64,000 bases of DNA from Aquilaria yunnanensis (Eukaryota; Streptophyta; Magnoliopsida; Malvales; Thymelaeaceae), in assembly GCA_039654915.1 (NCBI GenBank), contig CM077597.1:35252001-35316000 (forward strand), in the 5' to 3' direction. The translations under genes were made by a program, and so were the position numbers. The notes under the pieces were generated by a model. It did not search any database. It worked only from the letters and a program-made list of their open reading frames with translations, and had not been told where the DNA came from. Positions 1 to 64,000 of the stretch are shown in pieces; positions within the stretch are counted from its first letter, which is position 1; each line of letters opens with the position of its first letter.

Positions 1-3000
1 TATGGGCTCATGGGCTTTTACTGCCTAACATGCATATGGCCCAATTTATCAAAGGACATGCTCAACTTGTTCAAGTTCTTATTTAAGCCCAATACATGCA
101 TTTAGGTCCAGTTTCATCATGCTTCAAGTTTCATGAAAAGCATACACTTTAATAATCATGCATAGGCCTTGGTGAGTCCACCAAGCAATAAAAAGCCCAA
201 AATGTCCAAAGTCCAATTACAAGCCATTTAAACCAAGTTTGGCCGAACTTAACTAAGTCCATAAATTTGGTCATTAAGGTGAGACCAACAAAATACACAT
301 GCTATCCAAGCAAGCCATAGAACACAAGTTTCCACCTTAAGACTTTGTTCCCACAACTCTAAACTTCAACTCCTGCACATAGTGTCCACACTTATTAGCT
401 TATTTACAAGCATATTATAAACTTAGATTATTTAGGAATATTTGAGCAACACTCCACACATACCCAACCTTACCAAAACAGAAAGAGTATTCCAAATACT
501 CTTAGCTCGATCTTTCAAGCACACCTTCCCTTACAAAAGTAGATAGGGCGGGTGAGTTATAAAACTCAATAAGGATTCCGTGGCATCCAATGCCTAACTT
601 ATGGCCTCCAAGGCCTAACATACGCCAAGCACGTAATGGAAAAATAATCCTATACTCCTGCAAAGAAAACATAAAGACAAAGAAAACACGAAGATACATG
701 GATATAACAATAATAATCATAATCGGGGGTTAGCGTGCACATCCAAACAAAGAAGCACACAAACACACACACCACTTAACACTTTATTCACAGAAGGGCA
801 GCAAGCATCCTTCATATTTTATGTCATTATTTCATATACTTAACGTTTTCAGAGAACTCACTTAGCATAAGAATTAAGGTGGCCTACTTAAATCCTAGCT
901 CATAATGCTTGCTTAACTTAGCTCATGAGCAAAACAGAATTGCCGAAGCAATGACATAACTTAGCCCTCTTATCACTCCTAGGATCATATGGTTCTTTGA
1001 CCATCACCTAGGGGCCCGAATACTCAAGAGAGTATAGGAATTGTTACCACCTCATAAAATGGGAGAATTACAAGTGTGTCATAATGGCTAAAAACCATTA
1101 TATTGTGTAATTCTCACCATAGTGTTTGAAGTATGGGGGGTAAAAAGGCATGATCAACACCTGCTTAAAAGTGTTCCAAGTTGGTAACTTGGTCCCCAAG
1201 AAAACCCTTAAGGATTGCTTGTTTGTCAAGCAACCTATGGACTTTTTGTAAGATTTTGGAAATTCGGGTACTCAATTGCAAAAATTTCACAAAAGAGATT
1301 TGGAGAGTTATGGGAAGGATATGAATGGTATGAAAGTGCTATTGGAGGACCAAATTTCTTATGGAAGAGAACTAAGGACAAAGAAAACACAAAAAGGCAT
1401 AAAGGACCTAAGTGTTCTAATGTAGGCCTTAAGATGTGTATGTCTATGACTTAAGTCAAATGGAAGTTTTGTGGAGTTATCCCACATAAGGGGGGCTGCT
1501 GAAGGAAGATAAGTATGGTCAAATGTGGGCCAAGAGATTAAGACTAAGAAACCATAGTCTTGTAGCAAGGAAAATGACATAAGACAAGGTTAAGACTACT
1601 TAAGTGTGTTTAGTGTACTTTTGACTATTTAAGTAGTCAAGACCACCTTTGCTCTCTAAATTTCGACCTCCACGAGCAAAAAGAAAACCAGCCCTCTCCT
1701 CCATACTTCCTCCATAGCCACCATACCTTCAAACTCAAAACTACTTGCAATTGAAGTCAAGGAAGCACAATTGGAAGCTATTTGGTGCTATTGATTGAGT
1801 GCACCTAGGATCAAGCTCCAATTTCAGCATACCCATCAAGGTAAGGGTTCTCTTGCTCTTGTGGATTGTTTTCTGTAATTTTCAAACATCCATGGAGCTA
1901 TGGCTAAGCTTGGAAGAGAGCCATGAGCTTGATGAACCAAGCTTATTGAGGGGAGTGCACTTATTGAAGGTTCTGTGACCTATTGTCAAGTGCCCAAAGA
2001 TGGCAGTAAAGTGAGGGTTTCTAGAGCCCAAAGTTAGTACTAACTAGTGTTAAAATCCTCCTAAGACCAAGCATTAGCTTGAGGAGGGCTGCCATAGTGA
2101 TTTGGTTAAGTTTATTACATGTTTTATGGACTAACCTATGGTATATGTTGCTGCCACATTTCATGTGTTTGTTGTTTGTGTTTGGCTGCTGCATTTGGTT
2201 GCTATATCTTGTATATATGCATTGTGGTTTTTTTTTTTTAGTGTCTTTGGATGAAGGTTTCAATGATGGTTACATTGCCTATTGAATCCAAGTGCTACCC
2301 TTACTAAGTTTCTCAATGAAACTTACTCCCCTCAATTCTGTCATTTCAAGTCCAGCTGAAAGATCACCTTCAAACTAACCTTTTTGGTTTGAGTTTTGAT
2401 CTGAAATTTAAGGTATGTGAACTAAAATATGTCTATTTGTGATCTGGAAATTTTGGTGATTTTAGGAGCACATTTGGTATTTTTAATGGTGGTACTTATT
2501 GTGTTGTGCAGCAGCTGTCCAGCATCCTGTTTTTGGAGTCCATTGTGTCTCAGGACCTCCTGTAACCTAGGGTGCGTATTTAGCTGAGTTAGGACCATAT
2601 TGTAGTGAATGTATGCATGTACATGTAGTGTATGTAAAATGAGACAAGTATGAGAACATTTGAGTAATGTTTTGGCTATGTAAGTGATGTGGTGCAAAGC
2701 TGCCTAAGTGTGAATGATGGGCTGCTTACTTGTAAATTCTGTTTTGACCACATAAAGTTGTTAAAATAAAGGGAATGTAATTCATATGTGTAATGGACAT
2801 ATATGGGATAGCCTTGGAGGTCTTTCCCCTTGTGAATGAAGAGTTTGAATGGTTTGGAAAAATTGTATGGGCAAAATGGTCCAAAAGTTGCCAGAATTTC
2901 GACTCTAGACCTAAGGTTTAATATCTCCCTGTGTAGAATGAATCTTGGTATGAAAATTTGACCACACCTAGAGGAAATCTAGATGGTTAACTGGGATTTA

Positions 3001-4706
3001 GAATTTCTGGATTTAGAGCCCTGTAGCCAAGGATATGACGTTGAAAAATTGGCTGAGTTACTGTTCATTTGGTCGGAATTTTGTAACCAGCTTCAAGAAT
3101 CCATAACTTGGTCCATAGGTGGGCTATTGATGTAAAACAAAATTCCTTGGTTTTATCTAAGTCTCCACTTCATAATGGAGCAAAGAAAATAGGGGGTTAT
3201 GAGGCTATAATGATACAGTTTATTAGTGGAAGTTACAGGTGCAGTAGCTGGCGACTAGAACTTAACAAGATTGCCTAATGTGTGGAAGCCAAAACTAAGA
3301 CTTGTGCTAGTGTTTTCCTTCTTTGCTGCCATGGTGTGCATGAAATGTGAATATGTCTGTGATGGTTGGACCAATATGCATGTATTTACATAGTGCCCAA
3401 GAGGGCCACTTGGGTATGCACACTAAGGGTAGTGTTCTGATGGCCTACAGAACATTACCAATCCTGGGAGTCTAAATGCACAGTTTTGGTACCATAACTG
3501 GACTACCCCGGAGTGCGTAACAGGAATCCTTACCCACACAACCTTAGCAACCAAGTTGCCCGAAAGCTTTAGAAGCTTGTTCCACTTTATTTTCCTTGCT
3601 TGTTGATTCTAGAAATTTATTTTCTAGCACAAGAACCAAAATGGCCGAATTTATTGGTAACCATAAAAATACCAAGAACACTTGGTGATTAGCTTAAATA
3701 ACACAAAATACCAAGAACACTTGGTGTATACTTACAGAACCTCAACTAGGAGGTAAGGCCAAATTTTTGAGCTTGACTTTCTTCAAGTTTCTTCTTGACT
3801 TCCTAGTTCCCAATGGCTTAGAAGCTCATGTATGGAAAGAGCTCCTTGATTTGAACTCAAGACCACCAACAAGGAGAGATGGCTAAAACTTCCTCCTTGG
3901 GTTTCTTTGAATCTTTCATTTGATTCTTGCTCTTTATGGTCTTAGAGCTTGAAATGTACCAAGAACACTTGGTTTTTCGTTGAGGAGGGTTGTTTGCTTG
4001 CTATGGCCGAATGTATTATGGAGGAGAAGAGTTGGATATGTGTTTGGAAGGCCAAGAACAAGTGTTGGCGGAAACTAGAGAGAAGGAGGAGAGAGTTGAG
4101 AGCAAATGAAGTGTTGGAGTGAGATGAAGTGCATGAAATGAGTGAGATTGAATGGGAGGAGTGTATGGCTGGCTATACCCATTCAAAATGGGTGGGAGAC
4201 ATATTTAGTGGAGCCATTAAAGAATTCTAATGGGAGACAAGTGTGGGGGACAAGGTGGAAGAGAAGTATGGGCAAGGCTTGGGTGAATTGTTTAATGGTG
4301 AGTGGAGTATGGGTGGAATAGTTTTTAATTGTGAGTGGAGGGTGAGTGGAGCATTATTTTAATGGGAAATGGGGGGATGGCCAGCCATTGCATGTTTTCC
4401 ATGAAAATGGGCTAATTCCCCATTTAGTCCTCCAATTATTTGAATTTTGGCAATTGAGCCCAACTTACAGAAGTTCCTTTGTTCAATTGAGTCCCTCACT
4501 TTTAAAATCCACCATTTTCACCGCTAAATCTCTTGGCCTAAGCCAAGCTTAGTTTCAAGAGTGTTCGACACTCAATTATTCCCAAGCCATACTTAATTCA
4601 ATGTCTCCTTAATTTAATTGAGCTTAATTCCCAATTAAGGAAAATTCTTGTGCTCTAAATCCACTTAGCCCGGGACCTAATCACTTTGGATTTTCTAGGC
4701 ATTACA
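1..4706 (-). repeat. Left (3') LTR of the chromovirus, interrupted by a solo LTR
   Basis: Homologous to 10435-12655. Its sequence is 1-1041 and 3523-4706 once the 2481-bp inserted solo LTR and one copy of its 5-bp TSD are discounted; the LTR would then be about 2829 bp, matching the 2830 bp of the right copy. It ends in ..GGCATTACA at 4706, next to the polypurine tract of the internal region. Confidence 0.93.
1042..3522 (+). mobile_element. Solo LTR (2481 bp) nested in the chromovirus LTR
   Basis: Begins TGTTACCACC and ends GCGTAACA. It is flanked by perfect 5-bp direct repeats GGAAT (1037-1041 and 3523-3527), and the uninterrupted allele (AGTATAGGAATCCTTACCC) is preserved in the right LTR near 11464-11482. 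No internal retrotransposon sequence is present, so this is an LTR-LTR recombination product. The same family forms the 3' LTR at 22266-24723, which fixes its orientation as plus. Confidence 0.95.
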
Positions 4707-4720
4707 ACACTCCCCTCCTT
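4707..4720 (-). other. Polypurine tract of the chromovirus
   Basis: On the minus strand the sequence reads TAAGGAGGGGAGTGT directly before the 3' LTR start TGTAATGCC. This is the plus-strand priming site for reverse transcription. Confidence 0.8.
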
Positions 4721-7700
4721 AACAAATTTGGTCCTCCAAATTTCTTAAGAGCTTAGGGAAGGTATCTGGGTAATTCTTAACCATTTCAGCTTTGACCTCC
4801 CATGTGGCCTCCTCCATAGAATGGTTAGTCCATTGGACTTTCACCATCAATATCCACCTACTCCTGAGCTTCCTAGTGTCCCTTGCCAATACCCAAATTG
4901 GTTCTTCTTCATAGGTGAGATCTTGGGTAATGGGTACACTAGTGACATGTACCATTTGTTTAGGATCAGAGACACACTTCTTCAACAAGCTTACATGGAA
5001 GCTGTAATGTACATGCCCCAGCTCAGGTGGTAGCTCTAACTTGTAGGCTACGTTTCCTATTATTGCGAGTATTAGGTATGGTCCTACATACCTCAGGGCT
5101 AATTTTCCCGGCTTGCAAAACCTCATTACTCCTTTCATAGGATATACTTTCAACCATACTCGGTCTCCTACCTGGAATTCCAGGTCTCTTCTTTTCTTGA
5201 GGTTGGCATATGATTCTTGCCTATTGTTGGCAGCCTTAATCCTTTCCTGGATTAGCTTAATTTTCCCAGTAGTCTCTCTTATGAGTTCTGGGCCTATTTC
5301 TAACTTATCACCTGGCTCATGCCAGCAGTGTGGGGTTATGCACCGTCTTCCATAGAGTGCCTCATAAGGTGCCATGCCGATCACTGAGTGATGGCTATTG
5401 TTATATGAAAACTGCACTAAAGGCAAGTGTTTATCCCATTCTTCCTGGAAGTCAATAACACAACACCTTAACATATCTTCCAAGGTTTGAATGGTCCTCT
5501 CAGTCTGTCCATCCGTTTGAAGATGGTATGTAGAGCTGAATTTTAGCTTCATGCCCAAGGCATGGTGCAAGGACTTCCAGAATCTGGAAACAAATCTTGG
5601 GTCTCGATTCGAGACAATGTCCTCTAGTACACCATGCAACCGTACTATCTCCTTAACATATAGCTGGGCTAACTTCTCCAAGGAGTCTGTAAGGTTTATG
5701 GGCAAGAAGTGGGCCGCATTAGTCAATCTATCCACTATGACCTAGATTGCATTACACTTTCTTCGGGTCAGTGGCAAACCCACTACAAAATCCATGGATA
5801 TGGATCCCCATTTTCTTTCTGGTATGGCCAAGCTCTGTAATTTACCACCAGGTCTCTGGTGCTCCACTTTGATTTGCAGACAAGTCATACACTTAGCCAC
5901 AAAAGCACCAATCTCTTGCTTCATATATGGCCACCAGAAATGGGATCTCAAATCCTTGTACATTTTTTGAGCTCTAGGATACATGCTCATCAAACTGGAG
6001 TGGGCTTCTTCTAGGATTTGTTGCCTGATTCCATCCTTATTTGGCACATAAATCTTATTCTGGAAGTATAATATTCTAGCCTTAAAGGAAAATCCTTGGT
6101 ACAATTTCCCTTGTTTTTGCCCGGAGATCCTAGGGATCTCCTCATCTTCAAGTTGAGCTTCCTGAATTAAGTCTTTCTACTCAGACCTAATAGTTAGGAC
6201 CTTTACTTAGTCCATTTCCCACTTTTCCCATTCTTGGGCCAACTCAGATAAACTGAGTACCTCTGCCTCAGCAGGCTCTCCAATGGCTTTGAGTATTCCC
6301 GTGTACTTCCTACTGAGAGCATCAGCCACCACATTGGCTTTCTCGGCCATATACTCGATGATGCACTCAAAGTCTTTCAGGTACTCAAGCCATCTTCTTT
6401 GCCTCATGTTCAGGTCCTTTTGTGTGAACAAGTACCTCAGACTCTTAGGGTCTGTGAAGATTTGGAATCTGCCTTTAAGTAGGTAGTGCCTCCATTGCTT
6501 CAGAGCAAAGATCACTGCTGGAAACTCCATATCATGAACTGGATAATTCTTCTCATGAGGCCTTAGTTGCCTTGACCCATAGGCTATTGCTTGTTTCCCT
6601 TGCATTAGGACACAGCCCAGACCTACTCGAGAAGCATCAGTGTAAACTATATACTCCTTAGTAGGGTCTGGTAAAACCAGTATTGGGGCTGTAGTCAATC
6701 TTTCCTTAAATTCTTGGAAACTAGCCTCACATTTCTCACCACACTCAAACTTTTGGTCCTTCCTTGTTAATTGAGTGAGCGGAGTTGCTAGTACAGAAAA
6801 TTTGGGCACAAATCTCCTATAGTAGCCAGCAAGTCCTAGGAAGCTTCTTATGTCCTTCACAGTCTGAGGTTGCTTCCATTCTAAGACAGCTTTAATTTTC
6901 TCGGGATCAACAGTTAAACCATGCTCATTGATCACATGTCTGAGAAATCCAATTTCCTTAGCCCAGAATTAGCACTTACTTAGTTTGCCATACAACTCAT
7001 GTTCCTTTAATAGGCTTAGCACCACTCTTAGGTGCTCCTTATGGGCTTTTTCATCCTTTGGGTACACCAATATTTCATCAATAAATACCACAACAAAGTG
7101 GTCCAAATAAGCCTTGAACACTCTTTGCATAAGGTCCATGAAAAAGGCTAGTGCATTAGTGAGCCCAAATGGCATCACCGTGTACTTAAAGTGACCATAT
7201 CTGGTCCTGAAAGCTGTCTTTGGGACATCTTCTTCCTTGATTCTCAGTTGGAAGTATCCAGATTTGAGGTCTATCTTAGAAAAGACCTTAGCTCCCTTCA
7301 AATGATCGAACAGATCCTCAATCCTTGGAAGGGGGTACTTATTCTTAATGGTCAGTGCATTGAGTTTCCTGTAATCAATGCACAACCTAAAGGTTCCATC
7401 TTTCTTCTTCACAAAAAGTACAGGTGCTCCCCAAGAAGATGTACTTGGCCATATGAAACCCTTATCAAGCAACTCATCCAGTTGCTTTCTTAGCTCCACC
7501 ATTTCAGGAATAGCCATCCTGTAATGATCAATGGATGCTAGTGCAACTCCTGGCACCAATCTGATCTCAAACTCAACCTCTCTTGCAAGAGGGAGTCCTG
7601 GAAGATTTGTGGGGAACACTTCAGGAAATTCTCTTATTATGGGTATTTTCCCTAGCTCTATTTCCACCTCAGTTCCACTTAACCCTAAGTATTCACCTTT

Positions 7701-8147
7701 TATTATTAAGGGTTTGTGTTCTACCACCTTTAAGAGATTTTCTGGGGCTAACCTAGATGATTTTTCTAGATATTAAGGTTTGTGTCCAAGCAGAGAGAGT
7801 TGCTTGGCATGGCAGTCTATGACTACTCGGTTGGCACTAAGCCAGTTCATTCCTAGGATGATGTCATATCCATTAGTATCCAAGACCATCAGGTCGGCTC
7901 TAAGTTCTAGTTTACCTAGCCTAAGCATGCAATCTTTTACCATATGGTATGTTATCATAACCTCATTCCTGGCAGTTTTAACCAGGTACATTTTATTCGT
8001 ATTGCATACTTCTAGGTTCATATCTTTGACTAGCTTAGAGGATACTACTGAAAAAGATGCTCCAGTATCAAGTAAAATTGATACTTCATAACCATTAATC
8101 ATAATGGTACATTTCAGAGCTTTCCTAACCAATTTGTCCTGGTCCAT
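4719..8147 (-). pseudogene. pol: pol of the chromovirus (protease, RT, RNase H, integrase, chromodomain), interrupted by in-frame stops
   Basis: Encodes the enzymes that copy and integrate the element. In order: aspartic protease (8147-7773, motif LLDTGAS); reverse transcriptase (7727-6969, with LCIDYRKLN and MPFGLTNA); RNase H (6935-6207, YTDAS); integrase zinc region (about 6050-5870, CMTC) and core (to about 5250, with QTDGQTERTIQ); and a C-terminal chromodomain (about 4900-4740, EEATWE). All pieces lie in one reading frame and are separated only by stops, at 7773-7775, 6969-6971, 6207-6209, 6177-6179 and 5742-5744; I see no frameshift. Catalytic damage: the RT box reads FIDEILVY instead of FIDDILVY, the second integrase aspartate appears as VSNRDPRF instead of VSDRDPRF, and the second zinc histidine is Tyr. 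It is dead as written. Confidence 0.9.
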
Positions 8148-9525
8148 TTCTTCCTCATCATCCTCGACTCCTATGACCTCTGGGTCATCTCATGCTCTCC
8201 TCGAAGCCTTAATCTGGAAAACCCTTCCAGTAGCTTGAGGTTGTCTCTTTATGCCCAGGGGCATGCTAGGGCCCTGATCCCTTCTCGATGCAGGTGGAGG
8301 CATATTGGGCCTTCTTATGGGCAATTGGCTCAGTGCCCATCTGTTATGAAACCCTCCTGGGGTCCTCTGGTCTCCTCCCCTGGTAGGATAGTCTTTTACC
8401 CAATGATCCTAGGCACGACACTTAAGGCATCCAAAAGTGAGCCTATAGCATGGCTTTTGGCCATGGAACTTTCCACATGTCTCACATTGTGGTCCATAGG
8501 GGGATGTTGTCTTCTCTCTCTTATTCCCCTTACTTGGCTCATATGACAAGCTTTCTTTGCCTCTTTTCTTATTGGACTTTTGCATCCCGCTAATGCTCCC
8601 AAGGCCATTCATGGCTTGCCCCCAGAATTCTTGTTCTAGCACCATAGCCCTTTGCACAATGTCATGGTACTTATGGGCTCACATAGCTCTGAGTATCAGC
8701 CTTAGCTCTGGCCTTAGTCCCCGAAGGAACCTTTTGGCCTTTAGGTCTTCCCGACCATCATACTGTGGAGTATACCGTATAAGGTTATTGAACCTCTGTT
8801 CATACTCCAGTACTGAGAGCTCCTTTTGCTCAAGCAAGTCAAACTCAACCTGCTTTTGATCCTTCAGTGCTTCACGGAAATATAGTTGCTAGAACACTCG
8901 TTGGAACTCAGCCCATCTCATTTTCCTTCTTCTATGAGCGGGCTTTCTAGCATTTCTGCTAGCATAAGTCCTATGGACTGTCCACCATAATTCAGCATTG
9001 TCCTCTAGCCTAAAGGTTGCCAGTAAGACCTTCTGAGAAGAGGAAACATCCATCCTTTCAAAGATCTTCTCAATTTGCTTCCTCTAGGTCATAACTGCTT
9101 CTAAACACTAGGGGTTTGAGGACAAGGAACCCTTCCAGTTGGCCTTCTCTTAGGCCTCCAGTGTTGTTAATATTGGGCCTCCCTCTTTGGGCCCTCACTA
9201 TTCCAGTGGTGACAGTGAGTTGGGTAGGCACCTCGATCTCTTCTATGTCAAGCTCTTCAGTATCTGGACTTTCTTCCTCTTCCTCCCTCATTTTTTGTCT
9301 AATTTCAGACCTTATCTTTCTAGCTCTTGGGTTTTTTCTTTCCTCATCCTCATCATCGCCATTTTCACTAGCTTGATCACCGAGCACTGGTTCCTTCCCC
9401 GGCCTTCTTCTTATTGATGGCTCTCTTTGCTGCCCAACAGGTTCTGGGACTTGGGCTTGACCCCTTGCCAGGATCTGCATGCTATTTGCTAATTGGGCCA
9501 TGGAGGCCTGCATAGCTTCCATCAT
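8148..9525 (-). pseudogene. gag: gag of the chromovirus, broken
   Basis: Structural polyprotein that would form the virus-like particle. From 9525 the N-terminal part is open for about 150 codons (an Ala/Gln-rich start, then a highly acidic Asp/Glu stretch), then shifts frame near 9070-9090. Downstream, in the same frame as pol, recognisable gag core follows (LWWTVHRT-like, LEYEQRFNNLIRYTP-like) and then a CCHC-type knuckle region with CETCGKFHGQKPC at about 8480. In-frame stops are visible near 8680, 8890 and 8410. The gag-pol junction shows no separate start, as expected for a single polyprotein in chromoviruses. Confidence 0.8.
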
Positions 9526-9810
9526 GGCTTCATTCTTCTCTGAGCATCAATACTAGGCCTAGCAACATTAGCCCCAATGGGCTCTGTAGGCCTCTGGGAC
9601 ATAGCTAGCATTCTCAATCCCCTGATGGGAAGTTTCATTTTCATTTCGGCCTCTGTTCATATTTCTGGTCCTCATCCTGTTCATAACAACAAGCAAGGCA
9701 CACAATTGCTCAATATTCATAAATACTCATTAGTGGACTTAACCTATGTGGGAACAAGTCTATACTATAACAATCATAGATGAAAAATTTAGGTCCTTAA
9801 GAGCAATCAT

Positions 9811-9822
9811 GCTCTGATACCA
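9811..9822 (-). other. Primer-binding site, initiator tRNA-Met type
   Basis: The minus strand reads TGGTATCAGAGC, three bases inside the 5' LTR end. It is complementary to the 3' end of plant initiator tRNA-Met, the usual minus-strand primer for chromoviruses and Copia elements. Confidence 0.9.
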
Positions 9823-9825
9823 AGC

Positions 9826-12655
9826 TGTCGTGCCCTAAACTGCCCCTAGCCCATTCAGGCCCGATTTACTTAAAACATGCAGTAGAAGTTTTTTTTTTCA
9901 TTATATAGAAGGGGGTTTTATTACTCATTAAGACTTATGGGCACAAACCCCAGGATACTTACCGGTACTAGCTCATTAAATTCTTTAATTAAGGTTAAGG
10001 TTGAGTGCTCTCGAAACAGGCTAGTACCTATGTGGAATTTTATGTGTTCATTTCATGGTCTTTACCAAGCTTAGCCAAATATATGCATGGCAACCAAAAC
10101 ACCAATTCAACTTGAAAACTTAACTTATTTTCATGCATATGCCTTGCATGCTTATGTGTGTTTTGGTATTTAGTAGTGCACATATTCACTTGATTCCACT
10201 AGATGCAATTTAGTTCACATGCATCCTTTAGTTCACATGCTGACATACATACACTTAATTTCTTTAGAAGCAATTCTTTAGCACATGCATCCAATTTTCA
10301 TGCTTCTCCAAGTTTACTTGCATGTTCTTCTTTAAGTGCACATACATAGCCAAACATTACATGCTTCCAACATAAACATGGGCTTATGGGCTTTTACTAC
10401 TTTAACATGCATTTGGTCTAACTTACCAACATAACATGGGCTCGTGGGCTTTTACTACTTAACATGCATATGGCCCAATTTATCAAAGGACATGCTCAAC
10501 TTGTTCAAGTTCTTATTTAAGCCCAATACATGCATTTAGGTCCATTTTCATCATGCTTCAAGTTTCATGAAAAGCATACACTTTAATAATCATGCATAGG
10601 CCTTGGTGAGTCCACCAAGCAATAAAAAGCCCAAAATGTCCAAAGTCCAATTACAAGCCATTTAAACCAAGTTTGGCCGAACTTAACTAAGTCCATAAAT
10701 TTGGTCATTAAGGTGAGACCAACAAAATACACATGCTATCCAAGCAAGCCATAGAACACAAGTTTCCACCTTAAGACTTTGTTCCCATAACTCTAAACTT
10801 CAACTCCTGCACATAGTGTCCACACTTATTAGCTTATTTACAAGCATATTATAAACTTAGATTATTTAGGAATATTTGAGCAACACTCTACACATACCCA
10901 ACCTTACCAAAACAGAAAGAGTATTCCAAATACTCTTAGCTCGATCTTTCAAGCACACCTTCCCTTACAAAAGTAGATAGGGCGGGTGAGTTATAAAACT
11001 CAATAAGGATTCCGTGGCATCCAATGCCTAACTTATGGCCTCCAAGGCCTAACATATGCTAAGCACGTAATGGAAAAATAATTCTATACTCCTACAAAGA
11101 AAACTTAAGGAGAAAGAAAACATGAAGATACATGGATATAACAATAATAATCATAATTGGGGGTTAGCGTGCACATCCAAACAAAGAAGCACACAAACAC
11201 ACACACCACTTAACACCTTATTCACAGAAGGGCAGCAAGCATCCTTCATATTTTATGTCATTATTTCATATACTTAAAGTTTTTGGAGAGCTCACTTAGC
11301 ATAAGAATTATGGTGGCCTACTTAAATCCTAGCCCATAATGCTTGCTTAACTTAGCTCATGAGCAAAACAGAATTGCCGAAGCAATAACATAACTTAGCC
11401 CTCTTATCACTCCTAGGATCATATGGTTCTTTGACCATCACCAAGGGGCGCGAATACTCAAGAGAGTATAGGAATCCTTACCCACACAACCTTAGCAACC
11501 AGGTTGCCCGAAAGCTTTAGAAGCTTGTTCCTTTTTATTTTCCTTGCTTGTTGATTCTAGAAATTTATTTTCTAGCACAAGAACCAAAATGGCCAAATTT
11601 ATTAGTAACCATAAAAATACCAAGAACACTTGGTGATTAGCTTAAATAACACAAAATACCAAGAACACTTGGTGTATACTTACAGAACCTTAACTAGGAG
11701 GTAAGGTCGAATTTTTGAGCTTGACTTTCTTCAAGTTTCTTCTTGACTTCCTAGTTCCCAATGGCTTAGAAGCTCATGTATGGAAAGTTCACCTTGATTT
11801 GAACTCAAGACCACCAAGAAGGAAAGATGGCTGAAACTTCCTCCTTGGGTTTCTTTGAATCTTTCACTTGATTCTTGCTCTTTATGGTCTTAGAGCTTGA
11901 AATGTTCCAAGAACACTTGGTTTTTGGTTGAGGAAGGTTGTTTGCTTGCTATGGCCAAATGTATTATGGAGGAGAAGAGTTGGAAATGTGTTTGGAAGGC
12001 CAAGAACAAGTGTTGGCGGAAACTAGAGAGAAGGAGGAGAGAGTTGAGAGCAAATGAAGTGTTGGAGTGAGATGAAGTGCATGAAATGAGTGAGATTGAA
12101 TGGGAGGAGTGTATGGCAGGCTATACCCATTCAAAATGGGTGGGAGACATGTTTAGTTGAGCCATTAAAGAATTCTAATGGGAGACAAGTGTGGAGGACA
12201 AGGTGGAAGAGAAGTATGGGCAAGGCATGGGTGAATTGTTTAATGATGAGTGGAGTATGGGTGGAATAGTTTTTAATTGTGAGTGGAGGGTGAGTGGAGC
12301 ATTATTTTGATGGGAAATGGGGGGATGGCCAACCATGGCATGTTTTCCATGCAAAATGGGCTAATTCCCCATTTCGTCGTCCAATTATTTCAATTTCGGC
12401 AATTGAGCCTAACTTACAAAAGTTCCTTTGTTCAATTGAGTCCCTCACTTTTAAAATCCACCATTTTCACTGCTAAATCTCTTGGCCTAAGCCAAGCTTA
12501 ATTTCAAGAGTGTTCAACACTCAATTATGCCAAAGCCATACTTAATTCAATGTCTCCTCAATTTAATTGAGCTTAATTCCCAATTAAGGAAAATTCTTGT
12601 GCTCTAAATGCACTTAGCTCAGGGCCTAATCACTTTGGATTTTCTGGGCATTACA
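9826..12655 (-). repeat. Right (5') LTR of the chromovirus, complete (2830 bp)
   Basis: Runs TGTCGTGCCC..GGCATTACA in plus orientation. It is bounded by the PBS on the left and by non-element DNA (GTTTTGTTT) on the right. It contains three copies of the palindrome ACCAAGAACACTTGGT (11619, 11658 and, with one change, 11906). Confidence 0.93.
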
Positions 12656-13159
12656 GTTTTGTTTAACATGTTGGGTAATAGTTCTGGAGGAGGGTTACGG
12701 GCTAGCCCAAGTGCATTAAGAACCAAATAATGCACCAAGTATTGGGTTAACACCTTGGACCCTAGGACCAACTTGCTAGTGCCTGAAACCATATAAGTAA
12801 ATGACCAAATGGCTTAGATTGGAAACATCCTAGGGTTCCACAGGTTGCCTTCTTACATGAGTTAGTTCAGTGGCCTAGTTGTTAGTGAATGACTGGGTAG
12901 TTGAATGAATGAGTTCCTTAGAGTAGCTGATCGATGGAGAGATTCAAGTCAAATGTCGCAAAGGTAAGTAGGTAAGTTTTATTTTGTTTCTAACGATTCA
13001 ATGCAGGAGGTAACCATGGAATGCAGGTGTGACCATAAAAGAAGAAAGGTGTAAGGAACTCATTCGGGGGTAAACGGATGGATAGGCCTTGTTCGTTAAT
13101 TAGCTATAATGTTGGAATTCTTGGTGCACCAAGATCCTTTTAAGATAGGATTTGAGCTC

Positions 13160-13590
13160 ATTGAGCTAACTCTAGCTTGAACAGCTATCTAAGGCAGCTA
13201 AAAGTAGCTCCCTTTAGCTCAAGTTAGCTCACTTCAGCTATAAGTAGCTCAAAGTAGCTGGACTTCAGCTCAAGTTATCTCAAGTCAGCTCAAGTCAGCT
13301 CACTTCAGCTTCTGGTAGCTGAATGTAGCTAGACTTCAGCTCAAGTCAGCTCACTTCAGCTATAAGTAGCTCAAAGTAGCAGGACTTCAGCTCAAGTTAG
13401 CTCAAGTCAGCTCAAGTCAGATCACGTCGGCTTTTGGTAGCTGAATGTAGCTGGACTTCAGTTCACTTCCGCTGAGAGTAGCTAACTCCAGCTCAAGGTC
13501 AGTTCAGGGAACTAGACCTTAGTTCATGGAGCTTGATTGGAGCTCAGAGGAGCTCAATGGTGCATAAGTAGCACAGTGAGCTAGCTTTCT
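13160..13590. repeat. AGCT-rich minisatellite
   Basis: About 430 bp built from roughly 10-bp units of the form AGCTCAAGTC or AGCTCACTTC. A higher-order period of about 122 bp is visible: ACTTCAGCTATAAGTAGC recurs at 13231 and 13353. Confidence 0.8.
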
Positions 13591-13724
13591 GCCAGCTCAC
13601 CTTGCTTTTAGCTAAAAACCACCAAGAGACACATCTTTTGTGTAAAGGTATGTCTCTTCATCAAAAGAGATGACTATTGGCTAAAAGAACATGTCTTTTC
13701 ATCCAAAGGAAGTGTTCCTTGAGT

Positions 13725-13955
13725 GAAAAGACATGTATATTCGGCCATGAGGGTGGTTGGGGTGGTTATTGCACCAAGAGTGATGTCCTATGACTTCAGG
13801 GGACATGTATATTTGGCCATAAGGTAGTTATGGGGTGGTTATAGGCCAAAGGAAGTGTTCATTTGCTAAAAGACATGTATTTTCGCCATAAGGTAGTTAT
13901 GGGGTGGTTATAGGCCAAAGGAAGTGTTCCTTGGCTTAAAAGACACCTTTCTTGG
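13725..13955. repeat. Tandem repeat upstream of a TATA box (about 69-bp period)
   Basis: Units with GACATGTAT..GGCCAT(A/G)AGG..GTGGTTAT occur about three times; AAGGTAGTTATGGGGTGG begins at 13821 and 13890 (69 bp apart), and an older variant lies at about 13729-13790. The array ends some 25 bp before the TATA box, the position where LTR enhancer repeats are often found. Confidence 0.65.
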
Positions 13956-13980
13956 TGTAAAGTGGTGCCTTTTGGTCATC

Positions 13981-13988
13981 TATAAATA
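13981..13988 (+). promoter_or_regulatory. TATA box (probable LTR promoter)
   Basis: TATAAATA, followed about 40-100 bp downstream by a CT-rich leader. No gene follows, so it most likely belongs to a retrotransposon LTR. Confidence 0.45.
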
Positions 13989-16278
13989 ACCTTTAGAGGC
14001 CAGCCATTTTAAGCACGAATTTGCACTCCATTTGCTCCATTTTCTTGAGAGAAAATTGCTCTCCTCCTATTTCCTTTAGAGGACGAAATATTAAACACTT
14101 CTTGAGAGCATTGTTGGTGGATTTACATAGAGATTGTTCATCTCTATTTCAAGCTTCAAGGCGCTCCTCTAAGATCAAGTTCTCCCTCAAGTTTTTTTTC
14201 GCTAAAGATAACCAAGAAGAAAGGTGCACATCTTTTCTTGGTTTAGTAGCATGTTAGGTTTCATTTTCGTATATTCTTAGTAGCATGCTAGGATTTATTT
14301 AACACAACTTGTATGTGATCTTGACATGTTATATAATATGTTATGCATGCCTATATTCATGTTGAATTCAAATGAATAAATATGCATGTGGCATATACAT
14401 GAGTAGATAACATAAAAGTATGTTATCATAAGATCATAAGATCCTAAAATCTTCATATAAACCTTAGGGTTGAGCCAGTAGGAGTAGAGTCACTGCTAAG
14501 GTTTGGCTTGATTGCCGAATGGCAATAAAAGAACCCAAGCAATAGGAAGGACTACCATGGACCATGGGATAGTCAATGGCTTATGGTCATCATCTCAAGG
14601 TTAAGTGGAGTCCAAAGCCATAGAGTTGACTTGTGGAAGAAGAGAAACTTGACTAGTGAAACTAGCCAAGTAGGTAAAGGACTAAGCCCTAAGTGGAACC
14701 AAAGACCGTGTGGTGATCACCTGTTGTTTATTTTTGTGTCAATAAGCCAGTGGAGCATTGAACTATCAGGTTATAAATGGCCAAGTGATGCTAGAAAGAG
14801 GATGTTTCACCTTAACCATACGAGGTAGTGCCGTAGGAGCGACCATAAAGGAAAGTTGACTATGAATAGTTGGGAGTTGACTCACAAGAAGCCACAAGGT
14901 AAAGTAATCTCCCACTTATTTGAGTACTTTTATTAATAGTCTAAAGTGCCAATTCTAGTATAGGTACAATTATGCTCAGGTCTCCATTTTGTGACCCCGG
15001 TAGTTACCATATTTAACATAGTAGAGAAAAGTCAAGAGTTGGAAGCCTAGTCAGTGAGGATATTGGTTGAGCTAGTTAAAGCCCAAAGTTAAAGCATTTT
15101 ATGTGACCCTAGTGCTTTCAAAAGGAAGGGCTCGTGATCTATGAGATTGGTCAAGGCTTAAGGGTAGGCTTATAACCTTAAGGGATAAGACTAGTCCCAA
15201 GGTGCATAGTGTAGTGCACTAAGTGGGGTTGTAGTGGACGAGCCACCCAAGTGATTTTTCATGGCCAACCACCTCCTGATAGTTAACTAAAGTTAGTTCT
15301 CCCACCAAGTAAGTTGAGTGGATATGGCAAAGCTGAAGGTACATCTTAATGATGAGCGGTTGACACGGTGTAGTTATGGTATGGTAGTTAAGCATGAAAA
15401 GTGGAGATGGTTCTTTGTAACCATAGGCTAAGTGATGGGTGGCTGTGGAAGGGTTACTTGATAGTGTTAGGGACCAAAATGCCTAATAGGTAGTCCAGGT
15501 GTTGAGTAAAGTTGGAGGCACGTCAAAGCATAGTGTAGGAGCCGAGGTGCCTAGTTGGCTACCTAGCCAAATATGCCTTGGTTGGCCTAAGATCGGGTAG
15601 CATGCTGCAACTCAGCTAAGGACCCTATAAGTGCTCTGGACATAGGGTGAGTATTGGTGGTCAAGCAGCAAGTAAACTAAGGAAATGCCCGAAGAGCTAA
15701 TCAGGCATGTGTAGGGTATTATGCTCCGAGTACAGGAAAGTGAAAAGACTGAGTGTGTAGGCTTCAAGCTCTTAGAATACTATGAGTAGAGCAGCTGAAG
15801 CCTCAAGACCTTCGACTTGGGTAACCTTTTGGTATCTATATCACCGAGTGCTAGGTGGCCTAAGTCGAATGGCACGGATAACGCCTAAGGGCTGCTAACT
15901 GGTTAGAGGTCTTGGCACTTATGCCAGAGAGGTTTTCTCTTGTAGGCATGCAAGTGTAAGGGGTTCTAGAGTAAAGAAAGCAGTAGGATCATCATGCTCG
16001 GGTAGTGTACGGGTATCCTACCTGGTGCACCGGTATACCTGATGCATAAGGGCCATCCGAGGGGAGCATTAGAAGACTTGTAGTCTAGGGTGGTTGGGAC
16101 TTGCAACTCTCGGTGGTTCATTCATTCGGAAGATCCCTAGACTATGGTGGAGCTTGGAGAGGAGTATGCCTTAAGGTCCTATCAATGTATGTTGAGATGC
16201 CATAGTGCACTAGTGACACACTTAGTCTAGTGATTATTTGGGGTTGTTGGGTACCAATCGTAGAGTAATGACCTAATT

Positions 16279-16550
16279 GTCTAAGAGTTAGTAGACAAGT
16301 TTCATACTTGTTAAGCTAGATTGCACTAAAGGGTTTGGTACAGGAGTATGGGTGCGAAACCTAGAGTGGAACTTTTTCAGTGTGAGTGTTAATAGACAAG
16401 TTTAACTTGTTAAGTTAGCTTACACTAGTGAGTTCTGGCACAAAGCAGGGGGTGAAGGAAAGTCTATTAGTGCTGAACTTTCACTAAGGCCCTATTAGTG
16501 TAAGGGTAGTGGACAAACTTTTAAAAGCTTGTTAAGCTATCTTACACTAG
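16279..16550. repeat. Three related stem-loop units
   Basis: Units at about 16279-16331, 16377-16427 and 16493-16550. Each has an inner hairpin of the ACAAGTT..ACTTGT kind (ACAAACTTTTAAAAGCTTGT in the third). In the second and third, outer arms AGTGT(G/A)AG and CTTACACTA can extend the stem. Confidence 0.6.
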
Positions 16551-16959
16551 AGGACTCAACATAGAGTTTATGATGGAGGAGTCATGACATTGGATTTGTT
16601 GGGATAGCTTGCAGTAGTCAACTATCCTTTAGCAGTACTGTGTGCTTAAGGTAGGAAGAGGCCATACCATAGTCTTCAAGGATAAAAATTACAATAAGGT
16701 GTTCGGGCTGAGCAAGGATAGGCTAAGGTGGGGAGAACAGTGAGCAGTAATTAGACTACAGTTGGGAGTGAGGACAAAGAAGGGCATTGACCACGGTACC
16801 TCTACGACACAGGGCCCGACTCAAGTGCCCGAATGGCATAGTTGACCGAGTTGGGTGGTTTGACACCAAGTGGGTTGTTGTGTGTTCGACACCCCTTGGT
16901 AGGTTTGGTCAGGATATGTTGCCACCATATCCTAGTATAGTGTCTTAAGGTGGGGAGAA

Positions 16960-19450
16960 TGTTATAGCCCTCCTAGCGGAATGCTCAGTGAGCTAGGTAA
17001 ATTCATAAATCCCTAGTTTAAATGCCTTAATTAAAGGTGAATTAGCAAGATCAAGTAAGTTATTAAAGGCTTAGCAAGTTTCCGAGTGGTTTATGGCACT
17101 AAGTTTTGCCCAGGCACAAAATGGTCATTTTGCAGTTCGGAGGGTCGGGACGAGTCCCAGGAGTAAAAATGATGCTTTTAAAGCCCGAAGCCTAAGTTAG
17201 CAAAGTTTGCCAAAACTTTTAATTACCTAGCTATTATTTGGGGAAAGGGTATTTTTGCAACTTTTCAAAAAGTTTGGGAGGATGAGGAGATTTTGTGTTT
17301 AAAACACATTTGGGGGGCAAATTTCTGCCACTATTCATCCATTTTGCAGCCCAATTTTTCAGCCCTCTCTTTCCCTCTCAATTCCTTCCCAAATCTTCAT
17401 CCAATCCATGATTTCTTTAAGGAATTCAAAGTCTTTCTTGGTACCCATAAGGAGGATGGCTTGTTTTATGCTTCTTTTGTTGTTTTCAAGCTTGTTGGGC
17501 GATATCATGCTTGGGCTTGCTTGAATTCGTGAGGTAACTCATTGTTCTTACACTTCACATGTTTCTTGAGCTTAATTAAGCTTGGGTTTTGTTGGGTTTG
17601 TGCTAATTTAGTACCATTAACCTTGTATTGCTTTGGAACCTAGGAAAATTCTTAGTAGAGCCTTGGATTGTGTTGTTCTTGGCTTGTGGAGCTTGATTGT
17701 TGCTAGTTCAAGGTTAATTGAGTACTGGAGCCTAGGCGCCAGGAGCACCCTACTCCACAGGACTGAAAACATATGTTGGGCGCTATAGCGCCGAACGGTG
17801 CCTAGGTGCCAGAGCCCCGTGCCCTGAACCCAGAAAATGCCTCTTAAGCCTCTTTGGAGGCTTCCAAAAGCTCCCAAACAAATTTAGGATGCCATCCCAT
17901 TTTGTAAACTTGCAAGATAGATTTCCTAGGCCATAATGCACCATTCATTCCAAGCTTGCAACATACACAAACATCACACTAAGCTTGGAAACTCAGGTAG
18001 TCCAACACAACCAATGCCATCCACTAGCTAACACCATTCACTAATTCACATGAATTCTAATTCCATGTTGTAGTGTTTTTACCAAAACTTTTGGCTCTGG
18101 TCTCCGATTGAGGATATTCAAATTTCCATGTGAAGCTAAAAGGAAGGGTTATCATTTCCATGCTTTTCCCACTCATGGTTTAGCCCAGGTTTAATGGTGT
18201 TTTCACTCAAAGTGAGAGGACACTTGGACATATTAGAGCACCATTAGTTAGGTAAAAGGTTTAGTACCATCGGGAGCCTAGTTCAACCTTTGGGTTTGAG
18301 GTCTGGACGTGGAAACCTTAGTTCACCTAGAATTTATGATTCCAACGGTGACCATTGCCACTCCACTAGGATGAACCAAGTAATGGTGGATAGGTATGTG
18401 CCTTAAGTGAAGGTTTAGTGCACTTGTAGCCTAAGCAAGGTTACTTGAGGCATAAGGGAAAGCCTAGTGCACTCTTGGTAGGGGTTTAAGGTGAAAGCTT
18501 AGTGCGCAAGTAAGCTAGACAAGTCTAAGGACTTCAGGTACTATGTGGAGGCTTAGTACACCTAGTGAGTTCCTTGGAACTCAAGCAAGCTGCATCCACC
18601 ATGTTCACCTGCACAACAATCAAAAGAAGTTTAAAGTTACTGTGTCGGTAAGCTAAGGCTTACTAGGAGTGAGTTAGGGGCCAAAACTTGCTAAGCACAG
18701 AATGACGCCCGTGAAAGGACTAGGAAGATGAAGGGTCCTAAGGGACTCAAATGTATGCGCATATGTTAGACCCTCAGACTGCAAGCGCGTGCAGTAGATT
18801 TTGATATATCATATATATGTTTGTCCTCAGTAGTTTTCTTGTAGGTTGAAGGATCCTTTATAGAGAATCATTGATTCTCACTCCTTTACTCTTTGTTGTG
18901 CAGATATGTTCTGCAAGGCTGGCAACCATTAAAGGTTGTTGAGCTAGGCTCACGAGCAAGTATACAGTTTATTTGAATCTTTAGGATTCTAGTTTGTGGT
19001 TTGCTTGCTGGTTGTGTTATAGTACTAACTACAGTTGTCTTTTGGCTGACAGAGGCTAGTAAAGCATAAGGGAGGGCTTTTGAGGCTTACCACTAGGAGT
19101 TTGCTCTAAGGTGGAAGCTTAGTTATGGATCTCAGTAGAGTTGTTCAGTTTACAGTTTTCATACACAAGTTTGCCTCCGATGTTCATGTATGAGTAGTGT
19201 ACTCTAGAGTCGCTCTTGGGTGTGAGCATAGTTTATTTTTGCTTGGATTTTTACATGCGGTTGATTATGTGTAGTTAATCACATAAATGCTTTGTATGCT
19301 TTGATGGTTTTGATGTTCAATTATAATGAAATGGCATGGCAACATTTTATGGTTTTATTACCTATTTAATCATTCAAGTCAAAGCATTTACCCATGCATG
19401 ATTGTATAGTACGTTAATTAACTAAAAGCATGAAGGTTTTAACTAGTGTG
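16960..19450 (+). repeat. LTR-like block (start supported, end not defined)
   Basis: Starts TGTTATAGCCC straight after a polypurine-like stretch. It carries features seen in Tekay-type LTRs: a CT-rich stretch after 17330, a GC palindrome at 17779-17792, and ACTCACTCCTT..TTGTGCAG near 18880. No coding sequence is recognisable. The right border is lost against the truncated pol fragment beginning near 19455, and no partner LTR was found in the window. Confidence 0.45.
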
Positions 19451-19454
19451 CACA

Positions 19455-22250
19455 TAATCAATTAGCCAATTGCGACTAGTGTGGGACAAGTTCCCATAGG
19501 CTTCCTGGCCAGGTCCATGAGGGGTCATGTCAGTTTCACTATGGCGAACTCCAGTTCTCTTTGTAAAAAAAAAAAAGCATGGATCATTGAGACTATGCAT
19601 TGACTACAGGAAACTTAATGTAGTGACTATCAAGAACAAGTATCCACTACCTAGGATTGAGGATCTATATGATCAACTCAAGGGAGCTAAGATCTTCTCC
19701 AAGCTAGATTTATGATCTAGATACTTCTAGTTTAGAGTAAAGGAATAGGACATTCCTAAGACTGCATTCAAGACTAGATATTGGCTTTATGAGTACATAG
19801 TCATGCCATTTGTTTTGACTAATGCCCTACCTGCTTTCATGGACCTGATGGACAGGGTGCTTAAACCATATCTGGAAAAATTTGTGGTTGTGTTCATTGA
19901 TGACATCCTAGTGTATTCCAAGGATGAAAATGAACATGAACACCATTTGAAGATTGTCTTAAAGACTCTGTTGGAACATCAGCTTTATGCCAAGTTATCT
20001 AAGTGTGAATTCTAGATAAGGAATGTGTCTTTCCTAGGGCACATCATAGATGCACAAGGCCTTAAGGTAGACCCTGAAAAGGTCAAGGCAATGGAAGAAT
20101 GGGAAGGACCAAAGACTGTAAAGGAAATCAGAAATTTCCTAAGATTGGCTGGCTACTACGGAAGATTTTTATTAGGATTTTCCATGATTGCCTCAATTCT
20201 TACTCATCTGACCAATAAGGGTCAAAGATTTAAGTGGACTAAGAAATGTTAAAAGAGTTTCTAGGAGTTCAAGAAGAGGTTGATTGAAGCTCCAGTATTG
20301 ATTCTTCCTGATCCAAGCAAGCCCTACATCATCTATATAGACGCATCTAGATGTGCGTTAGATTGTGTACTTATGCAAGATAGAAATGTCATTCCTTGTG
20401 GGTCAAGGCAGTTGAGACCCCATGAGCAAAATTATCTTACCCCTGAACTAGAGCTAGCAGTAGTGATTTTTTCTTTGAAGCAATGAAGACACTACTTGAT
20501 GGGTAGTTCCTCTATGATCTACAATAACCATAAAAGACTAAAGTACTTGTTCACTCAGAAAGAGTTGAACATGAGGCAAAGGAGATGGTTAGAGTACATT
20601 AAGGACTGTGATTGCAGTATAGAGTACACAGAGGGTAAAGGCAATCTAGTAACAAATGCCTTGAGTAAGAAGTACATGAGTCTTCTGAAAGCAGGATCCA
20701 TAGCTGATCATGATAAGCAGAATAGTCTGCTATGCTTGTGGCATAAATGGGATAAGTGGGAGGAAGCCCAAATATACACATTGACAATCTAATCAGAATG
20801 GATTGAAGAGGTTAGAAAGGCACAAGAGATAGATCCTGTTTTGAAAGGATATCAAGAGAAGAAAAAGGTTCCTTTTATGAATCCTTTGCCTACAAGCAAG
20901 GATTACTGTACTTCAAGGACCGAATCTATGTGCCTAAAAGGCCAAAGCTTAAGGATAAAATATTTGAAGAAGCTCAGACAAGCAAGTTGAACATCCATCC
21001 AGGAAGTGAGAAAATGTATAAAGACTTGAAGACTCACTTCTAGTTCCCAAATATGAGGAGAGACATAGTTACTTATATCTCCAAATGTGCCACATGCTAG
21101 AGGGTAAAGGTAGAGCACCAAAAACTAGCAAGTACCCTACAGACTCTACCTATACCAATGAGGAAGTGGGGCAACATAACCATGGACTTTTTAACTAGGT
21201 TGCCTATGACCATATTAAGGCATGATACAATCTGGTCATTGTGGATAAGCTAACCAAATGTGCCCACATTTTACCTATGAAACTCACAGATTTTCTAGAG
21301 AAGTTAGCTTAGATGTATATCCAAGAGATAGTGACGCTACATGGAATACCAAATTCCATTGTATCTGATAGAGATCCAAGATTTACAGCTCGGTTTTAGA
21401 GTGCTTTTCACAAAGCACGAAGTACCAAAATCCACTTGAGGTGCCTATCACCCTCAGACTGATAGGCAAACTGAATGGCTGATATAGATACTAGAAGACA
21501 TCCTCAGGAGTTGCGTGTTGGATTTCCAAGGTGAATAGACCAACACTTGCCATTGGTGGAATTTTCTTATAAGAATAGTTATCAGAGCACCATTGGCATG
21601 ACACCTTATGAAGCATTATATGGAAGAAGGTGCATGACACCCCACTATTGGGTGGAAGCCTCAAATAGGCTAGAGTTGGGTCCCCCAAAATTATTGAGGA
21701 AACTACTACCAAGATCAAGACGATTCAAGAAAGATTAAAGGCATCCAATAAAAGAACCACAGCCTACGTGAATAAAAGAAGTAGAGACTTGGAGTTTGAG
21801 GTTGGTGACAATGTTTGGCTAAAAGTTGAAGCAACCAAAGGCACTGTTAGATTTGGTAAAAGAACCATGTTAGCTCCAAGCTATATAGGGCCTTCTGAGA
21901 TCTTGAACAAATTTGGCAAGGTAGCATATAGGTTACCTCTACTGCCAAGCATGTCAAGTGTTCATAATGTTTTCCACATCAGTATGCTTAAGAAGTGTCT
22001 GTTGGACACAAAGCATGCTATTTTAGTGGAAGACATACAGTTGGAACCTAACTTGACATATGAAGAGAAACCTATAGCTATCTTACCCAAGGATACTAGA
22101 AGGTTAAGAAACAAGCTCATTCCCATGGTTAAAGTTCAATGATCACACCACTATGAAAGAGAAGAAACTTGGGAAACTGAGGAAGACCATATGGAAAGGT
22201 ATCCTACAGAATACTTGAAGCTAAACGCCATTTTGGAAGACCAAAATTTT
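19455..22250 (+). pseudogene. pol: Truncated pol: RT (partial), RNase H, integrase, chromodomain
   Basis: RT from about 19455 (PVLFVKKK near 19551, LCIDYRKLN near 19594, and an intact [12 protein letters not shown] near 19897). RNase H follows from about 20280, where the usual YTDAS box reads YIDASR. The integrase zinc region lies near 20960-21120 (NIHPG, CATC). The core is badly broken around 21180-21540, but QTDRQTEW and then FSYKNSYQSTIGM remain. A chromodomain-like C-terminus ends near 22250 (EETWETEED). At least ten stops or frameshifts interrupt it. The poly-A run at 19566-19577 inside a KKK-coding stretch is a likely slippage site. It cannot make a functional protein. Confidence 0.85.
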
Positions 22251-22265
22251 TAAGGGGGGGAAGAT

Positions 22266-24723
22266 TGTTACCACCTCCCAAAAATAGGAGAATTACAAGT
22301 GTGGCATAATGGTAAAAAAAACCAATATATTCTGTAATTATCTTCATAGTGATTAAAGCATGAGGGGTAAAAGGTATAATGAACACCTCCTTAAAAGTGT
22401 TCTAATTTGGCAACATGACCCCCAAGAAAAACCTTAAGGATTGCTTGTTTTTCAAGTAACCTATGGACCATTTTGTAAGATTTTGGAAATTCGGGTACTT
22501 AATTGCAAAACTCTTAAGAAAGAGGATTGGAGAGTTATGGGGAGGATATGAATGGTATGAGAGTGCTATTGGAGGACAAACTTACTCATGGAAGACAAGT
22601 TTGGACAAAGGAAACACTAAAGGCATTGAGGTCCTAAATGTCTTATTGTAAACCTTAAGGTGTTCAACCTTTTGACTTAAGTCAAATGGTGGAATTGTGG
22701 GGTTATCCCACCATGGGGGAGGCGGCTATGGCTTGATAAATAGTCAAAAAGGTGGGCAAAATGTGGACTAATAAGTTTAGGACAAAGAAATCTTGCTTAT
22801 GGGTAAAGTAAATGACATAAAGCATGATTAAGGCCAATAAGGATGATTAGTGTCCTAAAGCTAATTTAAGAAGCCAAACTCAATTTTTCTTCTCTCATAT
22901 TTGACCCAACCAGCCACCACCCTCCTCCACACTTCTTCCATAGCTCCTCCATAGCCACCATACCTCTGAGATTGAAATTGAAGGCAAAAGGAAGTAACTG
23001 GAAGCAAACTAGAGCTATTGCTTAAATACTTTAAGGATTAAGCTTCAAATTTAGCCTACTCATCTTGGTAAAGTTTCTCTTGCTCTCATGGATTGTTTAC
23101 TGTATTTTCAAGCATCCATGGAGCTAGGGCTAAGCTTGGAAGAGAGCCATGACCTTCATGAACCAAGCTTAGTGAGGGGAGTGCACTTATTGAAGGTTTT
23201 GTGACCTAGTTTCAAGTGCACAATGATGGGAATGAAGTGAGGGTTTCTAGAGCCCAAAGTTAGTATTGACTAGTGTTAAACTCCTCCTAATACAAGGCAT
23301 TACTTAAGTTTCTTGCATGTTTTATGGACTAACCTATGTTTTATGTTGCTGCCGCATTTCATGTGTTTGTTGGTTGTGAATGGCTACTGCATTTGGTTGC
23401 TATTTCTTGTATATATGCATTGTGGCTTTGTGTTTTAGTGTATTTTTATGCAGGTTTTAATGAGGGTCAGATTTCCATAAGAAACCAAGTGTTTTCTTTA
23501 CTAAGTTTCACAATACTAAGTTTTACAATGAAACTTACTCCCCTCCATTCTGCCATTTCAGCTCCAGCGAAAAGATCACGTTCAAACTGACCTCTGTGGT
23601 TTGAGTTTTGATCTGAAATTTTAGGTACATTAACTTATATGTGTCTAGTCATGATCTGGAAATTTTTGTTATTTTAGGAACACATTTGGTATTTTTAGTG
23701 ATGGTGCTTATTGTATTATGCAGCAGCTGTCCAGCATCCTGTTTCTGGAGTCCATTGTATCTCAGGCACTCCTATAACTTAGGGTGTATATTTAGCTAAG
23801 TTAAGACCATTATGTAGTGCATGTATGCATTTACATGTATTGTATGTAAAATGAGACAAATATGTGAACATTTGAGTAATGTTTTGGCTATGTATGTGAT
23901 GTGCTACAAAGCTGCCTAAGTGTGAATGATAGGCTGCTTACTTGTAAATTCTGCTTTGGCCAGATAAAGTTTCTAGATGCAAGAAAATATAATTCATATG
24001 TGTATTAGACATGTATGGGATATCCTTGGAGAGCTTACCCCTTGTAAATGAAGTGTTTGCACACTTATAAAATTTTGTATGGGCAAAATGGTCATAAAGT
24101 GACCAGAATTTTGACTCTGCACTTAAAGTTCTATATCTCCCTATGTAGAATGAATCTCGGTATGAAATTTTTACCACACCTACAAAACGTCTATAGGTTG
24201 AACTGGGATTTTGAATTTCTAAATTTGGAGCCCTGTAGCCAAAGATATAACATTGCAAATTGGCTAAGTTACTGTTTATTTGGTTAGAATTTTGTAACCA
24301 ACTTAAAAAATCCATAACTTGGTCCATAGGTGGACTATTAATGTAAAACCAAATTCATCGATTTGCTTAAAGACTCTACTTGGTAATGAAGCAAATAAAA
24401 TAGGGGGTTAGATAGCTAGATTAATACAATCATTTTGAAGAAGTTTCAAGAGCAGTGGCTGGTCACTTACACTTAATAAGATTGCCTAATGTGTGGTAAC
24501 CAAGATTAAGACTTGTGCTAGTGTTTTCCTTCCTTACTGCCATGGTGTTCATAAAATGTGAATATGTGTGTAATGTTTGGACCAATATGCATGCATTTAC
24601 ATAGTGCCCAAGAGGGTCACTTAGGTATGCACACTAAGGGTATTGTTCTTATGGCCTACATAACTGGGAGTTTTAAATGTACATTTTTGGCACCATAATT
24701 GGACTACCCTAGAGTGGGTAACA
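22266..24723 (+). repeat. 3' LTR of the truncated chromovirus (2458 bp)
   Basis: Begins TGTTACCACC after the polypurine tract and ends GGGTAACA. It aligns along its whole length with the solo LTR at 1042-3522, with clearly more differences than a recent pair. The following bases are CCATA; the matching 5' flank cannot be tested because the 5' end is missing. Confidence 0.9.
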
Positions 24724-24929
24724 CCATAGCATGTTGAACATTTATTATACATTGTTATCTCAACTGTTGAATCCAAATTCATTAATATTCAATCAAATAA
24801 CATAGTGAATTGTCATGCATAATCAATCATCACAAAGAACTTCAATGCCAAACAAAAATTTTTGTGGTTCAAGTATATGTTAGACTTTCTAAACTACTGA
24901 AAGGTTTCTCGGAGGTCTGTGATGTGCTA
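24724..24929. other. Short stretch without recognisable features
   Basis: AT-rich DNA between the 3' LTR and the decayed Tat remnant; nothing recognised. Confidence 0.5.
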
Positions 24930-27100
24930 TCTAGGATTTTGGCTTTTGATGATCGTGTCACTACATGGACTTCCTATTCCTCCCAATTTGGTCGATGAAC
25001 ACCTCATTGATATGTTGCCTTGGCATTTTTCAGGCCAAAGGGCATTCACACATAACAGAATGTGTCTTCATTGGTTATGAAGTATATTTTCTCTTCATCG
25101 ACAGGATTAATCCAAATTTGGTAGTATCTACTAAATGCATCCAAGAAACTTTGCATTTTATATTTCAGAGTCAAGTCAACCATTCTATCAATAGAAGGTA
25201 AAACATAATAATCCTTTGGGCAAGCATCATGGACTTTGATGAAGTCTATGCATAGCCAACATCTGCCACTTTGCTCTTTCATAGATATCTATGTTACTTA
25301 CCTAATCTAGATATTTTACTTCCCCTATAACCCCATCTCCAAGTGTCGTTGAACTTTTTGTTTAACAAAGGCTTTTTTTTTAAGGTTGATGTTATATTTT
25401 TTTCTACCTAATAGGTAGCACATTGGGATCTGCTTTAAAGTTATGTTGGATGATTTTTAGACTTATATTGGGCATATTTTTTTGTGAGTATGCAAAAGAA
25501 TCTTTATTCTAAAGAAATGAAGAAACAAGTTGGGTTTTCTCTTTTTAGACATATGCTTCTTGATTTTGGTACTTTAGCCAGAAATCAAATTTAAGCTCTT
25601 AGTCTCCATCTCTTCACACTTATCCTTACTGACTCTAGAAAAAGGTTCATAAACTCTACAAGAAGGTTGAGTGTCAGAAGTGTGCATAAATCTTGCTTGG
25701 TGTTTGTCATGCCTTTGAGAACATTTTCCCCACTTTGGCTTGATCAATGTAGATATCTGCCTCCCCCTGCCCTACTTTAACTTTCACTGTTAGGTACTTA
25801 ACATCCAACCTCAAGTGCAACTTCTCTTGTGTCTTCCTTTTAAAGATGGCATTGTAATTAAGGAGATTGTACATCAATTTTTTTCTTCCTTGTCATGGCC
25901 AAAGCAAATAGTTCAACTTTATCCTTCATCGGCTTTTGTCACAATGGGCAACTCCCCTAGACCAACTCTAAAGGTAAGTGATGACATCAGCTTCAGCTTT
26001 GCTTGGAAGATGCCAAGCTCAAGAGAAGATGAGCAAATTAGGACATTGGCATTAGAGCCAGATCACAAAAGACCGTCTTTCGATCCCAAAACTAAATTTG
26101 GGCCATAATTAAAAAATGATCATTAGGAGGAAATTTGATGTTTGACCCATCATGACATGTTAGTCAGTGCATTACACTATCAAATTTCATTACTACTATC
26201 TTGCACCTTTTTCTTTTCCTCTCAACCTAGTGGATTCTGGTGGTGACTGTATGGATGACTCTAGCTAATGACATTCCTTGGTGTCATGGCCGTGATCCTA
26301 GTGGAATTGGCAATTCTTCTTGAGATCCCTTTTGTTTTTTTAGGACAATGGATTTGGGCATTTAACACATCCTTTATTTTTTAGGGGCATAAGAGCGTTG
26401 GCCCTTGACGTTTTTAGGGGAAAGAAAGAGGATTTCTTTCCTCTATAATTCTAAGGTTGCCAACTTCCCGTCCCCTATAGCTAAGGTTGGTTCATCAGCA
26501 TTTTAGATCCTTGGCCTTCATATGTTGGACCACCTATCCGGAGTTCATCAGATGTCATGTGTTGTCCTACTCTCCTATAGAACTATCCCAGGGTGTCTAG
26601 AGTGTCATTTAAGAATTTGTACAACAATTAAGAATCACACAGAAGTCCCCATATCTTATAGGTATCTTAAGATAAGAATCTGCATTATTGATGCCTTCTA
26701 ATTAAAATGCTCCACATTGTTCCTCTAGGTTATGTAAAACATCTGGATGGCCATGTTCACTATTGTGTGACTTTCGATGAACTGCTGAGTGAAGGTGGTG
26801 GAATGGTTCTGGAAGCTTGAAAAATAGCCAGGTGAAGGTGAACTATACAAAGTGGTGGTAAGTCAAAAAAAGGTTGCCTCAAAGCACTAACACAAGGTAC
26901 CATCATCTTCCCTCCACAATACTTTGTGAGATGTGCTTAGCGATCACCTATCCCATTGTATGACTCCAAGCATGCACCTGAAGTCACTTGGTATGTGTGT
27001 GTTACCAATCTCATGAGTAAAGGGAGCTTCAACAGCTATTGGGACCTTTGAAAGATTCGAACAAATGGGCTTTCTGGAAACTCACTTTTCTACTCAATTA
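24930..27100 (-). pseudogene. Heavily decayed Tat-clade gag-pol
   Basis: Minus-strand remnants in the correct order. Gag core is near 26830-26690 (FTQQFIESHT-like, IQMFY). A second gag block lies near 26590-26500 (QFYRRVGQHMTSDEL, compare EFYRRAEQHMTAEEL in element B). The gag C-terminal motif is near 26330-26270 (NCQFH.DHGHDTKEC). A protease remnant is near 26060 (SGSNANVL, compare DGSNADVL). RT follows at 25282-24960 (CIDFIKVHDACPKDYY, SFLDAFSRYYQI, then MPFGLKNAKATYQ). Stops and frameshifts are frequent, so this is a much older relative of elements A and B. No LTRs of its own could be assigned. Confidence 0.75.
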
Positions 27101-27649
27101 AGCCTTTTAAGGAGTTGTTCCATGAGCATGTTGTTCATAAAAAAGTCCTCTCTTTATTGACTGGCATCTAGTTTGGGCAAATAATAGTACCTTTTTGGTG
27201 AGTAACTTTTCTGAAGAATAGAATGGCTCTTGCGCCAAGGAAATCAATGCTACCTAGAAGAGGAACGATGCTTTTTCCAACTACTTTTGTAGCCACGAAG
27301 GGGAGTTTTCCCGAGGAAGGTACTTCATTAGTGCTCTCATTCAAGTCATCTTTTCAAGAAGAATAAGGCACTTGACTAATGGGCACCTATGGTTGAGTAT
27401 CTTTCTGGGCAGACATGGCTTGCCCCAAGTATTGCTCAAGTTATTGTGTCATTTACATGATAATGGAGCATTGAAAGTAATGTAGAAACCCCATAATCAT
27501 GGTAGGGGGTCGCTCCTCTTCAAGGACAGAGGTGCCTTCAGGAAGAGTAGGATTTACCTCCATTGAGGGATTAGGAAGGGCCTTATCCTTAAAGCTACAT
27601 GTAAAGGCTCTCCTAGTATTTACTCTATCTTGAATGTCGAGGTAAGTAA
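27101..27649. other. Unassigned sequence, probably retrotransposon-derived
   Basis: Lies upstream (in minus-strand sense) of the decayed Tat gag. It may be its gag leader or 5' region; no motif can be named. Confidence 0.35.
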
Positions 27650-30060
27650 ATCCCAAGTTTTTTTTCTCAAATAAGTTTTATTAAGCAAGGAAAGCAAGCT
27701 AAGTAAGGTTAAATTGAGTTCTAAAGTGTAATTGGCACCTAAAGGGCAAGAAGGGCAAGTAATTTTGGCCCAAGTTAGTGGCATGACCATAATTTCAGTA
27801 AAATTAGGTTCATGCAAGTGTTTTGAGCTATTTGATTTAATACCATAAGTGTTTAAATCCATTTAAACCAAAAGGAAAAGTTAAGGGTGAAAATGCACTA
27901 AGTGAGAAGTTAAGCTGTTATCTCTTATAATAGTTTAAGTGGCCTAAGGGAAAAGTGTTTGGATAAGAAAAACCTTTCTTTGGGACCAAGGGGTGATGGT
28001 GTGGGAAGTGTTTAAGTGGCCTAAGTGATGCAAAGTTAAGTTTGAGGGCCAACGTGTCAAATGGAAGAGAGGTTGGCTATATAAGTGGAGGATATGACAC
28101 TATTCATCATCTCCCCTATTTGCCATTTTCATGGTTCTCTCTCCTCCATAGCTCTCCACCTTCAAAGCTCCCATTATAGCCAAAATTTCATTGAAAATTG
28201 AAGGTCCTAAAGCTATCCCAATAAGCTTTTAGCTCATTTTTGGTGGATTTGGTGCATTTGGAATTATTCTTGCAAATTTTTGGTTCAAACCCTAAGGTAA
28301 ACGTCTTTGATCCTTGTGGGCTATCTGTAAGCTTGTTAAATGGTTAGAAATGGTCTTAATTTTGTGCCCTTGGTGTCTAATTTGGTTGAATTCAAGCTTG
28401 AGACTCAAAGGAACTCTATGGAGTTCAAGTGTGCTTGTTGCTTGTTTCTTGCTTTAAGGATGATTTGAGGTAAGGAATTTAAGTTAATTTAGTTCAAATA
28501 ATAGATAGAAATGTAGTATTATGAGTGGGAATGAAGTGGAAACAAGACGCATGTGAATTGGCATTAGGATGGGAAAGTTTAAGCAAGTTTTGTGGAAGTT
28601 CACACATTGTCGCACAATGTTGTAGTGCATTGGCGACGCATTGCCATTGGCGACGCGTTGCCATTTGGTGATGCATCCTTATTAGATGTCAGGATTCCAG
28701 AGTGTTGATAACTTTGGTGACACATCACCGATGACGTCACTAAGGCATTAGTCCCTCAAGCTCGGGGCATCCTAAGAATGTCTTAAAATCTCGGTTATCA
28801 TCCTTAGGCTAATTTAATATGTTTCTTAGCCTCAGTTAGGTCAAGAACTCATTCTTAAGTTAGGGACATTATTTAGGTGGTAGGTAAGTGGTATGGTTAA
28901 GGTGGGGTAAGGAATGGTCACTAAGGAACTTAAAGTGCTTAAGTTGCTAAGGGAGCACTAAGGGGATTAAGGTGGGTTTCACTCTTTGTTGGCCCAAGTG
29001 GGAGGTCTTAGAGCTTTGGGCAATCAAAAGGAAACCTAAGAGGATCCCAACCAAACTTTATGGTTTGGTAAGTAAGACACAAAAGAGCCCTAAGCTAAGC
29101 TCGAAGAGCTTGGTAAGTTGAACCACATAAGGCAAACACCCTGCACAATAGGTTAAGGGAAGAGATGGGTAAGGAAGGAGTAAGTGATGACTTACTCTAA
29201 ATAACTCATCAGTGGTAGGCAAGGGTTGAATAAGTGGTGACTTACTCTAGGACACCCGTAAGAGGGCTTCATGGGGTTAGTTAAATGCTAGCATAAGAGA
29301 CAAGGGCCACTAACCAAGTACCCCAGCCGTATGAACTCATGGCAAGTCTAGCACCTATGCGTGTAAGGAAGTCTCAAGTGCATTTGCATGTGCATATTTC
29401 ATTCATTCATCCACCCATCCATAATTTTCATTGTTTGTTGTTGTTCTTATCCTAGTTTCTGGTAGCGTTGTTGATTGCTTTCTTTGCTTTGTATGTTATA
29501 TATATATTTGTATGTTTGTTGTGCCTTGCAAGCTTGCATTTATTTCCCCTAACAGGTACTGAATCCCTTACTGAGTACTTTAGAGTACTCACCCCTTAAA
29601 TGTTGTGCAGGTTTAAGCAAACTAGTTGGGCTTAATAGTTGGGAAGGAGTAACTATTAAAGCTAGGTTTTATTGGTTTAAAGGTATTCTCTAAGTAAGAA
29701 ACTTTGTGTTTCTAGTTTACTTATGGTAGAAGCTAGTACTAACCAAAGTGTTTGCCTTATAGTTTGAGGCTAAATGAGTACAAGGAAAGTGTGGCTCATC
29801 ACTTGAAGCTAGCTTACTTGGGTGAAGAGCTAAGGATGGATTTTAGTAGACATAAGTTGCTTCTTCTAAATCTATGGTATTTTCATACAATGAGATTGCT
29901 TCTACTGGTGTCCATTGGTGTGTATAACACTAGGGTTACATTTGGGTGCATATAAGTTTGAGATGTATTATACAGTTGTTACTTGAAGTTAAAGCAACTA
30001 AAGTTTTATGTCTTGGCTTGTTTTGAATTATGTTTTTGTTAACTACCACATCACTATTTT
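27650..30060 (+). repeat. LTR-like block with TATA box, borders undefined
   Basis: Non-coding, with a TATATAA box at 28078-28084 followed by a CT-rich leader (28110-28170), a GCGACGCGTTGCC-type inverted-repeat-rich segment near 28630-28720, and TACTGAGTACTTTAGAGTACTCACC..TTGTGCAGG near 29570-29612. This order resembles the block at 16960 and Tekay-type LTRs generally. No TG..CA ends or TSD could be fixed. Confidence 0.4.
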
Positions 30061-30367
30061 CATTAATATTTTAATTTAATTGTTATCGTATAGCCAGGAC
30101 AATGCATGCATATTTCGTATACAAAGTAGCCTAAGTAACAAGTTGCACGTAAAGATTTAAGATACTTCACGAGTAATAACTAGCCAAATGTAACCTAAAG
30201 AGGATTATAGTTCCTAAAGAGCCTACCAGTGTTAGCAATTTAGTGCACTGGAGCCTTATTCCGCCACACTACGTGTTGTCACTACTACAATCTGTGTCTG
30301 GGTTCCCACTAATGATGACAGTTGATGCCTTTCATCTTCTCTCTTGAGTGTGGTCGACATATTTGAT
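30061..30367. other. Unassigned stretch before the solo LTR
   Basis: No coding motif or repeat recognised in this interval. Confidence 0.4.
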
Positions 30368-30372
30368 GTAGC

Positions 30373-31812
30373 TATAGGGTTTTGGGCGCTAAACAAGAAC
30401 GGTGGAAACTAACCGAAACCATCTAGGATCCAAGTGAAACGGAGTAAATCAAGTGTTAAAAAATTTTATACCTAGTTAGCTGACATCTCACACACAACTG
30501 TTAAGTCGAATCACAAACTTGAACAATTGACGTGTTCAAGCTCTTTACAGTATTCACACAAACCACTTTGATCAACACACCTCCACCAGGTTCCAGCAGG
30601 TGAATTCCTCTTGCACCCGCAGTGTTAGCTTATGTCCTACGAGGAAAGGTAAGAAGAGAGTGCAACTAGAACTTTTCAAAGCCGTTCTAATTTCATCCTT
30701 AGGGAGGCTAGGGCTTGAAAATCCTTACTATATGATGTATTTATATTGAGGCTTAACACCCAAGCCTATTAGGTTTCAAAACCCTAGTCCAACTAGGCCT
30801 AATTTCGGGCTTCACAATGGCTTAACCTTTGGGCCAATTATTAATCTGAAACTATCATGACATCAAAACCAAAAAATCTGGCTCATGCACTCAAATAATC
30901 CAATTGGCTCTATTTGTGCAACCCAATAGGCTCTTATCACAATGGCAGTGATCATAAATAACATTTACGATCATAAACAACATTTACGATCATAAACAAT
31001 AAGCGGTGTCTAGCAGGACATCATTGTTATTAAAGTGACAAGATAGTTGATGATTTGACAAGACCTTTATGATCATTATTCGTATATGTCATTGTCCATT
31101 TGTCCAAGATGTTAAGACCAAGTGTGAGACCTGGAATGTGCTATTCTCGTACAGCCTATTCTAAGGTTTCTTGATTACCAAGTAAATTGACTAAAACTGA
31201 TGACATTAATATCCCATATCAACTCATCCAAGCATGACCATGCATTTTCTCAATCTCATTCAATCAAGGGGCTCAACGATATCACTTCTATTACATAGGA
31301 GGGACAAATCACTTCTTGATCATAGAAAACCCTCCACATGATATGTGACATACCTAATGACTACCTTCATATTTACTCAGTTATGAGCAATAAAGGAAAG
31401 TATCAAAGTATGTGACTCACATGTAGGGAACCTTGACAACCTTAGGTCAAAGGACTACATATACCATGATCACTATGAAAATCACTTATGACACTCATAT
31501 AACGATCCATGTAACGTTCTTGTGGTGGCTCGATCCAGTCTACAAGTTCTTCAACTTGTACCCATATATAGACTACATATCTCATATTAGTCTTCAACAT
31601 ACTAGTCTTTATAAATTGTTGCAACTCACTCTACAATAATACTAGACTAAAAACATTTAAGAATACTATTATTCTAGGGTTATTATTATGCTTGAGTCAC
31701 ATAGAAACAAAACAACAAACACAAGTACTGGAATAATGCCTCAATAAAATATCATGACTCAATGTGTAAAATACAATCATCTCATGCTTGGTTTTCGAGC
31801 ACAACACTAACA
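30373..31812 (-). mobile_element. Solo LTR (1440 bp), minus orientation
   Basis: Reverse-complement homologue of 57974-59382. In its own orientation it starts TGTTAGTGTTGT (plus-strand ..CACTAACA, ending at 31812) and ends ACCCTATA, where the other copy has ACCCTACA, so one terminal base is mutated. Candidate TSD GTAGC (30368-30372) and ATAGC (31813-31817) match at 4 of 5 positions. No internal region is present. Confidence 0.82.
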
Positions 31813-32439
31813 ATAGCTGTAGTGGGTATCCAAAATGAGTAGCCTAAAATGGCAAAGAAAGGAGCTAAAGGTACCTCAGAGTTTTTCAAGGGGAACTTGA
31901 TATTCTTAAGTCAATGGAGTATAGAGGAGTTTGAGGCAAGTAAGGCAAGGGCTAGATGAAGGAGCTAGGCAACCTTGGAGTCGAGAGCTACTTGATATTT
32001 ATATGTTACGGGGAGATAAGGCCATTACATGACTACCGGGACTAGGTAGAATATGCGTCCAACTGTATCTAAATTTCTAGAGGCCTTACCAATACAAGCC
32101 CCATGCCAACTATTGTTCTGACATTTGAGACTGCACTTTGGCAGTGTTACCTGGCATATAGGTGTAACGGCGTATTTATGGTCCCATAATGGAACTAGGT
32201 AAGGAATGGCCGATGTGCAAATGCTAAGGTAGGGGCCAATTTAGTGTTGTATGAAGGTCATCTCTAGTGTTCCCTTGGTGTAACCAAACTATCATCCACA
32301 TGTGTAGGTTGAGACCCTCGTTAAGGATAACATTTGAGGTTCTTAGCAATTTGAGAGCATATAGCCAATGTCCCCCATCGACTTTTGAGGTCATCTTTGA
32401 GGTGCCTTGGTTGCTGTCGGCTTGAGGATCGTCGAAGGT
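31813..32439. other. Unassigned sequence upstream of the LINE remnant
   Basis: No confident motif. Its right end may include further decayed LINE RT sequence, because MSCLIVPKT-like residues begin near 32470. Confidence 0.35.
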
Positions 32440-33617
32440 ACGTGAGTACCTTGGCCATCACTACCTTTTTTATGAGTTGTCTTATTGTGCCGAAGACAAT
32501 TGTCCAAGAATTACGTTCGTGATACCTAAATTTTTTTTTGGAGCCACCAATCGGAATATATATACAGCCATTAATTGGTGCTCCTGGACTAGCATGAGTC
32601 ACTCTAAATTAAATGGGGGCCAAGGCTTTTGGGACTTTGAGGCTTTAATGTTGCATTCTTAGGCAAACAATGTTGGCACTTATTATTGAATCCAAAATCC
32701 TCGGTTTCTTGGGTTATGAAAGGAAACCATTACCCTGAGTTACCTTAGCTATATAGTAGCGACGTTTCACCCTCATTCGAAGCATGGCAAACCATGTTAG
32801 CAGGTTATAGCCTCTTACGTGCTGGAGGTTTATGGTGAATAGGAGATGGGGCTTCGATTAGTGTTTGGTATGGCAAATGGGCTTATTTGCCCTTGATGTC
32901 TTATTAGTTACAATTCCAAACCCAAATATGGAAAATTGGACAATTGCTGATTTCTTCTTACTCGATGGGTTTGGAACGTGGAAGGAATATTGGCCTGTCG
33001 AGTGTCGACATATGTTTCACCCTGTGATGTCTCGCATATCATCCAAATCCTAATCAATTCTGAGACATTTTCACTTGGTTGGTGAGTCAAAAGGAGTTTA
33101 TACAGTGTGCTTGGGTTTTCATTTGTAGTATAATCTCTTAAACTTCGATCTAGGAGCATCATTCCTGGAACAATCAAGACGGCGAGCATTATGGCATCTG
33201 AAACTTCTGCCTGAATTATAGAATTTTTAGTAGTGCGCAATCTCTGATAGACTACCTACTCATGTTACTTTGAGGTAATGTCATATTATCGATTAGCGTT
33301 TTGTGATACTAAGTCTGAATCTATAGAGCACATTGTATTTTTTTGCCCATTCACACAGATCATGCTCAACGAGTTTGGTTTACATGTGCTTCAGATTAAT
33401 ATTTCTCAAACATTGGACATCTTTTGCATTGCTAGTAAAATTTTAACTGAGAGTGAATGCCATAGTTTTCATATCATTAACTGGCATGTATGGTGAAATC
33501 GCAACAAGTTTGCCTTCGATTGTGCACGCTACACTTCTCAGGCATTCATGTGGTGGTAAGGGATTCGTCTTCTTCCGCCCTGTTGATAGTCTTGTGCAAC
33601 ATTCTTTGCGTTCAATG
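32440..33617 (+). pseudogene. LINE ORF2 remnant, first part (RT C-terminus, zf-RVT, start of RNase H linker)
   Basis: Plus-strand remnant of a plant L1-type LINE. Recognisable in order: MSCLIVPKTIVQELRS-like (about 32475), FFFGATNRN..INWCSW-like (about 32540), SKLNGGQGFWDFEAL (about 32605), AGYSLLRAGGLW.IGDGASI (about 32800), LWHLKLLPEL (about 33190), and the zinc-binding RT-associated segment ESIEHIVFFCPF (about 33305) with its H-x4-C pair, then NRNKFAFDC (about 33500). Frameshifts and stops are numerous. The sequence stops exactly at the CAATG target site of element A and resumes at 55757, so this is one LINE split by a 22-kb insertion. Confidence 0.8.
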
Positions 33618-34474
33618 TGATAGCCAAAGTCTATCGCCTCTATCTAGCCGCACTCCCTGTCACAAGAATGGCCAGAAGAAAACTGGCGCTACCCGAGAAA
33701 AGGTGGGATCATACACCTCGGGAGATAGCCGAAGAGCTCCGAGCTCGGCATGCCAGGAAACATGAGGATACTACTAGGCCCCCAAGGTTGTCAACAGATC
33801 ACCTTCGGGAAAGAGGCACCAGCTATTGTGGGCCGAACATGATCTTTCCGAAGGTGAAACTCCCTGAAGCTGGGAACCCCCGAACTGAGGGTATTCTCCC
33901 GAAGAGGCACCGTCCGTACCAGAGGACGACCTCGCCCAGGGACCTCGGGAGTACGGCAGGAGCATTTAAGGAAGCCTCTGACATGTTGCCCACAGACATC
34001 ACAAGTCACCTCAAACGGCGCCCTAACACGTCGACGCCATCAAAGTCACATCATGGCCCGTCTCGGCTCAAGGCTCAAGGGGCCTGCCACCGGCTACTTG
34101 CCCCCTACGCCCAGAAATTCAGGAACATCTGACCGTACACATGTCAAGATCTGAACGGGCTAGGCACTCCTATAAATACCAGGGAATACACCCTGGCAAA
34201 AGGCGGGCAAAGATCCTGACTCCCCACTCTGAGAAAGTACTACCAGGCGAGTTCACTGAACCCCTCAGTGCTATTTCCTCTGCCTTCTCTCAGCACCACT
34301 GACTTGGGCGTCGGAGGCTCCTCCCCGGAAAAACACCCCGGGGACCTCCTAACACACTTTTTCTGAGCATCTCAGGTATTCTACCTCAGGCGAAACGGCC
34401 ACCAGGCGTTCTTCCTCTCCGGGAGTCCCTCCATCAGTCACCATGACTACCAACGATGAAGCCCCCGGGCATCA
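33618..34474 (+). repeat. 5' LTR of element A (857 bp)
   Basis: TGATAGCCAAAG..CCGGGCATCA. It contains the LTR promoter TATAAATA at 34171-34178 and an ATG at 34443 that opens the gag frame while still inside the LTR. Confidence 0.96.
34171..34178 (+). promoter_or_regulatory. TATA box of the element A 5' LTR
   Basis: TATAAATA, about 300 bp before the LTR end; the same box is at 55448-55455 in the 3' LTR. Transcription of gag-pol would start shortly downstream. Confidence 0.75.
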
Positions 34475-36103
34475 TTTGGCGCCGTCTGTGGGAAACCGCT
34501 CTGAGATTGCCATCGTTGAAACTCGGCATTCTAAGGACAAGGGACTCCCGAGGTCTCCGTCCGCGCCTGAGACACAACCGGCTGCTGAGCAAACACTCCC
34601 AGGGACTTCTGCGCCTGAGGAAGACCGCCCTCTAGTAGTCACTATGAGTTTTATGAGGGAGTTTCAGCGTTCGGTCGTGGCCAAAATGACACAGCAGATC
34701 GACCGAAGATGGTCACAGCAGACACAGGCCCAAAGACCCCCTCACCTGCAGGCCCTCGGGAGAAGAGTCAGAGGTCGACTCATCGCAGTTCGAGAAGCGT
34801 AGACCCGCGTGAAGAGTCGTCCACGGAGAATATACCCCTCGGGAAACGGCCTGTGGGACAAACTAGGTCCAAGCGACCGAAAGTCTCACAGCGAAGGAGT
34901 TCGTCGCCTGAGGCGAGGTCCCTGTCCCCTCAGCGCCAAACTCGCTCCCCGAAGAGGCGCTGACGATCTCCCTTCCCAGAGGAAGAGCCTAATGCCACAG
35001 TTCTCATGGAAAGAATACTAGCGCGGCTAGACAGGGTGGAAAAGTAGGTAGCTCGCAAACCCGTCTGGGACAGGCTCACGGAAGCCTTCTGCGAAGATGG
35101 GTCCCCGTTAACCCGGACCGTGGCCGAGGCAACCATGCCAGGCGACTTCAGGGTACCTCGGCTGGAGATTTATGATGGCCGCACTGATCCCCAGGCCCAT
35201 CTGACCAAGTACAGACGCAGCATGATAATGCATGGTGCTGATGACGCTACCATGTGTAAATGCTTCGAGGTCACCCTCACGGGACCAGCAACTGCGTGGT
35301 ACAACTCATTGCCACCAGAAGCCATCACTGAGTTCGAGGAGTTGTCCACGGCCTTCGCGCAACAATTTATTGGAAGCCGGCCAACGGCGAAGATGCCTGT
35401 TCAGATGTTCGACATAGAGCAGAGAAACGTAGAAACAATTCGAGACTACGTCGAAAGATTCAACAGGGAAGCTCTAAGTGTCCCGGACTTCCGGCCCAAA
35501 ATACGCATCCTCGCCATGACACGGGGCCTTCGGCGAGACTCACAGCTGTTTTATGAGTTCTCAAAGGACCCCCCGGACACCCTCGGAGAATTTTGCCGAA
35601 GGGCCGAACAGCACATGACTGCCGAGGAGCTGAGAATGGCTGGGCCGAAGTCCGGTCACAACCGCGCCGAATGGTCCAACCAGCAAGCCCGACATCCAAC
35701 CGAACAGGCGAGCCGACCTCGGAGGATGCGGGGAAGCAAACTTCAAAGCTTCACACCTCTGAGCACTACACGGACAAACATCCTTATGGCACTAGAAAGG
35801 CAGGGGACGCAAATTCGACGGCCAAGGGCCATCACCGCTGATAACAAGAAAAACGTCAAGAAGTTCTGCCAGTTTCATCGAGACCACGGCCACGACATCG
35901 AAGACTGCTTCCAACTGAAGAAGTACATTGAGTCGCTGATAAAACTCGGCCAACTTCAGAAATATCTGCGGATGCCTTCCCCAAAAGGAAGAAAAGATGA
36001 GGAAGAAAAGATGAGGAAGAAAGGGCCCAAGACAAGGACTATGACTCCGACAGACGGAGAAACAGAAGTCCGAAAAAGCGCCCTCCTCCTCCTGCAGGGG
36101 TGA
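34443..36103 (+). pseudogene. gag: gag of element A, broken
   Basis: Capsid polyprotein homologous to the gag part of element B. The frame opens at ATG 34443 within the LTR and crosses the PBS. Compared with B it has a 1-nt deletion between about 34730 and 34790, a TGA at 34961-34963 and a TAG at 35047-35049. It then runs open from 35120 through the gag core (EIYDGRTDPQAHL, FTQQF-like) to the C-terminal motif FCQFHRDHGHDIEDC near 35865. Near 36000-36030 a local near-duplication of an AAGATGAGGAAGAA unit shifts the frame, ending this frame at 36103. Confidence 0.88.
34477..34494 (+). other. Primer-binding site of element A
   Basis: TGGCGCCGTCTGTGGGAA, two bases after the 5' LTR. It is identical to the PBS of element B. 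The TGGCGCCG start is typical of Tat/Athila-group elements; I do not assign the tRNA with certainty. Confidence 0.85.
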
Positions 36104-39100
36104 TACAAACCATCACCACGGGGCTCCCATCCTCGGAAAGAAAGCAGAAGGCCAGAGAGATTGCGGTCATGGAATATCAAAGCCCGACAAAGAAACTGGC
36201 TCGCAAGGACGGATCCACCGTCATCTTCCCCCATGACAATCCGCTGCTAATCATGGCAAGGATAGGGAACTGGGACGTCAAGAGAGTGTTGCTGGATGAT
36301 GCATCAAATACTGACGTCCTATTCTCGCATTTACTGCCGAATTTGGACGTCTCCAGCAGCGAGCTCAAGCCTGTCACCTCGCCTACCTTCGGGGTTGGAC
36401 TCGGATGGATCGACCTCCCCCTGATGATGAAAGGAACTTCGGTCGACGGAACAGCTGAGTTGTACGCCTCCACAATGGCGAGATTTATCGTCATGGACGT
36501 TCCTTCTTCGTACAACGCCATCCTTGGAAGGCAGACACAGGGAAACCTGCACATTCGCCCTGATGTGAAGTACTTGACTGTCACATTCGCCACCAAGGAT
36601 AGGGATGCAGAGGTCTTCATAGATCAAGCCGAGGTAAGGAAGGTGTTTGTGAAAGCACGAAAAGCTCCGGCAAATAACCTCGCACAAACAATGGAGGCAA
36701 AGGCACCAGAGAAGGGCAAAGAAGGAGAACCCCCAAGAGCGAAAACAGAAACAGTGGAACTTGTCCAAGGACAATCTACCCGAATAGGGAAGAGCTTGCC
36801 CGAAGGTGACAAGAAAAACCTTGTATCTTTTCCACTGGGAAATAAAGATCTCTTTGCCTACTCGCCGAAAGACATGCCAGGGGTGCACCCTGGCATAATA
36901 CAGCATAGCCTCAAAGTAAGCCCGGAAGCAAAGCCTGTCCGGCAAAAAAAGCGAAGCATCTCAGCCCATAAGAGCAACTTTGTGAAAACCGAAGTCCAAC
37001 GCCTGTTGGACGCTGAAGTCATCAGGGAGGTCAAATACCCCGAATGGTTAAGCAACGTGGTGATTGCCACAAAAGAAGGCAGCAGCAAACTTCGGATGTG
37101 CATCGACTTCAGAAACTTGAACGATGCTTGCCCGAAAGACTCATACCCTCTTCCGCCAATAGACCAACTGGTAGACTCAACTGCCGAATACGGGCTCCTA
37201 AGTTTCCTAGACGCTTTTAGTGGCTACCATCAAATAAGGATGGACCCCAAAGATGAAGAAAAAACCGCCTTCATCACCGAGGAAGGAACATACTACTACG
37301 TCAGGATGCCCTTCGGGCTTAAAAATGCAGGAGCCACCTACCAAAGGTTGATGAAAAAGGTCTTTAAGGACCAAATGGGGAGAAACATGGAGGTGTATGT
37401 TGATGATATGATAGTCAAAAGCAAGCTCCCTCGCAACCACGTTGCAGATCTAGAGGAAACCTTCCAAAAGCTCAAAGCCTTCTGGATTCGTCTCAATCCT
37501 GAAAAATGCATGTTCAGGGTGACCTCGGGAAAGTTCCTTGGGTACATGGTATCCGAAAGAGGCATCGATGCTAACCCCGAAAAAATTAAGGCTCTGCTCG
37601 AGTTCCGAACTCCTGCCACAGTAAGAGATGTGCAGAGACTCACCGAAAGAATAACCTCTCTTAGCAGGTTCATTTCCAGGTACGGAGATAGGTGTCGGCC
37701 TTTCTTCAAAGTCTTCACTAAGGCAGCAAAAAAGGAAGGCAACCTTGGAAGTGATGATCACCCTTGGGATCAAGACTGCCAAAAAGCCTGGGAAGAACTC
37801 AAAATCTACCTAGCCAGCCCTGCTGACTCTGCGACAACCTCGCGAGGGAGAACCCCTCGTATTATACCTTGCCGTCATGGAAAAAGCTGTGAGCTCGGTC
37901 CTCGTGAAAGAAGAAGGGCCAAAACAATGGCTGGTCTACTATGTAAGCAAATCCCTGCATGGCGCCGAAGTCAGGTACCCTCTGCTGCAAAAAGCTATAT
38001 ACGCCTTGGTGCTTGCAGGGAGAAGGCTGTGACCATACTTTCAGGCTCACCCCATCATCGTCCGAAGTAGCCTACCACTACGGGACGTTATGAGGAAAGT
38101 GGATCATTCGGGAAGGCTCTCCAAGTGGTGTATAGAGCTTGGCGAACACGATATCACCTATGAACCTCGGAAGGCCATAAAAGCTCAAGCACTGGCAGAA
38201 TTCATTGCCGAAATACCCACCACTAAGGACAGTCATCCAGATCTGAACGAAGGTGAGCCAGAATGAACCTTACATGTTGACGGAGCCTCGGGGTCCGAGC
38301 ACCAGGGAGCTGGGGTAATTATCAGAGGCCCCGAAGGCCTAGAGGTAATGAAGGCTATCAAGTTTACCTTCAACGTCACTAACAATGTGGCTGAGTATGA
38401 GGCCCTCATAGCGGGATTACGACTGGCCAGAAAAATCGGCGTGAGAAACTTAAAGGCTTACAGCGATTCCCAGCTAGTAGTTCGACAGACGGCAGGAGAC
38501 TATGGGGCGAAGGACCCAACCTTGGCAAAATACCACGAGCTGGTAGCAAAAATCATTCAAGAGTTTGACGCCGTACGGGTCGAACACGTACCTCGGCAGA
38601 AAAACACCGAGGCAGACTGCTTGGCGAAGTCAAAAACCTACACCGAGGTGCTAGACCATCCGAGCATCTCAGTGCTGAGCATATCGACCTCGGGAAAAGG
38701 CTGGAGGGATCCAATAAAAAGGTACCTCGCGGAAAATGTACTCCCCGAAGACCCCGGTGATGCTGCAAAACTGCGAAGGCGCTCCGGGCATTTCTTTCTG
38801 ATCGGTGAAGAACTATACCGACAGGGATACGCGAATCCACTGCAAAGATGTGTGAACGAAGAGGATACTGAAATAATCCTTGAAGAAGTCCACGAAGGCA
38901 TGTGTGGTTCACATATTGGAACCGATGCCCTGGCGGCAGTGATACTTTGCCAAGGATACTTCTGGCCTACCCTGAGAAAGGACGCAAGGCAGTTCATCCG
39001 GAAATGCGGTAGTTGCCAGAAACACGCGAACATCCAGAGGGCACCCTCGGAAATGGTAACCTCGGCTGACTATCCCTGGCCCTTCGCAGTCTGGGGTATA

Positions 39101-39937
39101 GACCTTATTGGGCCGCTCCCCTCAGCGCCCGGAGGCGTGAAATTCTGCGTGGTAGCGGTAGACTATTTCTCCAAATGGGTCGAGGCAGAACCACTAGCAA
39201 CTATCTCGGCAAAAGAAGTGCAGAAGTTTGTATGGAAGAACATTGTATGCAGATTCGGCATACCGAGGGTACTAGTGGCTGATAATGGATCCCAATTCAT
39301 AGACAAAGGATTCCAGGAATTTATCAGCAACCTCGGAATAAAGATGCACTTCGCCCCAGTAGCTCACCCCCAAAGCAACGGGCAGGTGGAAGTATCTAAC
39401 AGGACCATAAAAGATGGCCTGAAGAAGAGACTGGGGGAAGCAAAAGGGAAATGGCCAGGAGAACTCCAAAGCGTGTTATGGAGTTACCGAACGACGCCCC
39501 GAAGAGCCACAGGGGAGACTCCCTTCTCACTCGTCTTCGGAACAGAGGCCATCATCCCTATCGAGATAGTTAGACCATCAGTACGGGTGCAAGTATTTGA
39601 TGAAGGAGGAAACGACCTCGGCCTAAGAACGAAGCTCGACCTCGTCGGCGAGCACAAAGAAATAGCTGAGCTGAGAAGAAAAGCTTTCCAGCAAAGAGTG
39701 GCCGCGGCTATAAATTTACGAGCCAGGCCAAAAGAAATAAAAAAAGGGGACCTCGTTCTCCGAAAGGCTGACTTTGCACCCCGAAAGCCATCTCACAGGG
39801 TATTTCGCGCGAACTGGGAAGGACCTTATCTGGTTCTTGCCGAAGTACGAAAAGGCGTGTACAAACTTTGCGACGCCGAAGCCGTAGAATTGAAAAACAC
39901 TTGGCACTCAGATGCCTTGAAGAAATTCTACGCTTAA
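36100..39937 (+). pseudogene. pol: pol of element A (protease to integrase), broken
   Basis: Homologous to element B throughout. Protease remnant near 36289 (LLDDASNTDVLF; the Gly of the DxG box is Ala here). RT extends to about 37600 with an intact YVDD at 37396-37407. A 1-nt insertion near 37820 shifts the frame within the first RNase H. In the new frame a TGA at 38030-38032 replaces CGA and a TGA at 38264-38266 replaces TGG. From 38348 the frame is open through the second, archaeal-type RNase H and integrase (HHCC zinc region near 38890-39020; core D-D-E motifs WGIDLIG, VADNGSQF, NGQVEVSN) to the stop at 39935-39937. A small in-frame deletion removes six residues after FGVG. Confidence 0.9.
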
Positions 39938-40020
39938 GATGGAGCGGAAGGATTATGTTGTGCAAAAAATATCCTAAGTACAGAATGTCCTTGAGAAAGA
40001 ATTCTTAAGTGTACAAAATG

Positions 40021-40420
40021 GTGCAAGACAAAATTCCGCGAAGGTGTTCGCCATAAAAAAGCGCAGATGTGATTTTCCGAAGTCCCTTGAGCCATCATGC
40101 TCGGAAAAATGGAAAACAAAAATTTTGCGAAAGTACTCGCCGCAAAAAGCGCAGATATGATTTTCCGAAGTCCCTTGAGCCATCATGCTCGGGAAAATGG
40201 AAAACAAAAATTTTGCGAAAGTACTCGCCGCAAAAAGCGCAGATATGATTTTCCGAAGTCCCTTGAGCCATCATGCTCGGGAAAGTGGGAAACAAAAATC
40301 TTGCGAAAATACTCGTCGAAAAAAGCGGATAATAAATTTTGGTGACTGCAGGTTTCCTGAAGTCTCTTGAGCGAACTTGTTCGGGACAATGGAAATGCAA
40401 AATCTTGCAAAAAGACTTAG
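40021..40420 (+). repeat. 88-bp tandem array of element A
   Basis: AGTCCCTTGAGCCATCATGC starts at 40081, 40169 and 40257 (period 88), with diverged units on each side (the next AGTCTCTTGAG is at 40361). Lies between pol and the antisense gene, as does the array of element B. Confidence 0.9.
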
Positions 40421-40632
40421 CCAAAAAATATATTCATTAAGAATGATCAGGCTTACAAAGAAGAAGTGCCCGAAGAAGGAACACAAAAACGAAGAGGAAA
40501 AAAGGAAAAGGCCCCTAAAACAACCTAAGGGTTCTCGGCGTCCCGGGAGCCACCAGCCTCTGTGCCCTTTTCCACCACCTTCGGCGCCGGAATTGTGGAA
40601 GGCAGGTTCAGGTGCTCGATTTTGGACCAGGA

Positions 40633-40970
40633 TCACCGAGGCCCCTCGGGAATGATGAGAGCTTCCAAAAAAGAGAGGTCCAGACCTGGGAACCTCTCAA
40701 GGACTTGGTGCCGAGCAAGGCAGAATCCGTCTTGGAAGGCGACCTTGGTCATTTGGTCGGATTTGTCCTTCTCAACCTCAAGGTCCTCGAGCTCGTCCTT
40801 CAAGTCTGCAACCTCCTTCTTCAGCGCCTTCACCCTCTTCTTCGCATCGGGCTCCTTCTTCAAAGACTGGACCTCGGCTTCGAGAGCTTTTTTCTCACTC
40901 ACCAACGACCGAATGAGATTGTCAGAATCCGACTTATCTTTGAGAAGGTCTTGGTTGGCAGCAAGCATCC
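40633..40970 (-). pseudogene. Antisense gene of element A, 3' part of last exon, cut off by element B
   Basis: Minus-strand open frame ending at 40633. It encodes a Lys/Glu-rich coiled coil and the conserved tail (DQMTKVAFQDGFCLARHQVL) found in the last exon of the element B gene. It is the continuation of the exon that stops at 52135-52139: the two halves share the CATCC target duplication and rejoin in frame. The shorter C-terminus results from a TGA just after PEGPR. Confidence 0.88.
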
Positions 40971-41837
40971 TGATGGCCTGGGGCCTCATCGTTGTGAGTC
41001 ATGATGACTGTTGAAGAGACTTCTAGGAGGAAGAACGCCTGGAAGGTGGATCGCCCCAAGGAGAGTACCTGAAAAGCTGGTAAACAGGGTTAGGAGGCCC
41101 CTGGAGTGTTTTTCCGGGGGGGGAGCCTCCGACGCCCAAGTCAGTGGTGGCCGGAAAAAGGAGAAAGTCACTAGCTCAAAGAGAAAGGCAGAAAAGTCTC
41201 GCCTGGTATTTTCTCAGAGTGTGGGAGCTATATCTCCGGCCAACCAACCTCCTGTCAAGTATTTATTTCCTGTATATATAGGAATACCTAGCCCGTTCAG
41301 ATCATGACACGTGTGCGGTCGGATGCTCCTGAACTTCTGGGCGTAGGGGACAGATAGTTGGTAACCAGATGGCCTCGAGCCTTGTGCTGAGACGGGCCAT
41401 GATGTGATTCTGATGGCGTCTGCGCGTCAGGGCGACTTTTTACGTCTGTGGTGGGACGTGTCAGAGGCTTCCTTAAATGCTTCCTTAAATGCTCCTGCCG
41501 TACTCCCGAGGTCCTTGGGCGTGGTCGTCCTCTAGTTCAGACAGAGACTCTTCGGGAAGCATACCCTCAGTTCGGGGGTTCCCAGTTCCAGGGGGTTCCG
41601 CCTTCGGGGATATCATGTTCGGGCAGCAATGTCTGGTGCCACTTTTCCGAAGGCGCGCTGTTCACAACCTTGGGGGGCGAATAGAGTCCTCAAGTTTTAC
41701 TGGCGTGCCGAGGCTCGGAGCTCTCCGGCTATCTCCCGAGGTGCATGATTCCACCTGTTCCCGGGAAACGCCAGTTCTTCTGGCCATTGTTGTGGCCGGG
41801 TGTTCGGCCAGATTGAGGCGATAGCCTTTGGCTATCA
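40971..41837 (-). repeat. 3' LTR of element B (867 bp)
   Basis: In plus orientation TGATGGCCTGGG..TTGGCTATCA. Partner of 51268-52134. Confidence 0.96.
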
Positions 41838-41850
41838 CATGCCCCCCTCT
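41838..41850 (-). other. Polypurine tract of element B
   Basis: The minus strand reads AGAGGGGGGCATG directly before the 3' LTR; element A has GAAGGGGGGCATG at the same place. Confidence 0.8.
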
Positions 41851-42381
41851 GGAAAGCCGAAGTGAAGACTTCGGTTTGCATCTCTTTCCGAGGTTGTCGT
41901 TGGGAGTCTTGTCGGGAAGCATAACCTGTTCCGAGGTCGCACCTTTTGCCCGAGGATCTGGGCTGTTCGGCCTTGGCCTATTCTTTGGTGTCTCCGAGGC
42001 AAAGCCTGTACCGAAGATACACCTCTTGCCCAAAAGTCATGGGCTGTTCAGCCATAGCCTGTCTCTTGGTGTCCTCGAGGTGGCCTGCTTTTTATTTCTG
42101 CAGGTCTGATGGCCAAGCGTGTCAGACTGAGCGGCGCGTCTCCACTTTTCAGGGATGTCAAACGACGTGTCCCAATCAGGAGGTGTGTCCCGGTTTTCCA
42201 GGGACGTTTGGGGAGGCATGTCCCCTATTTCTGCGTAGCGGTTGACACGCGGCTTCTTGCCATTGGAAGAGAGACGCGTCATTTACAGAGGGCGCGCCTT
42301 TTCGGGTGCAGCGGGCAGTTACGGCGACGGTTCGCCTCCAATGGGTACTTATGATCTCTTTTCGGCTACCCACCTTTGGCC

Positions 42382-42389
42382 TATAAATA
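42382..42389 (+). promoter_or_regulatory. TATA box of the element B antisense gene
   Basis: TATAAATA within GGCCTATAAATAGCCCATTCC, 300 bp before the ATG and followed by a CT-rich leader (CTCTCTCTCTCTCTGC at about 42427). The same 21-bp block occurs in element A at the same place relative to its antisense gene (54376-54383). A 12-codon upstream ORF starts at 42520 in B only. Confidence 0.75.
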
Positions 42390-42681
42390 GCCCATTCCAT
42401 CATAAGTCCCACTTACTGTTTTTCTGCTCTCTCTCTCTCTGCTTTGCCCTCTGTTCTTGCGTTTTATCTTGCTTTCTGTGGCGGAGCTTCTTTAATCAGA
42501 GCTTTTCCTACCAACTTTCATGACGGCATCCTCAGGCAAATCTTTTGGTGGGTTTTGATTTCCAGAGTACTCTGATTCCTCTATTTTTCTGAGTTTTTCT
42601 GGAAAACTGTTGTTTTTTTCCAAACTCGTCTTCTGAGTTTTTTCTGGAAACTATTTTCTTTTCCATCTCAAACTCTTTTCC

Positions 42682-45030
42682 ATGTCTACGATGCTTGTTC
42701 CCGAGAGCTGGAAACCTCTTCTGGCCCATCCTTGCTGTACCACCCCCGAAAAACTAGAGAGGTGGAAGAAAAAATTCTTTCTTCCCTCTTACGCTGTGAC
42801 CAGGCTGCCTCGTTCTAGCCATTTTGCTTTTTCAAACCGCGGCGATGAGGTTACCGTCTTCCGAGCCCAACTGAAGGCCGGACTTCGGTATCCTCCCCCG
42901 AAGGTGGTTTGCGAGTTCTGCCAATTCCATGGCATTGCTGTGAACCAGCTTCCCCCGAACGCGTACTGCTATTTTAACGCCTACCTCTGCATGTGTGGCG
43001 TGTTCGGGATAGAGCCCCACTTCATCATTTTCATGCAGTACTACAAGCTCTACGTGGTCCCGAAGGGTGGCTTCTATTTCCTGCTGCCTCGGGGATCCGG
43101 GAGCAAAAAATTCACCTTCACCTTCGACACGAAGGATAGCTGGCGGGGGTGGCAGCCTAAGTTCTTTTTCCTGAAGGTGGATAGGAACTGGTCTGATGTC
43201 CCGACCAGATGGGCTCAGGGAGTGCTGAACGCAGACGTCGTTGATCCGAGGATGCTGCTGACCCCACCGTTGGCTTCCGTGTTCGCGGATTTCGAGGCAC
43301 GCATTCGGGCAGTCGCTGACTGGGTTCCCGAGGTCTCTCCTCGTGCCCTTTACCCCTTTCCTATCAACTGGAGGTTGATGACCGAAGAAGTCCTTCGGGA
43401 GCTGAAAGTGGTTAAGGAGCACGAGACTGACCTCAATATGCCCGCTCCCGCCATCGCCGGGAAGGACTCCTGGCTGGTCAAGCTCCTTAAGGGGGAGACT
43501 TCTTTCGAATCTTTTGCCGAAAGTGAGTAATCTTCCACCCCTTTATATTTTTCCTCGGACTTACGCTGATATTTCTTCTCTTTTTCAGAGATGGGCGATG
43601 GGGCTGCCGCCTATTACAAGGCCCTCTTTTCTGGCCAAGTGGAGAAGGGGGAGCAGACAAAGAAGGCGGCTTCCCGAAGAAGGAAGTCGACAGGGGCGGG
43701 GCCCTCGGCGAAGCGAGCTAGGAAGGCTGTCCAGCCTCCTCAGCCAGAGCTTTCGGAAGAAGAAGCTGGCAAAGAGGCTGGTCTTGTTGAAATTTCACCG
43801 GCCGAGGTCCCCGCTACTTCCGCCGAGGTGCCTCCTCCCGACCTCGAGGCCCCCAGAAACATTGTAGTGGTAGAAGTACCTACTGCCGAGGAGCGGTATT
43901 GGCAGAAGGGTAAGGGTCTTTCTACCGAGGGGCCCGAGGATCCCGAGGACACTATCTCCGAGGTTCCTCCAGGTATGCCTTCAGCCGAAGTTCAGCTCCT
44001 TTGCTTTTCACGAATTTTTCTTCTACTCCTAACTTCCTTCTCACTTTCAGAGGAGCCTCTTACTGCTGGCTGGAGGGCCATTCATGAGAGGAAACGGGCC
44101 CTCCGCGATGCCAAAATCCCTGAGGGGAAGATCCCCTTGAAGCCCTTTTGGACAATCACGGAGGATATGAATTTGTTCTCCGACGATTGTCCAAAAATGA
44201 CAAAGGAGATTTGGAAGGGGATGACCACTGACGCCTCCTTCCGGGCCATTGCGGCGGCTCACCCGAGGGATAATACCCTCGCCGCAAAAGTCACCGAGCA
44301 TGCTGCTCAGGTATAGTCTTTACACTCTTTTTCCTCAATTTTCTAAGTGTTTAGATTTGTACTAACCTAGACTTTTGCCTTGCCGTAGCTGCTGGAGTAC
44401 GCTGGTTACCTCCGAGTTCGGGTGGCCAGAGAGGCTGCCTCCAAGGATGCGACTTCGCGGGAACTCAGTGAAGCGAAGGCTTCACTTGCGAAGGTGGTCG
44501 CCAGCAATCAGCAGCTGGCAGCGGATTGTTCTCAGCAAATCGCCGTCGTTCGGGAGGAGTTCTCGAAGAAGAGAGAAGAACTTGAAAAGGACTCTTCCCG
44601 GAAGATTGCCGACCTCGGCGACCAAGTAAAAGGGCTGCTCGCCGCCAACGGAGATCTTGTCAAGGACAAGGCTGTTTCTGACGGTCTTGCGGCGAGGTTG
44701 ACGGATGAGAATAATGCTCTCCGAGCCGAGGTCGAGGCTCTGAAGAAGGAGTCCGGAGGGACGCTGGGGATAAGCGAGCTGGAGGAGGAGATTGCTGAGC
44801 TGAGGGACGAGCTCAACGACCTTGGCGTTCAAAAACATACTTCTGATCAAATGGCCAAGGTCGCCTTTCAGGACGGCTTCTGCCTTGCTTGGCACCAAGT
44901 CCTGCAGAGGTTCCCAGATTTGGACCTCTGTTTTCTGGAGGGCCTAAATATTCCTGAGGGACCTCGGTGGCAGTGGTCCAAGGTCGAGCATCTGAAGCTT
45001 CCTGGTCTTCGTCCGCCCGGCTCTCCCTAG
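42682..45030 (+). CDS. Antisense four-exon gene of element B (Transposase_28-like / coiled-coil protein)
   Basis: Extra gene on the strand opposite to gag-pol, between pol and the 3' LTR. Exons: 42682-43522, 43589-43972, 44051-44310 and 44389-45030. Introns are 66, 78 and 78 bp; all begin GT (GTGAGT, GTATGC, GTATAG) and end AG after pyrimidine-rich tracts, and their phases (1, 1, 0) join exactly to give 708 aa. The first exon resembles the plant 'putative gypsy type transposon' family (Pfam Transposase_28): FRAQLKAGLRYPP at about residue 60, then a Cys/aromatic-rich core (CEFCQFHGIAV) and SWRGWQPKFFFL. Exon 2 has a basic bipartite NLS-like patch (RRRKSTGAGPSAKRARK) and a Pro/Glu-rich acidic stretch. 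Exon 4 is a Lys/Glu-rich coiled coil. Antisense ORFs at this position are known in Grande/RIRE2-like Tat elements; function unknown. Exon borders are predicted from sequence and from their conservation in element A. Confidence 0.85.
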
Positions 45031-45129
45031 TTTGTTTTAGGGCTCCTCTTATTTTTCTCCTTTGTGCTCCTTCTTTGGGCACTTCTTTTGTAAGGCAGCG
45101 TTTGCTCTAAATGAACAATCTTTTGGCTA

Positions 45130-45700
45130 AGTCCTTTCTTGCAAGTTTCTTCATTTCCACTGTCCCGAACACGTTTGCTCAAGAGACTTTCGGAAAACCT
45201 GCAACCAAAGAAACTTTTTACCTTCCTTTGTCCCGAGTGTGCTCGCTCAAGAGACTTTCTGGAAAGTTTGTAAAAATTTGGCTAAGTCTTTTGCAGGCTT
45301 TTTGTTCCCTTTTATCCCGAACATGTTCGCTCAAGGGACTTCGGAAAACCTTCAGCCAAATTTTTCTGTCTTCCTATTGTCCCGAGCATATTTGCTCAAG
45401 GGACTTAGGAAAATTTTCATGAGATTGCTCATTTCCCTTTTTCCCGAGCACGTTCGCTCAAGGGTGTTCGGAAATTACCTCTGCTTTTGTTTTGGCGTGT
45501 ACTTTTGCGAGATTCTTGCTTTCCCTTTTTCCCGAGCATGTTCGCTCAAGGGTGTTCGAAAAATTTTCTCTGCACTGATTATGCCGAGTACCTTTGCAAG
45601 ATTCTTGTTTCCCATTTTTCCCGAGCATAGTGGCTCAAGGGACTTCGGGAAGTCACATCTGCTTTTTTCGTGGCGAGCACCTTCGTGGAATTCTGTCTTG
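45130..45700 (-). repeat. Tandem array of element B, seven imperfect units
   Basis: Plus-strand motif CCCGA(G/A)(C/T)..GCTCAAG(A/G)G begins at 45164, 45232, 45316, 45381, 45443, 45531 and 45620 (spacing 62-89 bp). The unit is related in sequence to the 88-bp array of element A on the opposite strand (CTTGAGC..GCTCGGG). Confidence 0.85.
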
Positions 45701-45800
45701 GACAATTTGGTATACTTAAAAATTTTTCTCAAGACCATTCTTCTCCAGACCATTCTGTACTTAGAATATTTCTTGTACAATATATCTCCTCCGCTCAACC

Positions 45801-48800
45801 TTAGGCGTAGAATTTTTTCAAGGCGTCTGAATGCCAAGTGTTTTTCAATTCTACGCCTTCGGCGTCGCCAAGCTTGTACACGCCTTTTTGTACTTCGGTG
45901 AGAACCAGATAAGGTCCTTCCCAATTTGCGCGAAGTACTCCGTGAGATGGCCTTCGAGGTGCAAAGTCGGCCTTTCGGAGAACGAGGTCTCCTTTTTTGA
46001 TTTCTTTTGGCCTGGCTTTTAAGTTGATAGCCGCGGCCACTCTTTGCTGGAAAGCTTTTCTTCTCAGCTCGGCTATTTCTCTGTGTTCGGCCACAAGGTC
46101 GAGCTTAGTTCTCAGACCGAGGTCGTTTCCGCCTTCATCAAATACTTGCACCCGTATTGAAGGCTGAACTATCTCTATTGGGATAATGGCCTCTGTTCCG
46201 AAGACGAGTGAGAAGGGAGTTTCCCCTGTGGCTCTTCGTGGCGTCGTTCGGTAGCTCCACAATACACTTTGGAGTTCTCCTGGCCATTTCCCCTTGGCTT
46301 CCCCAAGTCTCTTTTTCAGGCCATCTTTTATGGTCCTGTTTGATACTTCCACCTGCCCATTGCTTTGGGGGTGAGCTACTGGGGCGAAGTGCATCTTTAT
46401 TCCGAGGTCGCTGATGAATTCCTGGAATCCTTTGTCTATGAACTGGGATCCATTATCAGCTACTAGTACCCTCGGTATGCCAAATCTGCATACGATGTTC
46501 TTCCATACGAACTTCTGCACTTCTTTTGCCGAGATAGTTGCTAGTGGTTCTGCCTTTACCCACTTTGAGAAATAGTCCACTGCTACCACGCAGAATTTCA
46601 CGCCTCCGGGCGCTGTGGGGAGTGGCCCAATAAGGTCTATACCCCAGACTGCGAAGGGCCAAGGATAGTCTGCCGACGTTACCATTTCCGAGGGTATCCT
46701 CTGGATTTTTGCATGTCTCTGGCAACTACCGCACTTCTGGACGAACTGCCTTGCGTCCTTTCTCAGGGTAGGCCAGAAGTATCCTTGGCGGAGTATCACT
46801 GCTGCAAGGGCATCAGTTCCAATGTGCGAGCCGCACATGCCTTCGTGAACTTCTTCGAGGACCATCTCAGTATCCTCTTTGCCCACACATCTCTGCAGCG
46901 GATTTGCATATCCTTGCCGATATAACTCTTCACCAATCAGGAAGAATCTTCCGGCGCGTCTTCGCAGTCTTGCAGCATTGCCGGCGTCTTCGGGAAGCTC
47001 ATTCTCTGCGAGGTATTTCTTTATGGGGTCCTTCCACCCTGTTCCCGAGGTCGTTACGCTTAGCACGGAGATGCTTGGATGGTCTAGCACCTCGGTGTAT
47101 GTTTTGGACTTCGCTAAGCAATCTGCCTCAGTGTTATTCCGCCGGGGTACATTTTCGATCCGCACGGCGTCAAACTCTTGGATGAGTTTTGTTACCAGCT
47201 CGTGGTATTTTGCCAACATTGGGTCCTTCGCCCCATAATCTCCTGCCGTCTGCCGAACTACCTGCTGGGAATCGCTGTGAGCCCTTAAGTTTCTCACGCC
47301 AATCTTTCTGGCCAAGCGTAATCCCGCTATGAGGGCCTCATACTCAGCCACATTATTGGTGACGTTGAAGCTGAACTTGATAGCCTTCATCACCTCTAGG
47401 CCTTCGGGTCCTCTGATAACTATTCCAGCTCCCTGGTGTTCGGACCCCGAGGCTCCGTCAACATGCAAGGTCCATTCTGGCTCACCTTCTTTCGGATCTG
47501 AGTGGTTCTCCTCAGTGGTGGGTATTTCGGCGATAAAATCTGCCAATGCTTGGGCTTTTATGGCCTTCCGAGGCTCATACGTGATTTCGTGTTCGCCAAG
47601 CTCTATGCACCACTTGGAGAGCCTTCCCGAATGATCAACTCTCTTCATAACATCCCGTAGTGGTAGACTACTTCGGACGATGATGGGGTGAGCCTGGAAA
47701 TATGGTCGCAGTCTTCTTCCTGCAAGCACCAAGGCGTATATAGCTTTTTGAAGCAAAGGGTACCTGACTGCGGCGCCATGCAGGGACTTGCTGACATAGT
47801 AGACCGGCCATTGTTTCGGCCCTTCTTCTTTCACCAGGACCGAGCTCACGGCCTTTTCTGTGACGGCAAGGTACAGTACGAGGGGTTCTCCCTCCCGAGG
47901 TTGTCGCAGAGTCGGCAGGCTGGCCAGGTAGACTTTGAGTTCTTCCCAGGCCTTTTGGCAATCTTCGTCCCAAGGATGATTGTTTCTTCCGAGGTCGCCT
48001 TCCATCTTTGCTGCCTTTGTGAGGACTTTGAAGAAAGGTCTATACCTATCTCCGTACCTGGAAATAAACCTGCTCAGAGAGGTTATTCTTCCGGTTAGTC
48101 TCTGCACGTCTTTGACTGTGGCAGGAGTTCGGAACTCAAGCAGAGCCTTAATCTTCTCAGGATTGGCGTCGATGCCTCTTTCGGATACCATGTACCCAAG
48201 GAATTTTCCCGAGGTCACGCCGAAGATACACTTCTCGGGATTAAGGCGAATCCCGAAGGCTCTGAGCTTTTGGAAGGTTTCCTCCAAATCTGCAACGTGG
48301 TAGCCGGGCAGCTTGCTTTTGACTATCATATCATCAACATATACCTCCATGTTTCTCCCCATTTGGTCCTTGAAGACCTTGTTCATCAGTCTCTGGTAGG
48401 TGGCTCCTGCTTTTTTGAGCCCGAAGGGCATTCTGACATAGCAGTACGTTCCTCCCTCGGTGATGAAGGCAGTTTTCTCTTCATCTTCGGGGTCCATCCT
48501 TATCTGATGGTAGCCGCTGAAGGCATCAAGGAAGCTCAAGAGCCCGTATTCGGCCGTTGAATCTACCAGTTGATCTATTGGCGGGAGGGGAAATGAGTCT
48601 TTCGGGCAAGCATCGTTCAAGTTTCTGAAATCAATGCACATCCGGAGTTTGCTGCTACCTTCTTTTGTGGCAATGACCACGTTGCTTAACCATTCGGGGT
48701 ATTTTACCTCCCTGATAACTTCAGCATCCAATAGGCGCTGGACTTCGGTTTTCATGAAGTTGCTTTTGTGGGCTGAGATGCTTCGTTTCTTTTGCCTGAT

Positions 48801-50888
48801 AGGTTTTGCTTCCGGGCTTACTTTGAGGCTATGCTGTATTATGCCAGGGTTCACTCCTGGCATGTCTTTCGGCGAGTAGGCAAACAGATCTTTATTTTTC
48901 AGCAGAAATGATACAAGATTTTCCTTGTCACCTTTGGCCAAGCTCTTCCCTATTCGGGTAGATTGTCCTGGGACAAGATCTACTGCTTCCGTTTCTGCTT
49001 CTGCGGGATCTCCTTCTTTGCCTTTCTCCTGCGCCTTTGCCTCCACCGTTTGTGTAGAGTTGTTTGCCGGAGCCTTTCGTGCTTTTACAAACACCTTTCT
49101 TACCTCGGCTTGGTCGATGAAGACCTCTGCATCTCCATCCTTGGTGGCGAATGTGACAGTCAAGTACTTCACATCGGGGCGAATGTGCAGGTTCCCCTGA
49201 GTCTGCCTTCCAAGGATGGCATTGTACGAAGACGGGACGTCCATGACGATGAATCTTGCCATTGTGGACGCGTACAACTCAGCTGCTCCGTCTACCGAAG
49301 TGCCTTTCATCATCAAGGGGAGGTCGATCCCTCCGAGGACGGGTAGTTCGGATGGCCCAACGCCGAAGGTGGGCGTGGTGACAGGTTTAAGCTCGCTGCT
49401 GGAGATGCCCAAGCTCGGCAGTAAGTGCGAGAATAGGACGTCAGCATTTGAGCCATCATCAAGCAACACTTTCTTAACGTCCCAGTTCCCTATTCTCGCC
49501 ATTATCAGCAGCGGGTCGTCGTGGGGGAAGACGACGGTGGAGCCATCTTTGCGAGCCAGTTTCTTTGATGGACTTTGATACTCCATAACTGCAATTTCTC
49601 TGGCCTTCCGCTTTCTTTCCGAGGATGGGAGCCCCGTGGTGATGGTTTGGATGACCCCTACTGGAGGTGGAGGGCGCCTTTTTGGACTTCTGTTTCTCCG
49701 CCTATCGGAGTCATAGTCCTCCTTTTCGGCCCTCTCTTCCTCCTCTTTTCTGCCTTTTGGGGAGGGCATCCGCAGGTATTTGCGAAGTTGGCCCTGTTTG
49801 ATCAGCGACTCTATGTACTTCTTCAGCTGGAAGCAGTCTTCGGTGTCATGACCGTGGTCGCAATGAAACTGGCAGAACTTCTTGGCATTCTTCTTATTAT
49901 CGGCGGCCATGGCCTTTGGCTGCCGAATCTGCGTCCTTTGCCTTTCCAGCGCCATGAGAATGTTGGTCCATGTCGTGCTCAAGGGCGTGAAACTTTGAGG
50001 TTTCCTTCCTCGCATTCGTCGTGGTCGGCCTGTGTGTTCAGAAAGATGCCGAGCTTGCTGACTGGACCCTTCGGCGCGGTGATGATCAGACTTCGGCCCC
50101 GCCATCCTCAATTCCTCGGCTGTCATGTGCTGCTCTGCCCTTCGGTAAAATTCTCCAAGGGTCTCCGGGGGGTCCTTTGAGAACTCGTAGAACAGCTGTG
50201 AGTCACGCCGAAGGCCCCGTGTCATAGCGAGGATACGGATTTCGGGCCGGAAGTCCGGGACGCTGAGTGCTTCCCTGTTGAATCGTTCGACATAGTCTCG
50301 GATTGTCTCTCCGTTTCTCTGCTCTATGTCAAACATCTGCATAGGCATTTTGGCCATCGGCCTGCTCCCAATGAACTGCTGGGTGAAGGCTATGGACAAC
50401 TCCTGGAACTCAGTCATAGTCCCTGGGGGCAAGGAATTGTACCATGCTGTTGCTGGGCCCGTGAGGGTGACTTCGAAGCATTTGCACATGGTAGCGTTAT
50501 CAGCTCCGTGCATTATCATGCTCCGTCTGTACTTCGTCAGATGGGCCTGTGGATCAGTCCGGCCATCATAGATCTCCAGCCTAAGCACTCTGAAGTCGCC
50601 TGGCATAGCTGCCTCAACGACGGCTCGAATAAACGGGGAGTCATCTTCGCATAATGCCCCCGACAGCCTGTCCCAAACGGGTTTTCTGGCCACTTGCTTC
50701 TCCACTCTGTCCAGCCGTGCCAATATCCTTTCCATAAGCGCAGTGGCACTAGGACCATTTTCGCGGGAGGGAGATCGACGGCGCCTCTTCGGGGAGCGAG
50801 TTCGGCGCGGAGGGGTCAGGGACCTCGCCTCGGGCGACGAACTGCTTCGCTGTGAGACTCTCGGTCGCTTGGACCCGGTTTGTCCCAC
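45801..50888 (-). CDS. gag-pol: Gag-Pol polyprotein of element B (1695 codons open)
   Basis: Single open frame encoding gag (about 1-400; C-terminal motif CQFHCDHGHDTEDC at 339-352), aspartic protease (LLDDGS at 475-480), RT (about 700-900, YVDD at 850-853), a first RNase H (about 1000-1120) that lacks the usual catalytic aspartate (LYLAVTE in place of YTDAS), and a second, archaeal-type RNase H (D1144, E1182 or E1184, D1206, D1256). Integrase follows, with zinc residues H1348, H1355, C1386, C1389 and core D1418, D1478, E1514 (35 residues between the last two). There is no chromodomain. A tether RNase H plus aRNase H is characteristic of the Tat clade. The Met at 50888 is probably not the true start: the same frame continues upstream to 51299, interrupted only by TAG at 51024-51026. 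No frameshift was found against A. Probably expressed from the 5' LTR at 51268-52134. Confidence 0.95.
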   Translation of the reverse strand: MGQTGSKRPRVSQRSSSSPEARSLTPPRRTRSPKRRRRSPSRENGPSATALMERILARLDRVEKQVARKPVWDRLSGALCEDDSPFIRAVVEAAMPGDFRVLRLEIYDGRTDPQAHLTKYRRSMIMHGADNATMCKCFEVTLTGPATAWYNSLPPGTMTEFQELSIAFTQQFIGSRPMAKMPMQMFDIEQRNGETIRDYVERFNREALSVPDFRPEIRILAMTRGLRRDSQLFYEFSKDPPETLGEFYRRAEQHMTAEELRMAGPKSDHHRAEGSSQQARHLSEHTGRPRRMRGRKPQSFTPLSTTWTNILMALERQRTQIRQPKAMAADNKKNAKKFCQFHCDHGHDTEDCFQLKKYIESLIKQGQLRKYLRMPSPKGRKEEEERAEKEDYDSDRRRNRSPKRRPPPPVGVIQTITTGLPSSERKRKAREIAVMEYQSPSKKLARKDGSTVVFPHDDPLLIMARIGNWDVKKVLLDDGSNADVLFSHLLPSLGISSSELKPVTTPTFGVGPSELPVLGGIDLPLMMKGTSVDGAAELYASTMARFIVMDVPSSYNAILGRQTQGNLHIRPDVKYLTVTFATKDGDAEVFIDQAEVRKVFVKARKAPANNSTQTVEAKAQEKGKEGDPAEAETEAVDLVPGQSTRIGKSLAKGDKENLVSFLLKNKDLFAYSPKDMPGVNPGIIQHSLKVSPEAKPIRQKKRSISAHKSNFMKTEVQRLLDAEVIREVKYPEWLSNVVIATKEGSSKLRMCIDFRNLNDACPKDSFPLPPIDQLVDSTAEYGLLSFLDAFSGYHQIRMDPEDEEKTAFITEGGTYCYVRMPFGLKKAGATYQRLMNKVFKDQMGRNMEVYVDDMIVKSKLPGYHVADLEETFQKLRAFGIRLNPEKCIFGVTSGKFLGYMVSERGIDANPEKIKALLEFRTPATVKDVQRLTGRITSLSRFISRYGDRYRPFFKVLTKAAKMEGDLGRNNHPWDEDCQKAWEELKVYLASLPTLRQPREGEPLVLYLAVTEKAVSSVLVKEEGPKQWPVYYVSKSLHGAAVRYPLLQKAIYALVLAGRRLRPYFQAHPIIVRSSLPLRDVMKRVDHSGRLSKWCIELGEHEITYEPRKAIKAQALADFIAEIPTTEENHSDPKEGEPEWTLHVDGASGSEHQGAGIVIRGPEGLEVMKAIKFSFNVTNNVAEYEALIAGLRLARKIGVRNLRAHSDSQQVVRQTAGDYGAKDPMLAKYHELVTKLIQEFDAVRIENVPRRNNTEADCLAKSKTYTEVLDHPSISVLSVTTSGTGWKDPIKKYLAENELPEDAGNAARLRRRAGRFFLIGEELYRQGYANPLQRCVGKEDTEMVLEEVHEGMCGSHIGTDALAAVILRQGYFWPTLRKDARQFVQKCGSCQRHAKIQRIPSEMVTSADYPWPFAVWGIDLIGPLPTAPGGVKFCVVAVDYFSKWVKAEPLATISAKEVQKFVWKNIVCRFGIPRVLVADNGSQFIDKGFQEFISDLGIKMHFAPVAHPQSNGQVEVSNRTIKDGLKKRLGEAKGKWPGELQSVLWSYRTTPRRATGETPFSLVFGTEAIIPIEIVQPSIRVQVFDEGGNDLGLRTKLDLVAEHREIAELRRKAFQQRVAAAINLKARPKEIKKGDLVLRKADFAPRRPSHGVLRANWEGPYLVLTEVQKGVYKLGDAEGVELKNTWHSDALKKFYA

Positions 50889-51023
50889 AGGCCGTTTCCC
50901 GAGGGCTATATCTTCTGTGGATGATTCTACGCGAGGCTCTCCACTTCCTGAACTGCGGTATGTAGACTTGGGGCTTCTCTCCCAAGGGCGTGCTGATGAG
51001 GAGAGTTTCTGGGCCTGTGACTG

Positions 51024-51299
51024 CTATGGCCATCTTCGGTCGATCTGCTGAGTCATTTCAGCAACGACCGAGCGCTGAAAGTCCCTCAAGAAGGTCATGG
51101 TGATTACCAGAGGGCGGTCTTCCTCGGGCGTAGAAGTCTCTGGGAATGTCTGCTCAGCGGTCGGTTGTATCTCAGGCGCGGACGAGTACCGTGGGAGTCC
51201 CTTGTCCTTAGAACGCCGAGTCTCAACGACGGCGATTTGCGAGCGGGTTCCCACAGACGGCGCCAAATGATGGCCTAGGGCCTCATCGTTGTGAGGCAT
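51024..51299 (-). pseudogene. gag: N-terminal gag segment of element B, ended by TAG
   Basis: Open frame from ATG 51299, inside the 5' LTR, across the PBS, to TAG at 51024-51026, in the same frame as the main gag-pol ORF. Element A has the homologous segment from its LTR-internal ATG (34443) with CAG where B has TAG, so the stop is probably a C-to-T change. Conserved residues include RSKDKGLPR, EEDRPLV and EMTQQIDRRW. Whether translation starts here or at an internal Met such as MTFLRDFQRS cannot be decided from sequence. Confidence 0.7.
51248..51265 (-). other. Primer-binding site of element B
   Basis: The minus strand reads TGGCGCCGTCTGTGGGAA, two bases from the 5' LTR end, identical to element A. 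Confidence 0.85.
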
Positions 51300-52134
51300 G
51301 ATGACTGTTGAAGAGACTTCTAGGAGGAAGAATGCCTGGAAGGTGGATCGCCCCAAGAAGAGTACCTGAAAAGCTGGTAAACAGGGTTAGGAGGCCCCCG
51401 GAGTGTTTTTCCGGGGGGGGAGCCTCCGACGCCCAAGTCAGTGGTGGCCGGAAAAAGGAGAAAGTCACTAGCTCAAAGAGAAAGGCAGAAAAGTCTCGCC
51501 TGGTATTTTCTCAGAGTGTGGGAGCTGTATCTCCGGCCAACCAACCTCCTGTCAAGTATTTATTTCCTGTATATATAGGAATACCTAGCCCGTTCAGATC
51601 ATGACACGTGTGCGGTCGGATGCTCCTGAACTTCTGGGCGTAGGGGACAGATAGTTGGTAACCAGATGGCCTCGAGCATTGTGCTGAGACGGGCCATGAT
51701 GTGATTCTGATGGCGTCTGCGCGTCAGGGCAACTTTTTACGTCTGTGGTGGGACGTGTCAGAGGCTTCCTTAAATGCTTCATTAAATGCTCCTGCCGTAC
51801 TCCCGAGGTCCCTGGGCGAGGTCGTCCTCTAGTTCGAACAGAGCCTCTTCGGGAAGCATACCCTCAGTTCGGGGGTTCCCAGTTCCAGGGGGTTCCACCT
51901 TCGGGGATATCATGTTCGGGCAGCAATGTCCGGTGCCACTTTTCCGAAGGCGCGCTGTTCACAACCTTGGGGGGCGAATAGAGTCCTCAAGTTTTACTGG
52001 CGTGCCGAGGCTCGGAGCTCTCCGGCTATCTCCCGAGGTGCATGATTCCACCTGTTCCCGGGAAGCGCCAGTTCTTCTGGCCATTGTTGTGGCAGGGTGT
52101 TCGGCCAGATTGAGGCGATAGCCTTTGGCTATCA
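51268..52134 (-). repeat. 5' LTR of element B (867 bp)
   Basis: In plus orientation TGATGGCCTAGG..TTGGCTATCA. It has a minus-strand TATA-like CTATATATA at about 51570-51579 as promoter candidate. Directly followed on the right by TSD CATCC and then exon 4 of the antisense gene of element A. Confidence 0.96.
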
Positions 52135-54119
52135 CATCCCTTTCACCTGATCGCCGAGGTCAGCAATCTTCAGAGATGAGTTCTTCTCAAGATCTTCCTT
52201 CTCCTTCCGGAACTCCTCCCGAAGGGCAGCAACTTCTTTCTTCGCAGCATCTGACAGCTGCTGGTTCTTGGCGATCAATGCCGAGCGCGTGACCTTCGCT
52301 TTCTTTAAAGTCTCTAAGGCCGAAGCTCGGAACGTTGCCTGCCTGGCCACCCGAACTCGGAGAAAGCCGGCGTACCCCAGCAGCTGCAAAAAGATGAACG
52401 CAAGGTCAGTAAGAGCCAAGTACTTTGGAAAAATTGAAGGGAAAAAGGTGTGAAGAACATACCTGAGCAGCATGCTCGGTGACTTTCGCGGCAAGGGTGT
52501 CATCGTCCGGATGGGCCGCCGCAATAGCCTTGAAGGAGGCCTCTGTAAGCACCCCCTTCGAAATCTGTTTCGCCATTTCAGGACAGTCTTCGGAGTACAA
52601 GTTCATGTCCTCCGTGAATGTCCAGAAATGCTCTTTTGGTATCTTCCCTTGCGGGACTTTGGCGTCGTGAAGGGCCCGCGCCTTCGCGTGTTCGGCCGCC
52701 CAGTTCGAGGTAAACAACTCCCTTGCATGGCGAAAATGAGAAGCAGGTCAGAGACAAAGGAAAATTCAGAAAAATAAAAGAGCCACACTTGTTCTGAAAA
52801 CAACAAACCTGGCGGTACTTCGACCACAACGTCCTCGGAGTCCTGAGACACCTCGGTCGAAATCGCCTTGCCTTTCCTCTTGCGCCGCTCCTCGGCAGAA
52901 GGAGCCTCTGCCACGGCCTCTAGAAGGGCCTGCGTCGCAGAAGGGCTCTGGGGAGGGACGTCAGCGGAAGGAACCTCGACAGCGGCAGGGACCTCGGCAG
53001 AACCCTCAGTCGGCGGAATCTCGGCTGCCCCAGGCTCCTCGCCAGCCTCCTCGGAAATTTCTTCCAAAGGAACCTGGGCAGTTTTCTTTGCCCGTTTCGC
53101 CAAAGGCCCAGCGCCAGTGGACTTCCGCCTTCGGGAAGCCGCCCTCTTTATCTGATCGCCCTTCTCCACCTGGCCGGAGAAAAGGGACTTGTAAAATGCA
53201 GCAGTCCCGTCGCCCATCTCTGAAAAAGAAAAAAGACATCAGCGTAAGTCCGAGGGAAAAACAACAAGGGAGTAGAAGATAACTCACTTTCGACAACCGT
53301 TTCGAAAGAGATTTCCTCTCGAAGGAGCTGCACCAACCAAGAATCCTTCCCGACGATGGTAGGAGCCGGCATCTCGAGGTCGGTCTCGTGCTCCTTAACC
53401 ACCTTTAACTCCCGGAGGACCTCTTCGGTCATCAACCTCCAGTTGATAGGGAAGGGGTACAGAGAGCGCGGAGCGACCACGGGAGCCCAGTCAGAGACGG
53501 CGCGGATGCGGCCGTCGAAGTCCGTGAAAGTGGAAGCCAACTCTGGAGTCAACAACAACCTCGGATCAACGACGTCCACATCTAACCTTCCCTGAGCCCA
53601 TTTGGTCGGAACTTACGACCAGGCCTCCTCCATCTTCAGGAAGAAGAATTTCTGTTGCCACCCCCGCCAGCTGTCCTTGGTGGCGAAGGTGAACATGAAT
53701 TTTTTGCTCCCGGATCCCCGAGGTAGCATAAAGTAGAAGCCACCCTTTGGGACCACGAAGAGCTTGTAGTACTGCATGAAGATTATAAAATGGGGTTTTA
53801 TCCCGAAGACGCCACACATACAGAGGAAGGCGTTAAAATAGCAGTACGAGTTCGGGGGAAGCTGATTCACAGCAATGCCATGAAATTGGCAGAACTCGCA
53901 AACCATCTTCGGGGGAGGATACCGAAGTCCGGCCTTCAGCTGGGCTCGGAAAACGATAACCTTGGTACTACGGTTTGAAAAAGCATAGTGGTCAGGTCGT
54001 GGCAGCCGGGTAATGGCGTAAGAAGGAAGAAAGAACTTCTTCTTCCACCTCTATAATTTTTTAGGGGTAGTGCAACAAGGATGGGATAAAAGAGGCTGCC
54101 AGCTCTTAGAGATAGGCAT
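52135..54119 (-). pseudogene. Antisense gene of element A, exons 1-3 and start of exon 4
   Basis: Minus-strand homologue of the element B gene (42682-45030). ATG at 54119-54117 (MPISKSWQPLL). Stops occur early in exon 1 (TAG near 54060, where B has GAG) and near 53610 (TAA after EEAWS). Intron 1 (53220-53287) keeps GTGAGTTATC..TTTTTCAG at the same codon and phase as in B. Intron 2 starts GTTTGT near 52808 but its acceptor side is altered. Intron 3 keeps CAG|GTATGTTC..TTTTTGCAG|CTGCTGG (about 52394-52467). The coiled-coil exon is cut at 52135 by element B and continues at 40970-40633. Exon structure shared with B argues that the introns predate both insertions. Confidence 0.85.
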
Positions 54120-54375
54120 TTTGGACAGAAAAACGAGTTCGGAAAAGACAAGAAAACAGTTTCCGGAAAAAACTCGAAAGAACATTGGGATCAAAACACT
54201 CTAGGAAACAAAAACCCACCAAAAGATTTGCCAAAATCTGAGGTTGCCGTCGTGAAAGGTTGCCGGAAAAAAGCTCTGTTAAGACAGCTCCGCGCGAAGC
54301 AAGAGAAAGTGCAGAGAAAAGGATAAGCAGGGAAAAAGCAGAAGCAAAAGCAGAAGGGCCTATGACGGAATGGGC

Positions 54376-54383
54376 TATTTATA
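54376..54383 (-). promoter_or_regulatory. TATA box of the element A antisense gene
   Basis: The minus strand reads GGCCTATAAATAGCCCATTCC around it, identical to element B, about 255 bp before the antisense ATG. Confidence 0.72.
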
Positions 54384-54880
54384 GGCCAAGGGTGGGTAAC
54401 CGAAACGTCGTCATAAGTGCCCTTCGAAGGCGAACCGTCGCCATAACTGCCCTCTGCGCCTGAAAAAATGCGCTCTTGGCAACCGACGCGACTCTCCTCC
54501 AGTGACAGAGTGCCACGTGTCAAACCACCGCGCCAAAATAGGGGACACGTCTTCTGATATCCCTAAAAAACTGGGACGTGTCACTCAGACTGACACGCTT
54601 GGCCATCAGACGTGACTCTACACAGACCTGCAAAAGCAAAGAAGCAGGTTGCCTCGAAGACACCAAAAGACGGGCTATGGCCGAACAGCCCGTACCTTCG
54701 GGCAAGAGGTGTATCTTCGGCACAGGCTTTGCCTCGGAGACACCAAAAAATAGGCCAAAGCCGGGCAGCCCACACCTTCGGGCAAGAGGTGTACCTTCGA
54801 CACTGGTGTTACTCTCTATAGACTCCCACAGAACAACCTTGGAAAGAGATGCAAAACCAAAGTCTTCACTTCGGCTTTCC

Positions 54881-54893
54881 GAAGGGGGGCATG
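54881..54893 (+). other. Polypurine tract of element A
   Basis: GAAGGGGGGCATG directly before the 3' LTR. Confidence 0.8.
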
Positions 54894-55751
54894 TGATAGC
54901 CAAAGTCTATCGCCTCTATCTGGCCGAACTCCCTGCCACAAGAATGGCCAGAAGAAAACTGGTGCTACCCGAGAAAATGTGGGATCATACACCTCGGGAG
55001 ATAGCCGAAGAGCTCCGAGCCCGGCACGCCAGGAAACCTGAGGATACTACTAGCCCCCCAAGGTTGTCAACAGATCGCCTTCGGGAAAGAGGCACCAGCT
55101 ATTGTGGGCCGAACATGATCTTTTCGAAGGTGAAACTCCCTGAAGCTGGGAACCCCCGAACTGAGGGTATGTCTCCCGAAGAGGCACCGTCCGTACCAGA
55201 GGACGACCTCGCCCAGGGACCTCGGGAGTACGGTTGGAGCATTTAAGGAAGCCTCTGACATGTCGCCTACAGACATCATAAGTCGCCTCAAACGGCGCCC
55301 TGACACGCCGACGCCATCAAAGTCATATCATGGCCCGTCTCGGCTCAAGGCTCAAGGGGCCTGCCACCGGCTACTTGCCCCCTATGCCCAGAAATTCAGG
55401 AACATCTGACCGTACACATGTCAAGATCTGAACGGGCTAGGCACTCCTATAAATACCAGGGAATACACCCTGGCAAAAGGCGGGCAATGATCCTGACTCC
55501 CCACTCTGAGAAAGTACTACCAGGCGAGTTCACTGAACCCCTCAGTGCTATTTGCCCTGCCTTCTCTCAGCACCACTGACTTGGGCGTCGGAGGCTCCTC
55601 CTCGGAAAAACACCCCGGGGACCTCCTAACCCACTTTTTCTGAGCATCTCAGGTATTCTACCTCAGGCGAAACGGCCACCAGGCGTTCTTCCTCTCCGGG
55701 AGTCCCTCCATCAGTCACCATGACTACCAACGATGAACCCCCCGGGCATCA
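54894..55751 (+). repeat. 3' LTR of element A (858 bp)
   Basis: TGATAGCC..GGGCATCA followed by the TSD CAATG. TATA box TATAAATA at 55448-55455. Confidence 0.96.
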
Positions 55752-55756
55752 CAATG

Positions 55757-56120
55757 TATCACATATATTGAAGCGTTAGCTATCTAGAAAGAGATGATTG
55801 AAGCACGCTCATGTGGATGCATGACATCAATATCCAATCAGATTGCCAGGTTGTGATTGCTGCCCTCCTGAACAATTCTAGGCCGTTTTGTATATGTTTT
55901 TAGTGTTTTCTATGATGACATTATGTATTTATCTCTAAGTTTTGCATCTTGTAGATTAATTTAGATGCCTTGCACTGTGAATACTGTTAGACATTATCTT
56001 GTGTCTGTCTGAAGTGTTATCAAGTTGGGTGGAGTGGGGATTACCATGTCCTATTCACCCGCCTGAGGCCATAACGAGTGATCTACAAAGAAGCATGTGT
56101 GACTACTTTAGAAAAAAAAA
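55757..56120 (+). pseudogene. LINE ORF2 remnant, second part (RNase H and C-terminus)
   Basis: Continuation of the LINE at 32440-33617 after the element A insertion. RNase H-like residues EALAI.KEMIEARSCGCM (about 55770-55830) and, after a frameshift, INIQSDCQVVIAALLNNS (about 55830-55885). A typical LINE C-terminal segment WVEWGLPCPIHPPEAITSDLQ lies near 56025-56088, with an A-run at 56113-56121 that may be the old poly(A) tail. Confidence 0.75.
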
Positions 56121-56149
56121 TACTTTCCTCATTTTCTATTAATTGACCG

Positions 56150-56335
56150 CTTTACCTTTTTTGATGAAGTTTGATTTAAACATATTTATATTAATATATA
56201 TCTAAAAAAATTCTTAAAAATGATATTTAAAAACTATAATCTTTAAAGTTTCATTTTCATATAAAATATTCATATTTTTATAATAAAATTTTTAAAAAAT
56301 AAAATTATAAATTAATTACTATAAATAATAAAAGG
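56150..56335 (+). repeat. AT-rich repeat, copy 1 (MITE-like)
   Basis: About 185 bp, more than 80 % AT, homologous to the reverse complement of 62118-62305 (shared AAAACTATAAT and AAATAAAATTATAAATTAAT). No clear TIR or TSD could be fixed. Confidence 0.6.
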
Positions 56336-57968
56336 GTAGCTTTGGTGAAATGGATAGAGTAGAAATTAAGTACAAAACAAGCAATATTATAGTAAGAAAA
56401 TAGCTTGTTTTGGGTTGTTTGGTAACATTTCTTGTTTCACCTAAATGTGCCAATGTTTCCTTAAATTTGGTGACTCTAACTTTTTGGTCCCTAACAATTG
56501 ACTCTTCACAATGTGGCCCTTAAATGGTTGGATGGATGGCGTTACTTTTCGTAGCTGATGTGGTGTGGTGGGGCTTGCTGTGGGGCTATGCTTAGGTGGA
56601 AACGGCAGGAATAAAGAAGGTATAATGATGCTAAGTTAGTGGGAAAGAATAGAAAAAAAAAGGTTTACATATTAGTTTTTGGTTTTTTACAACCACTGCT
56701 AGAGATGATCTGATCATAGAACATGGAAAATAATGAACAATTGATAAAATAACGAGCACTAAGCTAATTCCATGCACTCATTTATATTAATTTTCAAAAA
56801 CGAGAAAAATTGGTTCCTAATGTACATTTATGCTCAAATAAGAAAAACAAAATAGCTAAATTACTCATCCTAAGCACATATTTCATTCAGAGTATAATAT
56901 TATAAAGTCAGGGCTGAACAGTTCCATCAAAATGTAAGAATGTGAGATAACCAACTTGGAAATCAGGTACTGCATCAACACACAGAGTTGATGATTTATT
57001 CCTTAGGTCACCTAAAACAAGTATTTGTTCCTTGCTCTTACATACTCTAGTTTTACACTTCACATACACTCATTGCCCCCTAACCTCTATACATAAATAC
57101 TTAGCCTATGTTAGTCACAAAGTAATAGACAAATATTTACATACTAGAGATATTTCTTGTAGAATATATGGAGCTTCTTAGACCTCCAGTTTCACCTACT
57201 TTGACCACTGTCTAAACTCCCACTCAAGCATCCTTGCTGCTGGTTAATCGCCATCAATCTCTTTGTCTTGCCCATCCTAGTTAGGCTCTAACCCCTTTCA
57301 GCCTCTATAATCAAACAAGTATGCAAGGGATGTTAAATCTTCCTTTAGGCTGTATTTCTGTTGCCTTTCCCTTTGACAAGGCCAAAGACTTTGTACTTTA
57401 GTTTTGGTGCTATTCTGCCTTATTTTCACAAAAAAAGGAAAAACGCAAATATGGGGAAAAATAAAGAGATAAAAATGTTCTTAGACTACTAAAATTGCAA
57501 AAGGTACTTAGTTCTTTAGTCATACCAGTGCTTATTAGTTTGAAATATCACAAATTTCTTAGAAAGGCTGAATTGTCAAAAACAAAAAGAAATCGAAGAA
57601 CTTCCAAAAAAGACACTACACTTAAAAAACAACTAGATGAAAGGCAAGCTCTAGAATTGGTGGGGCAATCACATTGCATCCTCTTACCCTATACTATGGA
57701 CATCCATAAAATCTTCACCTGAAGTTCTTGGTGTCCTTCCACATTATGTATCACTTCACCGGTGAACCACAACAACATTTCATCCTCACCGCTACTTCAG
57801 CCAATGGTTTTCTGTCTACATCCCAGCTCAAAGGTCACTGATTCATTGGGCATGGTGGATTAAAACTACTTTGTGAATGGCAAATAAGAGAGCTAAACAG
57901 CTTTTTGGGGGATTTCAAAGTCCTTTTGCCATTCTTCTTGATATGAATCAACATCCTTTATCCACATC
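56336..57968. other. Intergenic, nothing recognised
   Basis: AT-rich DNA without coding motifs in any frame. Open frames in it are short and lack recognisable residues. Confidence 0.5.
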
Positions 57969-57973
57969 ACTAA

Positions 57974-59382
57974 TGTTAGTGTTGTATCCCAAAAGCCACT
58001 CATGAGATGATTGTATTTTTGCACATTGAGTCATGATATTTTATTAAAGCATTAATCTAGTAATTATATTTGCTGTTTTGTTTTTACGTAACATAATAAA
58101 CATACTTATAACCCTGGAATAATGATGTTCTTAAATATCCATAGTCTAGTATTATCGTGGAGCAGGTTACAATAATACATAACGACTAGCATGTGTGGAA
58201 ATAATATGAGATATGTAGTCTACATATAGGTACAATTTGGAGAACTTGTGTACTAGACTGACCCACCATGAGAATGCTACATGGATTGTTATATGAGTGT
58301 CAAAAGTGATTCTCATAGTGGTCATAGTATATATAGTCCTTTGACCTAAGGTCATCAAGGTTCCTTACATGTGAGTCTCATACTTTGATACTTCCATTTG
58401 TTGCTGGTAACTGAGTGAACTTGAATGAGGTCATTGGGTATGTCACATATCATGTAAAGAGTTTTGTATGATTAAGTTGAGATTTGTTCCTCATATGTAA
58501 CGAGAGTGATATCTTCGGGCTCCTTGATAAAGTGAGACTTAGAAATACATGGCCATCATCGGATGAGTTGATATATGATATTAATATCATCAGTTTAAGT
58601 TAATATACTTGATAATCAAGACACCAAAGATTGGGTTATACGAGAGTGACACATTCCATATCTCGTGCTTAGTCTTAACATCTTGGATAAATGGATAATG
58701 GTATATATGGATAATGAACATAAATATTTAGTCAAATCACCGACAATCTTGTCACTTAGGTATCAATAATGTGTTGCTAGACACCGCTTATTACTTGTGA
58801 TTATAAATGTGATTTATGATCATTGCCAAGTGGTAAGAGTCTATTGGGTCACACACATAAAGCCTATTTGGATTATTTGAATGCATGAGCTAATTTATTT
58901 GGGTTATGGTCTCATGATAATTTCGCATTAATAATTGACCAAAAAATTGAGCCATTATTAAGCTCAAAGTTAACCTAATTGGATTAGGGCTTTGAAACTC
59001 ATTAAGCTTGAAAATTGAGTCTCACTATAAATGCATCATATAGTGAGAAATTCGCAGCTCTTGCCCTAGCTTCCAAAAAGTTTCAGCTGCACTCTTCTTT
59101 TTTCATTCATTAGAGGACACAAGCTAGCACTACGAGCGCAAAAGGAACGCATTTACCGGGATGTGGTAGATGTGTGGTGATGCCGAGAGACTCATATGGG
59201 TACCTTAGAGAGCTTGAACATATCAACTGTTCAGGTTTTGTGATTCGATTCAACTATTGGGTGAAGTTCTCAATCAAATTAAGTATGAAAAATTTCGAAT
59301 ATCCGGTTTACCCCGTTTCACTTGAATCCTGGAGAATTTCGGTTATATTCCTCTACCCTTGTTTGGCTCCTGAAACCCTACA
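57974..59382 (+). mobile_element. Solo LTR (1409 bp), plus orientation
   Basis: TGTTAGTGTTGT..AACCCTACA with perfect TSD ACTAA (57969-57973 and 59383-59387). Homologous in reverse complement to 30373-31812. The segment TCACTATAAATGCATC near 59023 is a plausible LTR TATA box. No internal region is present. The superfamily cannot be assigned from an LTR alone. Confidence 0.9.
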
Positions 59383-59387
59383 ACTAA

Positions 59388-59878
59388 TCCCTTAATATCA
59401 TTATCATCACATGATAGTCCATACTCTTTGAGTGGATTAAGTTGCATACACTTTCAAACTTACAAGACGTAGTCGTGATGAGTTCAACTATAAAAGCTAA
59501 CAATTGCGTGTCAATAAAATTTAGGGACCGTTGGTGCCTTAAGGCCTTGCTTTCTATTATTTGGTTTTTGGTTTTTTCAAAATTTTATTATCAATCAATG
59601 ACATGGGGACGTGGCACCGATCTCACCTGCCACCAATGACCCACCCACAAACCCGAAAAGGTTGAAATGGAGGATGTTCATTTAATTATTCAGAGCTTAA
59701 TCTTAGATACGGCTGAACTTTCTTGCGCGGAAGCAGGGGAGGTTTTCATTTGAATTGGGCACAATCTAATTAACACGTTACTTAGTGTTATACTATTATG
59801 AGGAGCTTTTTCAAGTTTTTTTAACATGCATTAATATTTAGACAAAAAGAATGTTCGGAAAATGAGAAATCACCTACT
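59388..59878. other. Intergenic, nothing recognised
   Basis: No coding or repeat feature identified between the solo LTR and the MITE. Confidence 0.45.
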
Positions 59879-59888
59879 TTCCTATATT

Positions 59889-60334
59889 GAGAAAATTATA
59901 AATACCCCTATGGTTTGATCTAACCTACAATTTACCCCATCTATTTTGAGAAACCTATACTTTGCCCCCTATATTTTTACCACTGTCTGATAACAACTTC
60001 TAAAATTATATTTAAACTATACAATAATCATCTTTGAGTAATTTCAATCTCTTTAGTGTTTTTTTATAGTTAATAGACATTTTAAACTATCAATTTTTTC
60101 TTTCTGTGAATATACTTTCCCTTTTATAATTACATATCAATATTTTTTAAAAGTTAGTTGGTTGTAAAAAAATATAAAAAATTTTAAAATTACTAAAACA
60201 TTATTATCATATTATTTAAATTAAAATTTTAGAAATTATTGTTAAAGATTATAAAATAAATAGGGGTTAAAGTGTATAATTTTAAAAATAAAATATAGAT
60301 TAAACCAAACTAAAGGGCTTTTTGTAATTTTTCC
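59889..60334. mobile_element. MITE (446 bp), Mutator-like by TSD length
   Basis: Terminal inverted repeats of about 45 bp: GAGAAAATTATAAATACCCC on the left and, reverse-complemented, GGAAAAATTACAAAAAGCCC on the right, continuing with (G/A)TTTG..TAA similarity. Flanked by TTCCTATATT at 59879-59888 and 60335-60344 (10 bp identical). AT-rich, no coding capacity. It lies about 160 bp upstream of the TATA-like box of the CASPL2B gene. Confidence 0.8.
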
Positions 60335-60505
60335 TTCCTATATTTATTGCTTTTCCACAGTCGAAGCAGTAAGTGAGCCCCCTTTTGACCATTTGGCACT
60401 TCCACCAAGCCTCTGCCAATCCTGCAGCAGAAGCCCCATCACTTAATTGCCTCTACGTCAGTGAAATAAAGACAAGAGACTTCCAGCTTCGGCAGTACAA
60501 CCCAG

Positions 60506-60513
60506 TTTAAATA
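60506..60513 (+). promoter_or_regulatory. TATA-like box of the CASPL2B gene
   Basis: TTTAAATA, 60 bp before the ATG. It is the best core-promoter candidate in the 240 bp between the MITE and the start codon. Confidence 0.5.
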
Positions 60514-60572
60514 GCACAAGCCTAATGGTTGATGCTTGTATAGCCCTATTTTGAGTTGTTTGTGTCTGAAAC

Positions 60573-61973
60573 ATGAACAATTTGGGAGTTGGGATTAGCC
60601 CTGGGACAGTCCCAGTTTATCATGGCGCCGATCTGATGCCTTTTGAGAGGAAATTGAAAGTTGCAGAGCTGGCCTTGAGATGTTTGATCTGTGGGCTTGG
60701 TGTTGTTGCCGCTGTTCTTGTGGCAACAGACACGCAAGTCAAGCAGATCTTCACAATCAGGAAGCGAGCTAGATTTACAGACATGAGAGCTCTTGTGTAA
60801 GAAATTGATCTGCTAACTACTTTAGTATGATATCAGAGATTGTGATTCATAGATCTTGATATGTCTCGGTACTGTTTTCCGTGCCCGTCTGCAGGTTTCT
60901 GGTGGTCGCTAATGGGATAGCTGCAGCGTACTCGTTGGTGAATGTGCTGAGGTGTGTTGTGGACATGGTGACAAGAAGTGTGCTTTCCAGTAAGCCATTG
61001 GCTTGGACCATTTTCTCTGCTGATCAGGTGAGGTGATAAATTTTCAGTAAGCACATGGTACTAGAAACAAAAATTATTTACTAGATTTCTGGTGGAATTT
61101 CCGTCTTTTTTTTTTCGTTTTAAAATTTTTCTCTAGCGTATAAAGTACTGCTAGATTGTCAACATAAAAAAAAAAAAAAAAGAAACAAGTACTGTAACCA
61201 AGATTGTTGCTAGGTTCATGTTCTAAATTATTCGCATCTGAGATGATTGATATTTGCTAATTTCTACGAAAATACACGCTTTGAAGACCATCAGTAGTGT
61301 TAAAGTAAAATCCAAACAAAAAAAACTGTCTCATCAATATTGTTTCATTTGGTCTTGTGAGAAGATTAAGAAAATTAAAAAGGTTTGTGGGTTGTTTTCA
61401 ATTTTACTCATAACTTTTTGCACATAAATTAAGAAAATTAAAAAAAATGGTTATTAAAATAATAATTTTTTAGATAATATGATAAAGTAAATTATTATAT
61501 TTAGAAATGGAGCAAAATTTGAGATGCCATACAAAAAAGGGATGGGACAAGACTGTTGTAAAGTTGGGCTAAATTTGATTTCTTAGTATCAAAAAAAAGA
61601 AAAATTTCCTTGTAGAGTTTACAAGGCACTTAGCACTTAGCCTAGATGCAAGTCTTAGGTACCTATCTCACACGTCCCAAGGGTCATTCTCGAACAACGT
61701 CTTCGTTACAATGTTGCGCAGGCAATAGCGTACTTGTGCGTCGCAGCGCTGGCAGCCGCGGCACAATCGGCCGTGTTTGCAAAGCTGGGGCAGCCGGAGC
61801 TGCAGTGGATGAGGATATGTAACATGTATGGGAAATTCTGCAACCAGGTTGGAGAAGGAATAGCGACCGCTCTGTTGGTCAGCATTAGCATGGTTGTCTT
61901 GGCTTGTATCTCTGCTTTCAGTCTCTTCCGCTTGTATGATGGCAACAAAGCCAAGAACAATGCAATGTGGTAG
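60573..61973 (+). CDS. CASPL2B: CASP-like protein, CASPL2B type (three exons, 202 aa)
   Basis: Small four-helix plasma-membrane protein of the CASP-like family (relatives of the Casparian-strip membrane-domain proteins); the exact role of the CASPL2 group is not settled. Exons: 60573-60796, 60895-61027 and 61722-61973. Introns 98 and 694 bp, both GT..AG (GTAAGAA..CTGCAG, GTGAGG..GCGCAG), with phases that join exactly. Hydrophobic helices at about residues 36-54, 73-93, 119-139 and 166-189. The family's conserved Arg in helix 1 is R36 (ELALRCL), and the conserved Asp near helix 3 is D118 (SADQAIAYLCVA). The second outer loop has PELQWM..CNMYGKFCNQVGEGIA, closely matching CASPL2B proteins, including its two Cys (C152, C159). 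Length is normal for the family (about 200 aa). The start is the first ATG in the family context MNNLGVGISPG. Intact; the only host gene seen. Confidence 0.95.
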
Positions 61974-62062
61974 AATCATAACGTTTTGTTCTGTAATTTT
62001 CTTATGTCTGTAACAACTGTGTCCTGGTAACTAATAACTTTGTTATGATATATATGAAGATA

Positions 62063-62068
62063 AATAAA
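62063..62068 (+). terminator. Poly(A) signal of the CASPL2B gene
   Basis: AATAAA 90 bp after the stop codon, preceded by TTGTAA- and TGTAATTT-type upstream elements. Confidence 0.65.
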
Positions 62069-62117
62069 AGACCTTTTGTTGTACTTCATCTATCTTGCAA
62101 AAGGTGTCATTTTTACG

Positions 62118-62305
62118 GTACATAATAATTAATTTATAATTTTATTTCTTCTAAAATTTATCATAAAAATATTAATTTTTTATATTAAAAATAAAAATTT
62201 AAATATTATAGTTTTTAAATGCAAATTTTGAAAAAAAAATTCATTAAACATTAATATGAATATATATTCAAGCTAAACTTTAGCATAAGGAAAGCAAAAG
62301 AACAA
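62118..62305 (-). repeat. AT-rich repeat, copy 2 (MITE-like)
   Basis: Reverse-complement homologue of 56150-56335, starting about 50 bp after the poly(A) signal of the CASPL2B gene. Confidence 0.6.
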
Positions 62306-64000
62306 CGAAAACAAGACAAAGGGATTAGTTGATGGTACATTTGATGGCATGTACTAGGATCAAATTATAAAAATAATTATATAGGTATTTTGATTTTGAA
62401 TTTCACAAGTGCATAATTTTCAAGTATTATAGCGCAAATCTGCTCTTCCCAATTTACTTTTTGCATGATTTATGAGATGGGAAAAACTCATGTACATTTT
62501 TTGTGTTATGTTGTTATATTTCTTAAGTTATTGCTATTGTGTTGTACCAATTTATAACTTCCAAGTATCATACTTATAAGCAAAATTGGAAATGAGATTA
62601 GAATGTGGTGTGAAACTAATTTAGGATTGCCTGACACTGTCAAATTCATCTCAGGCTAATTTATTCCTTATGAGTCAATACTTTATTTCATACAATCTTG
62701 CAAAATCAACAAGGAGTTTACAGACTTTATTACAAGTATCCATATAATTTCTATTACTTCATTCACCAACTAATATTTATATATGCTTCGAACTAAGTTT
62801 ACCAATTCCAATTAAGGCACAATGTTAAAAAACTCATATGCTTATGTCTTCATATAATTTGGATATGAAAATACTTTAGAAAACATTTCAAATATATATG
62901 TTAGGCATATAATTTTATATAGCAAGAAATATTTAATAAAACACTTTCTAAATCATCAACTGGTGGATTTCTAATCCAAAATCACAGACACATATATTCA
63001 AAATATTATCTCTTACTATAGGAGTGATGAATCCTTTATTGAATGACTATGAACATTATTTTGTTAATTATCTAACCCAACATATCCAAGTAATTTGCTT
63101 TTTGCGTGGTTTCTCAACTCGGGGAAACTAATGTACATTAGTTGTGTTTTGTTATTATTATGTTTCATGTGTTCTCTTGTTTTTGTGTTGTACCAATTTA
63201 CAACTCCCATGTGACAGGCCACAGCCCATCATTGATAGAAATTCATATAATTCCTGGGTTTTGGATCATAATTGTTGGTTTCTTTGCTTGTGATAAAAAT
63301 GATACATGTGACCTAAGCTTACTATCCTAGATACTAGCATTAAATAATGCATGATTAATGAGTCACTTAGCAGTTTAAGCAAGGAGCATGGTGAACTAGC
63401 TTTGGTGAACTGGAACTGTAGCCTAGTTAATTAATAGTAGTGCACGTGCACTATGATTTGGCTAGTGTGAGCAATTTGTGGCACAACCTCTTGTACTTAG
63501 GAAAGGTGATTTAGGGTAGTATATTATTGACCCTAAGCTGGTTTAGGAGCCATGAGAACTACAAGAGGTTAGTGGAAACACTTAAGGGCCAAGGAAGACA
63601 CCGTGAGGCTTATAGGGACATGTAAGTGCATTTGGACACAATGCGAGCCTTAGTGTCACACCCCACCCAGGCCCCAGCCTGTGCACTCTTAGTGCCACTC
63701 ACCAAACCTACCCAAGAGTTATTTGGATACTCTTAAGTTCAGGTGTTATTAACTACCACTTTATTTTGGCTAATGCTTGTTAGGTAGTTTAAGTCTTATT
63801 TTTCTTAAGCTGAGAGCTGGGAGGGTGCCCCAGGAGGCTTATAAGTTGTTTAGAACAAATACCTGTAGCTTAGGTAAGGCCCAACCACTAACTTGCAACA
63901 CAAGACAAGGCTATAAATCAGTAACTTGCAATACAAGCAAGACATACACTTAATCAGTTAAGTGTCTAGGATGTGTGCTCATCAAGTGTGCTACTTTCAT
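62306..64000. other. Intergenic; possible retrotransposon edge from 63654
   Basis: AT-rich, no recognisable gene. From 63654 the sequence reads TGTCACACCCCACCCAGGCC, which resembles the start of some Ty3-type LTRs, but the window ends before it can be tested. Confidence 0.35.

Follow-up and report, generated by a model that had tools for sequence, protein, structure and literature searches.

In the window analysed here, a stretch of 64,000 nucleotides from Aquilaria yunnanensis, we detected a four-exon gene on the strand opposite to gag-pol in a Tat/Retand-type Ty3/gypsy LTR retrotransposon (element B). Our preferred reading, to which we assign a probability of roughly 0.8, is that element B carries a genuine antisense accessory gene, which would be spliced and encode a protein of 708 aa. 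Genes in elements that are copied through RNA are expected to lose their introns, and an antisense gene with four exons under selection shows a way for introns to persist in such an element. It also suggests that what ORF scans have listed as several ORFs in a widespread lineage of plant elements may be a single accessory gene. The exact junctions (43522/43589, 43972/44051 and 44310/44389) are now defined together with the full predicted protein, which combines a TRP28 domain, a stretch resembling a nuclear localisation signal (NLS) and a long helix.

The gene occupies positions 42682-45030 and is made up as follows.

42682..43522, plus strand: exon 1, residues 1-280; Transposase_28 at residues 60-124; dN/dS 0.168
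43523..43588, plus strand: intron 1, 66 nt, GTGAGT..CAG, phase 1, CTGAT at -23
43589..43972, plus strand: exon 2, residues 281-408; basic NLS-like stretch at about 305-326; dN/dS 0.247
43973..44050, plus strand: intron 2, 78 nt, GTATGC..CAG, phase 1, CTAAC at -22; open in frame in B
44051..44310, plus strand: exon 3, residues 409-495; dN/dS 0.252
44311..44388, plus strand: intron 3, 78 nt, GTATAG..TAG, phase 0, CTAAC (within TACTAAC) at -27
44389..45030, plus strand: exon 4, residues 496-708 and stop; predicted long helices; dN/dS 0.461 and 0.411 in its first and second parts

The joined frame of 2,127 nt has a single, terminal stop, and the coordinates, GT..AG ends, phases (1,1,0) and 708-aa frame proposed in a first-pass annotation of this DNA were all verified. 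Each of the three introns of B is divisible by three and intron 2 lacks an in-frame stop, so that its retention would add 26 residues. Read unspliced, exon 1 is an ORF of 282 aa (42682-43530).

Element B is bounded by two LTRs with the target site duplication (TSD) CATCC.

40971..41837, minus strand: 3' LTR of element B, TSD CATCC at 40966-40970
51268..52134, minus strand: 5' LTR of element B, TSD CATCC at 52135-52139
45801..50888, minus strand: gag-pol of B, an open frame of 1695 aa that covers gag, RT, RNase H, a second RNase H (RVT_3) and integrase

RNase H matches were found at 973-1071 and 1001-1098, RVT_3 at 1143-1261 and integrase parts from 1337 (positions in the piece scanned). B thus has a second RNase H (aRH), for which we take RVT_3 to stand, between RH and INT, one of the features by which Retand elements are recognized. 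Another, an antisense TRP28 (PF04195) ORF between pol and the 3' LTR, is present with 27.5 bits. The sizes obtained from the coordinates (LTR 867, internal region 9,430 and pol-3' LTR region 3,963 bp) are all inside the ranges given for Retand in PMC11963269 (315-1,194, 7,380-12,869 and 2,933-6,566 bp, respectively). On these sequence features, B likely belongs to the Retand lineage (Tat, Ty3/gypsy). This agrees with the first-pass annotation, which had called the element Tat-type, as the matches to gag, RT, two RNase H types and integrase bear out, and had placed the antisense gene between pol and the 3' LTR, as the layout of B supports.

A related element, A, is flanked by the target duplication CAATG and has its LTRs near 33618-34474 and 54894-55751. 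Element B sits within exon 4 of A's own antisense gene and interrupts A, so that the homologous gene lies in two pieces.

52135..54128, minus strand: antisense gene of A, exons 1-3 and start of exon 4; exon 1 with two in-frame stops; exon 4 interrupted by the B insertion
40525..40970, minus strand: rest of A's exon 4, on the far side of B; one in-frame stop ahead of the aligned end

The K2P distance between LTRs is 0.021 in B and 0.032 in A; the lower value makes B, the inserted element, the younger one, as the nesting demands. A is a dead copy, with three in-frame stops in the alignments of the antisense exons (two in exon 1 and one in exon 4), five in gag-pol, and the insertion of B. The TAG that ends exon 4 in B aligns with a TAG in A. 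The introns of A align at 53287-53220, 52808-52723 and 52462-52384, and their lengths of 68, 86 and 79 nt put neighbouring exons of A in different frames; despite this, each of these exons aligns to its own part of one protein. For introns 1 and 3, donor and acceptor sites are shared between A and B, as had been noted in the first pass, and both ends are kept. Intron 2 of A keeps its donor, and the nearest AG puts the frame off by one, leaving no in-frame acceptor; decay of the dead copy may explain this loss.

Comparison of A and B showed constraint on the protein. Substitutions are biased towards third positions of the spliced frame in exon 1 (p = 4e-8), exon 2 (p = 5e-4) and exon 3 (p = 0.017), while exon 4 gives p = 0.11 in its first part (not significant alone), 0.030 in its second and 0.0036 together. 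Over the 570 codons ahead of the insertion point dN/dS is 0.241, and exon 1 read in the shifted frames gives 0.97 and 1.88. These values were computed with our own Nei-Gojobori script; the 570 codons are those left after dropping codons that straddle introns and skipping six more (gaps, stops or no path), and the skipped codons were 1 of 130 in the second part of exon 4 and 13 of 1,696 in gag-pol. Compared with gag-pol (dN/dS 0.109 over 1,683 codons), the antisense gene is constrained, yet less so, and exon 4 appears to be constrained only weakly. Gaps within exons measure 3, 9, 8 and 13 nt in exon 2 (the last two nearby, together 21) and 48 nt in exon 4, thus totalling multiples of three, whereas the net A-B differences in intron length are 2, 8 and 1 nt. 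A gap of 4 that opens the alignment of the second part of exon 4 is the edge of the piece and is excluded from this list. Together with the splice sites shared by A and B, the codon bias and dN/dS uphold the intron-bearing structure of the first-pass annotation as one kept by selection. The comparison of exons with introns that it had called for, made here on A and B, gave dN/dS of 0.17-0.46 for the exons and showed intron 1 to be as conserved as exon 1.

Chance ORFs were rejected as an explanation. A 196-aa ORF on the minus strand in exon 1 was also rejected as the constrained frame: its third positions are more conserved than its first (0.878 against 0.751), and it contains four stops in A compared with only its own end in B.

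On a rival reading it is the antisense RNA that matters and not the protein: by pairing with genomic RNA, it would supply or titrate silencing by small RNAs. The antisense gene lies wholly inside the span of the sense transcript, and dsRNA effects have been proposed as a possible role of such genes (PMC7264820). We consider this improbable, since an RNA function leaves unexplained the codon-position bias, the gap lengths and the dN/dS of 0.17-0.25 in exons 1-3.

A single domain in the antisense protein exceeds its cutoff, Transposase_28 (TRP28, PF04195), just over the line in B (27.5 bits against a cutoff of 26.2) and scoring 34.6 bits in the A piece, 30.6 in the database sequence P0001 and 27.9 in P0002. 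The first-pass annotation had called for an HMM comparison with Transposase_28, and in the joined protein the match stands above cutoff. P0004 and the piece 43591-44310 gave zero Pfam family matches. The basic, NLS-like stretch of exon 2 is kept in A. For exon 4, bZIP_2 scored 18.7 bits with the whole protein and 20.4 with the exon alone, below its cutoff of 22.3 and covering the last 20 of 54 positions, and bZIP_1 scored 16.9 bits, below its cutoff of 27.6. A model of exon 4 from a single sequence consists of long helices (mean pLDDT 68), and a model of exon 1 from six sequences has no usable fold (mean pLDDT 33). Both were judged unfit for a fold search, and DNA binding by TRP28 thus rests on the prediction in PMC11963269. 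A sequence profile search of PDB returned two matches with E of 0.49 and 0.54, which we regard as noise.

Relatives were few. The full-length query had none at E <= 0.001 among the 7,997 candidates listed; exon 1 as a query matched three of 705 candidates, and a profile of four sequences matched five of 3,919 at E <= 0.01. With the exon 1 protein, 13 pattern matches and zero confirmed ones were obtained in a set of genomic contigs, and zero matches in a set of viral contigs. The database sequence P0003 carries the label Agrobacterium sp. ST15.13.040, yet it shares 96% identity with part of exon 1 of B; the assembly behind it probably contains plant DNA.

The first-pass annotation had seen hints of a captured host gene. 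Capture of a host gene together with its introns, in antisense and retained for a function derived from the host, would fit the host-like introns and the candidate promoter described below, both of which would be expected of a captured genomic segment. The domain content argues otherwise, PF04195 being associated with transposons; the relatives of exon 1 are A and five database fragments, none of them shown to be a host gene, and similar genes are described as lacking outside transposable elements in PMC7264820. The full-length protein search, over the 7,997 candidates listed, points the same way, and on the whole this is weak evidence. We think capture unlikely, and treat the gene as an accessory gene of the element.

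For the splice sites, we ranked every GT (99) and AG (175) in 42682-45030 with a simple score on a splice-site consensus, ties not listed. Zero GTs score above donors 1 and 2 and three above donor 3; zero AGs score above acceptors 1 and 2 and eight above acceptor 3. Each of the six introns of A and B contains exactly one CTRAY motif, the branch point consensus, starting 22-29 nt before the intron end. In 20,000 mononucleotide shuffles of the intron interiors, CTRAY fell within -18 to -35 in every B intron at a frequency of 0.00055. Between A and B, identity is 83.3% in intron 1, 82.3% in exon 1 and 72.1% in the third positions of exon 1; intron 1 is conserved as much as its neighbouring exon and does not resemble neutral sequence. 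Introns 2 and 3 (65.8% and 62.3%, gaps left out) are near the third positions of exons 2 and 3 and of the first part of exon 4 (58-63%). Intron 2 is the least secure of the three because A has no in-frame acceptor and the intron is open in frame in B. All five database relatives of exon 1 read E-S-(E/K) after E280, as an A|GTGAG or A|GTAAG donor would read, and P0001 extends across intron 1 and enters exon 2 in a different frame; both observations come from protein letters only. The antisense gene is thus confirmed at the level of sequence, and we infer its splicing from these signals. On another rival reading no splicing takes place, with exon 1 a stand-alone ORF of 282 aa and the downstream ORFs separate or decaying pieces. 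In its favour, conservation is highest in exon 1, intron 2 of B has no in-frame stop, and the survey in PMC11963269 counts single ORFs and never uses the word intron in its main text. This reading is very unlikely all the same: the codon bias of exons 2-4 persists in the splice-joined frame, the exons of A lie in different frames yet align as one protein, and splice sites and branch-point-like motifs are conserved, the intron 2 acceptor of A excepted.

Candidate transcription signals flank the gene on both sides.

42382..42389, plus strand: TATAAATA, candidate promoter box of the antisense gene
45110..45115, plus strand: AATGAA, candidate poly(A) element, found in A at 40438 (minus strand)

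The box TATAAATA lies 300 nt upstream of the start codon, inside a block of 23 bp that A and B share without a difference (at 54383 on the minus strand in A), and AATGAA is 3' of the stop in both elements. These putative signals would suit a gene that has a promoter and a poly(A) site of its own, like the reviewed Grande gene23. The leader was also scanned for bacterial promoters, a result that we set aside as irrelevant to a plant gene. There was no Rfam match at the gathering score and no tRNA according to ARAGORN.

In the mechanism that we propose, host RNA polymerase II would transcribe the antisense gene from its own promoter (TATAAATA at 42382), and the host spliceosome would remove the three short introns to yield an mRNA for the 708-aa protein. 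Copying through RNA would leave the introns in place, since on the genomic (sense) RNA they read as CT..AC, the complement, and not as GT..AG. They may even be useful, by giving the transcript a host-like mark that favours its export and protects it from silencing, and the conservation of intron 1 would fit such a use. The protein, with TRP28 at its N-terminus, the basic stretch resembling a nuclear localisation signal and a long C-terminal helix, would act as a nuclear regulator of the element associated with DNA or chromatin (in transcription, nuclear entry or integration), HBZ-like in its working. By analogy, this appears to be the most likely role, considering the NLS-like stretch, the predicted DNA binding of TRP28 (PMC11963269), the nuclear GENE23 and the spliced antisense regulators of deltaretroviruses; we put it forward tentatively, with the odds leaning somewhat against it.

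Antisense TRP28 genes are a known feature of Retand, and introns in them look new within the literature covered; the original Grande and extra-ORF papers are outside that literature, and an earlier description of introns is possible. TRP28 antisense ORFs are reported in all but two of 63 Retand clusters (PMC11963269), the TRP28 domain in just 23% of the Retand elements surveyed in PMC6317226, and TRP28 appears to be confined to proteins of flowering plants (PMC11963269). Among 104 antisense ORFs of at least 600 bp, 57 contain TRP28, and further antisense domains include 11 Smc domains (Vicient 2025, PMC11963269). The Retand ORFs described there are like the gene of B in belonging to Ty3/gypsy Tat elements with a long pol-3' LTR region and a PF04195 antisense ORF. 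They are treated singly, whereas in B the TRP28 and helical parts appear as exons of one gene. The word intron occurs zero times in the main text of PMC11963269 and in PMC7264820 as covered, and twice in PMC6317226, in passages on Ogre; a search for antisense and spliced transcripts is called for in PMC7264820. Across Retand, several antisense ORFs (TRP28 and Smc-type or coiled-coil) could be exons of one spliced nuclear gene, long inherited via an RNA intermediate because it is antisense, a generalization to which we give slightly less than an even chance. If true, this lineage-wide gene would be a natural mirror of the intron-bearing retrotransposition reporter.

Several known systems resemble parts of this arrangement. 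Maize Grande gene23 likewise lies in antisense in the region from pol to the 3' LTR and is transcribed from its own promoter (a candidate one in B), and its protein is nuclear (PMC7264820), as we infer for the B protein; the likeness is one of description. HTLV-1 HBZ and HTLV-2 APH-2 are spliced antisense genes of an LTR retroelement that encode nuclear regulators (PMC10186651), comparable to the splicing and role suggested for B. Unlike what is proposed for B, their antisense transcripts come from the 3' LTR, and they are compared with B as analogues. HBZ is a 31-kDa bZIP protein and APH-2 lacks bZIP (PMC10186651); with bZIP scores below the cutoffs, the B protein is at most an analogue of an HBZ-type bZIP factor. 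Plant LTR elements are generally without introns, Ogre and EVADE being the exceptions named in PMC12786077, and Ogre shares with B that a Tat-clade element contains an intron, there in gag-pol (PMC6317226, PMC12786077). A gene on the opposite strand of a DNA transposon has been described in PMC12477816.

The window contains further repeats. The stretches 33615-40425 and 45277-52137 of A and B are about 85% alike in opposite orientation and form an inverted repeat of 7 kb, a possible source of hairpin RNA. Tandem arrays adjoin pol in A (40056-40327) and B (45432-45683), with units of 88 and 89 bp in 3.1 and 2.8 copies; comparable arrays are reported in about half of the Retand clusters (PMC11963269). 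Element A is flanked by an inverted pair of 1.4 kb (30369-31816 and 57970-59386; 75.6% alike). In 1-12655, the repeat pairs 2-1048/10436-11482 and 3522-4706/11470-12655 are probably nested LTRs, and pol pieces on the minus strand at 4719-7727 match Tf2-1-type SH3, RNase H and RT, with a chromodomain match below cutoff.
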